The notes beneath the pieces were generated by a model that searched no databases, was not told the DNA's origin, and worked only from the letters and a program-made list of their open reading frames with translations. From the NCBI GenBank assembly GCA_025201375.1, contig JAIWZP010000090.1, positions 18,854 through 82,853 of the forward strand: a DNA stretch of 64,000 nt. Direction: 5' to 3'. This document shows positions 1-64,000 of the stretch, piece after piece (within the stretch, counting starts at the first letter, position 1; each line of letters starts with the position of its first letter). The stretch is from Gongronella butleri (taxonomy: Eukaryota; Mucoromycota; Mucoromycetes; Mucorales; Cunninghamellaceae). A program made the translations under genes and the position numbers.

Positions 1-1
1 G

Positions 2-1123
2 CTTTCCCACATTTTGCTGCTTATTCCTGGTGAAAGCGCGATTGGCATCGAGCAGAGCGACGCCGGGGCCATTGTCGAGCATATCAAGGAGGCGTATGAC
101 ATCAAAGAGCCGCCTATGCCGTACTCACTGCTTGTGGACTTGATCAAGATAGCCGAAGACATGAGACTCGACAAGATCAAGCCCGCCGACGCAGCCGTGC
201 GCTTCGCGCACTTGAGCGTTCCTCTGTCCGATCACGAGCGCAAGGTTGTTAAGGCCATTGGCCTCTTTGCTGATCGACTGCCAGATATTTCAGCACGATA
301 CCCGATCAGCGAGGCTACCCTGGCGCAATTTTACGCTGCTCCGCTCCTGGACTCCTTGTTTATCGACCGCGGCCGCCAAGTGGTGATTTACTATACCAAC
401 ACCAAGCCGCTCGAGGTCAGCAGCAAGGAGGACGCGTTCCTCGGGCGACCCGACTTGTGTATCCAGCGCAACCAAGGAGCTCACGTCCACATCACGCATG
501 GATACGGAGAGATCAAGCCCTCAGAAGCAAGCAACAGATACAGCATTGCCATGGACCTTCATCGAATCGGCATCCTGTGTGCCCGGGCTCAACGTCAGCA
601 TGGTACGCGTGGCGCCATGGGCGTCCAGGTCGCAGGTTTCAAGGCCGATTTTTATATCACTGTCAACCCAGCTCCCTCCGTCCAAGTCATGATGCAGTTT
701 GCCACGGTCAATATCCCGCGTTGCTTTAGGGAGATCAAGACCCTCATCACGGAGCTGCCCACGCTGCTCATGATCCTAAGCGTTTTCGATTCTTGCTGTC
801 TCGCTCCCAAGCACGTCAAGTCATCCTCCACTTTGTCAAGCACGGCTGCTAGCTTGCCAATTGCGACATCCGCAGTCGAATTGCCTCATTGCCCCACGCC
901 GTCCATCGATTCCCCTTGCTCTACGGCGTCCATCGATTCCCCTTGCTCATTGTCCACCGCCGAATCGTCAGATTCCTCCTCAGCATCACTCTCTTCAATC
1001 GTCGTCACGCCTCTCGCGCCTCCCAGCTCACCGCCACTGCTCTCTGAGAGAGCATTTGCTCAAATTTTCTCCACGGTGAGGAACAAACGGTCGAAATGTG
1101 TCGTCGGTGGTACTCAGCATTGA
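2..1123 (+). CDS. Hypothetical protein with PD-(D/E)XK-like motif, 5' end missing
   Basis: The reading frame is open to the left edge. The first in-window candidate start is a TTG at 14, so the true start, or an upstream exon, probably lies outside. About 260 residues of globular sequence precede a Ser/Pro-rich tail. Counting from the TTG, GRPD (residues 144-147) is followed 18 residues later by GEIKP (165-169). This spacing of D then E-x-K resembles the PD-(D/E)XK nuclease fold. I recall similar GRPD...GE(I/V)KP proteins of unknown function being common in Mucoromycota, but could not check. The tail holds a 30-bp direct repeat (about 900-949) encoding SIDSPCS twice. A polyadenylation signal follows at 1311. 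Catalysis is an inference from motif spacing only. Confidence 0.7.
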   Translation, partial: LSHILLLIPGESAIGIEQSDAGAIVEHIKEAYDIKEPPMPYSLLVDLIKIAEDMRLDKIKPADAAVRFAHLSVPLSDHERKVVKAIGLFADRLPDISARYPISEATLAQFYAAPLLDSLFIDRGRQVVIYYTNTKPLEVSSKEDAFLGRPDLCIQRNQGAHVHITHGYGEIKPSEASNRYSIAMDLHRIGILCARAQRQHGTRGAMGVQVAGFKADFYITVNPAPSVQVMMQFATVNIPRCFREIKTLITELPTLLMILSVFDSCCLAPKHVKSSSTLSSTAASLPIATSAVELPHCPTPSIDSPCSTASIDSPCSLSTAESSDSSSASLSSIVVTPLAPPSSPPLLSERAFAQIFSTVRNKRSKCVVGGTQH

Positions 1124-1310
1124 AAAAAAAACATGTTTATAATTTTCCCTTTTCATCTCTTGTCTATACAATACTTCTCCCCACCTTGTCTATATCTCTC
1201 CCCCCCCCTTGTGTGTACCTTTCTCCCCCCTTGTCTGTACCTACCCCACTTGTCTATATTCCTTTCTATAACGCAATACCACCACTCCTCCACCTTGTCT
1301 ACTATGAAAC

Positions 1311-1316
1311 AATAAA
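1311..1316 (+). terminator. AATAAA polyadenylation signal
   Basis: Canonical AATAAA about 190 bp after the stop of the partial gene at the left edge. Confidence 0.5.
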
Positions 1317-1418
1317 AGGGTCCATTATTCCTTCCCCTTCATTTTAATCTATCTGGCGGTCTCTCTATCATAGGAAACTTGCCCATCTGCTGGTCATCGC
1401 CTCTCTTTTTATACGATA

Positions 1419-1680
1419 TTGTTGTATTTATCTGCTTTACAGCGCTTGATTTAATAAGAAAAGCCTAACAGACGCTTGATCTGTCAACGAAAGACAGCGC
1501 AAGCGCGTCTTAAACGCGCCCAATGCGTCAATGCGCGTGCAAGCAGTGATCAATGTCTTGCCGCTGCAATTGACCTTTCTCACGCCGCTCCTCTTACGTG
1601 TGCGGGCATTGCCCAATTGGGTAATGGTCCCGCTTTCTCGTCATAAAAGGCAGCTGTCGGCTGGTCAGCTCGCTTTCTGA
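1419..1680. repeat. Dispersed repeat R1, copy 1
   Basis: Aligns almost end to end with 48180-48460, same orientation. Shared blocks include gatttaataagaaaagcct, caagcagtgatcaa and gctgtcggctggtca. The second copy has an extra CCGGTA after a TA (TTACCGGTAAACG against TTAAACG). No coding potential seen; family unknown. Confidence 0.75.
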
Positions 1681-2919
1681 CACCACGTGTCAGGTTCCAG
1701 CCTGACAAGCTTGCCCACATTTATTTTTTTTCGTTTTTGCGCGGCCTCGCCTTGGGCCTCGCCGCTCGCACACGCCGCTCGCACTCGTCTCTCGCTCGTT
1801 GTCGCAGCACGCCCGCTTCCACCTTGTGCTTTGGCCCGCACGCGTCCTTTTTATACGCGCTCGTTTCAAAATACGCGTTGCAACGCATCGCGACGCGTCC
1901 AACGCGTGAATTGGCTCGGCTCCCGCCTCGCCCGATTTTCACGCGCATTCGCATTCATGTCTTGCTTGGTCACTAGCATTGTCCAGCAAGTCCAGTCATC
2001 GCCACCTCGTCTTTGGCCGCGCTGCTACACGCGCATCTCAAGCCAAGTGTGCCTCTCGACGCTTGCACGCGTACTCGATCCTCAGCCCGATCTCTCGCCA
2101 CGCTGTGCACGCACCAACTCGACACGGCCTCATTTGTTCGATCAATCATCATCATCAAGCTCCGCTCGCTTTCTTTTCTTTTTCCGTCGATTGCAGGACT
2201 GACGCGACACGTGGTCTCCACAGACTCCGACCACGCGCCATCCTCATCATGCACATCGGTACCACTTTTTGGCCTATCATAGGTACAACAGATGCAACGC
2301 CATGAGAGCGAAAACAACGTGTCATTTATCGTTCTTTTTTTTTTTTGTGAGCAGCGTTCCTCTGCATGGCGTGTGCACGATGACATGGCCCTTTTGCTGA
2401 TGAATGAGGCTTTTGCTTGGCTGTATCGTGGATTTGGGCAGTGGTACGATTGCCTTACGTAAGGTGGCCACAGCTGTCTTTTTTTTTGCCAGCGTGCCGC
2501 TTGAAGGTTTCTTGACAATGGGCAAGGAGGCGATGGGCAACAATAGAGTTACTTTAGGATTGATGTGAATAAAAAGTGTGCACAATTTTTTACCTACATA
2601 TGATACTGTACTGTACATACAGTATACGTAGAGTTGAAGAATCTGCCTCACCGTCCAATTCGGACAGCAGCAGATTGGTAACGTGCTCATCTACAGTAGA
2701 GCAAAACGGTTGGCATTGTCTTTGCTGTAAAATTCTTTTTCCATAAGAATGATTGCATTCTGATGCGGCCGCTGCTCAAAAGGTCAATCATGATTCATGA
2801 TACAGTATTCACGTTATTCAATCAGCAATCCAGACAGTTTCTTAGGATGTTGCCAGATGAACTCAATAAAATGCCATTATTTTCACAGATTCAACGCTGC
2901 TCCCCGGTTTTTTCTTGAA
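1681..2919. other. Gene-free stretch
   Basis: Several overlapping open frames exist on both strands between 1687 and 2518, but they are low-complexity or shadow each other, and no domain, splice pattern or recognisable protein emerges. The sequence is rich in ACGCGT/CGCG words. TACTGTA/TACAGTA motifs lie near 2609-2625. Confidence 0.4.
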
Positions 2920-3330
2920 TCGTGGTAAAACTGGCACGTGGCACCATTCATCAAAAGAGACACGCTCGGACGACATTTTCCAATCATTTGCACACGCTAC
3001 TGTATGAACGAACTCTGTATGCTTGAAAAGGTCGATCAAGTGCTTGACACATGTCTAAACTTAAATTTCTCAACAACGGCGTGAATGAATTACCGCACTT
3101 TTAACTCGTGGAAAGCAGCTATTGAATCTCTTTCAAATGACATGAGTTTCACCGCGATCCGATCAAAACTGACGGTAAAAATAGCCTTCTTCGACAAATT
3201 TTCTAATGTGCTTTTACTTGAGAACAGCCTAGGTTACCCCTGATTTTTATTCCAGATTCACTAACAAACGAGGGATCGAAGCATCTAATGAGGAGACTAC
3301 TTTTACGATGCTACAGTATCGTTCGTTTGA
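2920..3330. repeat. Dispersed repeat R5, copy 1 (degenerate)
   Basis: Same orientation and order as 46370-46800 (copy 2), with a shorter copy at 47240-47400. Shared words include gacacgctcgg/ggcacgctcgg, tgcttgaaaaggtcgatcaagtgcttg and gcatctaatg. Copy 2 keeps an open frame across the repeat; here it is broken by indels and stops. A TACTGTA replaces the equivalent of cg in copy 2 near 3000. Confidence 0.7.
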
Positions 3331-3420
3331 AAATTTTGCATCCGTCATTGGTCATTCCATCCAAGTGCCACCCAAGCAGCGTGTAAAATTGGTGGGTGGA
3401 GAAATGTGACAAGAAAACAA

Positions 3421-3517
3421 AAGACAAGAAAGACAATCGCAAACAGATACGGTTTATTGAAATGTAGTACAGTAAAACGATTCTCTATTTATACAAATAA
3501 AACGTGAAAAGACAATG
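3421..3517. repeat. Short dispersed repeat, copy 1
   Basis: Shares atacggtttatt...gattctctattt...aataaaac with 5646-5732. This copy has a TACAGTA inside (near 3470) that the other lacks. Confidence 0.5.
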
Positions 3518-4159
3518 GTGTCGTATCGTGAGATGCGGAGAAACAATGCTGTAAGAGAGAGCTGTCGAGACTCTCCGTGTCTGAGGCAAAACATATTATT
3601 TGCCGCTTTGCATCAACTGTGCGTGAAAAGACCTCGGATCGGTATCAAGCGCGTTTGTTTCAATCCATTGAATGCCATTGATGATATGTATACACATGAT
3701 GGGGCTGATCAGGGCATGGCCATTGAGCCGGTGAGACCAGCGCCTGCGGCGCGCGGCTCTCTTTTTTTTGCCATGATTGGCCCGAGCTCGTGGCTGGTCA
3801 TAGCCGAGCCATGACTCTGCATGTCTGGATCATTTGTATTAAGGGCATTGATGATGGATGCATCACGTATTGAGCGCGTACAATTCAATGTGAGAGCGTA
3901 AAGGATGATAAAGGTGCGCATTCCTTACAGTATTTTGGGCATCATGATTACAATGCGATGCGGATGACGGCCCGACAGCGGCCTGAGCGAGAGCGGGGAA
4001 TCAAACCCCAGATTTGGAAGGAGCGTCGGAGCGACGTGTGCGGCAATTACCTTTCTTTTCAACACTGGTAAAATACAAGGTACTGTACGCGCCATTGCGC
4101 GTCTAAACAACTTGATCGCTTATGCTCTGAGGACGGCAAATACAGTACAACACAGCGCA
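3518..4159. other. Gene-free stretch
   Basis: Only short open frames, none recognisable. A B-box-like sequence on the minus strand at about 3995-4009 has no matching A box or acceptor stem. Confidence 0.35.
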
Positions 4160-4650
4160 CAACAAAAAAATCTAATAAAATAAAAAATAAAAAATAAAAA
4201 ATAAAAAATACTATACTGTATTATGATAAAAAATAAAAGTTCCATGCAATCTATCACTTTAATTTGGAAGTTTCAAACCTTAAATTTTTGAAAAAAAACT
4301 CTTGCTCAAAGTAGGCACTTTTCTCGGTCGATCGCCGGTCATGCGTCACTCTTTGGGCTTTTTTCATTCTTAAAGGTAGGGCGACCTGTCATTTTGTCTG
4401 CCAATAGCAAATTGTCGAAGTTACCTGTTTGGGATGCATTGATCACTCGGAGTTCGAAAATTTCCAAATTTGGCATTTTCTGAGTTTGAAATGTGTGACC
4501 CTGAGTGACCCCTGAATTTTTCAAAGGTGGCCGTACGCTTTGGGGTTTTAAGCTTTTTTTGTTGCAAATCATGCGCTGAATTCGATACGGCTATTTTTGA
4601 GCAAGGTCGACCATACAGAAATGGCCAGATGAATGCAAAATAATACAAAT
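4160..4650. repeat. Dispersed repeat R2, copy 1
   Basis: Long match to 47450-47905 in the same orientation, including aatttggaagtttcaaacc, catgcgtcactctttgggc, ccaatagcaaattgtcg and gtttgggatgcattgatca. Non-coding in both copies. Confidence 0.8.
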
Positions 4651-4669
4651 ACCGGTAGGAGGTTTTTGG

Positions 4670-5415
4670 TATTTTTCGAGTTCAAATAAATCGGGCGGGG
4701 CCATCTTGAGCACTGGACCACAACAGCTTATGCCGTGGTGCATTTTTCACTGGCGGGGGGCAACGGGGGGCAAGTAGCCTAGATAGGATTTTCTGTTGAT
4801 AAATCGAGAATTGGGCAATCGAATTGGCATTTTGAGTGCACTTGGCTCTGCATTTGCGATGCTTTGACAGACTTTCTAGGGGTAATTGATGATTCTAAAT
4901 CGCATGGTGAAGTCTGAAATGCATGTCAGATTGCTGGATTTGGAGCACTTGAGCGATTTGCGCTGGTTTCGCCCTGTCTTTGAAGTTTGCTCTAATACAA
5001 GTGCTTCAAAAATCGCTCAATTCGTAATTCTGTTCATGTAACCAGATGTAAAATTTGATTTAGAATCGAATAAAGTCCTCACACGGTGTCCGTTAACTTA
5101 ATAAAATTTCGAGATAATCGCACTTCACGCGATTTTACGCGATTTTGGCCTTTGGCGGCGGTAAAAGTGCGATTATTAGGTGTTTTTATTAAACGAGCAA
5201 GGCTCGAAAGTAACACCATTCGATTCCAAATCAAATTTTACATCCAGGGGCATCGCGTTAGTTCATCTCAGTGCATTCCTGGGCGCTCAGCAAGAGATTA
5301 AAGTCAAAAATGCAGCTGCCCAATTCTCGATTTATGAACAGAAAATCCTAGCTAGGCGGGGCAAGTAGGCTGTAAAAAAATCTGGAGGCACAGCAGGCCG
5401 TCAAAGTCTGAAGAC
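4670..5415. repeat. Repeat R3 copy interrupted by a MITE
   Basis: The flanks (4670-4777 and 5357-5415) together reconstruct one R3 unit: ttgagcactgg..., then ggcaagtag, then ggctgtaaaaaaatctggaggc. Uninterrupted copies at 6862-7040 and 7265-7420 show the empty site. Confidence 0.65.
4778..5356. mobile_element. MITE-like element, copy 1 (about 579 bp)
   Basis: Terminal inverted repeats of about 40 bp: left starts cctagataggattttctgtt, right ends with the complement of cctagctaggattttctgtt. Each TIR continues into a sequence reading cgagaattgggca. No open frame of note. It sits in an R3 repeat, and the R3 words gggcaagtag occur on both sides, suggesting a target duplication of about 10 bp. That length would fit the Mutator superfamily, though these TIRs differ from those of the MULE at 57-60 kb. 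Confidence 0.75.
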
Positions 5416-5645
5416 GCGCATTGCTTGCGAGCTTGCCCTTCTAAAGTAATAATCGAAGTGCGCAAACGATGAATTGCATCTGTAACATCCAGGCTACCTA
5501 CTACAGTACTACAACAATAAATCGCGATGCAGCAGGAGGTGGTGGCGTACAATCGATGTCGTCCACCTCAATGACATCTGTGGATGGGCTTGATCTCTTT
5601 TGCCCGCAGCGCTGAGAAATGGGTAGAGGAAAAAGTCAAGAAAAA

Positions 5646-5732
5646 GGGAAAACAAGAAAATACTTTGAGAATCGAATACGGTTTATTAGGGAAATGAAAA
5701 GATTCTCTATTTAAAAGAAATGAATAAAACTA
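5646..5732. repeat. Short dispersed repeat, copy 2
   Basis: Matches 3421-3517 (atacggtttatt...gattctctattt). Lacks the TACAGTA seen there. Confidence 0.5.
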
Positions 5733-6174
5733 GGGTTTCAAAATAGCAAGGTGTCGATTGATGTCTGGATGCATGGCTGTCAAGCATGCATATCCTTTCC
5801 GAGGCATGTATAAAGTGAGCCGCGCTCAATTAGCAATTGAGCTTGACCCCGGATATTGTTACAAGCAGGGATGCGCTGTCTATGAATGATATGGCGGCCG
5901 CGCGCCTCGTTACGTAGCAGCATCGCCAGCAGCGCCGGCAGCACCCGACGCCGGCCAGTATTATTGTGCGTGCTCCTTGCAGGTGTGGCGATACTACTCC
6001 GAAATACTGTACTACATTATCATATTGCGCAGGAAGAGCGAGGTACTGTATAATGCGCGCAGCAGAATAATGAACACGCGAGAGAGTGACGGACAGACCT
6101 TTGAGTGCGTGATTTCGTTGCCTTGCTTGAGCACCACAAACGACGTACAATTGCTTTGTGGCCCGTCGACGGGG
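5733..6174. other. Gene-free stretch
   Basis: The open frame on the minus strand at 5830-6258 runs into the MITE and is not recognisable. TACTGTA occurs near 6005 and 6045. Confidence 0.35.
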
Positions 6175-6777
6175 CCTAGCTAGGATTTTCTGTTCATACT
6201 GTAAAACATCGAGAATTGGGCAATCGCATTGGCACTTTGAGTGCACTTGGCTTTGCATTTGCGATGCTCTGACAGACGTTCTTCTAGGGGTAATTGATGA
6301 TTCTAAATCGCATGGTGAAGTCTGAAATGCATGTCAGATTGCTGAATTTTGAGCACTTAAGCGATTTGCCCCGATTTCGCCCTGTCTTTGAAGTTTGCTC
6401 TACTGTAATACAAATGCTTCAAAAATCGCTCAATTCGTAATTCTGTTTACGCAGCCAGATGTAAAATTTAATTTAGAATCGAATAAAGTTCTCACACTAT
6501 GTCCGTTAACTTAATAAAATTTCGAGATAATCGCACTTTACGCGATTTTACGCGATTTGGCCTTTGGCGGCGGTACAGTAAAAGTGCGATTATCAGGTGT
6601 TTTTACTAAACGAGCAAGGCTCGAAAGTAACACCATTCGATTCCAAATCAAATTTTACATCCAGGGGCATCGCGTTAATAATTCATCTCAGTGCATTCCT
6701 GGGCGCTCAGCAAGAGATTAAAGTCAAAATGCAGCTGCCCACCAATTCTCGATTTATGAACAGAAAATCATAGGTAG
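6175..6777. mobile_element. MITE-like element, copy 2 (about 603 bp)
   Basis: Same orientation and near-identical interior to copy 1. Differences are mostly 5-bp insertions at TA: TACTGTA at 6197 and 6401, and TACAGTA at 6574, where copy 1 has a single TA. The right flank is again R3 sequence; the left flank is different. TIRs start cctagctaggattttctgtt. Confidence 0.75.
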
Positions 6778-6861
6778 GCACTGTTCTACTGTAGGCTGTA
6801 CGTAAAAAAAATTCTGGAGGCACAGCAGGCCGGTATCATAAAGTCTGAAAACACGCATTTT
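6778..6861. repeat. Repeat R3, partial copy
   Basis: Reads ggctgtacgtaaaaaaaatt...ctggaggcacagcaggccggtatcataaagtctg. Compared with other copies it carries TACGTA (6799) and TATCATA (6834) where they have TA or nothing. Confidence 0.65.
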
Positions 6862-7040
6862 TACATTTTCGCGTCCAAAAAAAATCGGGCGGGTCTGTAT
6901 TGACTATTGAGCACTGAGCAATAGTTTACGCCACGATGCAAGTTTGAAGTTTTATTGGCGGGCAAGTAGGCTGTAAAAAATTTCTGGAGGCGCAGCAGGC
7001 CGGCAAAGTCTGAAAAACACGCTTTTGGTTTTTAAAAGGT
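6862..7040. repeat. Repeat R3, uninterrupted copy
   Basis: Contains aaaaaaatcgggcggg, ttgagcactgagc, ggcgggcaagtaggctgtaa, ctggaggcgcagcaggccgg and aaacacgcttttggtttt in order. This is the empty-site reference for the MITE at 4778 and the footprint-free reference for the ctgtaaaaaa segment. Confidence 0.7.
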
Positions 7041-7179
7041 AAATGTGTATCATACGTTTTTCGTGGCTCCGAGAAAAAATCATACCAAACGCGTTGCGTA
7101 TTTTTGCCTTCAACGCGTGCGATGCGCCTCGCACTCCACACTCACACCTCACGCGTCACGTCGCATTTTTTTTTACACA

Positions 7180-7255
7180 TTGGCCCACACCCACACCCAG
7201 GGACCCAGCCCGCCACACCCTGCCCACACCCGCACACCCACACCCGGCACCATAC
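7180..7255. repeat. C-rich CCACACC tract
   Basis: Degenerate tandem CCCACAC/CCCGCAC units. A comparable C/A-rich tract (cgccccaccacgcc...) follows the R3 copy at about 51297-51350, so it may be part of the family. Confidence 0.55.
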
Positions 7256-7264
7256 AGTATGTGA

Positions 7265-7420
7265 TTGAACACTGGGCTGTTCTAGTTTACACCGTGGCGG
7301 GTGGCGCGCGTTTCATTGGCGGGCAGCTGGACTGTATGATAAAAAAATTTCTGGAGGCACAGCAGGCCGGCAAAGTCTACAGTAAAAACACGCTCTTTGG
7401 TTTTTAAAAGGCAAATGTGT
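7265..7420. repeat. Repeat R3, copy
   Basis: ttgaacactgggc ... ggcgggcagctggactgtatgataaaaaa ... ctggaggcacagcaggccgg. TATGATA at about 7335 stands where the 6862-7040 copy has TA. Confidence 0.65.
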
Positions 7421-7599
7421 AAGTTTTTGTGCAGCGCAGCGCGATACTTCAGGCATTGAAATGATAGCACGCGTCGTTTTCTGCCCAGCGAGATTAAAAC
7501 ATGATGGACGGATCAAACACTAAATATTTTTTGTGCAAAAATCCAAAACGAATGAAAATTGTGTTTTTGTGAATTTTCTCAAGCACTTGCTGAGAAGTG

Positions 7600-7860
7600 A
7601 GAAGAAAAAATATGAGGGGTTTTGGAATTGCGAGCTCAAAAAAAAAAATCGGGCCGACCCACCATTCCACGCACAGGCGGTTGTTGATCGCGTGACACAT
7701 CTTTCATCGGTGGGTCAGGTAGGCTGTATTACTGTAAGTACAGTATTATCATATGATAAAAAAACCTGGAGACATACAGTACGTAGCAAACCGGTACTGT
7801 AGTATCAATAAAGTTTGAAAAGCACGCTTTTCAAAAGGCAAATTCTTGATCTGCGCCGGG
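7600..7860. repeat. Repeat R3, heavily inserted copy
   Basis: R3 words (aaaaaaatcgggccg, gtaggctgta, cctggag, gcaaaccgg, aaagtttgaaaagcacgctttt) are separated by stacked TACTGTA, TACAGTA, TATCATA and TATGATA motifs between 7725 and 7800. Confidence 0.55.
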
Positions 7861-8963
7861 TAGTAACTACTGTAGGACATTGTTGCATTCATCTGAAGCA
7901 GCAATTGAAGCATATGATGTGATAAAAAAATGCAAAAAGCGAAAACACTTGCTTGTTTTCCACATTTAATTTGATTTTTTTTTTTGTATACTGTAAAGCA
8001 CACATTTAAGTTTTATTAAACGGGTGCACCTTCTTGCAATCAGCAACAACCTATCGTATGCGCGCTAATGCTGACACACACGAGCGCCTCACAAAAAAAT
8101 ATAATATCATAAAAATTGCTTTTTTTTTTTCCAATGCACGATTTGGCCGCGGCCTTTCAGGCTACAAAAGGGGTCACAAAGCAAAAAGGCAAGACTTTTT
8201 CTTGCCGAATATCGTACCGTACGTCCTTTCGCAGTATTCTATCTATCCCGGATGTTTTGGCGCGCGCGCGCGCCATGTTTTCTTAAGCATCATATCATAA
8301 AAATACCATAAAGCGGATTTTAGAAAGGCACACAGAGTGGTGCGGTTGCATGGTGCCGCTGTTGTTGATGTTGAAAAGACGCACACACGGCCGCCGCTCT
8401 CTCCAACCAATGATTCCCTTGTGTTGAGATGGACCTTGGATCGCTGCAAAAGGAAATCAAAGAACAGCTCCAAGCATTGGTCCCAGAGTTGAAGCTGCAT
8501 TTTGGCACGTTCAATGGAAGGACAACGTGGCCTTCCTAAATAAGGCGCGACTCCGTCTGTTCATGTTTTTGTCGCACCAGCAAGATGCTTGTTTTAATCA
8601 ATAGATCTACAGCATGCTGGCCGGCTTGATGATGACGACAGCGGCGAAAGTAATGTGAGAATGGACGTGCTGACGTTTCATGACGAAGCCAGCCACGAAA
8701 TGCGGAACAATGCAATCACTTTTTGTCCAAAAATCCATCGTCCCACTGCTGGATTTTGTTCCTTTGACGCTGTTTGGCTGTTCCTGGAATTCCATTTGCA
8801 TAAAATTGTTGCCAAAACCCCGGTAATGCCAAGAAGACATGATGAATGAGAGCCTCGAAAAACGTCATGCTCTCCCCACAAATGGCCAATGATTTCGATC
8901 GGATTTAGTAGCGGGTATATTTGGGGATCGCTTGTATTTTTGAGTTGTTTGATCCCATTGTCC
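7861..8963. other. Gene-free stretch upstream of the DUF336 gene
   Basis: Short unrecognised frames only. TACCGTA occurs near 8215, and a (CG)n palindrome near 8262. Confidence 0.35.
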
Positions 8964-8970
8964 TATAAAA
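8964..8970 (+). promoter_or_regulatory. TATA box of the DUF336 gene
   Basis: TATAAAA 74 bp before the ATG at 9044; a second TATAAT-like word follows at about 8975. Confidence 0.5.
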
Positions 8971-9043
8971 AGGGTATAATTTCTTTGATCCGCTCCCCCT
9001 TTTTTACGCATCATCCCCATCCCTCTCCTTTTGTCTTTTGAAA

Positions 9044-9514
9044 ATGCACAAATCCATTCTTTTCCTTGTCTTGCTTGTCATCACCATGGTGTGCGCTGGC
9101 CGTGAAGTGGTCAATGTTGACACATTGTCCACGGACGCCGCCATCAAGTCTGCTGAGGCCGTGTTGAAGGCTGCGCGCAAGGCGGGCCATTATGTGTCTG
9201 TTGCGGTGATTGACCGCTCGGGCAAGTACCGCTTGCTGATCTCGGACAACAATGCTGGCCCCCAAACCGAAGAATCCGCCAAGCGCAAGGCTTTCACGGC
9301 CGTCTCCTTTGGCCGTCCCACGTCCAACTTGACCGCTGCCGCCGGTGGCGCTGGCGTGACCATCCACGATATACCAGGTTCGCTATTTCTGGCTGGCGGC
9401 GTGCCAATCGCGCACAATGGCATTGCCATTGGTGCCATTGGCGTCGGTGGCGCCCCCACGGGCGACGCGGATGAACAGTACGCCAATGCTGGTCTTGCCA
9501 CCATTCACTTGTGA
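9044..9514 (+). CDS. Secreted GlcG/HbpS-like (DUF336) protein
   Basis: Single exon, 156 aa. The ATG at 9044 is preferred over the in-frame TTG at 9038 because it begins a good signal peptide: MHK, hydrophobic SILFLVLLVITMV, then a likely cut after CAG (about residue 19). The rest matches the GlcG/HbpS/DUF336 family: an N-terminal helix AAIKSAEAVLKAARKAG, VAVIDRSG, KRKAFTAVSFGRPT and a Gly-rich C-terminal half (GGVPI, GAIGVGGAP). Bacterial relatives bind haem or assist small-molecule metabolism. Secretion of a fungal version is inferred from the leader; the ligand is unknown. Convergent with ARPC5. AATAAA at 9557. Confidence 0.85.
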   Translation: MHKSILFLVLLVITMVCAGREVVNVDTLSTDAAIKSAEAVLKAARKAGHYVSVAVIDRSGKYRLLISDNNAGPQTEESAKRKAFTAVSFGRPTSNLTAAAGGAGVTIHDIPGSLFLAGGVPIAHNGIAIGAIGVGGAPTGDADEQYANAGLATIHL

Positions 9515-9556
9515 TAAAAAAAAAAGCATCCTATGTACTACTATTACGCGCTGATG

Positions 9557-9562
9557 AATAAA
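9557..9562 (+). terminator. AATAAA polyadenylation signal
   Basis: 43 bp after the DUF336 stop. The following 200 bp to ARPC5 hold A/T homopolymers and CACACG repeats. Confidence 0.5.
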
Positions 9563-9779
9563 TAATCGGTCAAATCATTGAAAAAGCAAGTCGTCGTTAT
9601 TTTTTTTAAAAAAAAAAAAAAGCGCGTGCGGCCATCTCAGACCCGCTATAACACGCACGCGCACGCATTGAGCTAAAACACGCACACACACGCATTGAAA
9701 AGCATTGGTAAAGGCAGACAGGCATTTTATTTTACAAAATCAGCAAAAGCAGACAAGAGTGGGTGTGCATTCCGCCTGT

Positions 9780-10478
9780 TTACGCAAAGCTCACTGTTCG
9801 CTTGTCGGTCATGACGCGCACGATGGAGCCAGTGCCGGCAACCTCGGTCAACTAGCGCCAAAGAAAAAAAGGGGTGAATGGATGTCAAAACCGCGTCATT
9901 TGTGCCATGTCGCGTCGCAATGCGCGCCTTCGTGTTCATTTTTGCTTTGTACCTTTTCGTGCCAAGTCAGCAAGACGCTGGAATTAAACAGATCGGGCTT
10001 GGCCATGCCGGCATAGAGATATTTCATCAGGACATCGCGCTGCTCTTGGCCGAGATCCTTGACCACCGACGCAATGTCCGATGCTCGGAAGGCATTCAAC
10101 ACGTCGACGACGGCCTGTGTGCTGGCAAGCTAGAAAACGAACAATTGGCGACGTGTGAGCCCAATTTCATGCCCATTGAGAAAAAAAAGCCTTACCTTGG
10201 CTTGGTCAGTGTTGCGGATATAAGGCGGGTTCTCCAGAGAGCGCGTGAGAGCCGCGTTCAAGTCACCCCTAAGCAAAAAGGCGTCAGCGGGACCCGCGCC
10301 AAGGCAAGAAACTAGTGTTCATTTACCTGTTCATCAGGTTGCGCACATCGCTGGCGCGTGTCTGGGCGTCGGCCTCAGCCTGTTGCGGCGTGAGCCCCGC
10401 CTCAAACTCGGCGAGAATTTCGTCCTCCGTGTAAGCGTCCTCGTCGTACTGGTCAACGTCGATTTTGCGCCAAGACAT
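9780..10478 (-). CDS. ARC15: Arp2/3 complex subunit 5 (p16-Arc)
   Basis: Four exons on the minus strand: 10478-10327, 10268-10196, 10129-9953, 9851-9780, giving 157 aa, close to the family's about 150. The start MSWRKIDVDQYDEDAY is the typical ARPC5 N-terminus (K-V/I-D-V-D-x-Y-D). Exon 2 gives the helix around LNAALTRSLENPP, exon 3 FRASDI...LGQEQRDVLMKYLYAG and TWHEK, exon 4 GTGSIVRVMTDKRTV. All junctions are GT-AG and keep phase. In the Arp2/3 complex this subunit helps hold Arp2 and ARPC1, so the protein should act in branched actin nucleation at endocytic patches. Shares its upstream region with TIM21, which is divergent. Confidence 0.93.
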
Positions 10479-10691
10479 GTTATGGATGAAAAAGTAAAAA
10501 GCAAAAAAAGCGAGAAAAAAAAAAGAGGGTAATGGGAGCCAAGGCGGCATTTTTCTTTCGTTTGAGCGCTGCGAGCGGCGTTTCAAAACAACGGTCAAAA
10601 AGGACAAAGAAGCAGATGGTGTGCTGCTCCGCACTTTTTTTTTCTTCCTTGTATTTTCTCACATAGACTTTTGAAAAAGACCCTTTTTTTC

Positions 10692-11556
10692 ATGCTGCGA
10701 ATTGCTAGGTATGCTTGTAAACGTCGCCAACGACGCTCGCTTTCCCGCGCAGCCGGCTCAATTCCTTTTTATTTTCGTTTGCAGATCCATGCCTGTCCAC
10801 CGCGTCGCGCGGCAACCTGTCTCGCGCCCCTTGACGACGTCCACATGCGTGCGAGCGCAAGCGCCTCCCACGCGCAAGCGCTCGTCGCTCATTTCCCAGG
10901 AAACAGCACAGCAATGGAAGGATTTGACACCGACACAAAAGGGTAAAAAGGGCCATTGGACTCGCTTTAAAAGCAAATTTGTGCTCAATTCGTCCTTTTT
11001 TTTTGGTAGTGGCTGCCGCGTCCAAGGCGAGCTTCAATTTCACGGTGATTGGCGTGGGTGTCGCATTGACAGCCGGCCTGGTGTATGTCGTCAGCACGGA
11101 ATTGTTTGGCTCGCAAAGCTCGACAAACATCTTTTCTGATGCTCTGGAGCGCGCACGTCACAACGAGGAGGTAAAAAAAAAATAAAAGAGAAGCGCGTCG
11201 CCATCCACGCCGGCCATCCATGGCGCCATCATCGTGTTGCTCACCTGATTGTCATTTCCCTATTTTTTCTTGTTTTCTAGCTGATCACCCTCATTGGCGA
11301 GCCCATGAAGGGCCACGGTGCGCCGTCGCGCAGCCGCATGCGCCGCAATCGCCGCATCCAATACCAGATGGTGGACGACCAGCAGGGCAATGAGCATTTG
11401 CTGATGAAATTCTACGTAGAAGGCCCTCTCAGCGAAGGCACAGGCATGGTCGACATGGTCAAGGGCGACGGTGGCAAATGGGTGTACCGCCAGCTGTACG
11501 TCGACGTCCCCGGCCAAGGCTACCCTTCTAGACGAATTCACCTGAACAAGGATTAA
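10692..11556 (+). CDS. TIM21: Mitochondrial import protein Tim21
   Basis: Four exons: 10692-10708, 10785-10942, 11010-11170, 11281-11556, 203 aa. The short first exon gives MLRIAR, and joined to exon 2 makes an Arg-rich, acid-poor mitochondrial presequence. A membrane span lies at about residues 67-87 (FNFTVIGVGVALTAGLVYVV). The intermembrane-space domain follows: LFGSQSSTNIFSDALERA, LITLIGEP, GHGAPSRSRMRRNRRIQYQ, HLLMKFYVEGP and a C-terminal V-Y-R-Q-L-Y-V-D strand. Tim21 is a TIM23 subunit that contacts Tom22 and respiratory complexes during presequence import. Exon 1 (17 nt) is inferred from splice sites and the presequence; the rest is clear. Confidence 0.9.
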
Positions 11557-11731
11557 AAAAAAGAAAAGAGTGGCATTTTTATTAGAAAAAAAGACTTGAT
11601 CATCAAAAATAAGGAATACGAGAGGTGGCAAAAAGCCAAATTGATAAAGAAAAGTGGGCAAAAAGGGGAGAGTGGGTGGGTGGGTGGGGGGATCCAAGAA
11701 TTAGCAAAGCAAGCGCGTACCAGACTCACGC

Positions 11732-13585
11732 TTACTTGTTGAAGGAGAAGCCCTTCTTCTTGGCCTTTTCGGGCGTCATGGGTCGGCCAGACTCCAAGCG
11801 GCGGCGCTTCTCTTCCAAATCGATGCGCTGCTTCTCCAATGCCTCCTTCATCTCCTTGTGGCGCGCGTACAGCTACAAAAAAAAAAAATTAAAAAATTAG
11901 AAATTGTCAGCGATTTTTGTCTTTTTTTTTTTTTTTTTATCTAATTGTGGACGTACCTCCTCCTCGGATTGCTTGAGCTTGGTCTCCTTTTCTTGGACCT
12001 TGGCCTGGAAGACGGCGCGCATCTCGGCCTCCATCTTGGCGAGCTTTTGTTCGTGGGCAAGGCGCTCTTCTTCCATCTTTTGGACGGGATTGACCTCCTT
12101 GAAGACGCTGGGGTCTTGCTGGATGCCCATGGCTTGGAGCTTTTCTGTTCGGTAGTTTTCGTACAGCGAGTTGTTGGTGTACTCCTTGAGCTCTTCCATG
12201 TGCGTGCTAAATGGATGAAAAAAAAAAAAAGAAAAATTGAGTGTCATGGCGCTTTTGAAAAAAAAAAAAACTAATATCCAAGTTTTACCGGATGAGCATT
12301 TGGCGGAGCTTGACAAAATCGCAGTGTTCCTCATTGTCGACCTCAATGACACCCCAGGGGTACGAGCGGCCACGGACGCGGCGGCCATCGCCAACGTCAA
12401 TTTCCTTGTCGGAGCCAACGACGGCAAAGGGGATCTTGGACACGATCTCGCGGTTCTCGGCAATGGTCTCCTGGTCGTCGTACTCGTACGCGGGCGCCTG
12501 GTAAATCTCAATCTTGTGATGATTGATGTCGGCCAAGATGCGCTTTTTAAAATCGGCCACTTCTTCCTCGGTCAGCGTGTCCGCCTTGGCAATCACAGGG
12601 ATCAAATTGACGCGCGTGTGCAGACGGCGCATAAACTCAATGTCCATGGGCTTGAGACTAAACAAAAGCACAAAGGGAAATCAGCGGATAAAATGGTTAT
12701 TTTAAAAAAAAAAACCGAAAAAAAAACTTACGCGTGGCCAGTGGGGCTGATAAAGTAAATACACGCGTGGATGCGATTGTCCATCACCTTGCGGCGGTTC
12801 ACGCGATTCTCTTGCTCCAAGTAGGCATCAAAGCGCGACTCAATGTCGTCCAAGATGGGCTTCCAGCTGTTGCCAATGGCCAAAGAAGAAAAATGAGATA
12901 CTGTCCCTTTTTTTCGTGGTGTGCCTTTTTTTTTTTTTTTTTTACCTTTCTTCATTGTTGACGAAATCGCCAAAGCCAGGGGTATCGACCACGGTCAATT
13001 GGAGCTTGACGCCATTCTCTTCAATGTCAGAAGTGATGGACTTGATTTCGACGGTTTGGGGCGATTCGTGCGTCATGCCAATGTTTTCCTTGGCCTGGTA
13101 CAGCTGCGTGTTGAACAACGTGTTGACCAAGGTCGATTTACCGAGACCCGACTCGCCTTTAGCAGGGAGAAAAACGCAGCAAAAGAAAAAAAAAAGGAGA
13201 AAAAGCGAAAAAGCTTGTCAGGGGAAGGCCGTAACGAGATCAATTCGTTTTTTTTTTTTCATCCATACCGACGACCATGCAGGTAAACTGGAAACCCTTT
13301 TTCACGGACTTGCGGTGGACCTGGTTGGGCAAGTTGGCAAAGCCGACGTAGCCTTGCAATTTCTTGCGCACGACGTTAATCTATAATCAAAAAAGATGTC
13401 AATTGCCCATTTCCCCACAGGGACCCGCACCCCCCGTTCGTCGCGACCGCGTGTTGTCGTTGTACTTACGGCCGAGGGGGAGGGAACAGGGGAGCCGTTC
13501 GTATCGTCTGTACAAAAAGAGAGAAAAAGAAAAAGAATTAGCCGCCTTTCAAGCCAAAAGGTTGCTTGTCAGCCTTACCAGACAT
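11732..13585 (-). CDS. CDC3: Septin, Cdc3/AspB type
   Basis: Eight exons on the minus strand: 13585-13579, 13507-13470, 13380-13269, 13156-12946, 12866-12732, 12657-12289, 12206-11957, 11872-11732, 420 aa. G1 is GESGLGKS (residues 53-60), G3 DTPG (110-113) and G4 AKAD (191-194). The septin unique element includes [12 protein letters not shown]. The C-terminal 120 residues are charged and coiled-coil-like ([19 protein letters not shown]). [10 protein letters not shown] ahead of the P-loop is typical of the Cdc3/AspB group. Septins form filaments at septa, bud necks and hyphal tips. The first coding exon is only 7 nt (ATG TCT G), inferred from splice sites. Confidence 0.93.
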
Positions 13586-14245
13586 GGTGAAAGAGCAAGA
13601 TGATGAGGCAAAAAAGTCAGAAAAATAAGAGACGAGGGGTAAAGGAACAGATAAAAAGAACGTTGACTAGGACCGAGTCAAAAAATCAAGCCAAATAGCA
13701 AGTGAGAATGAGGGGCAAGGGGGACCGAGGGGGGGGAAGTGCAAAAGTAGCAACAGTGGAGCTCCAGGAGTGAACAAAAGCAAAAAAAAAAAGTGCCTGT
13801 TTGCTGAAAGGAGAGTGGAAAAAGAGAAAGGGCACACACAAAAAAAGAAAGGGAAGCGCCGTCAAGGGCAAACAAAAAAATCAAATGTTACACACAACGC
13901 CCGGCGGGGGTTCAACCATCGAATTTGAGGGGATCATCCAAAAAAAAAAAAAAAAACGAGAATGGGCGTGTCACAAAAGATGGAGGGCGTGCATGGCAAC
14001 AAAGAGAGTGCCGAAAAAAAAAGGAGGTCGTGTTCATGCCTCGAGCCGATTGCCAAGCGGAAAAGCTCCCCCCCCAAAATAAACATACTCACCCGTTCAA
14101 GGGGTAATGCTTCCCCCTTCTCACACTGGCTAGCATGGCAATTGTCATTGGATCCTTAATAAATAAGCACCTCGTTCCTTTTTTTTTCTTCTTTTTCTTT
14201 TTCCACGCACCTTTTTTTTTTCATTGTCTCTTTTTCTCTTTTACA
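13586..14245. promoter_or_regulatory. Bidirectional upstream region
   Basis: Between the septin start (-) and the small gene starting at 14246 (+). Purine-rich on the plus strand to about 14000, then T-rich just before 14246, so each gene has a pyrimidine-rich leader on its own strand. No clear TATA box for the septin. Confidence 0.4.
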
Positions 14246-14524
14246 ATGCAGGCCAACGCGTCACTCTTTGACACGCTGCCGCAATTGGACGCGTGGTACG
14301 ACCGACCCGGCCAAGTGGCAGACACAAACGCGCCTCCGCCGCGAAAATGGGTCGTCCGCTTCGACCCCGACCCAACTTTTTACGACAGCTGCTTCTCGTC
14401 ACTCTCGTATTCATCCGTGGACTCGGCGCAGGGCGCTCATCCCACACAGCACGCTGACAATCAGCACAAACACGCACGTAATAAACAAAGTAAGCAAAAA
14501 CATAGCCATATGCAGCCTCAATGA
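14246..14524 (+). CDS. Small hypothetical protein
   Basis: Unspliced frame of 92 aa starting MQANASLFDTLPQL after a long pyrimidine leader. Third positions are C/G-rich like neighbouring genes, and residues 1-70 look genuine (KWVVRFDPDPTFYDS), but I do not recognise a family. The last 12 residues may be intronic: a donor GTAAGC at about 14490 and an acceptor CTAG at about 14571 would replace the tail with RGASKK. Further donor/acceptor pairs downstream (GTGAGC at about 14587 and 14728) could extend it over the 3' end of the minus-strand gene. I prefer the unspliced form, weakly. Confidence 0.45.
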   Translation: MQANASLFDTLPQLDAWYDRPGQVADTNAPPPRKWVVRFDPDPTFYDSCFSSLSYSSVDSAQGAHPTQHADNQHKHARNKQSKQKHSHMQPQ

Positions 14525-14676
14525 TTTCATGCTGGATGCCGATTGTTTATTTTTGCTTTCATTGTCCTAGGGGCGCTTCGAAAAAAGGTGAGCAGCCTTT
14601 TCCATTGGGTCGGCAAGCTGCATTGAGACGCTCGCTCCCCCTTTTCCATTTCCTGTATAAAGCATCATTCATTTCA

Positions 14677-15202
14677 TCATCGCTGCGAGATCTAAATCCA
14701 CACAATGGCGCCCCCCAAAAATACAAGGTGAGCACTGGCAAGCTCGTTGAAAAAAAAAAAAACACAATTTTCACTCCAGTGCCTTACCTCGTCGTGTAAA
14801 GAGCGCTCCGTATGGCTCGACTTCCATCTGGAGGACAGCTGCTTGATACTCTTCTTTAGCCGCCTCTCATCTCGCTCTTTGGATTGTACCAGTGCATCTA
14901 CAATGTATCAATAAACAAACAAATAAGCAAATCTTTTCATTTTTCCTCGTTGACATGGCAAACAAAACACACATCACGCTCGTCCTTTTCCTTTTCTTAC
15001 CAATTGGGTTCTCCTTTTGTTGCTGGTCCTCGCGGAACTTGCGCAGCTTCTGCTGATAACCGTAGCGTAGCTCGTGTTTGACTTTTTTCAGACCCTTGTT
15101 GGTATCGGGAAGTTTGGTCTTTTTTGGTTGTTGCTTTTCCACCTTTTTCGCCTTGGGCTTTATTAAAAGATCTAGGGACTGCTTAGCGAATCTAGTCGAC
15201 AT
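14677..15202 (-). CDS. Small basic hypothetical protein
   Basis: Proposed exons on the minus strand: 15202-15001, 14897-14788, 14691-14677, 108 aa. Starts MSTRFAKQSLDLLIKPKAKK. It is Lys-rich with heptad-like stretches (QQKLRKFREDQQQKE, SKERDERRLKKSIKQLSS), as in small nucleolar or ribosome-biogenesis factors, but no domain is recognised. Exons 1 and 2 join in phase with GT-AG and read as one charged protein. The 15-nt last exon is tentative: reading through the second donor also stays open for about 30 codons. The 3' end overlaps possible exons of the plus-strand neighbour, so one model is wrong or they overlap tail to tail. Confidence 0.5.
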
Positions 15203-15316
15203 GATAGAATTACACAGGAAAAAAAAAAAGAAAAAAAAAAAAAAGGGAGAAAATGGGGCATGATGGCGGCGGGAGGCTGGGTATTTTCAAAATTTTCGGA
15301 CTCAGAAGCAGTTTGC

Positions 15317-17209
15317 TCATGCACGACGCTATGGCAAAAAAAAGTCAGTCGAGAAGAGACCTCGAGATGTGCGTGTTTTTCACTTGCCTCCAGATCATTC
15401 AATGCTTGATTTAGCTACATTTTTGGAGAAAATCGAGAAAATCGTGAATTGAGCGGTCATGCATCGACTCATTTTTTTTTCTCTTTTTATCGTACCTTTG
15501 ACACGCCCTTTGTTGCTGCGCGCAGCAATTTCTTTTTCAAGGGCCCAGATGACGAGGATTGGGCGCGTCGTGGCCCCGAGGACCCAAAGGCCGTGTCGCT
15601 CCCATTGCGCTGGAAATACTGGTCCGACGAGATGCTCTGTGCGCCTTGGAATTTGCCCAGATCGGCAGGCGCTTCGACGCGATGACGATTAAAGTATTGG
15701 TCGGACGAGATGGCCTTGGCATTACCGAAGCGATCGCGCGCGTCCGTCCAGTCATTGTCGCTACGCGCATCATTGCTTGGCTTTTGTGGCTGCTGGTCGT
15801 GCGCGTCATGATGGCCATAGCGAGAGTAGCCCATGCCAAGGCGGTCGTCAGAATGTGCATCCTCGTTGTTTTCGTCGTAATGATCGTCATTGTAGCTGCG
15901 TGGGCGGCCATTGGACCCTGATTTTGCCTTTGACGCCTCAGGCGCAAGATCCCATCGTGACGACGACGTCGCAAAGGTGCCTGCGGCTTGATTGGTCGTA
16001 GTCGCCGTCGTAGCGGCCGACGGCGCGCCACGCGACGCATCCAAACCTCGTTTTGGCGCGTTTTGTACATCAATTTCATCGTCGTTGCCCCTTGCGGCCG
16101 AATTGAGCGCACTGTGAGCCTGTGACCGAAATTCGTCGTGCTGGATCTTCTTTACGCCAAGCTTGGTGCGCTTCTTTTTGCTGCTGATGGCGGCTCGAGG
16201 TGCCGCAGCAGGCGACTTTTCAACCGACACGCGTGCTGTGGAAGAATTAGCCGGTGCAGACGGCATGTCCCACTTGTCGAAAAAGGTGTCATCTGGATTG
16301 GGAACCACAGGCTTGGCGTCCGACGCCGGCATCGCCTCATGCATCATCATCCAGTCATCCAGCGCACCTGTCGTATCCATTGTTTTCGTGGTGGAAGATC
16401 CATGGTCATCACCGAGGTCTAGTAAGACGTCACGCGTCGGCGGCGTTTGTTGCTGAGGGGCCGAGAAATCGATCAAGCCATTGTCATTGTCGTCGAGAAG
16501 CGATGGCCGTTGATTACCCATTTCTACAGGATCGTCAAAAGAAATCAAGTTTGCATTGGTCGGTTTTTGCGGCCGGTCGTTTAAAGAAAGCAAATCGACG
16601 GAATTCGTGATTGTCGCGGGTGGAGTGGCATTGGCGGGCAACGATGACGACTCGGCGGCAGCGACGCGTCGATCCAGCTGCGATTTGTATTGCTGCGCGC
16701 GCCGACTCGTGTACTTTTGCGTCGTGTCGCCCGTCACAATCGACGCAAATGCCTCTGCACCCGCCTGGTTGCCTCCTTGTCTCATACGCTCCAATTGCGC
16801 CGATGTCCAGCTATCAAGAAGCGTCGATCTAGCGGAAAAAATGGGGAAAAAAAGGGGGAAAACAAGGCGTCAGTGAGGTTCGTCAAGTCCGATTTTTTTT
16901 TGATGTCCATGTCAACCACGTACTTGACCAATGTGATATGCACACCGAGGTTGCGGTGAGCAGCCGCGCAGTCCTGGCAAATAAATACACCAAAGGCAAT
17001 CGATGCCCACGTTGGCGCGCGCGCATGGCAGTCGAAACAAACCTGACATAAAAAGAAACGAATGGATGAGCTTTCCGGCGCCCTTGGCATCTTGGTCCGC
17101 CAAGCATAACCGCCCACACCACACACAATCGTCTCACCTTGTTATATTTGCTACTCTGAAAAAGATGTTTAAACGCTTCCTGGGCCTCTTCCTTGGTCAC
17201 AGTCGCCAT
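15317..17209 (-). CDS. GLO3: ArfGAP of the Glo3/ArfGAP2-3 type
   Basis: Five exons on the minus strand: 17209-17138, 17042-16924, 16828-15496, 15414-15388, 15328-15317, 520 aa. The zinc finger is CFDC-x16-CQDC at the start of exon 2, followed by [12 protein letters not shown] and STLLDSW, the usual ArfGAP core. The C-terminal half is low-complexity but holds the Glo3 motif ISSDQYF twice, which places it in the Glo3/ArfGAP2-3 group rather than Gcs1. Such proteins stimulate GTP hydrolysis on Arf1 in COPI coats. The fourth intron appears to be GC-AG (GAG|GCAAGT). The last two small exons (27 and 12 nt, ending NDLERRA) are inferred from splice sites and an amphipathic tail. Confidence 0.9.
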
Positions 17210-17599
17210 GAATTATCTTGAAAGAAAGGGAGAGGGAGAGAAAAAGAGAAAGAGAGGTGAGTGCAACTCCGCCGCCCGCCCTCCTCTTTTTATGCTCGTT
17301 TCTTTTTCAGCCCGTGCGCGTCTCTCTTGGCCTTTTCGTGCAACGTCCTTGCCCCCAGCGGGCTGCCTTTGCGACCGTCGTCATTCCTGCAGCCCCAGGT
17401 TGTCTTTGCATCCCAATTTCGTGGCAAGGACGCGAGCAATGCGGATGTAAATGTATAGAACACGCCAAAATCCAAAAATCACTCGGCATCCGCCGCCCAC
17501 GTACTTTTTACAGCCCCGAAACCGGTCCCATCGTGACGTGGCGATCTGGAAGCAACAACTGGGTATAGGTTTGCCACCGCCAAAATGGCCTGCGAAAGC
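17210..17599. other. Upstream region of GLO3
   Basis: Purine-rich leader (17215-17260 on the plus strand), then no recognisable gene. Confidence 0.35.
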
Positions 17600-18260
17600 G
17601 CCACACGGAAATCAAATTTTAGTCATGTTGAGCGCCCAAAACAAAAATCGAAAAATCAGGTCTCCAGAATTCCACCAAACTCGCTCACCAGATAGACCGA
17701 TGCGAGAAACCACGGGACGGCGAAAAAAAGAGCGCGGTCCACCTGGTCAGTGGCGAGCAATGAGCTATTTTCGACGAAATTTCAGCGGCGAATTGCATGG
17801 GAAAGCGCGGCTTTAAAGCCTCGCCGACGCGTCCACTACAAAGAGATGCTCCAGTGGCATGAATCTTGTGCATAAACCCGAACAGGAAATACAAATCTGA
17901 CACGCTTTTACGACGCGTCAAAATTCATAATAATCTTTGCAGCGCGCTGGTTCTCCCAGAACTCTTTGAGTTGAATGATCATTGATGCTCATGTACGTGC
18001 CAGGCCGTGCTCTTTCTGGTGATATGCGTTTCGTGGCCTTTTGGGCATTTCTCGTTGAGTTGACCTTGAACCGAAAATTTCGCCTGGATCGCGGTTTGCG
18101 CCAAAACTAGTCGATGGAACCCGGCGCTTTAATGCATTTTCGGTGGTAAATGAGGGCCGTCCACCTTTGTGATGGAATGGCGTGGCGATTGGAGGACCTA
18201 AATTCCGCGATTTTTCCCTGGTCGACTGCACCCCTTGGCAAATTCGCCATTTTTGAAAAT
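17600..18260. repeat. Dispersed repeat R6, copy 1 (degenerate)
   Basis: Part matches 46850-47110 (tctccagaattccaccaaa, ccacctggtcagtggcgagc, gacgcgtccacta, agatgctccagtggcatgaat). The right part matches 33180-33560 (catgtacg, cgttgagtt, cgaaaatt, tttcggtggtaaat, tggaatggcg). Non-coding. Confidence 0.55.
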
Positions 18261-18957
18261 GATTATTGTGCATCATCTAGCGATCGCAGTGCGGCAAGGG
18301 TAGGCTCTTTTGAACGACCGGGCCACGAATAACGCGCTTCAAGAGTGTGATGTCCTGGTAGGATATAAATTTTAGAGAAAAAATAACCAAAAACAGCAAA
18401 TAGGCATTCATGTCGATTTTCTCGTCAACCATGCCATTGATGGCCAATTCAAATACATAACACAAAGATGGAACAGAGCATCTTGATCATCTGTAAAAAG
18501 CTTGATTCGCGACAGATGAAACATCGTTGGCCAACAACTAATTTTTACCAAGCTCATCCATTTTTTAATGTTTCTCGAATTCCAGCTAGCCACAAAACTC
18601 GGAAAGACATGCGCGAAAAAGACAAGAGTATGCCATCCTGCTGTGTGTACCAAAGAGTCAAATGAAGCACACAGGCGAGCAACAGCGTGAAAAGACAGAA
18701 GCCATTCAAAAGACCATATCATACGCGATCCAAAAGGACGCGCGGGGTGCAGAAATTTGTGTGACACGAGGTCGATCCTTGCGCGCGCGACCAATGTGAT
18801 ACACCAGGGAATAGGCTTTTGAGCTAATTTTAGTTCAGTCGTCAGAAAATTGCAATAAAAGAAAAATGGATGCCTTTTTATTGAAAAAGAGGGAATGCAA
18901 CCTGGAGGATGGGTGGGATATGTTGTGCGTGTCCGTTTTTTTTTTTTTTTTTGTTGT
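18261..18957. other. Gene-free stretch, 3' flank of CHS7
   Basis: The long open frame on the minus strand at 18408-19187 is a shadow of the CHS7 exon plus its 3' flank. Nothing else recognised. Confidence 0.35.
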
Positions 18958-20342
18958 TTAATGAGGGTACTGGTGGTATTGTTGACCATATTGCTGGCCA
19001 AATTGCTGCTGTTGTGGCGGTGGCTGCTGACCATAGGGAGGACCACGGAATTGCTGCTGCTGTTGTGGAGGTGGCGGGCCCTGATGGTGTTGCTGGTGGT
19101 GCTGGGGTGGTGCTTGAGCGAATTGAGGCTGCTGCTGCTGCGTCGACAGCTCGTCATCACCAAGCAGCTCCTTGACTTCCCAGACATTGTGCTTTGAACC
19201 GACAGAAAACTCGAGATCTTCCTTGGTGATCGAGTCCCAATACTTGTACACCATCATGACGGCAAGCAGCGTGCACACGGTGCCGAAAAAGAGACCGTCC
19301 ACATAGTGTTTGACTTCATCACAGATGGCGACCGAGAAAATATACATGAGGACCTGGCCAATGACGAAGAACGCCGTCGCGAACAAAATGTCGCCAAGCG
19401 GCCAGCGATCGTCCAGCGTGTTCACCACCAGGATGATCTGCGAGATCACGTAAATGATGAAACACGCGCCATTGATGATAAAATAAAACGCCCACAGCGC
19501 ACCAGGGCTGCTGGCACTGAACGGGCCAATGTTCAGGAACGTCGCAATCGCAATGAAGCCGACAATCAGGAAAATCAACAGGGAGCTGATGCGAATCGAC
19601 TAGTAAAATAGGATGAGCCACGCTTTTTCATTGTGTTTTTTTGCCATTTTAAATTTACCCAAAGAGACAGAGGCGTGCCATCTTCCGCAAACTGGAAGCC
19701 GACGAACCCATTAAGAAGCAGACACCAAAACGTGGCGCTCACCAGGCCAATGTGAACCGCTGTGAACCACTAAATCGCGAAAAAATGGAGAAAAAGAAGA
19801 AAAAAAAGCAAATGAGCGCTCGGAAAACAAGCAAAGATCGGCAGCATGCATTTGCGGGTGCGAATGGCTGATTCGTGCGTACCGTGTAGACCATCGAGGA
19901 GGTGGGGATAATGCCGGTAACCAGCAGCATTTCGAGAAACACGGTGATCATGTACAAATAAAAGAACATGACGATTTCCTTGCGGCCGACCGCCGTGTAC
20001 TTTGATCGAATGTGGTATATCATGATGGCCGCCATGATGATCGCGACAATGTCAATGATCAGCGTGGCTAACAGCATCCAAAAAAAAAAAAAAAATGAAA
20101 AAATTGAAAAAAAAAGAGTGAGATGATGCCATGCAGCACCATTGAGACTCAGGAGGGGGGGGCACAAGGAGGGCTCACTTACCCGGCTGGAAGACGAGGT
20201 TGCCTGCAAGGTCGACGTTGCGCGAGTAGCAGACGGGCTCGACACCGTTTGTCGCGCCAATAAGGGGACAAAGCGTCAGCGACACGGTCTGACATATACC
20301 CGTGAAACTAAAAGCTTCAAACTGAAAAGTGATATCCACCAT
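18958..20342 (-). CDS. CHS7: Chs7-family chitin synthase export chaperone
   Basis: Four exons on the minus strand: 20342-20183, 20067-19883, 19769-19659, 19599-18958, 365 aa. Family hallmarks are [67 protein letters not shown] and [19 protein letters not shown]. About seven hydrophobic spans fit the multi-pass ER protein that lets chitin synthase Chs3 leave the ER. The last about 65 residues are a Gln/Pro-rich tail (QQQQ, YGQQPPP) beyond the usual fungal end; it is in frame and encoded by mixed CAG/CAA codons. Start chosen at [13 protein letters not shown], which gives the expected N-terminal length. Confidence 0.93.
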
Positions 20343-21181
20343 AGGCGAGATGATGAAGCTATAAATAAGAAAAAAGAACGAGGGGAAGAGAAAGAAAGAG
20401 CGAGCGAGACGGTGTAAATCACAAAAAAAAAGGAGAGGTGCAAAAAGAGGATCAAAAGGGGGGCACGAACTCGATTTGTCGACGGACTAGCCTTGCCAAT
20501 TCTGGAAGTCCGCCATTAATTGCACGCCAATTGCGTTCTCGACCCCTCTCTCCAATGGAAAATCATCGCCCATCCACAAAATTGTTTGGCTTTTTGTGCC
20601 CCACAAAAATAAATAGAGCATGGCTTGAGCCCATTTCACAATGAAACCACCACGTCGTCTTTTCTTCCATGTTTGTACTCTCATGATCGCGTAAGCCTTG
20701 CTTCTACTTTTCTTTTCTTTTCTTTTTTTTTGTTGTTTTTGCAAAAAAAATAAAATGTGCATTGAAAAAGTCAATTCAGTCTCAAGGTCGCGGCTAAGCT
20801 TCCATTCGATGAATCCGGCTTAATATTTCCAATGGTTGCTCATGGAGGCAGAATGAGGGAGCGCAACAAACAAACATGGCCCAAGTTCATCTACTGGAAC
20901 AGGCTGTGTTGTCATCATTGGCTAAATTCAATTCAAATCTCCTTTTAAAATTTACATTTTTTTTTTTGCGCAGAGCGGACTGGCTTTTCCATTGGGATTT
21001 GTGGGGCGCCTGAATGAGCGGGAATTGTGGGTGACACACGCGCGAAAACAGGGAAAAGAAGCGTATTAAGGTGGCCGTTCACGCGTGTCAATATTCTTGG
21101 ATCACCTTTTTTTTATTTTATGGGTTGATTAAGACGAAAAGATACAAAAGAGAGAGAGGCAGGGGTAAGCGGAGAGACGGA
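20343..21181. other. Upstream of CHS7, downstream of G-alpha 1
   Basis: Contains TATAAAT near 20358 on the minus strand for CHS7 and CT-rich tracts near 20705-20735. No gene seen. Confidence 0.4.
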
Positions 21182-22732
21182 TCACAGCAACCCGACGTCA
21201 CGAAGGCTGTTTTGGATAATGATGTCGTTGACAGCCCCCATGACGAATTTGATTTGCTCGGTATCGGTGGCACATGTAAAGTGGGTATAGATTTGCTTAG
21301 AGTCCGACTGATTCAAGGACACGAATCGATTGAGGATGAAGTCCGAGGCCGCGTCGTATGTATTTGGGCCGACAAAATCCGGGAACGATTCTTTGAGGGG
21401 ATGCTTGGGCAGCTTCTCCTTGAAAATATCGATCTTGTTCAAGAACAAAATCACCGACGTCTTGACAAACCAGCGCGAATTGCATATGGAGTCAAAGAGC
21501 GTCAATGCCTCTTGCATCCGGTTCTACATGAAGATTAAAAAAAAGAGAAAAATCAGCACACGAATCGGGCCCGATAGCCCTTTTTCCCCTCTCCCTTTTC
21601 TCAATTGCTTACCACCGTCTCGTCCTCAATCAGGACCTGGTCATACTCGGAGATGGCAACGAGGAAAATGATGGCCGTGACGTTTTCAAAGCAATGAATC
21701 CACTTTTTGCGCTCGGAGCGCTGTCCACCGACATCAAACATGCGGTACGTTAGGTCGCCAATGACAAACGTGGTCTCGGTGATACCTAAAAGAGCATTGG
21801 CCACCGTGAGCATCGAGGCAAAAAAAGCAGAAATGACAATGGAACAAGGGTGTGCCTGTATCCATGAAGTCTTACCGGTCGTCTTGACACGAGATCGTAG
21901 CACGTCCTGGTCAGTAGGAAGATAATTCATATCGCCGATCCGGTCAATGGCATCAAAGTAGCTAACGAATCAAAAAAAAAAAAAAGTCAAAAAAAGCCAA
22001 GTTCGTGGTTTAAGGGGTACTTGTGTCACCCATCTGGCAAACACACTGTCATTTTTGGGGATGGACACGGACAACCCGCGTCAAAAAAAAAAGAGAGAGG
22101 CAAAAGGGCAAAAGCCGCAAGGGAAAAAAAAAAAAAGAGAAAAGTGCGATTTTGTGGGTTTTGGGGAGGGAGGGAGGGGACTTACTATTTGGCAGAGTCG
22201 TTCAATTGATATTCCCGACTGCGATCAAAGACTGTTTTGAGGCTGCGATCCTTCCAGAGTGATTTGACGGCCTGCGAGACCTCTGGTGGCAAAAAATCGC
22301 GCTCGATTTGTGCCGGCTGTTCGAGGATGACGTTGGCGTGGTGCTGATTCTCATACGCGAGGTGCACATCCATGTGTTGCATGGCCTCCAGGATCACGCG
22401 CATGGACTGGATGGTGTTTGAAAAGATGATCTCTTTGAATGCCTCACGCTCGTCATGCGAATAGCCGCCGTCATGAATCAACTTCATCTGCTTCAAAATC
22501 GTCGATTTGCCGGACTCGCCCGCGCCTGGACATAAGATGGACATCAAAAAAAAAAAACAAGTGAGACGCGCCCCCTCTTTTTCATGCATTTTTTTTTTTT
22601 TTTTTTTTTTTTACCGAGCAGTAGCAGCTTGACCTCGTTCTTCATGTTGATCTTGTCGCGCTTGATTTGGTTTTCTATTTCATCATTTCGCGCCTTGCCT
22701 TCCTGTGCCTCGCTTGATTGACAGCATCCCAT
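21182..22732 (-). CDS. Heterotrimeric G-protein alpha subunit 1
   Basis: Five exons on the minus strand: 22732-22615, 22525-22186, 21961-21876, 21785-21613, 21523-21182, 352 aa, a normal G-alpha length. The N-terminus MGCCQSSE gives a myristoylation Gly2 and palmitoylation Cys3/Cys4. P-loop GAGESGKS (40-47), switch I with R177 in RSRVKTTG, switch II DVGGQ (199-203), NKID (268-271) and TCAT near the C-terminus are all present. The C-terminus is DVGLL: position -4 is Val rather than the Cys of pertussis-toxin-sensitive G-alphas. Couples seven-transmembrane receptors to cAMP or MAPK pathways; which fungal group it joins is not decided here. Confidence 0.95.
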
Positions 22733-24312
22733 TGTAAATTGAGTTGGTGGTGGGGAAAGAAAACGAGAGAATTGGAGAAAAAAAAGAAAAGGAAGAAAAA
22801 AAAAGAAAACAAAAAGAAGAAAACACAAAAAAAAGGGAAAATAAAGACGCCAAGGACACGAAGAAAAAGGGCCATGTGTGTGGCACACTTTAAATCCGAG
22901 AAACAAATCTCAATGGCATTTTGCGACCCCTGTTTTTTTTTTTTTTTTTCTCAACAGCGTATTTTCATCGACAATGGCTCATATACTCACGCTCTCTGCC
23001 TCTCCCCCCACAACAACGTGCTTGAAGGGGGTCTCCTCGTCTTGTTCAACCTTTTTTTTATGGCACGGCCGACTAAGGTTTAGAAGGTCAACACCCATTT
23101 TCGTGCTTTTTTTTGTCTCTCCCTAATTTGCTCCTAATAAGAACTTGGCTACAAAAGAATAAGATGGGCAATGAGGGGCTCGTTGCTCTTGAAAAGACGT
23201 GTCCGCGCGCGTGTATGTGAATGTTGCCCGCGGGCAGACCGTCTCCGTTCATGTCGTGTTGTCTGACGCGTCTTTTTCTTGATTCTTGCCCCCCTTTGCC
23301 CCCTTTGTCTCTTTCTCGCTCTCTCCATGGCCTTCCTCGCCGCTCGTACTCTCCTTTTTCTTGTGACGAACAGGGATGGCGGCGGCGGCGCAAAAAAGGA
23401 CAGCCATTGGTTTTTTTTCTTTTGCAGACGCACGCGCCTTGTTCGATTTTTTCTTCTTGGGCCTGCGCGTCGGCCCGCCACGGGTTCCCTCAGACCATGT
23501 CGTCCATTACCATATCGAAACACCAGAATCAACACCCCAATTAATATAACAGAAGCGCAAAGGACAGACAATTATAGGGGGCAAAACTGATAAAAACAGG
23601 CAAAAGGAAAATTAGGGGGGCGAAAAATCGCGTCTCGTTACCCCGCTGTCGTTCTTGTTTGTGCGACAGCGTGTCTCTTTGCAAATCAAAATAAGGTTTT
23701 CGGGTCTTTGATGCTCCTCGCCCCCACCGTGACCCGATATGATAAAAAAAAAAAAGGAGCACGCCCCCATTGACAGAAACAAAAAGTTGAACGGATCGAT
23801 GGACCCACTTTTTTTTTTTTGTTTTGCGAATTGCCACACAGGCCCTTGACGTGCATGAATGGGTGATTTCCTATGTACGTCGCGCGAATAGCCCCTTTTT
23901 ACGCGCGTCTTGTTATCTTGCAGCCCTTGCATGGCGATCTGAGAAGCGCGAGTCTAATCTGGACCCTCGCACGATGGATTCAGATGGGTTCAGATGGATA
24001 GCTATTGTATCTTTTAAAGGAATTGGCAAGCTGCAAGGTGGCCATGCTCATCCCGTGCCAAAAAAAAAAAAATCAAAAAAACCAAGTCCATTTTGTGTCG
24101 CCAATGCCGCCTGGGCTGTGTGACCATGAAGGTGGGTCTTGGAAAAAAAGGACTGTCCCACCCCCCTCCCTTTTTTTTCAGGAGACGCGCAACCCGCGGC
24201 GAAGGTTTTTTTTTTTTTTTTTTTTTTTGCAAAAAAAGAAAAATAGAAAAAAAGAGAGAGAGACACCGTAGTCCTTTGGATTTTTTTATTAAATTTGTTC
24301 TTTTTTACAGGT
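22733..24312. other. Gene-free region between G-alpha 1 and BRO1
   Basis: A-rich leader for G-alpha 1 (22740-22860), then long A and T runs. Open frames are short and low-complexity. No TATA box can be assigned with confidence. Confidence 0.4.
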
Positions 24313-27300
24313 CTAATCCATCAACGAGCCCGAGCCCGAGCCATTCCAATAGGGCGACTGTTGCTGTGGTGGTGGTGGTGGTGGTTGTTGATGGCCAAAA
24401 GGCTGTTGTTGCTGCGGCGGTGCCATTGACTGCATGAATTGGTGATTTTGCGGCTGTTGATAAGGCTGCATTGGTTGTGGATGCATTGGCTGCTGCTGAG
24501 GCATTGTTTGGTAGGACGTCGGCGTGTACATGGGTTGCTGCTGCGGCTGCGGCGGCTGTTGCTGTGGATATGGCTGATACGGCTGTTGTTGGTGCTGTTG
24601 ATACGGCTGTTGCTGATACGTCTGGGGTTGCTGCTGATACGCGTGTTGCTGGTGCTGGAATGGCGGTTGTTGCTGCTGTTGTTGAAGAGGCTGTTTGGGC
24701 GGGATGGGCGGATTTTGCCATTGCTGAGGCGTATTGGGCGATGGAGCCACGGGCGGCTGGAATGGCTGCTGCTGCGGCTGTTGGTACATGGGCTGATGAT
24801 GATACATTGGCTGCTGCTGTTGCTGCTGAATGGGTGGAGCTGGCAAGGGAGGCGCGTGTGCAGTGGTTGGCGTTGCCATTGGCTGCTGTAAAGTTAATTG
24901 CTGCGCACGCTCGGTCAATTGCGACACGTCCGGTGCCGATGGCGATCCACTGGTGGTATACATGCTGAGCCGCTCTTTGAGCAGCGCCTGGTCGCGCTGC
25001 AAATTGCTGCTGTCAAGCGTCTTGCATAATTGATCGCGTTCCTTGGCGCGCTCCTGCGAAAATGATCGCACATTCGTCAAAAGTGACTCGACCGCGCCCG
25101 CCAATTGCTGATAGTATTGGATCCCCTTTCTGAAAAAATGAATTGGAACTTTAGAAGCATGCACTTCTTTTTTTTCATTTTTCTCGTCTTTTTCCACTTT
25201 TTTCCCACTTTTTTCCCACCTCCATTCGTCCTCTTTTCTTTCCAATGACTTACAAAAGCCCGTCGTGTGTTTCCATGTAGGTATCCTTTGCGTGCTTGAA
25301 TTGGTCGACAAGCTTGCGTTTTTGATTTTCGGCCTTTTCCCACGTGAGTTGAAGTTTTTGGGCATCATCGCCATCCATGAGCACTTTAAAGGCCGCGGTG
25401 AGGTCCTGGATGAGGCGCTGCTGTTGCTGGATGGAGCCTGCAATGCGTTGCTGGTGCGGACGGTACTTTTCGAGCTCATTGGCAAACAATTGTTGCTCAG
25501 ATCCGGATTTTTTGTTGAGGATGAGCAGCTGTGAGATGTCCTCCTGACGTGTGCGCTCCTTGAGATCGTCCAGTGTTTCTGCGCGGTCCTTTTCTAGTCG
25601 GTACAGCTTGTCCAAGAGCGATTCGATGCCTTTTACTTTGTCCTTGGTCGATTCGCCCGATGCAGCACCGGCAGCGTCGCTTCCGGCGGCAGGCACGTCG
25701 TCCGACAAGTCCAGCAGACTGTCGACGCCCACAGAGTTCGTCTTGGCCTTGCTGGCATCGTCGTCGGCAAGCGCAGTCGTCAATCGCTCAGCAAAAACAC
25801 GCTCCAATGACCCACGCGCACCGCCACCACCTTGACGCAGCTGGTCCACCTCCTTTTTGATCGTGTCGAATTGGCGGTACAAGTGGCTGTCCGATTGCGT
25901 GCCATTGTCGAGCGCTTGGCGGTGATTGCGCGCATCTTGACGGAATTGCTGTGTCAGCGTCCCCGAAGGTGCCTGTGTCCACGCATCACCATAGACAACC
26001 TGCAATAAAAAGAAAAGAAAAAAATGTTGGCGCCCATTTCGTTGGTTCCTGTTTTCTCTTTTTTTTCCGTTTTTTTCTTTTTTTTTTTTCCAACTTGTGA
26101 CCCGTTTTCGCCCTATTTTTTTTTTTAAAAAAAAAAGGGAGCTTACGCGCTTGCTTTCACACTCCTTCATCTCCTGATCGAGCTGGATGCCCACATCATC
26201 GAGAGCGTGACGTGCCTTGATCTTGATTTGCTCCAATTGGTCCATGAGGACGCGCACGGATTGGGTTTTCTCCTTTTCGGCGACGGCATCGGCCCATTGA
26301 AAGACGGTGGTGGGCGGGTCCATGTCGATGGCATCGGAAGTGGCGGCGGGGCGCTTGAATTTGTCGAGAGCTTGCGGCAATTTCATGTATTCCATGGTCG
26401 ATCGTAGCTCTGCCTTTGCATCGTCGCATTTCTCGTCTTCTGCGCGCACCAATTTTGCCTGTTCCTCGGAATACATGGAAGCGCGTTCGTGCACGCTGAG
26501 TGGGATGAGCCGCGTAAAGATATCTTGGCCAATGACCTTGGTCATCTCTTCGGGTGTGTATAAATCGACAATTTGAACGGATTTCACGGCATTGAGGCGG
26601 TCAATGGGCGTGAGCACCGATGCCTGTGGCACCTGGTCGTGGTAGATCATGTCATTGTCGCGTGTGGCCGCTGCCAGCTTTTCCGTGCACGTGGCGGCAA
26701 GCGCCTTGCACAATTCCTGCATGACGGGCCCCGTGTCGGGAGGCAACGTGCCGTGTGCGTGATTCGACGCCGTCGCTTGCTGGATCAGGCTCGTACAAAG
26801 GCGCCCGGCGCCCTCTTTGCCCGCCTGCTCCGCGACCGTCCATCGTGCCACCTGTTCACCATATTGGCCCGCCGCCTCACACGCCAACGCCTTGAATTGC
26901 TGGGCAATCGCTTGATAATAGCGATGCTTCACTTGGAAAAGCGCAATCCACGATTTCTCGAGAGTGGCCGTCACTTCTGCGCTTTCGTCCACAAGATTCG
27001 CATACGCCCACACCGCGTGACTCGCCAATTTCGCAATCAGGCCTTCTTTCTTCTTCTCGCGGATCGAATTCTCCAAAAAGCATTCGTGCGCCTGCGCCAG
27101 CATCAGCTCGCCAAGCAATTTCACAGTCTCACGGCTCAAATCCGCAGATGGCGCGTGCAAAAAGTTGTCGTTGATGTAATCAAACACACCCGCAGCAGCC
27201 TGCAAAAAGTGAAACGCGCGCTTGCGTCCATCGGCCTCGGCGCGATTCTGCGCAGATGCAATCGCCGACAACGTCGCCGCAATGTTGAACAAAACAGACG

Positions 27301-27758
27301 CCTTTTCATACGCAAGCGAGTGCTGGCTAGTCGCCTTGCCGCTGAACGCGTCGTACCTTTTTTTTCAAAAAAAAAAAAAAAAAGGGAGCAGGGATAAGCG
27401 CCAAGACGGAGCAAAGCCAAGCCCGTGCACCACGCACCCTTCCCTTTTTTTTGTTCTTGTAGTCTTTTTTTTTTTACCATGTAAAAAGAATTTTGATATG
27501 TTTCTCATCGACGGGGAAACGCAATTCCAGCAGCTCCAGCTGGCCAAAGTAGCGATACAACAAGTCGCGCCCCGTCAGGTCTTTGCCAGCGCCGCGCATG
27601 TCTTGGCGAAGCCGATTCAGCGTGTACGTCTCTTGCGCATACTTTTTGGGGTCGTCCTGGTATTGCTGCGCAATGTAACGATTGAGAGAATCGATCCAAT
27701 TCACGTCGTCTGTGCGTTTAAACGGCACACTGACCAAGGGGATTTGCGACGACGCCAT
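24313..27758 (-). CDS. BRO1: BRO1-domain protein (Bro1/Vps31, ESCRT-associated)
   Basis: Four exons on the minus strand: 27758-27478, 27356-26147, 25999-25254, 25129-24313, 1017 aa. Residues 1 to about 390 are the BRO1 domain (QIPLVSVPFKRTDDVNWIDS, LNRLRQDMRGAGKD, GRDLLYRYFGQLELLELRFP, WYDAFSG). Residues about 400-790 form the coiled V domain that binds YPxL motifs. The last about 200 residues are Pro/Gln-rich with runs of Q and PPPPPP, replacing the shorter Pro-rich tail of yeast Bro1. Bro1 recruits the deubiquitinase Doa4 and binds Snf7 on endosomes. The N-terminal RLRQDMRGAGKD block favours Bro1 over PalA/Rim20, but that distinction is from memory. Confidence 0.92.
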
Positions 27759-27825
27759 CTTGGTACGGAAAAAAAAAAAGAGAGTAAAGAAAAAGAAGAA
27801 GTAAATGGACTAGGTACCAGCGGCC

Positions 27826-27832
27826 TTTTATA
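27826..27832 (-). promoter_or_regulatory. TATA box of BRO1
   Basis: TATAAAA on the minus strand 68 bp before the BRO1 ATG. Confidence 0.5.
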
Positions 27833-28221
27833 TGGGTTGCCTTTTTCAGCATAGACCAATTCATGTTGGATATGCGCCTCCCCTCTTTTTACCCGGTAAC
27901 ACAACAAGCTTTTGGTGTGACAAGGACACAAAAGAGATAGTGATTCATGCAAAAGCCTGTTTTTTTTTTGTGGGTGTGTTTTTTTTTCCCTTTCATCTTT
28001 TTGTTTAGGGCTTTGTGTGATTGTTTCAATTGGCGTGCCTTTTTTTTTTCTTTTGCAACAAAAAGTGATCGAAGCATGACATGATACACCCCTGCGAAAT
28101 GGCATTGGCTTACTTTTTGCTGAGAATCAAAAAAGCACTTGAGAAAAAATGGGCCATCAGAATTTTCTGTTTCTCTTTCGTCTTTTTTTCCTGTTCTTTT
28201 GCCTTCTAAACCCCCCTCCCC
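27833..28221. promoter_or_regulatory. Divergent upstream region, BRO1 and RhoGAP
   Basis: Gene-free. T-rich leader immediately before 28222 on the plus strand. Confidence 0.4.
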
Positions 28222-29827
28222 ATGACCTCACTGGACACGCCAGGCGTCGTCACTGCGAATCACAAGGCACTCATACGCTCTTGGTGGAAAAAGGTGTCGG
28301 CAGCACATCCAAAAGCCCACCTTTTCAAGGAAATGAAGGTCCCGGTCGTCGGTAAGTAATGCATTTGGGGCCTTGTTTGGGGTGGTTGAGCGCTCAATGC
28401 CTCTTTTTTTTTTTTGATGCAGAGCACGGTGTCTTTGGCGTCCCACTGCAGAAATCAATCACTTATGCATCATCCAGCATCTCTTACGTTGACGACAACA
28501 CCGGCGAGCACCGCTTTGGCCAAATCCCCACCATCATTGCGAAGTGTGGCTCCTTTTTAAAGGAAGAAGGTAGTTTTTGCCTCATTGATTTGTCATTGTC
28601 CCGCTAATTGACTTTTTTTTTTCTTTTTTCTGTTTTTTTTTCTACATTTTAGCATTGCATGTGGAGGGCATTTTTCGTTTACCCGGCAACGCCAAGCGCA
28701 TCCGACTGTTACAAACCTTGTTTGACACCCCTGATACCTATGGCGCCCAGCTAGATTGGTGCGGCTACAGCGTGCACGACGCCGCAAGCATCATGCGCCG
28801 ATTCCTCAACTTTTTGCCCGAGTCTGTCATCACGCTCGACTTTTACGAACCCTTTAAAAAGGCCATGGGTAAATTGGACAAGAACAAAAATACGGAAAAA
28901 AGGAAGCTTGCAGCTCAATTCGCTTTTTTAGACGCACACTACCCTTCGGAACAGGACAAGGTCGACGCCTTTCAAGACCTCATCGAAGCCCTGCCATTGC
29001 CCAACCAATATTTGCTCTTATACCTCCTCGATTTGCTCGCTCTCTTTGCTGCCGCTGTCAATTACACGAAAATGGCTAGCGAGTGCCTCGCCGCCGTCTT
29101 TGTACCGGTAAAAAAAAAAAAAAAAAAAAAATCAGTGCCATAGCCTTTTTTGAGGTCCCAATGGCTCACTTTTTTCATATTATAGGGCATCTTGTCACAC
29201 CCAGATGACGCGGTCAACCCATCACGCTACAAACATTCGCAAAAAGTGGTTCAATTCTTGATTGATCACCAGGAAAAGTTCTTCATACCGCGGTCCAACA
29301 TGTCTGCGCACACGGATGCCGACCAGGCACCGTCTGCTGCGGTCACGTCGACAGCACCGTCGCTCCCCGACCGCGAAACAATCGCCGGACGCGATCTCAT
29401 GCGATCAAAATCGCAGCACACCTTGTCCAATTGCAGCAACCACCGCGCATCCACCATCTACTCGCTCACCATGGGCTCATACTCGGGCACATGCCTCGAC
29501 TCGCTCATTGTCGCCGAGCCAACCGCAAACGCACACACTCCAACACCGCCCTTGGGCACAAACTTGCGCAGGTCAAAAACACTGCCCTCAAAGTCCGTCA
29601 CCTTATCGGCTCTCGGATCACAGAGGCAAATTGTCCACGTCAATCGCAATGCTAGCCATCGCGGTAAAAAAAAAAAACAAAAAAAAAAAAAGAGAGAGAG
29701 AAAAAAAAGGACAAAATGAACAAAAGAGCAAAAGAATGCCGCCAGCTCTGACAATTTGTGTTTTTTTTTTCCCTCTGCAGACCGCCGTCGTGGCCAAGAC
29801 AAGCCGTACAAGCAGCAATTCGTCTAG
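28222..29827 (+). CDS. Sac7/Bag7-type RhoGAP
   Basis: Six exons: 28222-28351, 28423-28569, 28653-28868, 28932-29107, 29186-29663, 29781-29827, 397 aa. The RhoGAP domain starts at FGVPLQKSI, has the arginine finger R101 in VEGIFRLPGNAKRI, then LDWCGYSVHDAASIMRRFL, PESVITLDFYEPF and LPLPNQYLLLYLLDLL. The wording and lack of extra domains resemble yeast Sac7/Bag7, which turn off Rho1. The C-terminal about 130 residues are Ser/Thr-rich and probably regulatory. Intron 3 (28869-28931) is inferred: reading through stays open, but splicing gives the expected FKKAMDAHYP and has GT, a T-run and AG. Confidence 0.9.
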
Positions 29828-30202
29828 CGCCAACCCCTGATCGCACTCGGCTGACTAAAAAATAAATCGCGTCCGATTGGCTCAAAAATCAAAATCGCCA
29901 TCCCCCCAATCTCCATCCTTGCATTGTATGTATATATTGTTTCCTGTAGCTCGCATTAAAAAAATGTTGTACCAATGGTCAAAATGCTTAGTCAGAACGA
30001 ACCCCGTTTTCACACGTTTTGGTTGATTTTCGTGGGATTGCGACGCGGTGACCAGGGTCCAGCGTGGATCTAGTTGTGTCACCGGACGAGGGGGCAGCAG
30101 AAAATTCGCCATGCATGACGCAAATCTTTATAAATAAGCATGGCTGACCATGGAACGAAAAAAAAAAAAAACAAGAAAATCAAGCCTTTCATTCTATTTA
30201 CC
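29828..30202. promoter_or_regulatory. GST1 upstream region
   Basis: AATAAA for the RhoGAP at about 29860. TATAAATA at about 30129 lies about 70 bp before the GST1 ATG. Confidence 0.45.
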
Positions 30203-31211
30203 ATGGCCAAAGTCACTTTTTACGATTTGCGCATCAACGAAATCAACACGTCCAACAGCCCGTTCACAGTGAGAACGCGTATCTGCTTGAACATCAAGGT
30301 ACACGCGGCCAATGACTCTTTTTTTCCTTTTCTCACGACTTCTTTTTTTTTTTTGGTAGGACATCCCTTATGAGACAAAGTGGTTGACTTATTTCGATGT
30401 CCACAAGCAGATCCCAGCCATCACGTAAGAGTCTCCCCTGGAAAAAAAAAAAAAGAGAGAAAAAAAGCGCGTCAAACGCACCTTTTTTTTTTTTTTAAAA
30501 AAAAAAAAAAACGACTACAACTCGATACCACGCTCTTTTTAGGAAATCGGACCAGCGCCCGACGGTGCCCGTGATTGTCGACGGCATCCATGGCGACAAG
30601 GTTGTCGCCGACTCGTTTGATATTGCGCGTTATTTGGATGAGGCATTCCCGGACACGCCCAAATTGTTTGATCCCGCGCATGAGGGCCTGCTTCGCTTCT
30701 TTGAAAAGTACGTGTTTTGGAACGTGATTGTGCACATGTACAAAATCAATATTCTGCAAATCCACGCGTCGTTCCCTAACCAGGAAATCAAGGATTGGTA
30801 TCGTGAGAACAGAGAGGGCATGTTCCATCTCACTCTCGAACAATTCGCCGGCAACGAGGCCGACAATGTTGCCATCATCAAGGCGCAAATGACCGTGCTT
30901 GACGACAGTCTCAAGCACACACCGTACATCACGGGGCAGCAAGGTAAAAAGATCATAAAATGAAATGACTGCAGATTGCTGAGCACGGCAAAACGCGTGA
31001 ATACCGGTGGCTCATCTCTCCCTTTTTTTTCTCTCGTTTCCCACCCATGCCAGTCGGCTATGCTGACGTCATGATGGCCGCCGCGTTCACCATCTTCAAG
31101 GAAGCCCAACCTGACTTGTTTGAATCCGCCATTCTGGACGCGCTCCCTGGCCGCCAAAACATCCGTCAATGGTGGGCACGCTTGGAACCATTCACGCATT
31201 CGCGCAATTGA
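30203..31211 (+). CDS. Glutathione S-transferase, etherase-like class (copy 1)
   Basis: Four exons: 30203-30298, 30360-30424, 30543-30943, 31054-31211, 239 aa. The thioredoxin-fold half has YDLRINE, SPFTVRTRICLNIK, DIPYETKWL and RPTVPVIVDG, then DSFDIARYLDEAFP, the glutathione-side helix. The C-terminal helical half ends VGYADVMMAAAFTIFK...WWARLEPF. The pattern (Y-D-L, S-P-x-T-x-R-T-R, I-P-Y-x-T) matches the fungal GSTs related to bacterial beta-etherases (GSTFuA/LigE-like). Conjugation or reductive ether cleavage is the likely chemistry; the substrate is unknown. First of three paralogues with the same exon layout; AATAAA at about 31216. Confidence 0.88.
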
Positions 31212-31429
31212 TGAGTAATAAAAATGTGGCGCGAGGTCCGAGTCAAGCTGCAGCCACCTTTTTTTTTTAAAAAAGAAAAAAAAATTCTATTAAATTTGCC
31301 GTTTTCGTGCAAGGTCGCACAAGCGCTTCATGCATAGCGTGCATAAAAGAGAAGAGCCGCGCGGCCCTGCCGATCCTTGATTCCTCAACTTTCTTCTTCT
31401 TCATCTGGCCACTTTTTAAACGCAAAAAA

Positions 31430-32482
31430 ATGGACAAAGTGATCCTTTATGACCTGGAAATCTTTGGTGTCGACTACCCCATCAGCCCCATGACGGCGCG
31501 CACGCGCATTCTCCTCAACATCAAGGTAAGGCCAAACTCGCGCATCGGGCCAAATAAAACAAAATCAACGTGTTTTGGTGCTGATCTTCCTTTTTTTTCA
31601 TGATTGTCAGGGGATTCCTTACGAGACCAAGTGGCTCAATTTCTTGGAATTGCATGAACAGATCCCTATTCTGACGTAAGACATTGACAGATGACGCGTT
31701 TCGAGATGACGCGTTTTGAGATGACGCGTCTCAATGATGACGCGTCGCAATGGGGCTCGTGTAACACCAATTTTTTATTTTTCTTTCTTTAGAAACAACC
31801 ACAAAGATGATGCGACGGTGCCTGTGATAAAGGACGGCTTCCACGGGGATCGCATTGTACCTGACTCGCTGGCCATTGCAAAATACCTGGAGGCCACGTT
31901 CCCCGAGACACCGGTGATGCTGGCGCCAGACACACATGGCTTGATTGATTACCTGACGCGCTCCATTTATCTGGGGATCCAATACCCCGTGCTGCGCCTC
32001 GCCATGCTCAACATCCACAAGTCGTTGCCCACGCAAGAAATGCGCGATTGGTTCAAAAAAGATCGCGCGGAACGCCTAAAATGCTCAATTGAGGAATTTG
32101 CGCGCGATGACGCCACCAACATTGCCGACCTCAAGGCCCCCATGGAACTCATTGACCATGTCCTCAAGACCAATCGCTACATAGCTGGTGAAAAGGGTAA
32201 AAAAAAAAAAGACACTGCAAAGATGAAAAAGGAGCGAAATAACACAAGAATCGACGTGTTCACCCCTCTCATTTCTTTCATGTACATGTTACCATAGTGG
32301 GCTATGCCGATTGCATTGTGGGCAGCACGTTTGTCTTTCTCCGGGGCGGGCGACCGGACATCTTTGAAGCCGCCATGCTTGACGCTGTCCCTGGCAGCGA
32401 TCGCATCCGCACCTGGTGGGCACGCATTGAACCCTACACTGGTCTGGAGCCGCCCAAAGAGAATACAATCGACACTGCTTGA
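31430..32482 (+). CDS. Glutathione S-transferase, etherase-like class (copy 2)
   Basis: Four exons: 31430-31525, 31611-31675, 31793-32196, 32298-32482, 249 aa. Exons 1 and 2 have exactly the lengths of copies 1 and 3 (96 and 65 nt), and all introns share phase. Motifs: VILYDLEIFG, SPMTARTRILLNIK, GIPYETKWL, ATVPVIKDG, DSLAIAKYLEATFP and FARDDATNIADLK. The start lies 218 bp after the copy 1 stop, head to tail, so tandem duplication is clear. It ends EPPKENTIDTA, as copy 3 does, making copies 2 and 3 closer to each other than to copy 1. Intron 2 contains a 15-bp tandem repeat. Confidence 0.88.
31690..31750. repeat. 15-bp tandem repeat in GST2 intron 2
   Basis: Four units of gatgacgcgtttcga with small changes. 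Each carries ACGCGT preceded by TGACG-like sequence. One similar unit (ctgatgacgcgtctcc) sits in intron 2 of GST copy 3 near 38670. Confidence 0.7.
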
Positions 32483-32999
32483 TTGACATCGTGCTTGTGC
32501 ACAAATTTAGTCTGCCCAATGCGTAATAAAAAACCTAATTTTTTAATTTTCGATAAAATTTACTTTTTTTCTAAAGTTTGCAGCGATTTGGCGCATTGGA
32601 TGCATGTGTCTGAAAGCCAGCGAGAGATTACTGAGAACTGATGAACATGCGTATGCTCAATATCGTAATTGGGGTCGTTGCAATTACATTATCATAGCGC
32701 GTAAAATCACATTTGTGCTCTTTTGAGCTTGCCATACGATCCCCTACTTGGATTTTTGAACGTCTTTCTGAAGTGCGTTTATCATAAAAAGTAAATTGGA
32801 GCCAGTATCAGAACGGTGCCACGCGCCATTTATAATGTCAAATATAATTTCTTTCTCAAAATTTAAAAACGGCGTGTCATTTTCCAACCAGGCACTGGTA
32901 AGCCACGTAACGCGTCTTTTCGTTATGTGGCGAGCTGCAAGCACTCATTGGAATGCAATTTACTACGGTCAAAGCGGATTGGTAAATCTGCCATATCGA
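32483..32999. other. Gene-free stretch after GST2
   Basis: AATAAA at about 32524 ends the GST2 transcript. No gene seen. Confidence 0.4.
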
Positions 33000-33700
33000 G
33001 CCTCCAAACCAAAAAGGTGAAACCTGGGTCTGCGGAATGCCATGAAACTTGCACTCAAGGGTGGTCGCATCATGAATCGGCGAGAAATGGCAAAAAAAGC
33101 AAAATCGATCTGCACGGTGACAAGCAATCGACGATTTTCGATTTAACTTTGCGCGCAGTTTGCGCAGGAAAAACGCGGTCAAGGCGCCACGCTGACGCGT
33201 CCACTAGCAAGAGAGACCCCAGGCGCATGAATTTGAATAGGAGCCGCGCGCGTCACTCGAAGTCTGACGTGGCTTTTCACGCGTCGAAAAACGACTATGA
33301 TTTTGAAACCGTGTCAAAAATGCCAAAAATGCTTTTTTTTCAGTGATCATCCATGTACGCGTACGCAGCGATTTACGCTCTTTCTGATGATATAACATTT
33401 AAGACGCTGCGTCCAATCTTCGTTGAGTTTGCCTTAAAGTGAAAATTCGCAGCTTTTAACGTTTTACGCGACAACTGGTCAATGGACCTAAGTTTTTTAT
33501 TGCATTTCCATCGGCAAATCTACATACTCCACCATGTGGTTGAATGGCGTACGTTTAGGTCGCACACCGGTGAAACTCGACTCATTCGACAGAAGAGAAT
33601 CAACTGCTGCATTCGACACGTCAAAACACCGTGGCTTGTCCAGTCCGTTGCCGTGCAAATCTAGTTTATACAGTATCCAGAGCGACAGATTAGAGCATGG
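33000..33700. repeat. Dispersed repeat R6, copy 2
   Basis: Left half matches 39490-39870 (gaatcggcgagaaatgg, cgacgattttcgattt, gacgcgtccactagcaag, ttttcacgcgtcgaaaaa, tttgaaaccg). Right half matches 18050-18190, and its end (caccggtgaaac...ttcattcgacag) matches 36860-36890. Confidence 0.65.
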
Positions 33701-34639
33701 CCAAGCAAAGAGCCCGTGAAGAAGCGAGCGCTGTTGGCGCGTGGCTCTTTTTTTTTTTTTTTATCCGTACCTTGCCTGAACCCGTGGCCGGCCTCATCCA
33801 AGCCATGAATTTGCGCGTCCAGCAAATACAACATCCATCAGCAAAAAATCTAAATATATGATATTATTGCCTAGCTATTTTATACTGTAACAAAAAAAAT
33901 CAATGTGATACTGTAAAATGCAAAAAGGAGGGTGAAGGAAAATTGAAAAAAGGGGTGAGAGCGTGTGCAGTGCTTAATCATGCAAGTCGATGTGTCTGTA
34001 AGAACTGTATTTGCGCGACGTGCGTGAATTGTCGCACGTCCTTTGCAGCAGCAAAACCATCTTTCTCGGCTTCAGCGCCATAGAGCAATTCTGACAACAA
34101 TGATGCGCCTGTCGCATAATACTGCTACAGCTGCCCTCAGAGAGGGAAATTGGTCGTCTACAGCGTTCAAGCCGTCTGTCTGCATGGCCTGCATTCGTGC
34201 AGATGTCCAAGAAGCGCTAAAAATACGGCCTGTTCCCTGGTTTCCTTGTTGTATGATACCTTTGCCTACATCGTTACGAAACGTATGGAAAAAAAAATAG
34301 AAACAGAAAGGACCAGCAAGGGCAAGGGCAAAAAAGTCTGTCCCAGGAAAAAGGCCAGTTTTGGGGCCAACTACAACACGTGCTGCTGAGTCGCGTTTCG
34401 GTCGTGGTACGCGCTCGCTGAGCGCGTCCAATTCACGCATGCGACGGGCGATTTAAAGCCAGCGCTAAACTTGCTTGAGCCACATCAGCAAGCTTCATGC
34501 CGCAGGCACTTGTTGGGTGGCGTAGTTGTGGCAACCACTTTGTTCTCTGTGTAACAGATGTAGTAAAAACTTTCGGGTTTTTTGAAATCTGCTCTCTGCC
34601 CTCGCTCCTTTTTTTTTTTTTTTTTTTTTTTGTGTCGTC
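33701..34639. other. Upstream region of the F-box gene
   Basis: TACAGTA/TACTGTA motifs at 33668, 33893 and 33911. The open frame on the minus strand at 34072-34440 is unrecognised. A run of about 22 T lies immediately before the F-box ATG. Confidence 0.35.
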
Positions 34640-36481
34640 ATGCAGTTGCCAAATGAAATTCTTGCCGTTTCACTTGGACTTTTGGCTCCTCGTGATCTGT
34701 CCCAGTGCTGCCTCGTCAACCGCACTCTGGGAGGAGCAGCCATACGTTTCTTGTACAAAAGCGTACACATCTATAATCTGGCAATGCTCAGGCTCCTTGT
34801 CCACACGCTCGAGACGCATAAAGACCGTGGTCTACTGGTGCATCGAGTGTTTCTCTACAACATCCATCAATACATGCACAATTATACATCATATGGCAAC
34901 GATTACAATGGCCCTCGCGCGTTACTGGCCCTGCAGCACCTCACACCCAACGTCAAGGTCCTTTCCAAGCCGACCTCTCCCCATCTAGATGTCTATTGGG
35001 ACCATTTATTCGGCAATGGCACTTGGCCACTCCTCACAACGATGTCGATGAAGGACCATGCCAATGTGTCCATGGTTTTGACACTCGAACATGTGACGAC
35101 GCTCGAATGCTCATACCCGGTGCTATACACGCTTTTGCCCCGTATGACGCGTCACCAGCAAGCCGCGCTCACGTCGCTGGTCGTTGGACCTGCCAATCCG
35201 GGTGTGGATGTAAAAGATTTTGAATCAAATGAAATGAGGCAATCCTGGCTCGTGTTTCTTGTGTCAATTCATGCGTGGGCGTCAAATCTTGTTCATTTCA
35301 AACTCGTTCATTGCCAGCGTTGTGGGCCAAGCTTCGATCTGCCCGACGAGCCATTTGCTGTCCCTGACCCTTTGCACACTCTACGCTCGCTCTGTCTGGT
35401 TGCCGAATCTTTGGATCAGAGTCGCATTGACTTTTTGCTCCTCATATATCCGTACCTCACTTCTCTGTCGATGACGTTCGCTGTCAGTTCTGGCAAAGAG
35501 GATGTGCTGAATTTTCGGAATTTCGGTTATCTTGAGGAGCTTCATTATGAAATCTGTGACAATGGGTGGGTGCCTCCAGAACGCCGCTTCAAGCCGCCTC
35601 TCTTGGATTCCAGCGCGTGCACTAGTGCGATTGACCAGCAGCAGCAGCAGCAGTTAAAACGACTGACTTGGAACGTTAGCGAGGCCAATTGCGACTACAC
35701 TTTTGCGGACCTTCCCTTTGACATCTTTAGTCAGCTTGTGTCATTGAGCATCACGGTGGTGCAGAAAGACAGTGGCATGCTCTGTTGGCTTCAAGCGTGC
35801 AATCACGACGAAAGCAACCCATGCCCCATGGCTTTCACCACGTGTCATACGAAACTGCAGCAACTGTGCCTTGAATTTGACGACCGCCACATTGATGACG
35901 ATGATGATGATGATGATTTCAGCAAGCCAATTGATCCAGACAACGACTACACCGATCTACACTACGACAAGCTGTTGCGCCGCTTCCCTCACCTAGTCAG
36001 TTTGGTTCTATTGGGCAGATTTTTATTGAAACGCCCCATAGACAACGCGCCACATGCTTGTTCCGGTATCAGTAGCCTTCAATTGAAACAATGCAGGATG
36101 GAATCTGTTTCTACCATTAGAGATTTGTTGTTTGATTGCTCAAAGCTCATTGATCTGCAACTGTCAAAGGTTGATGCTTACGCCGAGGATTCTAACGCAA
36201 GACTCCTCAGCATTGACTTGTCTGACCGCTGTTTCCGCCATATGCACATAGATAGCCTGAATTTGATGATCAAGGATCATGAAATTGGCAATGTGAAATT
36301 TGAAAGTCTTCCCTTTAATGTAATTGAACGGTCAGCTCACACGTCAGTGCAAAGCGTGGCAAACTCGCGCTTAAGCATAACATCATTTGAGTTGATCTGT
36401 CGTTCCGTTATTCATTTGTCATACTCTCCCCTTAACGGTGTCGCACCCTTTAGCTTTGAAATGTTCTATGCCAACCAGTAA
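34640..36481 (+). CDS. F-box protein
   Basis: Single exon, 613 aa, unusual here because neighbours have three or more introns. The N-terminus MQLPNEILAVSLGLLAPRDL...CCLVNRTL is a typical F-box (L-P-x-E-I-L, then C-x-x-V-N/C-x). The remainder has irregular leucine-rich stretches such as LRSLCLVAESLDQSRIDFLL and FPHLVSLVLLG, as in fungal F-box/LRR proteins that feed substrates to SCF ubiquitin ligases. A Q6 run (CAG repeat at about 35637) and an Asp run (GATGAC repeat near 35893) are both in frame. It lies between GST copies 2 and 3. Target unknown. Confidence 0.85.
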   Translation: MQLPNEILAVSLGLLAPRDLSQCCLVNRTLGGAAIRFLYKSVHIYNLAMLRLLVHTLETHKDRGLLVHRVFLYNIHQYMHNYTSYGNDYNGPRALLALQHLTPNVKVLSKPTSPHLDVYWDHLFGNGTWPLLTTMSMKDHANVSMVLTLEHVTTLECSYPVLYTLLPRMTRHQQAALTSLVVGPANPGVDVKDFESNEMRQSWLVFLVSIHAWASNLVHFKLVHCQRCGPSFDLPDEPFAVPDPLHTLRSLCLVAESLDQSRIDFLLLIYPYLTSLSMTFAVSSGKEDVLNFRNFGYLEELHYEICDNGWVPPERRFKPPLLDSSACTSAIDQQQQQQLKRLTWNVSEANCDYTFADLPFDIFSQLVSLSITVVQKDSGMLCWLQACNHDESNPCPMAFTTCHTKLQQLCLEFDDRHIDDDDDDDDFSKPIDPDNDYTDLHYDKLLRRFPHLVSLVLLGRFLLKRPIDNAPHACSGISSLQLKQCRMESVSTIRDLLFDCSKLIDLQLSKVDAYAEDSNARLLSIDLSDRCFRHMHIDSLNLMIKDHEIGNVKFESLPFNVIERSAHTSVQSVANSRLSITSFELICRSVIHLSYSPLNGVAPFSFEMFYANQ

Positions 36482-36799
36482 CAATTAAAAAAAAATGTAT
36501 AACCATATTGAATGGCAAAACGAATTACACCTCGCTAACCGAGCACTGTGGCGCCTCGAAACACTTCCCAACGTGAAAATGCGATTAAAGACACCAAGAA
36601 GTGGCCAGATTGCATTCGTCACACATCAGGACACGCCACGCGCAACCAAGTAATCAACCGCAAAAAAAGTTCAGGCAAAATACAGTATGAGTCTCCCGAA
36701 TTATACCAAGCTCACACACAAGAGAATACGCACGGAGAAACCACGAAAATTGCCAAATAAATTGCGTGTTCATTGAAGATCAAAGAATGGGTTTGGGTC
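36482..36799. other. Gene-free stretch
   Basis: 3' flank of the F-box gene. A TACAGTA lies near 36681. No gene recognised. Confidence 0.35.
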
Positions 36800-37000
36800 T
36801 AAATTCGCTGGCTAGTTGCTTATTTTGCAAAACTTGGGTGGCACCGTCAGTTTTGATCTCACGCCGGTGAAACCGGGTTCATTCGACAGTGTGTCGAATT
36901 TTGCTTTGTTTATCACAGCAAGACGCCATCATTTTATTGTGCCCGTTGCCAAGCAAATCGCGCTCGAGATCTTTGATCGTACTATACCAGCCAATAAAGT
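36800..37000. repeat. Dispersed repeat R6, fragment
   Basis: cgccggtgaaaccgggttcattcgacag and cccgttgccaagcaaatc match 33560-33720. Confidence 0.45.
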
Positions 37001-37237
37001 CCATCCACAATAATAGCATACTGTAGCGGATGAAAAACAATGACTGAGCACGTCTCTTTCCAATTGTACAAGTTTAACCGAGAGTGACGCGCATATGACA
37101 TCGAGAAAATCGAGATTGGAGCATTTTTATTGTATTTTGATCGTTTGACCGCGAGTTTGCAAATTAATAGGAAATCCGAATCAAAGCTTCCATGCTTTCT
37201 CGTTTAAATGAGCCTACAGTCGCGGCACTGCAATTAT

Positions 37238-37618
37238 TTAAGGGTCTTCAGATGATGCAGGTTGTGCAGAGTTGCCACGATTGGAGAGCATCTTGGTGTA
37301 AACATCGAAGTTATCTTGGTAATCGCTTATTATATCAAGCAGTCCACCCGGAGGGCATAAGCCTATCGTCGTCAAATCAATAGCGGCGCAGGTTCCAATA
37401 GCTTTGATAAAATCAGGACCCAGATGCGCGGATGCTTGCCACAACTGGTCGGTCGTGCAATCCTCGCTAGCAACATCCAGCACCAGAGGTAAGAGAAGAA
37501 AGAGTGGGTCGTCTTTGCTAAGAGTGGGATTGACTTGGGCGTCCGCACGGTGGAGAGTCGAAAAAGTGCCAATACGAGTGTAAAACAGGGCCAAATGCTG
37601 AGGATCATGATGATTTGT
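37238..37618 (-). pseudogene. Unidentified protein fragment
   Basis: A frame of about 126 codons on the minus strand, opening just after an in-frame TGA and without an ATG. The translation looks natural (HDPQHLALFYTRIGTFSTLH, LWQASAHLGPDFIKAIG, LTTIGLCPPGGLLDIISDY) and is not repetitive. No start, no upstream exon with a plausible splice site and no family recognised. Probably the decayed end of a former gene in this repeat-rich interval, or an internal exon of a gene I cannot assemble. Confidence 0.35.
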
Positions 37619-38299
37619 TCATTCTTTGAGCGATTTTCTCAATGATCTCCTAACAGATCGTGGTGAAATCTTTGAATCATTAAATTTCTGTCCCAATCGC
37701 TTGTACATATGAGGCCGTCAGCAATATGATAGTGACGCTTGGCAGGCTTTGAAGAGAGTCAAAACCAAGTAAATGTCTTGCGTTCTTGTTGTTTACGCGA
37801 CAACGACGTGCTCAATCCCGTGCGAATCCCCAACTGATTCAGTGTGATAATGCGCGCATTCAAATGGCCAATTCCCCAAGATGATTCCTGTTGCAAATCT
37901 TGGCGAGCTCTCTAAAATGGGCTGGTTTGGCAATAATATGGCCGTTTGCTCCACAGGCACTGACCCAAACCATGCCAGACCTCAATGGATTTAGCAGGTC
38001 CAGATGGAATTAGTCGATTGGCGGCTACGACGATGCCGCTGCGAAACACCAGCTAGGTTCAAAAGTAACTGTTTTGTGTGCGCGGTGTCTCGTTGAATAT
38101 TTGTTGACCTGCTGGGAATATTGCTGTCGCGTTATGACATGCCACGACGCCATAATGCCCCCAAAACGACGCGAGTGGGGTTTGGGGTCGCTCAGCAGGA
38201 CGTCCCCACTCATTCGGCTATGCATTCCGCACACACAGCATACAGCACAGCCCACATCGGAGATCTGCGGGCCAAGGTGACACAAAGCCATCCATTTGG
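37619..38299. other. Upstream region of GST3
   Basis: No gene seen. Short open frames at 38025-38357 on both strands are shadows of each other. Confidence 0.35.
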
Positions 38300-38306
38300 T
38301 ATAAAA
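38300..38306 (+). promoter_or_regulatory. TATA box of GST3
   Basis: TATAAAA 58 bp before the GST3 ATG. Confidence 0.55.
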
Positions 38307-38363
38307 AGAGGTCCAACACCACGCTCATTTTCATTGTCTTTGCATTCAACTTTTTAGCAGAAA

Positions 38364-39410
38364 ATGAGCAAAATCACCCTTTACGACCTCGATGTCTATG
38401 GCCCTGGCATTACCGTTAGCCCCATGACCACGCGCACGCGTATTTGCCTTAATATAAAGGTATCTTGCCCATCCCCTTGCTGAATCTCACCCCATGCCTG
38501 GCTCGCTTTTGGCTTTTAAATCAATGCATTTCGCTTCTTTTGACTGACGACACCTTTTTGTTGTCATTTACTTTGATGACAGGGCATTCCTTTTGAAAGC
38601 AAATTCTTGTCCTTTTTTGAAATTCATGAGCAGATCCCTGTACTGACGTAAGGCAGAGTGGTGGCGGACTGATGACGCGTCTCCTTTTGGCCAAAATTGA
38701 TCTGATTCGTGTAACACCATCTCTTTTATTGTCAGTCAGGACACGTCCAAGCGGCCTCTGGTGCCCGTGATCCAAGACGCTGTGCACGACAATCGCGTCG
38801 TTGCCGACTCGGGCGCAATTGCCCAATATCTGGATGAGGCTTTCCCAGAGACCGTGCCATTGGTGGATGCCAAGACCAAGGGCCTGCTTGACTTTTTGGA
38901 TCGCTCGGTCTTCATGGGCTTGCTGTGGCCCATGATGCGCCTGATCATCATCAAGCTCCATGACTCGCTGCGCACCAAGGAACTGCAGGATTGGTACAGA
39001 AAAGATAGAGAGCGCATGTTCAACTGCACTCTGGAGGAATTTGCGCGCGACGACGCGTCCAACATCGCGGAGCTAAAGGCCCCATTGGAAATTGTCCATC
39101 ACGTCCTCAAGACCAATCGCTACTTGACGGGTGAAAAGGGTAAGAAAAGAGTCAAGAAAGGAAAAAAAAGCAAGGAAATAAGCGATTTCATAACCTTGTC
39201 CCCGTTTTTATGATGTCAGTCGGCTATGCTGATGTCATCCTGGCTGGAGCGTTCGTCTTTCTCAAGACCAGTCGCCCTGATATCTTTGATGCTGCGGTGC
39301 TTGACGTGGTGCCGGACAGCGATCTGATCCGCAAGTGGTGGGCGCGCATTGAACCTTATACTGGCGCGGAACCTCCCAAAGAGAACACAATTGACACCTT
39401 TGATAACTAG
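38364..39410 (+). CDS. Glutathione S-transferase, etherase-like class (copy 3)
   Basis: Four exons: 38364-38459, 38583-38647, 38736-39139, 39220-39410, 251 aa. Exon lengths 96, 65 and 404 equal those of GST2. Motifs: ITLYDLDVYG, SPMTTRTRICLNIK, GIPFESKFL, RPLVPVIQDA, DSGAIAQYLDEAFP, FARDDASNIAELKAP and VGYADVILAGAFVF, ending PPKENTIDTFDN. Same family as copies 1 and 2 and closest to copy 2. It lies 5.9 kb away across repeats and an F-box gene, so the tandem array was split or the copy moved. Followed by an R6 repeat, as GST2 is. Confidence 0.88.
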
Positions 39411-39489
39411 TGCCCTCATGCACGCAGCACGCCTGCCCAATACGTAATAAAAAGAATCAACGTCTTGTCTTTTTTTTTCAATCATGGGT

Positions 39490-39870
39490 CCACAGAGTGA
39501 CATGACACTTGCGCTAAAGCGTGTTCCACATGGCGAGTCGGCGAGAAATGGCCAAAAAAAAAAAAAAAAAAAGCGCGATTGATCTTCTCGTTGACGAGCA
39601 TTCGACGATTTTCGATTTTAAATTTGCACGCGATTTGCGCCGAAAAAAAACACGGTCAAGACGCTGCGCTGACGCGTCTACTAGCAAGAATGGCCCCAGG
39701 TGCTTGAAATTGACTAAAGCCGACGCGTGTCACTAGACGTCTGACGCGGTTTTTCACGCGTCGAAAAAAATCCATAATTTTGAAACCGGGTCAAAAATCC
39801 AAAAGGTCTTTTTTTTATCGATCACCCATGTCCATGTACGCAGCGAGTCGCTCTCTGTCGAATGATGTGA
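39490..39870. repeat. Dispersed repeat R6, copy 3
   Basis: Matches 33040-33380 in the same orientation, including ggcgagaaatggc, attcgacgattttcgattt, acgcgtctactagcaag and tcacgcgtcgaaaaa. Confidence 0.7.
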
Positions 39871-39966
39871 CGTCCAAGGAGATCCGCCTTTTCTTTTTTT
39901 TTATTTTTACTCCTTCAGCACCGCTTTTTCTCTCCTGTCTCATGCTCTCGTCCCCAGTACACACAA

Positions 39967-40341
39967 ATGTTTGTCCAACAACACCTGAAAATGCCGTCCT
40001 ACTCGCGCCGCCCCTTTGATTCGCACCGCTTGCGCGTCCATGCGCTGGACAACGCGCGTCGCAACAACCCGACGAACATATCGTCTTGGGAAAATATTGA
40101 CGCGCGTCGCTTTTTTTACGTATCACCACGCCCTCTCCTGGGCTCTGCAGCTTTCGCCAAGAACCACAGCATGAGACTGGCGCTGGTGAATGTCCATTAT
40201 TATGTGAGCACAAAGGGCAATCATGTCAAATTTATTTGTTTTTTAAGCAAATCTAAAAAAAGGGTCATTTTGAATAGGTGTCAAAAATGTCGAAAGTGTC
40301 AAAAAAATGAGAGATCTGTTTGCTCATTTTCCGAGCAATGA
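39967..40341 (+). CDS. Doubtful small gene
   Basis: Frame of 124 codons with an ATG after a pyrimidine-rich leader. Codons up to about 40205 are C/G-ending like real genes (SYSRRPFDSHRLRVHALDNA), then it turns AT-rich, perhaps an intron. No family recognised. Could be chance. Confidence 0.22.
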   Translation: MFVQQHLKMPSYSRRPFDSHRLRVHALDNARRNNPTNISSWENIDARRFFYVSPRPLLGSAAFAKNHSMRLALVNVHYYVSTKGNHVKFICFLSKSKKRVILNRCQKCRKCQKNERSVCSFSEQ

Positions 40342-41268
40342 GCAAATGCGGGTTTTGTTTTGGGTGTTTCGCACCGGAAGAGAACGCGCGATGGCGACCT
40401 GCCGACGCGTCCGTCGCGTAACCATGGCCACGAGGCACAAAATGCATACGCTCAGAGATGACACAGGGCGCCTGTGGCGTGTGTCAGCACGCGTCGAAAA
40501 TCACTAATCGCATGATGCCAATTTAATCTCAGCAACCTGCAGCTCAATTCGTTGTGATGACGGTGAAGAAAAGACGCACGAGAGTGACCTTGCTGTGAAA
40601 TGCATTTTTGGGGCACTGCTGTACATTTCCATCATCTTGGCCCTTGAGCCCTTTTTTTTTTTTTGCAATTTTTGCCTTTTACGACCCAGGAGCCATGCCA
40701 ATCCTGGTCGCTGACACTGTGACTTTTTGCCTTTCCTCGTGCCCTGCCACGGGTCAAAATATGAAAGCAATTGGAGCGTTTGGTTTTCCAATTTTTGATC
40801 TCATGGGTGGACCACTGGCCAACACCACAGATTACGAATTTTGTGATTTCTCGCAATTGTGGCGTCATAGAGGAATGAGCATGGGCTCATTCGAAAGAGC
40901 CCATTTTTCTGCACGTTATGCCATGCACAAATGCGAAAAAGATCTACGTGCGTTATTTTTCTTTGTTTGTGGGATTTTGAAGAAAGTTCATCATTGGTGT
41001 GCAATGCATCTATTGAAACACCGCTCCTTTTGTTTGGCAAGGGCCGTCGTCTCTGGCATAAGCTCTTCTGGCACAAGATGCGATGCGCGTGCATGGTGCC
41101 TTGCTCTTTTTACACGCAAGAAATCGGCAAACACAAAATGATCTCTTACATGTTCGTGTTTTTGTCATAATAAGCATCGGTAATATCGGATCAAGAAGCT
41201 TTTGCGTGAAGGTGGGGTCGTGCTATTTTTTTTCAGGCGCGCCTGAATCACTCAACTGCACATTGCAA

Positions 41269-41300
<32 letters not shown>

Positions 41301-41452
41301 AGAAAAAAAAATTTTTTTTGACCGCTTTAAAACACATCCATGCCTCAATGCCATTACACTCCCTCTCCTTGATGCCCTCGTTACTTGGAAAAAATTAATT
41401 TATTACATAAAAGTTTAGAACTACAAACATAGGATACGATGATGCACGAGAT
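40342..41452. other. Gene-free stretch, 3' flank of the transporter
   Basis: Open frames at 40608-41141 are not recognisable. A purine-only run of A and G lies at 41265-41310, followed by T8. Confidence 0.35.
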
Positions 41453-43218
41453 TTACTCCTCGATCTTCTCGGCGGCAGCAGTGCGAGCCTGCTCAATCTT
41501 CTCGCCAGCACGCATTTGATCAACAAAGGTGGTGGAGGGCTTCCATTTGGCGGACTTGCGGGGAGTGGTCTCCTCAAGCATTTGGTCAACTTGCTCAAGC
41601 GTCAAGCCCTAAAATGATAAAAAAAAAAAAAAGCGTAAGCTAGGTCCTTTCTCTTTTCATGATCACGCTCATGGACGTACCTTAGTTTCAGGGACCAAGA
41701 AGTAGGTGTAGGCAATGCAAGCAGCGCAGAGGGAACCCCAGAGGAAGAAAACCTTGGACTTGAGGTCAGCTTCATCAGCACCGACCAAATAGGGGGTGAT
41801 GACGGCGATGATGCAGTTCCAGAGCCAGTTGGAGGCGGTGGAGAGACCGACACCACGCGAGCGGATGGGCAGAGGGAAGACCTCACCAATGAGAACCCAG
41901 GCACCTGAGAAAAAAAGAAAAGAAATTAGTTTTTTCGATTTTTCGAGTTTTTTTTTTTTTTGTGTTTCTTACCAGGGCCCCAGGTGGTGGCAAAGAAGAA
42001 AATGTAGATGGCGATAAAGGCGATCTGGGCATTGACGGCGGAGATGTTGTCGGGAACGCTGGTAGCGCCCTCGGCGTGGGTGTGATCGAAGCCGACGGTG
42101 ACACCGACAATGGCGACGATGAACTCACAAATAGTCATACCAATGGCACCCCAGAAGAGGATGGTGCGGCGACCAAAGCGCTCAATGATGTAGAAGGAGA
42201 TGGGGGTGGAGCACACGTTGATGATGGTGAAAATCATGGACATCAAGAAAACGTTGGAAACAGCACCAGTGCCTTGCAAAAAGACGGTCGAGTAGTAAAA
42301 GACAAAGTTGACACCGGTCCATTGTTGCATCATCTGGAGCGAGGTACCCAAGATGGTCTTGCGCAAGTTGCTGTTGGCATGGAAAAGGCTGCCCTTGAAG
42401 CAGTTGGCCCAGGATGAGAAGTAGCCAGACGAGGGGATGACGCGGGATTCGTACTCGTGGTTGGCCTGGATTTCAGCAAGCTCAGACTCGACAAAGTGGG
42501 AATCAAGGGGCTGGTCACGGACGCGAGCGAGAGCAACGCGGGCCTTCTCAAGGTTACCCTTCTTGATATAGAAACGAGGGGATTCGGGCAAGAAAAGGAG
42601 ACCAACGCCGAGGATCAAGGCCCAGAGCATCTGGAGGCCAATGGGGATGCGGTACGAGCCAGAGTCCGTGCGGTTCTCGGTGCCATAGGTGACGCAAGCA
42701 GCGAGCATGAGACCAATGGTGACGCAGAACTGGTAGCCAGCGACGATAGCACCACGGACTTTGCGGGGGGCAATCTCGGACATGTACAAGATAATAATGG
42801 CGGAGACAAAGCCAACACCAAAGCCAGCAATGAGACGACCAGCGACAAGAAGGCCAAGGCCAGCGGAAGCAGTTTGGAGAACCACACCAATGATGAAAAC
42901 GACACAGCCAGAAATGATGGTGAAGCGACGGCCAAAGTAATCAGCAAGATCACCAGCAATGACGGCACCAAAGAAGGTACCAGCGGAAAGGATAGACACA
43001 ATGAGGGAGGATTCCCAAGACGCAAGCGACGTGGCTTCAGGGCCGTCCAACATTTGGACGAAATACTTCATACCCTGGACACCACCGATGTAACCAGAAT
43101 CGTAGCCAAAGAAGATACCACCAAAGGCGGCGAAAATACACATGGCATACGACTTCCACGTCACGGGGGCTTCAACTTGGTCGATAGTGCCCGATTCCTT
43201 GACTTCCTTGTCAGACAT
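41453..43218 (-). CDS. MFS hexose transporter (sugar porter family)
   Basis: Three exons on the minus strand: 43218-41973, 41904-41681, 41608-41453, 541 aa, normal for the family. Twelve hydrophobic spans. Sugar-porter signatures in order: GYDSGYIGGV in span 1, DYFGRRF, RLIAGFGVG, PESPRFYIKKG, QQWTGVNFVFYYSTVF, ERFGRRTILFWG and PETKGLTLEQ after the last span. Imports hexoses by proton symport, or facilitation, at the plasma membrane; specificity cannot be read from sequence. Codon choice is notably biased (GGTGTT, GCC, AAG, CTC), more than in its neighbours, which suggests high expression. Confidence 0.93.
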
Positions 43219-43298
43219 AATTAAAAAAGCAAGAGAGAGAGAATAAAAGAAAGACTAAAGAAAAAAAAAAAAGCTGCATCTCATTCTTCCCCGCGACC

Positions 43299-43305
43299 TT
43301 TTATA
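43299..43305 (-). promoter_or_regulatory. TATA box of the hexose transporter
   Basis: TATAAAA on the minus strand 81 bp before the ATG. Confidence 0.5.
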
Positions 43306-46300
43306 TTGGGAAGGGCTCAAACTTTAATTTTTCCACTTTTCCATCGTTCCCAGAGACGCCTCCCACAGCTGCAATTCGCTGTTGAGTTTTTTAAGTTCCA
43401 AAACCTTAAAGGGCCAGGCCCAATTGCCTGCTCCCCCTCACCCAGATGATTTGCCCCGTTTATGAATCCTCAAAAATCATCACATCCACTCACCCTCGGG
43501 AAGGAGGTGAGGAAAAACCTTTTGATTCTCAAATCAGGACGTAGTCTGCATGGCCAAGCACCAATAGGCGCCGAGCGTCAAGATGAAAGTGAGCAAAACG
43601 GTTCCCTCCGCCTCCTTGCGTCCCCTCACCCCCCGCAAGCAATTGCTTTCCCCGGATGCCACTGGACAAGGTTACACCGAAAATATTTTTTTTCTCATCA
43701 GAATGGGAAGAAACGGAATCGCCGCTGGAGCGGGTGTGACTAAGCCAGTAAGGGTCGAGATGGGACCCCAATTGCAAAGAAAAAAAAAGTCATTCGAGGT
43801 TCCTTTAAAAGAGAAAAAAGAAAATAAAAACAATCATCCCATCATGGCAACCTCGGAATGAAAGACTGGGCTAGCTGCTACTTTGTTCAATTCATCCGTA
43901 GGTCGATTTTTTTGCACTTTGTGTGTTCACCCATGGGGGAAAGAAACAAGGGCGCGGGCAAGAATGATCATTTATGGCAAAAAGCTGCAGCCAAACAAGC
44001 GTGTATGTAGTACAAATAGGGCAAAGTTTGTTGCGCCTGGCATTGGGCAAAAAATTCTCCAAAAGAGCCACCCAATGAATAGGCCCAGCCATTCCGAGGT
44101 GTACAAGCTTCCATTTCAGGCTATCCCGCAACATCCAGGAAAGGGTCCATTCCCACTCTTACCTAAAGCGGAATTGGCGGGTAAATGAGGTAGCCGCTTT
44201 GGGCCGCTTGGCACCAAAGGTGAAATGCGGGTGGGGGCGGGGACGCAGGATGACGACAAGGGACCAACAAAAAAAAAAAAAAAAAAAGGTGCTCCAAAGC
44301 TTAAGCATGGATGCACAAGGTGCATTTGCTTCCCATCATGACCACAGCAAATGGCGGGTTACGGCGGGAGCAAGGCTCAGTGCAGACCTAGCTATGTTGG
44401 GGGACGAGAGAACCGAGAAAAAGTCCCTTTTTTTTGTGCACCAAATCTTATTTACTCATGCTGGTGACATTGATCAGATGGGAAACTGGCAGACGCTCGG
44501 GACGTGGCCGTTGGCAAACTGTACACCGTCTTGGTCACTGAGACGCATATTTGGAGCAAATGGCAAGCGCCCAATGATGGTGATTTTTGTGCAACAAGGC
44601 GCGCCTTTTTTTTTTGCGTTTTAACGCGAAAGATCATGAAAACAAAGCAGCAAACGACAAGGCGCACGAGTATGCGTGGTTTCTAGCTTGCTGGGGCTGC
44701 TATTCAAAAGTGTTGCGGCGGCCGAATAGTGCAAGCGGTTGCAAAGACTAAAAAGGAGGAAACGCATGGATGACCAGAGGACACGTCGATGATCACGCTG
44801 CGCTGATCCGCCTCCAAAGAATGAAACACATAAATGGAACATCTCGTTGCTCCTCGGAAACCGCACCCCATGACGTGATCCCCCCTTGGGAGTCGTTTTG
44901 AAAAAAAAAAAAAAAAAAGCATGACTCATGTGCACTGCCCAGCATCCAAGCTTCCCGGTTCTTGGCAGGATTGAGTAAAACGACACTAGTTTGCAACGTC
45001 GTAGGACCCTGGTAGATGGTAATCAAGGTTAGAAAAAATGGAACTGCGCACCGCAGATTTTACATTATGTTTGTCCCCCTGGGGGAATTGGCTCGCGGGT
45101 TGCGGGGCAAACTGGGAACATCAAGAACCTGTCATCAGACAGCAAATTGCCCCAGTCAAAACGACGCATCGGTGCTGATACAAGATGCGGGGAATGAAGC
45201 ATCTTTTTTTTTTTTTTTTGGTTTCAGCTTCTCGACCCTTTTTCATCACGCAATTCCCAGATTGGTGTCATCCCAATTACCTAAATAAGGCTGGTCCAGA
45301 ACAGAGCCCCACATCTTCCGCGATTCGGCGGGTGGGGAAGAGGGTTCATTCAACGATGACACCCAAAAGAACAAAAAAAAAAAAAAAAAAGGTGGGGGAA
45401 AGGCGGGACATTCCAATCCTGGTCCGTGGGCCCCTCATGCAAGCCTGATTGTTAAAGCACAAAAGGCACGCTCTTTTTCGACCTTTGTTTTCCCGTCGCT
45501 GGCTGTGGTCCAAGCTGTAATGGTGGGAGAAGTCCGCCAAAATTGGTGTTCCTGAAGCCAGACAAGCACATGCACACACAACCTTATTGGGAGCTTTTGC
45601 TTCCCATGGAGTTGTACGTCAGGCACGCATGTATCTCATCGTGGGCTGTGGTGGGAACAAAAAGTGCGAACGTCAAACGTGTGCGCGTCAATGCGCCTTC
45701 TTTGGCGGAAAAAAAGACAATGACTAGTCCCTGGCCAGCATATTCATAGACAAATAGGATACTTTTTGACGTGCACACATCCCTGATACAGGTTTACATC
45801 GCTATAAAAGTACACAACGAGGGCGCAGAGCACGGACACCCAACAACAGTGCACCAAAATAGTGAATTTGGTGAAAAACTTGAGCTTCTCACCTCCTCTT
45901 TTTTTTGGTTTCTGCTACATCAGTATATCATAATGCACATGAGCCTTGCTCATTCATGCGCGGCTCACATCGTAAAACCATCACACCGGCTGTACCTTAC
46001 CATTTCATATTTTAGCAAAAAAAAAAAAATCGGATCTCCATAAGCATGCCAAACTTTCTTACAAGAGAACCTTCATGGACGAGCTATGATACGAAAAATG
46101 CCTGATCCATCTGTTTGTCAACGAGCAATGAGGGATTTTGGTTTTCACAGATCACACCGATATTTTGCAATCCCCTTTGAAAACTCGTCATTCTTGAAAA
46201 TCGACATGGCGCAGCAGCACCATCATCGAGTGCCCTCAGGCCCCAGCCTCATGAAACTTTGCCATTTGAGCATTTATTGGCAGCGCAACAACTTGAATCA

Positions 46301-46362
46301 AATGATACAGTATCGTACCTGTATTTTCACAAAAAAAATCAGCGCAGTGTCCAATTTTTTTC
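43306..46362. other. Three-kilobase gene-free region upstream of the transporter
   Basis: No protein recognised in any frame. Several A-runs of about 17-19 nt (44270, 44902, 45373) and a T-run (45205) are spread through it. It may hold distal control elements of the transporter, or an untranslated RNA; nothing in the sequence decides. Confidence 0.35.
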
Positions 46363-46695
46363 ATGGATTACAATGAAACTGTCGCCATTCAAGTAAAAGA
46401 GGCACGCTCGGGTGTCATTTTCCAAATTGTTTGTACGCCGATGAACGACCTTTGCATGCTTGGAAAACTCGACCAAGTGCTTGATTTGTGTTCAAACTTA
46501 ATTTTCTCGACAACGGAAAAGGCGACAAAAGGCGCTTTCAATATGTCGAAAGAAGTTGTTGCTGCTTTGTCTACTAACGAGCTCATTTTCACCACGATCA
46601 GATCAAAAACTGACGGAGAAATACAGTACGTAAAACTGCTTTATTCAACAAATTCTCTAATGACCATTTGCTCGAGAACGGTCTATATACTGTAG
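46363..46695 (+). CDS. Open frame inside repeat R5
   Basis: ATG to TAG, 110 aa (MDYNETVAIQVKEARSGVIF..., MLGKLDQVLDLCSNLIFSTT, FNMSKEVVAALSTNELIF). It reads like a real protein domain and spans the R5 repeat, whose copy at 2920-3330 is broken in this frame. TACAGTA (46623) and TATACTGTAG (46685-46694) near its end look like later insertions, and the stop itself lies in one. It could be a remnant of a coding element or a fragment of a captured gene. No family recognised. Confidence 0.35.
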   Translation: MDYNETVAIQVKEARSGVIFQIVCTPMNDLCMLGKLDQVLDLCSNLIFSTTEKATKGAFNMSKEVVAALSTNELIFTTIRSKTDGEIQYVKLLYSTNSLMTICSRTVYIL

Positions 46696-46800
46696 ATGAA
46701 CCCCAATTTTTATGATACAGTATGATATCCAGATTTACAGTACCAACAAACAGTGGGTCAAAGCATCTAATGGGGTGGCTTGCAGCGCGCTACGTAGAGG
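46370..46800. repeat. Dispersed repeat R5, copy 2
   Basis: Matches 2920-3330 and, at its right end, 47240-47400. Against those copies it has TACAGTA/TACTGTA/TATGATA insertions around 46689-46745. Confidence 0.7.
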
Positions 46801-46849
46801 CGCGCCAAGTGCAAATACAGTAAAAAAATGATCATCTCAGTGCTTCAAA

Positions 46850-47110
46850 ATCAAAATCGAAAAAATATCATAGAATCATACTGTAGGCCTCCAGAATTCC
46901 TCCAAATTTGTATAATAGGTAGAGCAGAGAGAATCCACGAAACATGCCAAAAAAAGTGGGGTTGACCTGCTGGTTGGCAAGCAGCAATTCATGATTATTT
47001 TAGAATAAACTTTGCTGACGAATGGCACGCAGAAGCGCGTCCTTGCTTGGAGTCGCGCCACCAAGCAACGCGTCCACTGGCAAAAGAGGCTCCAGGTGCA
47101 TGGATTTACC
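46850..47110. repeat. Dispersed repeat R6, copy 4
   Basis: Matches 17600-17860: cctccagaattcctccaaa, gacctgctggttggcaagcagcaa and acgcgtccactggcaaaagaggctccaggtgcatg. Confidence 0.6.
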
Positions 47111-47239
47111 AGCGGTGCTTTTGACATATCAAAGAAGGCATCTATATGATATGATATTGAATCTCTACAGTACGTATTATCAAATGATGAGACCAGTTCC
47201 TTCATCGATGGATGATGATGATGATGGCTAAGCTCGCAG

Positions 47240-47400
47240 ATTTTCTCTGCTATTCTGCTTTTTCATCAAAATCTTAGATCGCGATTTGCTCGACAACGGT
47301 CTAGTTGAGCCCCATTTTTTGTTGCAGTTTTACTAACAAACAAGGGGGCAAATCATCTAATGGAACGACTTGCAGAGCGCCAGCTTGGGTTTGAACTTTT
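47240..47400. repeat. Dispersed repeat R5, copy 3 (right end only)
   Basis: tttgctcgacaacggtctag, gagccccattttt, actaacaaacaaggg, catctaatgg and gcttgcagagcgc-type words shared with copies 1 and 2. Lacks the TA insertions of copy 2. Confidence 0.6.
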
Positions 47401-47449
47401 TGCATCGGTCATTTCACCAGCCTGCAGCCCACTCAGTGCACAAAAATGT

Positions 47450-47905
47450 GCAAAATAAAAAATTAAAAAAAATAAAAAAATAAAAATTCAATGAAATCCA
47501 CGCACTTAATTTGGAAGACTCAAACCTTAAATTTTTGCAAAAAAAAACTTGCCCAACGCAGACAATTTTCTCAGTCGATCGCTGTTCATGCGTCACTCTT
47601 TGGGCATTTTTTTACGTTGAGGCGACTTGCCATTTTGTCAGCCAATAGCAAATTGTCGGAGTTACCCGTTTGGGATGCATTGATCAGTCGGAGTTTGAAA
47701 TTCCCCAAATTTGGCATTATCTGAGGTTGAAATGTGTGACCCCTGAGTGACCCCTGAATTTTTCAAAAGTGGTCGTAGAACTTTGGGGTTTTAAGCTTTT
47801 TTGTTGCAAATTTTGCGCTGAATGCGATGCAAGTATTTTTGAGCGGGGTCATGGGTCAACCTTGCAGATGATCAGATAAATGAAAAATATGATAATAGTA
47901 CAAAT
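47450..47905. repeat. Dispersed repeat R2, copy 2
   Basis: Same orientation as 4160-4650, with most of its length alignable by eye. Confidence 0.8.
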
Positions 47906-48062
47906 TAGGGATGTTACAGAAGACTTACAGTACGGTACAGTATGATAAATTGAGAATCTCGCTCGAAAATCTCGAGGTTTCGAGGAGACGAGATCGAGAC
48001 GATCGAGACGACTTGAATCTCGCTCGTCTCGCTCGAATCTCGAACAAAATATTAGGTTACGT
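47906..48062. repeat. CTCG-rich array, left
   Basis: Begins ttagggatgttacag, then many CTCGAATCTCG/GACGAGATCGAGACG units. Related in reverse orientation to 50748-50897, whose complement begins tagggtggttacag. Such TAGGG(T/A)GG ends with CTCG repeats resemble fungal hAT-type termini, from memory. Confidence 0.5.
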
Positions 48063-48179
48063 ATCATAATAGGCGTAGTGTTTCATCATGCATTTTAGAT
48101 TACCGTATCATATCATAAGTGGTGTGGTGCAATGAGAAAAAGAAGCTTTGTCTTGGCACTGGAGTCCGGTCGTGAAAGG

Positions 48180-48460
48180 TTGTTGTATTTGCCCGCTTTA
48201 CAGACCTTGATTTAATAAGAAAAGCCTAACAGACGCTTGGTCTGTCAATGAAAGAAAGCGCAAGCGCGTCTTACCGGTAAACGCGTTTAACGCGTAAATG
48301 ATGCGTGTGCAAGCAGTGATCAAAGAATGAAAATGCTGACTTGTCGCCGCAATTCATCTTTCTCATGACGCTCCTCTATGCGGACATTACCTAATCGGGT
48401 AATGGTCCCGCTTTGCTCGTCACAAAAGCCCGCTGTCGGCTGGTCATCACGCTTTACTGC
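48180..48460. repeat. Dispersed repeat R1, copy 2
   Basis: Matches 1419-1680 in the same orientation. Has TACCGGTA at about 48273 where copy 1 has TA. Confidence 0.75.
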
Positions 48461-48866
48461 TTTTTCTTGCGTTTTGTTGGAAGAATAATGCGCATCTTCC
48501 GCAATCTCGGTCTCTGTACGCACATTCCCATCGTTTAAGATGCTAAAGTAAACACCCCGTGGGACTCATGGCATGCATTGGTCAATCTATGACCAATGTC
48601 ATGGCGAAAAGGAAATAAAAAAAGAAAGGTTTGCGACAAAATGACGCATTCGCGCCAATGATCAAGTCCAGGTCCACATGCTTGTGGCTCCATCGCAAAC
48701 CACGCTCCTTTTCGCGTTTCCTCACCATGCGAATCATCGCATGTAAATGAATCTTAGCCATTGACGTCCGCAGGACAGGGCAATAACTCTCTTTGAGATC
48801 CACGCGGCTTTGTTGTACAGGAATCTCACGCCCCTGTTTCCTTATTCAGACGCCGCGACAGCTTTA
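48461..48866. other. Gene-free stretch left of the Tc1 element
   Basis: No gene recognised in either strand. Confidence 0.35.
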
Positions 48867-50495
48867 CCGTGGCTCTCAAAAGTGATCCAAATTTTGGGAA
48901 TCTCACACAAATTTTGTTTGTTCTCATTCAATAATGATCGGATAAAAACGCTATTTATACTATTAGATAGCCCTATTTGAATTCTATAATGTGTTAAAAT
49001 TTCAATTTGATATGTTCAATATTGATTGAGCTACAGCGCGTAATAAAATCGGAGTTATTTGGATCACTTTTGACGCGTCGCTACTTTTTTTTTATTTTTT
49101 TATTTAATATTTCGTCCAACGACCGTTCGCCTTAATAACTGCTTTGCACCTGTCAGGCATGGACTCAATGTACTTACGAACCATTTCTTTAGGAATGTCG
49201 TTGTACCAGACGTGCACTACACGCTCCCAAAGTTCATTCATGCCTTTGGGTACAGTCTCGTATCGAAAAAGCTTTTGCTTGAGCAAGGCCCACATGTTTT
49301 CAATTGGGTTAAGATCAGGAGACTGCGCGGGCCACTCCATGACTGTAAACGGCTGTTCCGCCAACCAGTCTTGCACTAAATGTGACTTATGCTTGGGGTC
49401 ATTATCCTGTTGAAATATGACGCGCGCAGGATCGAACTCCTTTTCACGAATAGACGCCCACAAATCTTCCTTTAGGATGTCCAAGTAGAGGTGCTTATCC
49501 ATCGTAGTGTCTATCTTTGTGATATACCCAACACCCTCCCAGGTGATGCAGCTCCAAACCATTACATTACCACCACCATGCTTCACGGTTTGTTGAACAT
49601 GACGCGGTTGAATGTTTTCTTGGGGCCGCTTCCAGGCATAGTTCTTTCCATCCGAGCCATACCGGTTGATTTTCACTTCGTCTGACCAAATAACACGTTT
49701 CCAGTCTTCGATGGTCCAGTGCTGATGCATGCGAGCCCAGTTTAAGCGTCGAATTCGGTTGACTTCACTGATGAGAGGTTTTTTTGGCTTCACAAAGGCA
49801 ACTAGCCCTGCTTCCTGCAGTGCTCTACGAACAGTATGAGTACTGACAACAATACCGTGGTCCTCCTGTAGCTTGTTCTTGACTTCCACCGCATTTTCCA
49901 GACCAAACTTGGTGATGGCACGCACGCAATACTTCTTCATGCGATCGTTGAGAAGAGTTGGACGTCCCATTGTCCCCACTTTTGCAACCAACGGTTTGGA
50001 AACGCGTAGTCTTTGGACTGCACCATAGCTAGCACCAGTCTTCCGCATAATTTGGCGGATAGAGAGCCCGTCCTGAACGTGCTTGAGAATGCTGTTTCTC
50101 TGATCAGTAGTTACTTTGCCCATTGCTGGAATGCCGGTAATGAGCTAGTGATTCGACGGTAATGAAGAGTAGAAAGTGACTCCAACAAAGAAGACAAGGA
50201 AAGTGTGCCTAGAAAGAAAAAAAAAAAAAGAAAAAACAACCTGCTCCAAAACCCCGATCAGGCAGGAGCAATTTCAGGCACGTGGGCGGCAAAAGTGATC
50301 CAATTGACTCCAATTTTATTACGCGCTGTAGCTCGATCAATATCGAACATATCAAATTGAAATTTTAACACATTATAGAATTCAAATAGGGCTATCTAAT
50401 AGTGTAAATACTGTTTTTATCCGATCATTATTGAATGAGAACATATAACATTTGTGTGAGATTTCCAAAATTTGGATCACTTTTGAGAGCCACGG
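48867..50495 (-). mobile_element. Complete Tc1-type transposon (1629 bp)
   Basis: Flanked by TA at 48865-48866 and 50496-50497. Long terminal inverted repeats of 206 bp (48867-49072 and 50290-50495) start CCGTGGCTCTCAAAAGTGATCC. Each repeat carries AAAAGTGATCCAA at its outer end and the same word inverted at its inner end (48878, 49059, 50291, 50472), probably transposase sites. One intact transposase gene lies inside. Ends, target site and gene are all in order, so it may be active or recently so. Confidence 0.93.
49104..50123 (-). CDS. Tc1/mariner transposase, DD34E
   Basis: Intact single-exon frame, 339 aa, with an ATG at 50123. Residues 1-110 hold two helix-turn-helix-like DNA-binding regions (SIRQIMRKTGASYGAVQRL; VSTHTVRRALQEAG) with GRP (53-55), an AT-hook-like motif, between them. 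The DDE domain follows: D148 in WSDE, D240 in FQQDNDPKH, E275 in SPDLNPIENMW. The last two are separated by 34 residues, the Tc1 signature. GGGNVMVWSC is also typical. Cuts and pastes the surrounding element at TA sites. No premature stop or frameshift seen. Confidence 0.97.
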   Translation of the reverse strand: MGKVTTDQRNSILKHVQDGLSIRQIMRKTGASYGAVQRLRVSKPLVAKVGTMGRPTLLNDRMKKYCVRAITKFGLENAVEVKNKLQEDHGIVVSTHTVRRALQEAGLVAFVKPKKPLISEVNRIRRLNWARMHQHWTIEDWKRVIWSDEVKINRYGSDGKNYAWKRPQENIQPRHVQQTVKHGGGNVMVWSCITWEGVGYITKIDTTMDKHLYLDILKEDLWASIREKEFDPARVIFQQDNDPKHKSHLVQDWLAEQPFTVMEWPAQSPDLNPIENMWALLKQKLFRYETVPKGMNELWERVVHVWYNDIPKEMVRKYIESMPDRCKAVIKANGRWTKY

Positions 50496-50747
50496 TATTT
50501 TACGCGTCTCTGCATCTACAGTAGTCTATCTGTCTAGGCACTTTCAATTTTTGTATAAATACGTATCGAGATCATTTTTATTTCAATAAAAGACTTACTT
50601 CATTCTCGTTCCTTGCAACGTCCCTATCTTTTCCTTTATTTTTGCTCTAAGCTACTACTCTCCACATTCTTCAAAGGTTCGACCCTTGTCTTTGTGTCGA
50701 CTTTTTTGGTGGATTTTTTCACTCCACCAGGCAAAGTTTTGAAGAAA
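50496..50747. other. Flank right of the Tc1 element
   Basis: TA target copy at 50496. A TACAGTA lies near 50518. No gene. Confidence 0.4.
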
Positions 50748-50897
50748 AATGCTCGAGTTTTGTCATGTGACATTCTCGAGTCTCGCTTGATCTCGACCAC
50801 GAGAACCTAATTATTTTGTCAAGACGACGAGACATAGAGTACAGTACAAGACAAGGTGAATCTCGTCTCGCTCGCTCGAATTACTGTAACCACCCTA
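50748..50897. repeat. CTCG-rich array, right (inverted)
   Basis: Complement begins tagggtggttacagtaattcgagcgagcgagacgag, paralleling the left array at 47906. The pair encloses R1 and the Tc1 element. Confidence 0.5.
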
Positions 50898-50929
50898 TCT
50901 ACAGTACTATGATAAGAACAAATACAGTA

Positions 50930-51080
50930 TCATACGTACGTAGGCTGTAAAAAATTTCTGGAGGCACAGCAGGGTAAAAGTACCTACAAAAACACGCTTT
51001 GATTGTCGGTTTCCGAAGGCAAATTTAATCTTTTCTTCTTTTGTGCAGACGAACAGTAGCGTGATACACTGATGATACTG
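50930..51080. repeat. Repeat R3, copy
   Basis: cgtaggctgtaaaaaatttctggaggcacagcagg, aaacacgctttg, gaaggcaaatt and ttttgtgcag match 6957-7040 and 7330-7440. Confidence 0.65.
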
Positions 51081-53200
51081 CATCACAGGCATCATGATTC
51101 ATGAATTTTGTACTAAAGTGATAGCGTGCGTCATTCAGGTTCTTTCCACTGAGAGTATTATAAAAAATAGATGGATCACAAGTATTTGTGCGCGAAATAA
51201 AGTCATCCAAACGAATGAAAAAATATGTTTTTTTTTTAACATTTTCGGATACTTGCGGCCTGATACAGTATTACAAACAGAAACAAGCAAGACACGGGGC
51301 GCACACGCCCCACCACGCCCCACCACGCCACACGCCTCACGCCTCACGTTTGAAACAGCAACACTCTCAATAAGCAAATTTTAGATCATAGAGGAATCAG
51401 CGCCATCGTGAAACAAACGGTGCATTTTTTTTCCAGACCTTGAAGTTGACGATGCGCTTTCTCACATGTACAGTAATGCCGTGCATTTCTGAGCAGATGA
51501 CTAGTGATACAGTAAAAAAAAAACGTGTATATGATGTGTACAGCATGCTATGATATCATACAATAAAAACGCGTTCAAAACTTCGTAAAATGCAGTTTTG
51601 ACTCTGTTGAGCACGACATGCCAGCCTGGAATATTTCCAAGTTGTTGTGTGGCCACCAACACACATGAAAAAAAAGAGTGCTTGTTGGCTAGCCATGTAC
51701 CAAAAATTAGGGTAAAATCGCTTTTTTTTTTTTTTTTTTGTGGGGCATGAACCTCGTTCCCCAGCTCTCGGACAATTCACGATATCATGCGCACAAGAGA
51801 CCCGCCAATACTCGGTCTTCGCACCCTAAATTGGTCAAAGCACCGTGTCGCGTCATTCATTTTTGGTTGACCGACCGACGCTTGCGTGTTTCTGGCCGCG
51901 GATCTGGACCATTACGTTTACAAGTCCGAGAGGCAGGGATGGCGATGCCTTTTGCCATTGCACAGCGTGGTGGCGCGCTGCTTGCAGCAAATTGGATGAC
52001 AGGTTTGTCCTGGCCCGTGTGCCTGCAGCCCTTTTTTTTTTTTTCTCGAGAGCACCTGATCTATGCGCGCATGCACGCAAATCAGGCGGCAACATGCATT
52101 GCACACCAAGCGGTGGGCCACAGATTGGTACGACCATCGCGGACAAGGAAAAAAAAATGAAAACCGCCTGGCCCGACGCATGTCAAATCGGTGAACATGA
52201 CTCAATCTGGCAAATTGTGTAACCAGTCTATAAAGGGACGAAACTAAACAGCAAAGAGCCAAGCAGGTCCGCAAGAAAATGAGCCATTGCGATGTACCGG
52301 CATCAGGCACCCTCGCAGAAATAGGCAAAAAGGCAAGAAAACATACTGGAATTGCATGAAAATCAGATTTTACAATACATCACAGAGCAAAATGGGAGCG
52401 GATGGCCTTGCCCATTGTCCTGCGTCGATGCTGCAAAAGCGGGGGCCTTTTAGATATGTCGGCACGTGGAATAGGGATGACACGCTTCGCGTTGCCATGT
52501 ATGGGGTCGGCGTGCAGGCACAGGGTAACACAGAGTGGCCCAATCTTAACTTGGGGAGTTTCAACGAGCATAAGAATGTGCATTGACGTCAGGACCAGCG
52601 GATGGATTCCACCTGAATCAGGCGTAGGCCATGACAAAAGTTGAAGGAACAAAAAAAGAAAGGAAAAATGGCAACAACGGGCGAAAAAAGAGTAAAGCGA
52701 CGCAAAGCCAAGTAATGGGTGCGCACACACGGACGCGTCGCGCATGGAGATATTAAAAGCACCGCTCACGTGGCCATTGCCCTGCTGAAACAGTAATGGG
52801 AAATCATCAAAGCGGGACTGAAAGAGAAAGAAGAATGCGCGATGCAACAATGTGCATGGTGGTGCACTTATCTTTGTAGATTTTTTTTGGGGGGGGGGCA
52901 GGGAGTTGGATCTCCGTGCGGCCGTGCCTTTTTCCTATGAAACCCATTGCTTTGGGCCCTTTTTTGTGCTTCTTTCTTTCCTTTTTTTTTTTTTTTTTTT
53001 TTTAATTCTTCCTCCTTTGCCTCCCTGTGCGCGGCACAACCAACGAATAGACACCCCAACGCGTTCTTTCGTTTCTTTGCCTCCTCTCTCTTCTCCTCCA
53101 CCCCCTTATCCAGCCACTTCCTCGCCGGTTCAACTCAAAGCCTGCGTTTGACAGCTGCTTCCCGCCTTCTTTCGCACTTTTTTTAAATACTTGATCGACC
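51081..53200. other. Gene-free region upstream of G-alpha 2
   Basis: C/A-rich tract at 51297-51350 and TACAGTA at about 51265, 51468 and 51509. Open frames at 51738-52850 overlap on both strands and are unrecognised. CT-rich leader 52970-53190 before the G-alpha 2 ATG. Confidence 0.4.
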
Positions 53201-54803
53201 ATGGGCAACTGCACCAGCTCAGGGCGCCAAGGCGACCAGCACCCCATGTCTACGACGAGCCGGTTGATAGACAGACAAATTAAAGCGGACGAAAAGCGAC
53301 TAAAATCCGAGGTCAAGCTGCTGCTGCTTGGTAGGGCGCCCATTTTGCGCTTTTTTTTTCCTTTTTCATGCGAACCTTTTTTTTTTTTTGATAGGCGCTG
53401 GCGAGTCAGGCAAGTCAACAGTGCTCAAACAAATGCGATTGATCCATACAAACGGCTTCAATGCTTCCGAGCGCGAGAATTTTCGGCAAGTCATCTTCAA
53501 CAACATCACAAGCACGCTTGTCAGCATCTTTGAGGCCATGGAGGGGCTCGAAATCATGTTTGACAATCCAGAGCTACAGGTAAATTATCTTGAAAACACC
53601 AGTAGGAGCCCACGACAGGGACCAAATTGGCCGATTTATCGCTGATTTAATCGTTTTGTAGAAATTCATACCCATGTTCAGCGACCCGCCGGCCATTGAA
53701 GCCAACCAGCCGTATCCTGCCGACTTTATTGAGCCCGTGAAGCTGCTATGGAACGATCCCGGCGTCCAGGCGACATGCAGACAGGGGAACACCTTTGCGC
53801 TGCACGACAACATTAACTAGTAAGGACAAATCATACGAGCAATTGATTTGATCGAGCTTGTCGCTGATTGTTTAAAAAGTTACATGGCGAGCCTGGACCG
53901 ACTTTGGGACAATGAATATATACCGACCGATCAGGATATTGTGCGATGCCGCGCAAAGACGACAGGCATCGTCGAGACCATATTTCACCTTGGACCATTG
54001 ACATACAGGATGTTTGACGTTGGAGGGCAGCGATCAGAGCGCAAAAAATGGTAAACACGCGACTTGGGGGCCGCATTGGAGCAAGCAAACCCATCTGAAA
54101 CCATCTTTTAGGATCCATTGCTTTGAAAATGTCACGGCAATTCTCTTTGTGGTCGCGATTAGCGGGTATGATCAGGCCCTGGTGGAAGACCGAGACTCGG
54201 TAAGTGCTTTATCCGCGATTGCCAATGGCGACATGAGCTCATTGTCCGCCGGGCACCCATTTTTTCTTTTTTTCTGAGTAGAATCAAGTATGGACCCTGA
54301 TCAGCGGCATTCTTCGGAGCATGCACGTGTGCTGACGCGCGTTTCTCACATTTTTTTTTTCATGTAGATGCACGAGGCATTGATGCTCTTTGATACCATT
54401 TGCAATTCCCCATGGTTTGTCAACACATCCATGATCCTATTTCTGAACAAGATTGACATTTTGAAGGAAAAAATCAATGTGTCACCTGTATCACGATGGT
54501 TCCCGGATTATAAAGGTATGGCCCATGGCCGACAATGGCTCAATTGGGCGGAAAATGTGGATCGTCAAGCCTCATGGAGCTCACGGGCGGGCTTTTTTTT
54601 TTCTCAATTGTACAGGCGACGATCACGATTTTGAGCAAACACGCGCGTATTTCAAAAAGCGATTCCAGCGATTGAACCAAAACACAGATAAGCGCGTCTA
54701 CATCCACTTCACGGATGCGACAGACACGCAATTGCTGAAGCACGTCATGCTTGCTGTCACCGACATCATCCTAAACGAGAATTTGAACACATTAATGCTG
54801 TAG
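53201..54803 (+). CDS. Heterotrimeric G-protein alpha subunit 2
   Basis: Eight exons: 53201-53330, 53395-53579, 53662-53819, 53880-54050, 54112-54199, 54282-54287, 54368-54515, 54616-54803, 357 aa. MGNCTSSG gives myristoylation Gly2 and palmitoylation Cys4. P-loop GAGESGKS (44-51), R182 in [13 protein letters not shown] (204-208), NKID (273-276) and TDAT near the end are intact. The 6-nt exon 6 encodes Asn-Gln and is needed to give the conserved DSNQMHEAL block; without it the family's N-x-M motif is missing. The C-terminus NTLML, the receptor-contact end, differs from the DVGLL of G-alpha 1, suggesting different receptors. Confidence 0.93.
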
Positions 54804-55370
54804 ACACCCAAACACCTTTTTTTTTTCGCACCCACGCCCATGCCTTGAACTCTCCACCTCATCATCCCCCAACATCTGTTCTTGCATCTTGTCCACATCA
54901 ATAAATTTTGTGTCATACCTTAGCTTTTTCATTGGCAGCACGCGCGCTGGCGATGATGGTGCCACATCAATGCCGGATTTCCACGCGTACGAAAAAAAAA
55001 AATAACAATCTGCGGAATCTTTCATGATCATGGCACTAAACAGTTGCCATTTTCGGCTAGCTTGTGCCGTGGAACAGCGCCACGCGGCTCTCAGCAATGT
55101 ATCATATTTGGTCTGGCGCGATCGCGTCTGAGCAGCTACCGAGCTTCTCGAACGCTCATCCACATAGCACGCGACATGCAATGCTTCGCGTTCGAGTTGC
55201 ATGGCGAGCACAATGACACAACGGACATGCAAATTGGCAAAAAGATCAAAGAAAGAACGCAAGACGGGTGCCACACGGAGAATTGGCCGTTGTGTCACAA
55301 GCACACTGTGGTCTTTAGAGACCAAAAAAAAATGTGTACATGCTAATTTTTTATCTATGATTTGCCAAGA
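54804..55370. other. Convergent 3' flanks of G-alpha 2 and the esterase
   Basis: AATAAA on the plus strand at 54900 serves G-alpha 2. The open frame on the minus strand at 54792-55325 is a shadow with no recognisable protein. Confidence 0.4.
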
Positions 55371-56774
55371 TCAGGCGATGGAAATGTTGGAGAATTGCCG
55401 AGCTGCACCCAAAGGTACGCCCCACATCTTGGAAATGAGGTTGCAATGCGGGTTTTGCCCATAGCCATAGTGGACTTGGAACTGATTTCCAGGCAAACTT
55501 GCGCGAATTTCATTGTATGCCTTGCTTGTTAGCATCAATTCCACACTGCAGCCGTCAGCACCGATGCGCGCTGAATATATCATGTCGACAATGGTGGAGG
55601 GACCAACAAAATTGCCATCGGGCGCAACGATCGTGTGACGATGAATGGAAAAGCCGTGCACGTCTTCTGATCCGTCCGTTGTGACGATTTCAAAGCCAAT
55701 GGGGATCTTGAGCAAGTGATGCATGTATTGGTAGCCTTCGCGGACAAGGCGATCGACCAGCATCACCTTATGATCCTGCGGATAGAATATGCCCACGCCA
55801 ATATCTTGGTATACACCACATTCTTTTTTTGTCGCATTCACTTGTTGTCGACTTCGCAATATGGAGGCTGCACCAAGGGCCATCCAACAACCAATGTCGG
55901 CCAAGCCGCGCGCAGATACATGGATGAAATCGTCCAGTGGGCAAGTGATGGTGGGCACAACCGCGTGACGTTGATCTTCGGCAAACATGGCCTGTGTTTT
56001 TCGGATAGCATGCCAGCCTTCGTCGAGCGCGTGTTTTGCAGTCGCGTCGTACGTTGTTGCAATGGTGCGGCTAATCTGAGCACTAACAACCAAAGGCAGA
56101 TTGAAATCGCGCTCCATCGCCTTCAGCAGCTTATCCATCTTTGTACGATACGTGGGGTCGATGGTATCCGTGCCATTGGGTGTGTCAGATTCACCTTGAT
56201 ACCATAGCACGCCCTTGATCCTGCCGCCAGCAAGCCACACCTTGTTCACCATGGCGCCATAGAGCGAATTGTCCTTGTCATGCGAGGGGAGCCATTGATC
56301 GATGGACGTGCCACCGTGCGCGCACGCAATCACGCCCACAGGCATACCCGTCTCGCGCTTGTACACGTGCGCAAACGCAGGTACAAGCGAGTACCCGCGA
56401 ATGTTGGCCAATCCAGGGTCGCGCACCGTCGGATCAGGCAGCTGACGATGCACGGCGCGTGGCGACTCGGCCAGCCGGTGAATTGGCTCGTCACTCGGCA
56501 CCACCGTCCATACCTCGCGCGAAACAAACGCGTGCACAGGCTCAGGATATTTTTTGCATATCGCGTCGTCAAAATAGCCATACCCGCGCATATTGCTTTG
56601 ACCAGCAAGCACCCACACGTCCCCGACATAAACGTCGTGCGCGTTATCGATTTTGTAAGGACCACCGACACCAAGTATACGCGTTTTGCCATTTTTCAAC
56701 AAAGCTGTTGCCGTGTTCGTCGCGACATCTCGCTGCAGCACTTGGAATGAGCGCACATTACTGTAGAGCTCCAT
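55371..56774 (-). CDS. Sialate O-acetylesterase-like hydrolase (SASA domain)
   Basis: Single exon, 467 aa from the ATG at 56774. The longer open frame begins with TTG right after a stop, so it is not used. VWVLAGQSNMRGYG carries the nucleophile Ser60 of the SGNH/SASA fold. GVIACAHGGTSIDQW and GVLWYQGESD are the two other conserved blocks. VLQRD near the N-terminus matches the usual start of these enzymes. They remove O-acetyl groups from sugars such as sialic acids or plant-type polysaccharides. No signal peptide is visible, unless it lies on an unseen upstream exon, so location is uncertain. Convergent with G-alpha 2. Confidence 0.85.
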   Translation of the reverse strand: MELYSNVRSFQVLQRDVATNTATALLKNGKTRILGVGGPYKIDNAHDVYVGDVWVLAGQSNMRGYGYFDDAICKKYPEPVHAFVSREVWTVVPSDEPIHRLAESPRAVHRQLPDPTVRDPGLANIRGYSLVPAFAHVYKRETGMPVGVIACAHGGTSIDQWLPSHDKDNSLYGAMVNKVWLAGGRIKGVLWYQGESDTPNGTDTIDPTYRTKMDKLLKAMERDFNLPLVVSAQISRTIATTYDATAKHALDEGWHAIRKTQAMFAEDQRHAVVPTITCPLDDFIHVSARGLADIGCWMALGAASILRSRQQVNATKKECGVYQDIGVGIFYPQDHKVMLVDRLVREGYQYMHHLLKIPIGFEIVTTDGSEDVHGFSIHRHTIVAPDGNFVGPSTIVDMIYSARIGADGCSVELMLTSKAYNEIRASLPGNQFQVHYGYGQNPHCNLISKMWGVPLGAARQFSNISIA

Positions 56775-57254
56775 GGACGTTGTTAATACAAAAAATAGAG
56801 GCGAGAAAAGAGTAATTGTCAATCAAAAATGACATTGTTTCCTACCCCGATGCTCGAATTTCCAAAATAGGATGGTCTCCCTCTCGAGATCACTCCCAGC
56901 TGCTGCCCACGGCGGCCATTGAATACCCTGAGAGTGATATCGTTTCTGGCAAGGATTTGGGTCCTTGGTCAATTTGCCGCAAAACACGCTTTCTTCTGCT
57001 TTGCATATTTCGATGCCGACGAAATAATGTCGCCAAACTGCTCAAATATCTTGTCATGATCATGTGCGTCCATTGGTGCTTCAAGACCGATCATCGTAAT
57101 GGCTTGATGATGGCTGATGCAGCCACAACACGAGTCGCATTATCGATTTTCAGTCACATCTTGTCCCTGGGCAAGCATTGGGACTCCGTGTGCTGGGGTA
57201 ATGCTTTCAATGTTTATGAAGGACAGCTGTTTCAAATTTGACAATAATCGGAAC
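56775..57254. other. Region between the esterase and the MULE
   Basis: An open frame at 56816-57241 (+) lacks an ATG and is unrecognised. Upstream sequence of the esterase with no clear TATA box. Confidence 0.35.
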
Positions 57255-59992
57255 GTGGTTGCTGGCGCTCCCCCCATTTTTTCTCGACGCGTTACTTCTT
57301 TTTCTTTTTTCTCGACGCGTCACTTTTTTTTTCTTCGCTTCCCCCTTTTTTTCTCACGTTTTTCTCGCTCTTATTCCTTTCCCTTTTTTTGTGCCTTTCG
57401 TTTTCGTTCTTCAATATGGATCTTACAGATCTCGACAGCGACTCTAGTTTGGAAGAGATCGACTTGACCGTTGAAGTTTCGAGTCAAAATTTAAGCGACA
57501 GCGACTCCAGCTCGTCCCTGATCGACTTGACGACACTCACATGGAACCGCCAAGCCGCTTTTGTTGACCTGGACACGACTAGTGTCGAAAAGCATGGTAG
57601 CTATGAGCAAAATCGATGGGTTGAGGTTCAGAAAGGGCTCTGGGAGAACGCGTCTGGTAAAAAAAATAACACGAAAATAGCGTGATCATATTGACTCTCT
57701 TTTATAGATCGACCTCGCCAAGGAGCAACATTTATGACAATGGATGCCTGCCGTGAAGCTATCCAACGACATGGACAGGTTATTAATACATCCATGGTCA
57801 CGGCAAAAAGTGAACGCTCGCGTGGCCGGCTCACAATGACTTGCATGCACGGTGGTGGTTATCGCAATCGACGCGCGAATAAGCCGACTGACGAAGAAAC
57901 CGCGAAGCGCGACTGCCCTTGCTTCTACACGTTCATTACACCTAGAGGCTCAAATACGTTGGAGTTGAAGGCGTTGAGCAACACGCACAATCATCGTCCG
58001 GCTGAGTCAATCAGCACTTATAAGCAACACCGCAAGTACACTAAGGATGAGCACAAAGTAATTGACAGCATTATCAAAACCAATCAGATAAGTGATTCTG
58101 CTGCGGCCGAGGCAATCAACAAGCTGTTCAAGGACAGGTGCGTACTCCCGAGAGATGTTGCCAACATGCGTCGCAGATTCGAGGGTCTGCATGGCAATGG
58201 CAACGATGACATGCGCGATTTTGTACAAAGCATTGAGGAAAATGGGTACGATGTGCACTACACGACCAATGGGCACGGCAACATATCAGCGTTTTTCTTT
58301 ACCCATCAGGACTGCATCAGTCGAGCTCGCAGAATGAACGAGGTGCTCATCATGGACGCGACCTATAAGAATAAAAAGCATCGTCTCCCTCTTGTCAATA
58401 TAGTCTCGGTGTACAACATAAACCGATCTGACCGGCGCACGCTTGCGACTTTTGGCGTGGCTGGGTGCTGGGTGTCGAAGGAGGTCACGGCGTCGTATGA
58501 ATGGGTGTCGAAACAACTTGTTCAAGTTGTTTATGGATCAAACTCTGGACTTTTGCTCATTGTCACAGACAATGATGCTGCACTTTCAAGCGCCATCAAG
58601 AAACCCATGCCTAATGCCACCCACCATCTTTGCCAGCAACATATTTTGCGAAATTTCAAGACAAGAATGGAGAACAAATGGAAGCCGAGCCCTAAGCAAT
58701 GGCTAAAGCAGCCATTGATCAGATGTTTTATTCGTATACTGAGATTCAATTCCGCGACGCGCTCGCTGATTTCCATTCAGCCATCTCTACATCATCTCAT
58801 CAAAAGGAGTTTGAGAACTACATGACTGGGTAAGCCATCCATTTTTTCGTTTTATCCGTTTTATCAACATTTCTTCTCATTTTTTTTATTGAAGCGTGCT
58901 TGCAAACAAGGAAAAATGGGTCGGGGCATGGGTGAATCAACGTGCGCACTTTGGAGCAACGTCATCGAGTCGTGTCGAAGGCTTTCATGGCAATATCAAG
59001 CAAATTTCCCTCACGCGATCCAATCTTAATCTAAAAGTGGCTTTCGAGCATGGAGACCGCTGGTATAGGGGCCAGGTAAGAAGATTGTTGTAATTGAGCC
59101 TATGATGGAGGGATGATCTCAATCTGTGTCTCAATCTGTGTCTTACGCGGAAGAATTCAAGCGTTGCCGGGATTCTGAATATTTTAGATATTCCACTAAG
59201 CTTCTGGGCTCTTATGCTGCAAGAATCATGAAGCCACTGCAAGGCAAGGTGGAGCGATTTGCCTACAATATGATTCTGGAGGAATTGAACGAAATCCCAA
59301 AGACCGATCGTAACTCAAAATGCCTTTGCCCAGCACGACTGAACTACAATCTTCCATGCAGGCACACAATTCACGACGATGGGTACACGCCGATTGACAT
59401 TGCTACAATCGATCCACGTTGGTTGATCTATGATCCAGCACAGGGAAACTCAGGTAAGATCCCATAAAAAATTATACATTTTGCTAATTTTATACGCATA
59501 GCCCTCCATTCGACCCAGGTCACGCAGCCTGTCATTTGCGCGCCTCCTTCCCCGTCTGTTGCACCTGACGACGACGTGATCAAGATCGAAACGCCACGAG
59601 CAACGCGGTCCACCTCTCAACCTTCCTCCCAGCCTTCCTCTCAACCTTCCTCTCAACCTTCCTCTCAACCTTTCTCCTCTCAGCCTTCCTCCCAGTCTAC
59701 CTCGCGTCCTTCCATGCCTTTAGACGCCAAAAAACCAACCTTGATTAGAAATGATCTGAATCGCGTCAAATCCGAAGCAAATGACGCCCGCAAATGATAT
59801 ATTTAACCCTTTTTTTTTTAAAAAATAAAAGCGCTGGTAAGTCGTCTTTCTTATTTGCAGTACCAAAAATAATACGAGGGAAAGGAAATGAAAATAGCCA
59901 GCAGAGAGAGAGAGAGAAAAAAAAAAAAGGACGCGAAGAAAAAAAAAGAAAGTGAGACGACGAGAAAAAATGGGGGGAGCGCCAGCAACCAC
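57255..59992 (+). mobile_element. Mutator-like (MULE) transposon, 2738 bp
   Basis: Perfect 32-bp terminal inverted repeats at 57255-57286 and 59961-59992 (gtggttgctggcgctccccc...). They continue imperfectly for about 120 bp of T/C-rich sequence (ttcttcgc..., catttcctttccc). A MULE transposase gene fills the interior. The 10 bp on either side (taatcggaac and tgctaggcgg) do not match, so no target duplication is visible. Confidence 0.88.
57416..59797 (+). pseudogene. MULE transposase gene, apparently frameshifted
   Basis: Exons: 57416-57656, 57708-58829, 58895-59075, 59162-59453, 59502-59797. An acidic N-terminus is followed by a FAR1/FLYWCH-like zinc-binding region (MTCMHGG, DCPCFYTFITPRG, SNTHNH). 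The MULE catalytic core has DATYK at the first Asp and IVTDNDAAL at the second, with CQQHILRNFKTRM after it. SSSRVEGFHG and a SWIM finger (CLC-x9-CRH) follow in exon 4. Within exon 2, near 58693-58705, the frame must change from KPSPKQW to MAKAAIDQMFYSY. No GT-AG intron fits there, so a 1-base indel (or a sequencing error) breaks the gene. The tail has (CAACCTTCCTCT)n encoding SQPS repeats. Confidence 0.85.
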
Positions 59993-60803
59993 TGCTAGGC
60001 GGACTTTCATCCGAAGCCCAATTAGGAAATGGGGTGCCCCTAGCAAAGCCCAAAAATAAAAGGAAAAAAAGGAGAAAGGTGGACGTGGCCGGCCGTCAAC
60101 GAACTCGCTGCCATTTTTCCCTCCGCAAACCCGCCAAACCAATTCTGTTGGATTTCAGAAAAATGATTTCCACTCAAAATAATCAACGCAGCGCCACAAT
60201 GCTTGACCAATTGGTAGATTTGGCTCCTCTCTTTCTGGGAAAATTTAAAAAACTGCAAGCCAATCAGACAATCAGACTGTTAGTTCAAAATACTTTGGCC
60301 GGTGCGCCTTGTGGACGATTGAATTAGGATTTCAACCAATCCCAGCATGTATCAGGAGAAAACAGATACTGTATCAATCAAACTGTTGTCCAGAAGACTA
60401 CGATTTCTCACGCACGGTTATCATTCGGCGTCTTTTCATGCTGATGGAAGTCTTATGTATTGAATCGATCATGGCGACAACCTTGACTGTGCATATTCTG
60501 ACCCGCAGGAGCAACCTACCTTGATCAAAAATGTACTCCGAATTCATCGTTATCAGTGTTAAGCTTGAATTTTACAGCGAGAAGGTAACGTTTCATGCTC
60601 ATCAACCGAAAAGAGCCGACGTAAATTACACGCGCTGGCCCTGGACGCCAACGATTGGCACAGTAACCGATTAAGTTTATGATCTATGTCTCTCAATTAC
60701 GTTAAACTTCGAGCATATCAGGATTATCTGCAGCATCGCTACATGACAGATGATCGCCATTCCCCCCCTCCAAAAAAATTAGTCAATTAGCCCAGGACGT
60801 CTC
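59993..60803. other. Gene-free region upstream of the P450 gene
   Basis: A TACTGTA lies at about 60369. No gene recognised. Confidence 0.4.
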
Positions 60804-60810
60804 TATATAA
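60804..60810 (+). promoter_or_regulatory. TATA box of the CYP505 gene
   Basis: TATATAA 58 bp before the ATG at 60868. Confidence 0.5.
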
Positions 60811-60867
60811 ATCGACTACTTTTGCTTTCTTCTCGGTTTTTTTATTTCCCATTTAGAACCAACAGCA

Positions 60868-61814
60868 ATGGCATTGATTGAAAACGATGCAATACCGGGA
60901 CCCGTGCCTTAGTAAGTGAAGCAATTGGGCTCCTATCGGGCACATTACTTAAGTCATTTCCTTTATTCTGCATAGCGTGCTGTTTGGAAATGCCCCTGAT
61001 CTTTTGCCCGACCTTGTGGGTAATATACGCAAGCTTCATGAGAAGCATGGCCCGGTTGTCAAGCTCACGCTGGACGGGAAGGCTTTGATTTCCACTTGGG
61101 ACCCCGACGGCATGCGCCAAGTCTTGGAAGAAAACGACTGCTTCACCAAGAGCACGATTGGCTTGTTCAGCGACCTCGCTCTGCTCAATGGTCGAGGGCT
61201 GATAACTATCGCTACAAGCGATCGTGATTGGAACATTTCGCACAATGTACACGGCTGTTAAAAACAATGAAAAAGGTGCAATGACTCATTTTTTCTTTAT
61301 TTTTTCTCAGCTTATTTTGCCGGCATTAAGCAGCCGCGCGATCAAAACGTATCGCATCAGAATGGGTCTCATGGTCCAGGACCTGCTTGGGATTCTGGAG
61401 ACATATCAGGCATCAGGCGAACTTTTCGACGTGTCAGAATGGATGTCCATGTTTGCTTTGCAGGGTATTGCCGGCGTTGGCTTTGGCTTCAACTTTGGTC
61501 TGCTCAAGGATCGCAGCTCGCTGCACCATCCCTTCCCTGTCGCACTTGCCTACGTGCAGTCCATGCTCACAAAACGAAATTTGTTGCCTTCGTGGCTCAA
61601 GTGGTGGGCAACCAGTACAGGGTTTCGTTTTCACCGCGACCTCACCTTTGTCCGCAAGACCATCGCCGACGCCCTCATCGAGCGCCGCGCATACCCACAC
61701 GGTGACGATGACGACAAAGACCTGCTCGATTTCATGCTGTCCGCCAATACAAAGGAGGGCGAGTACCTCGACGATGAACTCATTCGCGACAATGTCATGG
61801 CTATGATCACCGCT

Positions 61815-61848
<34 letters not shown>

Positions 61849-64000
61849 CGCGCCTCTATTTTTTTTACGCGTCCTGATTGCCTTTTTAGGCCACAATACG
61901 ACAAGTTCACTTCTTTCCTGGGCAATGTTGGAATTGGCGCGCAACCGAAAAATTACCAATAAAGTGGTGCAGGAACTGTTGGATGTGGGCATCCCGCCGG
62001 GCATAATTCCCTCGCCAGAGCAACTGAACCAATGTCATTACTTGGACGCCGTCATCAAGGAGTCGTTGCGCATTCACTCACCTGTCATCAGCATCCCACG
62101 CTACTGCAAAAAAGACTGTGTCATCAAAGTCCAGGGCAACGAGTACGAGATCAAGGCCGGTCAGCACATCCAGATACAGACGAACGCGTTGCACCGCAAC
62201 CCAGACTTTTGGGAAAATCCCGACGTCTTTGACCCTGAGCGCTTCATGAACTCTGAGGTCAATGGCCAGCGTCATCACAATGCATGGATGCCGTTCAATG
62301 ACGGTCCACGCGCTTGTATTGGCAGGTAAAGACAAAAAAAAAAAAAAAAGCAAAGAGAGAGATATTGTGTTTGGTGAGTCAGCGCTTAAATGGGTAACTG
62401 GAATTTTTTTACTAGGTCGTTTGCGATGCAAGAAAGCAAATTGGCACTGGCAATGATGTTTCGCAAGTACCAATTTGTGATGGACAATTCTTCACAGCAT
62501 ATCAATCACACAATTGTTGTCTCTCTCAAACCCGTCAACTTTTACGTGCGCGTTAAGTCTGCGTTACCGGCAGAATGTTCGATGGCGGACGGTCAAGTCC
62601 ACTGCGCGTCGGTGCCTGTTCCCATGGTGATGACCGCCGCACCCGACACATCTGTAAAGTTTCGATTGCCAAAGGCCACCTTTCTGTTCGGCACCCAGGA
62701 CGGTATGTCTGAGGAGTATGCACGCAGGCTGTCCGTCCAGGCCAAGGAGTACTGCATTGACAAGGTCACTGTAGAGGAGCTCGATGATTGGGCAGCCGCC
62801 AAATGCGAAAAAGGAAGCAATGTCAATCCCAGCAAGGCGTCCGCTGACGGTGACATCCAGGTGGCTGAATTGGTAGTCATCATCACCAGGTATACGTATT
62901 AAAAAAAAAAAAAAGAAACGGGCAACCACTGATCTCTATTTTTTTTATAGCACGTACAATGGTTACCCGCCGACCAATGCGCTAGATTTTGACCAATGGA
63001 TCACCAGAAGGATCGCTGACATCGAGAAGACCAAAATCAAGGAGTTTGACGGCTGCATGTATGCCGTATTTGGCTGTGGTAAGTCTAAGGAAAGGGTGCA
63101 CGTCGCGTCTTAACTTTTTTTTAGGCAACAAGCAATGGGCAAGTACGTTCCAAAAATTCTCTAAGAAGGTTGATTCCGGCTTGGAGGTGCTTGGCGCCGA
63201 GCGGCTGCTTCCCCTAGGCGCTGGCGACGCCAGCAAGGACATTGACGGAGGTAAAAGAAAAAAAAATGCCCATGTTTCACTACATAAGAACTATTGAGTC
63301 ATATCAATTTTTTTTTTTTTTAGATTTCGATTTGTGGTCGACTGAGCTTTGGAAGGCGTTGATGCAGCGGTTTGGCCAGGAGACGAGCACTAATACAGCC
63401 AATGAGCCAGTGGCGAACCCTAGCAACGAATTCACGCTGACGTTCATGCCTCAGGTGAGCAACAAGTACGCCGTTGCGCACGCGGCCGAAAACAGACTCC
63501 AGCACAGTATATTTGGCGAGATCAAGGTCAACCGAGAGCTGCAAGTCATCGAGAAGAGCCACCGCAGCACACGCCACATCGAGATCGTGTTCCCGCCCGC
63601 CGAGGACGGAAAGCCCCTGTACGATGCAGGCGACCACCTTGAAGTCACGCCCGTCAATGACTCGCGAATTGTCGAGGAAATCGCGCTTAATCTTGGCCTC
63701 GTGCTCGATGCCGTCTTTGAGATCACCGACCTGCAAATCAGTAGTCTGTCTCCAAAGTCCATGGTAAGGACACTCGAAAATTGAAGACGCGCTCATCCGT
63801 TGTATCTTAATATTTAGGCAGCGAACATCAAGGGTCCATGCACGATCCGCAATGCGTTGACGTACTATGCGGACATCAGCAGCCCGCCGACACGGTACAT
63901 GCTATTTGCGCTGGGCAAACAACTTGCCAAGGTGCGCCCCGATGTCTACGAGTGCCTGCAGGGCGTACTGCAGCCTGGCAAGGGGACTTCTGCGCTCAAG
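60868..64000 (+). CDS. CYP505-type cytochrome P450-reductase fusion, 3' end beyond window
   Basis: Nine exons so far: 60868-60911, 60976-61246, 61311-61815, 61890-62325, 62416-62889, 62951-63078, 63125-63250, 63324-63763, 63818 onward; 869 residues seen of an expected about 1060-1080. P450 domain: GHNTTS in the oxygen-binding helix (274-279), ESLR (331-334), haem loop FNDGPRACIGR with Cys416. A linker leads to a flavodoxin domain (LFGTQDGMSE at 509-518, TYNGYPPTNA, VFGCGNKQWA) and then the FAD-binding reductase domain (GDHLEVTPVN, IKGPCTIRNALTYYADIS). Relatives (P450foxy, BM3) are self-sufficient subterminal fatty-acid hydroxylases. No N-terminal membrane anchor, so soluble. The FMN phosphate loop departs from the usual YGSQTGTAE. 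Confidence 0.93.

Follow-up and report, generated by a model that had tools for sequence, protein, structure and literature searches.

The window analysed here is a 64-kb stretch (contig C101, positions 18854-82853) of the genome of Gongronella butleri, a soil fungus of the Mucorales, whose assembly comprises 33.0 Mb in 110 contigs. Two islands rich in TA-bounded heptamers, at 2599..8299 and 46085..51560, flank a gene block that includes a BRO1/ALIX frame (25250-27292, read unspliced). The first island carries copies of a repeat termed R3 and two copies of a MITE: copy 1 (4778..5360, + strand), which has similar inverted ends of ~40 bp and served as the reference, and copy 2 (6174..6779, + strand), which bears three of the CWG motifs described below. 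The second island contains a resident Tc1-like element of the family termed G2 (48867..50495, - strand), with ends CCGTGGCTC, inverted repeats of ~210 bp and lone-TA flanks. Its transposase (49104..50123, - strand; 339 aa) matches PF13358 and PF01498 and has DD34E spacing, which was counted by hand in the translations of G2 and of a second family, G1.

TA-bounded heptamers in the window and the genome

An initial annotation had interpreted five-base insertions at TA in this DNA as excision footprints of Tc1/mariner transposons, and had described the corresponding motifs as common in the two islands and rare in the gene block, proposing a comparison with shuffled sequence. TACWGTA (TACAGTA or TACTGTA) occurs 52 times in the 64-kb window, compared to a mean of 1.54 and a maximum of 6 in 300 dinucleotide shuffles, and TATSATA (TATCATA or TATGATA) occurs 36 times, compared to a mean of 2.75 and a maximum of 8 in as many shuffles; the third-ranked TANNNTA class, AAA, has 12 occurrences. 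When counted per TA, the motifs are dense at 2-8 kb (27 TACWGTA, with starts from 2604 to 7989, and 9 TATSATA per 306 TA) and at 46-52 kb (18 and 15 per 304 TA), and sparse in the gene block at 8-32 kb (0 and 4 per 636 TA), with 5 of each per 235 TA at 32-38 kb. The initial observation was confirmed.

In the genome as a whole, TACWGTA was found 16,213 times, a 2.6-fold excess over the 6,355 occurrences of a reversed-pattern control that serves as a loose yardstick, having AT where the motif has TA, and TATSATA was found 9,529 times, compared to 1,031 for its reversed-pattern control. These totals do not equal numbers of independent events, as some scars have been duplicated together with repeats, and the density of about one TACWGTA per 2 kb of genome is partly the product of chance or repeat copying. 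Adjoining units that share a TA form arrays. One of the 51 CWG arrays in the window is a double unit, the only one there (TACTGTACTGTA, 2604..2615), and TATCATA and TATGATA have a TA in common at 7747..7758. Genome-wide, 1,613 adjoining CWG pairs were counted; the two units are equal in 733, which is under half, and slippage was accordingly rejected as the source of arrays. Among single CWG units in the sequence examined, CAG (196) and CTG (168) are about equally frequent, which is what repair of a mismatch at the central base in either direction should give.

Insertions between repeat copies and candidate source elements

Alignment of the two MITE copies placed the three CWG motifs of copy 2 exactly where the initial annotation had them: the TACTGTA motifs at 6197..6203 and 6401..6407 and the TACAGTA at 6574..6580 are each a 5-bp insertion at a position where copy 1 has a lone TA (at 4993 for the second and near 5162 for the third). 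Further MITE copies carry 5-bp insertions at copy-1 positions 4890 and 4993 (in L007) and at 4800, 4950 and 5299 (in L008), with copy 1 itself reading TG instead of TA at 4890 and 4950, and the copies in L002 and L003 show no scar insertions when aligned to copy 1. For the R3 repeats, all three motifs that had been reported (TATGATA at 7335..7341, TATCATA at 6834..6840 and TACGTA at 6799) are present, and the first corresponds to a lone TA near 6974 in its sister copy. The sisters of the second read GCAAAG or GTCAAAG, with no lone TA, which makes this case less certain. A TACAGTA at 7378 likewise aligns with TG in its sister copy.

Indels were then surveyed in an all-against-all comparison of the examined repeats, a sample skewed to the islands that surround elements, and 1,091 indels were retained after low-complexity and poorly aligned gaps had been excluded. 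Among the 68 indels of 5 bp, 36 have the form TA-NNN-TA, and these fall into only three of 32 triplet classes (CAG, 27; TCA, 5; CCG, 4), although a single insertion shared by descent among diverged copies may have been counted repeatedly. The TA-bounded share at other lengths is 10/184 (3 bp), 2/60 (4 bp), 4/35 (6 bp), 0/19 (7 bp) and 5/16 (8 bp).

A profile search of the genome with DDE_3 returned 74 matches, and Tc1-like elements with CAG ends (several groups) and with CCG ends are present with open transposase frames and difference-free copies, the bodies of CAG-ended copies being identical over 1,006 or 1,334 bp. The main CAG-ended family, G1, is 1,333-1,334 bp long with ends CAGTGCCCGGAC and encodes a 341-aa transposase; its nine full copies are 99.8-100% identical within two compared sets. 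The G1 loci score above the cut-off for PF13358, 34 residues separate the D of MEDGA from the E of NPIENLW (DD34E), and the inverted repeats measure 37-42 bp with the flanking unit included (L059, L060). Across groups, TA lies on both sides of 18 of the 19 elements parsed, the exception being the right side of L061, which reads AC. By its DDE_3-type transposase with DD34E spacing, terminal inverted repeats on an element of 1-2 kb and TA duplication, G1 is classed as Tc1/mariner. Foldback copies that share the ends of G1 number at least 33 and are 1,004-1,011 bp long, several groups of them being difference-free, and further CAG-ended groups are represented by L048, L050, L031 and L071. CCG ends are found in the group L039-L042 and in G2, and the G2 element could be a source of CCG scars. 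At the DDE_3 loci L009-L023, no TA-bounded inverted repeats were detected at the settings used.

The initial annotation had also anticipated element families whose ends match the scars; this holds for CAG and CCG, and no TCA/TGA-ended family was found in the sequence searched, which comprised an inverted-repeat scan of 359 kb together with PF01359 and PF03184 searches. Among the matches listed, the scan returned only arms within longer palindromes, and the PF03184 search returned a pogo-type locus with ends CAGTAGGTTC. PF01359 (mariner Transposase_1) had no match here, nor in the control genomes. For now, TATSATA is thus an orphan scar, one that would fit the same mechanism with TCA/TGA ends and whose source is unseen.

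Taken together, the indel spectrum and the resident elements with CAG and CCG ends support the excision-footprint reading, in which TACWGTA and the few TACCGTA would be excision scars of Tc1-like transposons. When sequences are compared, the spectrum agrees with excision leaving the terminal triplet of G1 between two TAs. A reading without transposition, which would explain the heptamers as microsatellite repeats, protein-binding sites or an effect of composition, could appeal to the fact that they also form tandem arrays and lie in islands richer in AT. We find it hardly credible, as it does not accommodate exact 5-bp insertions at TA in three triplet classes between copies, the lack of an equal-unit bias among array neighbours (733/1,613) or the existence of elements with matching ends.

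Resident elements and their flanking units

Resident CAG-type elements sit within such footprints elsewhere in the genome, which the initial annotation had not noticed. The window itself has 52 CWG motifs and lacks ends of every known CAG-type group. A pattern search of the genome identified 164 G1 ends (83 + 81; control, 1 + 0), and flanks were tallied for 100 of these 164, all mismatch-free. In this set, CWG-TA precedes 93 of 100 ends and the complete TACWG-TA precedes 84, with two or more units at 24; the remaining triplets are CGG (3), TTG (2), GTG (1) and CCG (1), and four of the 100 ends, representing three junctions, abut another element. Past one unit, the flank is mixed sequence. As background, CWG precedes 214 of the 4,376 TA ends in the window, and in the CCG-ended control family G2 (10 copies, 20 ends) one of 20 ends follows CWG-TA. 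Tc1/mariner elements are described as inserting at any TA (PMC2874221, in the passage cited); G1 residents depart strongly from this pattern (93 of the 100 ends tallied), a statement about residents seen rather than about insertion observed. Among the foldback copies, 30 of 33 have CWG on both sides, three have it on one side only and none lacks it on both flanks, though most scars are single. Scripted sorting of these 33 copies gave 16 single-unit sites, 8 within arrays, 3 abutting another element and 6 others, the last having a unit without its outer TA or lacking CWG on one side. In other groups, the unit is absent at the right sides of L061 and L071.

Because most copies are flanked by a unit left and right, CWGTA might be taken for the actual terminus of the element, whose own excision would then yield TACWGTA. 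Six foldback copies (L079, L093, L096, L097, L098 and L099) are difference-free over 1,006 bp and nevertheless have flanking units that differ, and all 8 ends of the CCG-ended copies L039-L042 carry a CWG unit, with TA in 7 cases, although the scar of these copies themselves would be CCG; together, these observations argue that the unit is not element-borne. Three element pairs also adjoin with TA alone between them, and element-free sites described below retain two units. The outer-end model is therefore very improbable, and we rejected it on the basis of the differing units on difference-free copies and the empty sites. A circular intermediate placing one unit on both sides was set aside on reasoning alone.

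The empty sites concern one locus, at which filled and empty states can be compared. The foldback copy L112 (contig C38) reads GAAATACTGTA|E|TACTGTACATGC, where E is the element, and its left flank of 266 bp recurs without differences on contigs C35 and C54, which are element-free and read GAAATACTGTACTGTACATGC at the site. Where L112 has TACTGTA|E|TACTGTA, C35 and C54 thus carry TACTGTACTGTA, a double scar. The simplest history would be an ancestral double scar whose middle TA was struck; C35 and C54 may represent one event, and their double could be of post-excision origin. At the same place, L011 (98% alike) reads TACCTG-TACAG-TACAG-TACTG-TA, as if this double had undergone two further rounds of insertion and excision at its central TA. 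Paralogs with ~60-80% identity were rejected as empty sites, being too diverged to represent the pre-insertion state, with L011 as the exception. Candidate empty sites that match the flank of L113 at 94% and 91% lie at C34:879344 and C18:290209. Differing units on identical copies, together with a double scar at near-identical empty loci, make the scars look like the target.

The arrangement of the units bears on a different possibility, insertion into a single TACWGTA with duplication of all seven bases. At the 16 foldback sites with exactly one unit per side, the units are direct repeats in 14 (P = 6e-4 compared to 733/1,613), as they are at L058, L060, L041 and L042, which is what such a duplication would produce. 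The inverted units at L086, L096, L039 and L065 speak against it, as do the eight foldback copies within arrays (3 direct, 5 inverted; Fisher P = 0.02 compared to single-unit sites), the three element pairs that abut with TA only and the presence of two units instead of one at the empty C35 and C54 sites. The 2-base stagger of Tc1/mariner elements, moreover, is regarded as invariant. We consider a seven-base duplication improbable; the predominance of direct repeats where each side has one unit, which independent scars would not predict, is unexplained.

A proposed cycle and its relation to known systems

We propose that a Tc1-like element would duplicate TA upon insertion and that, upon excision, the host would join the ends to leave TA, three terminal bases and TA. 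The central base of C-W-G would vary because the overhangs mismatch there and repair can go either way, a scheme that comes from Tc1 and Sleeping Beauty biology. The CAG-type families reside mostly at the TA between two adjoining scars, with ordinary TA duplication, and insertion plus excision at such a TA would add one 5-bp unit, creating more such sites. Our main reading, to which we give a probability of about 0.7, is that the excision scars of these elements are also the sites at which they insert or are retained, and that the scars grow as a result.

Array sizes are informative about such growth. Among the arrays listed for contig C1, those with 2, 3, 4, 5 and 6 units number 24, 7, 7, 3 and 1, so that three or more units occur in 18 of 42, compared to a share of 0.113 (P = 2e-7) under a variable-rate birth model fitted to estimated singles and to doubles; the figure of 668 single units is an estimate based on the genome mean, and neighbouring arrays, five of which lie at 911-912 kb, are perhaps non-independent. 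Array growth thus seems to speed up at a TA that is flanked by CWG left and right, the type of site at which the residents are found.

An insertion preference for scars is something we infer, and retention after chance landing could look alike. Under retention, elements would insert at any TA and exit quickly from lone TAs, and copies between two scars would excise badly and accumulate, which would account both for the many single scars at a time when residents occupy doubles and for arrays growing faster by a modest factor only. Doubles are rare as targets, however (1,613 pairs genome-wide; 1 of the window's 51 CWG arrays), and copies flanked by one scar should be common too, yet they make up 3 of 33. 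Retention in place of targeting appears rather unlikely. The arrays imply a modest preference and the residents an enormous one, which suggests that retention, or a change of habit over time, must be added to insertion into scars: either targeting has become more exact, or elements lodged between scars are inefficiently excised and stay. More tentatively, and with somewhat less than even confidence, we suggest that a Tc1-like lineage which once targeted any TA now targets only the double scars it has itself left, with every jump creating fresh landing sites, an autocatalytic system that would hold the transposon in gene-poor islands.

Several known systems resemble parts of this picture. Mos1/mariner scars read TATCATA or TATGATA and would match the second motif; no PF01359 gene was detected here, though the control genomes were silent too. 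Excision of impala leaves short TA-flanked scars, and we know of no scar-dense genome or scar targeting associated with it. This element of Fusarium oxysporum is an active fungal member of the Tc1/mariner superfamily (PMC2874221, in the passage cited). Stowaway MITEs in grasses are mariner-type elements whose excisions leave scars; they are plant elements, and self-targeting is not mentioned in the part of the article cited (PMC1925063). Ciliate internal eliminated sequences, TA-bounded segments removed in a somatic nucleus, came into consideration solely through their TA boundaries, the genome here being fungal. Among the titles and abstract openings listed from the open-access literature, we found no report of a scar-dense genome or of scar-targeted insertion, and in that literature no paper on transposable elements of Gongronella butleri.

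A further likeness is to Sleeping Beauty, a Tc1-like element of fish, for which the TA-flanked TAC(A/T)GTA is given as the typical excision footprint (PMC3432063, PMC4378557, in the passages cited; the corresponding passage of a review prints it as TAG(T/A)CTA, PMC2874221). The mouse genome, with over 300,000 sites according to the passage cited, offers a comparison for the scar motif (PMC4378557). In the passages cited, the Sleeping Beauty scars arose in engineered cells and in tumours, and no residents inside them are reported (PMC3432063, PMC4378557). In G. butleri, the 16,213 TACWGTA far outnumber the 164 ends identified for G1, the main resident family. The footprint interpretation made initially is thus supported, and what is new is residence that would be scar-targeted or scar-retained. 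If confirmed, this would amount to a self-made safe harbour that lets a cut-and-paste transposon persist without damage to genes, and to a legible record of excision versus insertion in a small fungal genome. Excision scars are commonly regarded as rare and inert by-products; here, they are seemingly where the elements reside.

A scar motif with no resident source family found

The motif TATSATA (TATCATA or TATGATA), which has the TA-NNN-TA form of a Tc1/mariner excision scar, occurs 9,529 times genome-wide and, within the window, is found between positions 1366 and 55106. An inverted-repeat scan of 359 kb (among the hits listed), a profile search with PF01359 (which was silent in the control genomes as well) and a search with PF03184 did not recover a resident family ending in TCA/TGA. 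As read from the sequence, TATSATA is an orphan scar, with no resident source family found so far. Another motif, TACGTA, is in excess in the window (16 observed versus 3.1 expected), at sites that include 5911, 6799 and 7780, and possibly represents a scar that has lost its mismatched central base.

Three-base tandem duplications

A second prominent class of indel between repeat copies consists of 3-bp tandem duplications. Among the MITE copies and other repeats compared (window 4778-6779 and loci L001-L008), some of which are coding, tandem duplications of arbitrary triplets make up 67 of 125 three-base indels; the corresponding fractions are 22/68 at 2 bp and 9/31 at 4 bp. These duplications resemble the scars that either staggered breaks or an element duplicating 3 bp of its target would leave.

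Transposase genes and foldback elements

Near-identical genes for the Tc1-like transposase domain DDE_3 lie on contigs C15, C5, C6, C54, C86 and C104 (L016-L021). Contig ends are close by for five of the six, the C54 gene lies towards the opposite end of the contig that carries it, and these genes are possibly subtelomeric. At four further DDE_3 loci (L011-L014), the gene is adjoined by tandem repeats with units of ~20 bp. Other transposase types comprise a DDE_1 (pogo-type) locus (L073, 236-3134), which is flanked by inverted ends CAGTAGGTTCTGGATATATCGG at TA and has one stop in its DDE_1 frame, and an ORF with a MULE transposase domain (window 57734-58825).

Foldback elements of ~1.0 kb, with arms of ~423 bp and Tc1-type ends, are present in at least 33 copies (L037, 388-1401; L076-L107). 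Several groups of copies show no difference among their members, suggesting that these elements were mobile recently.
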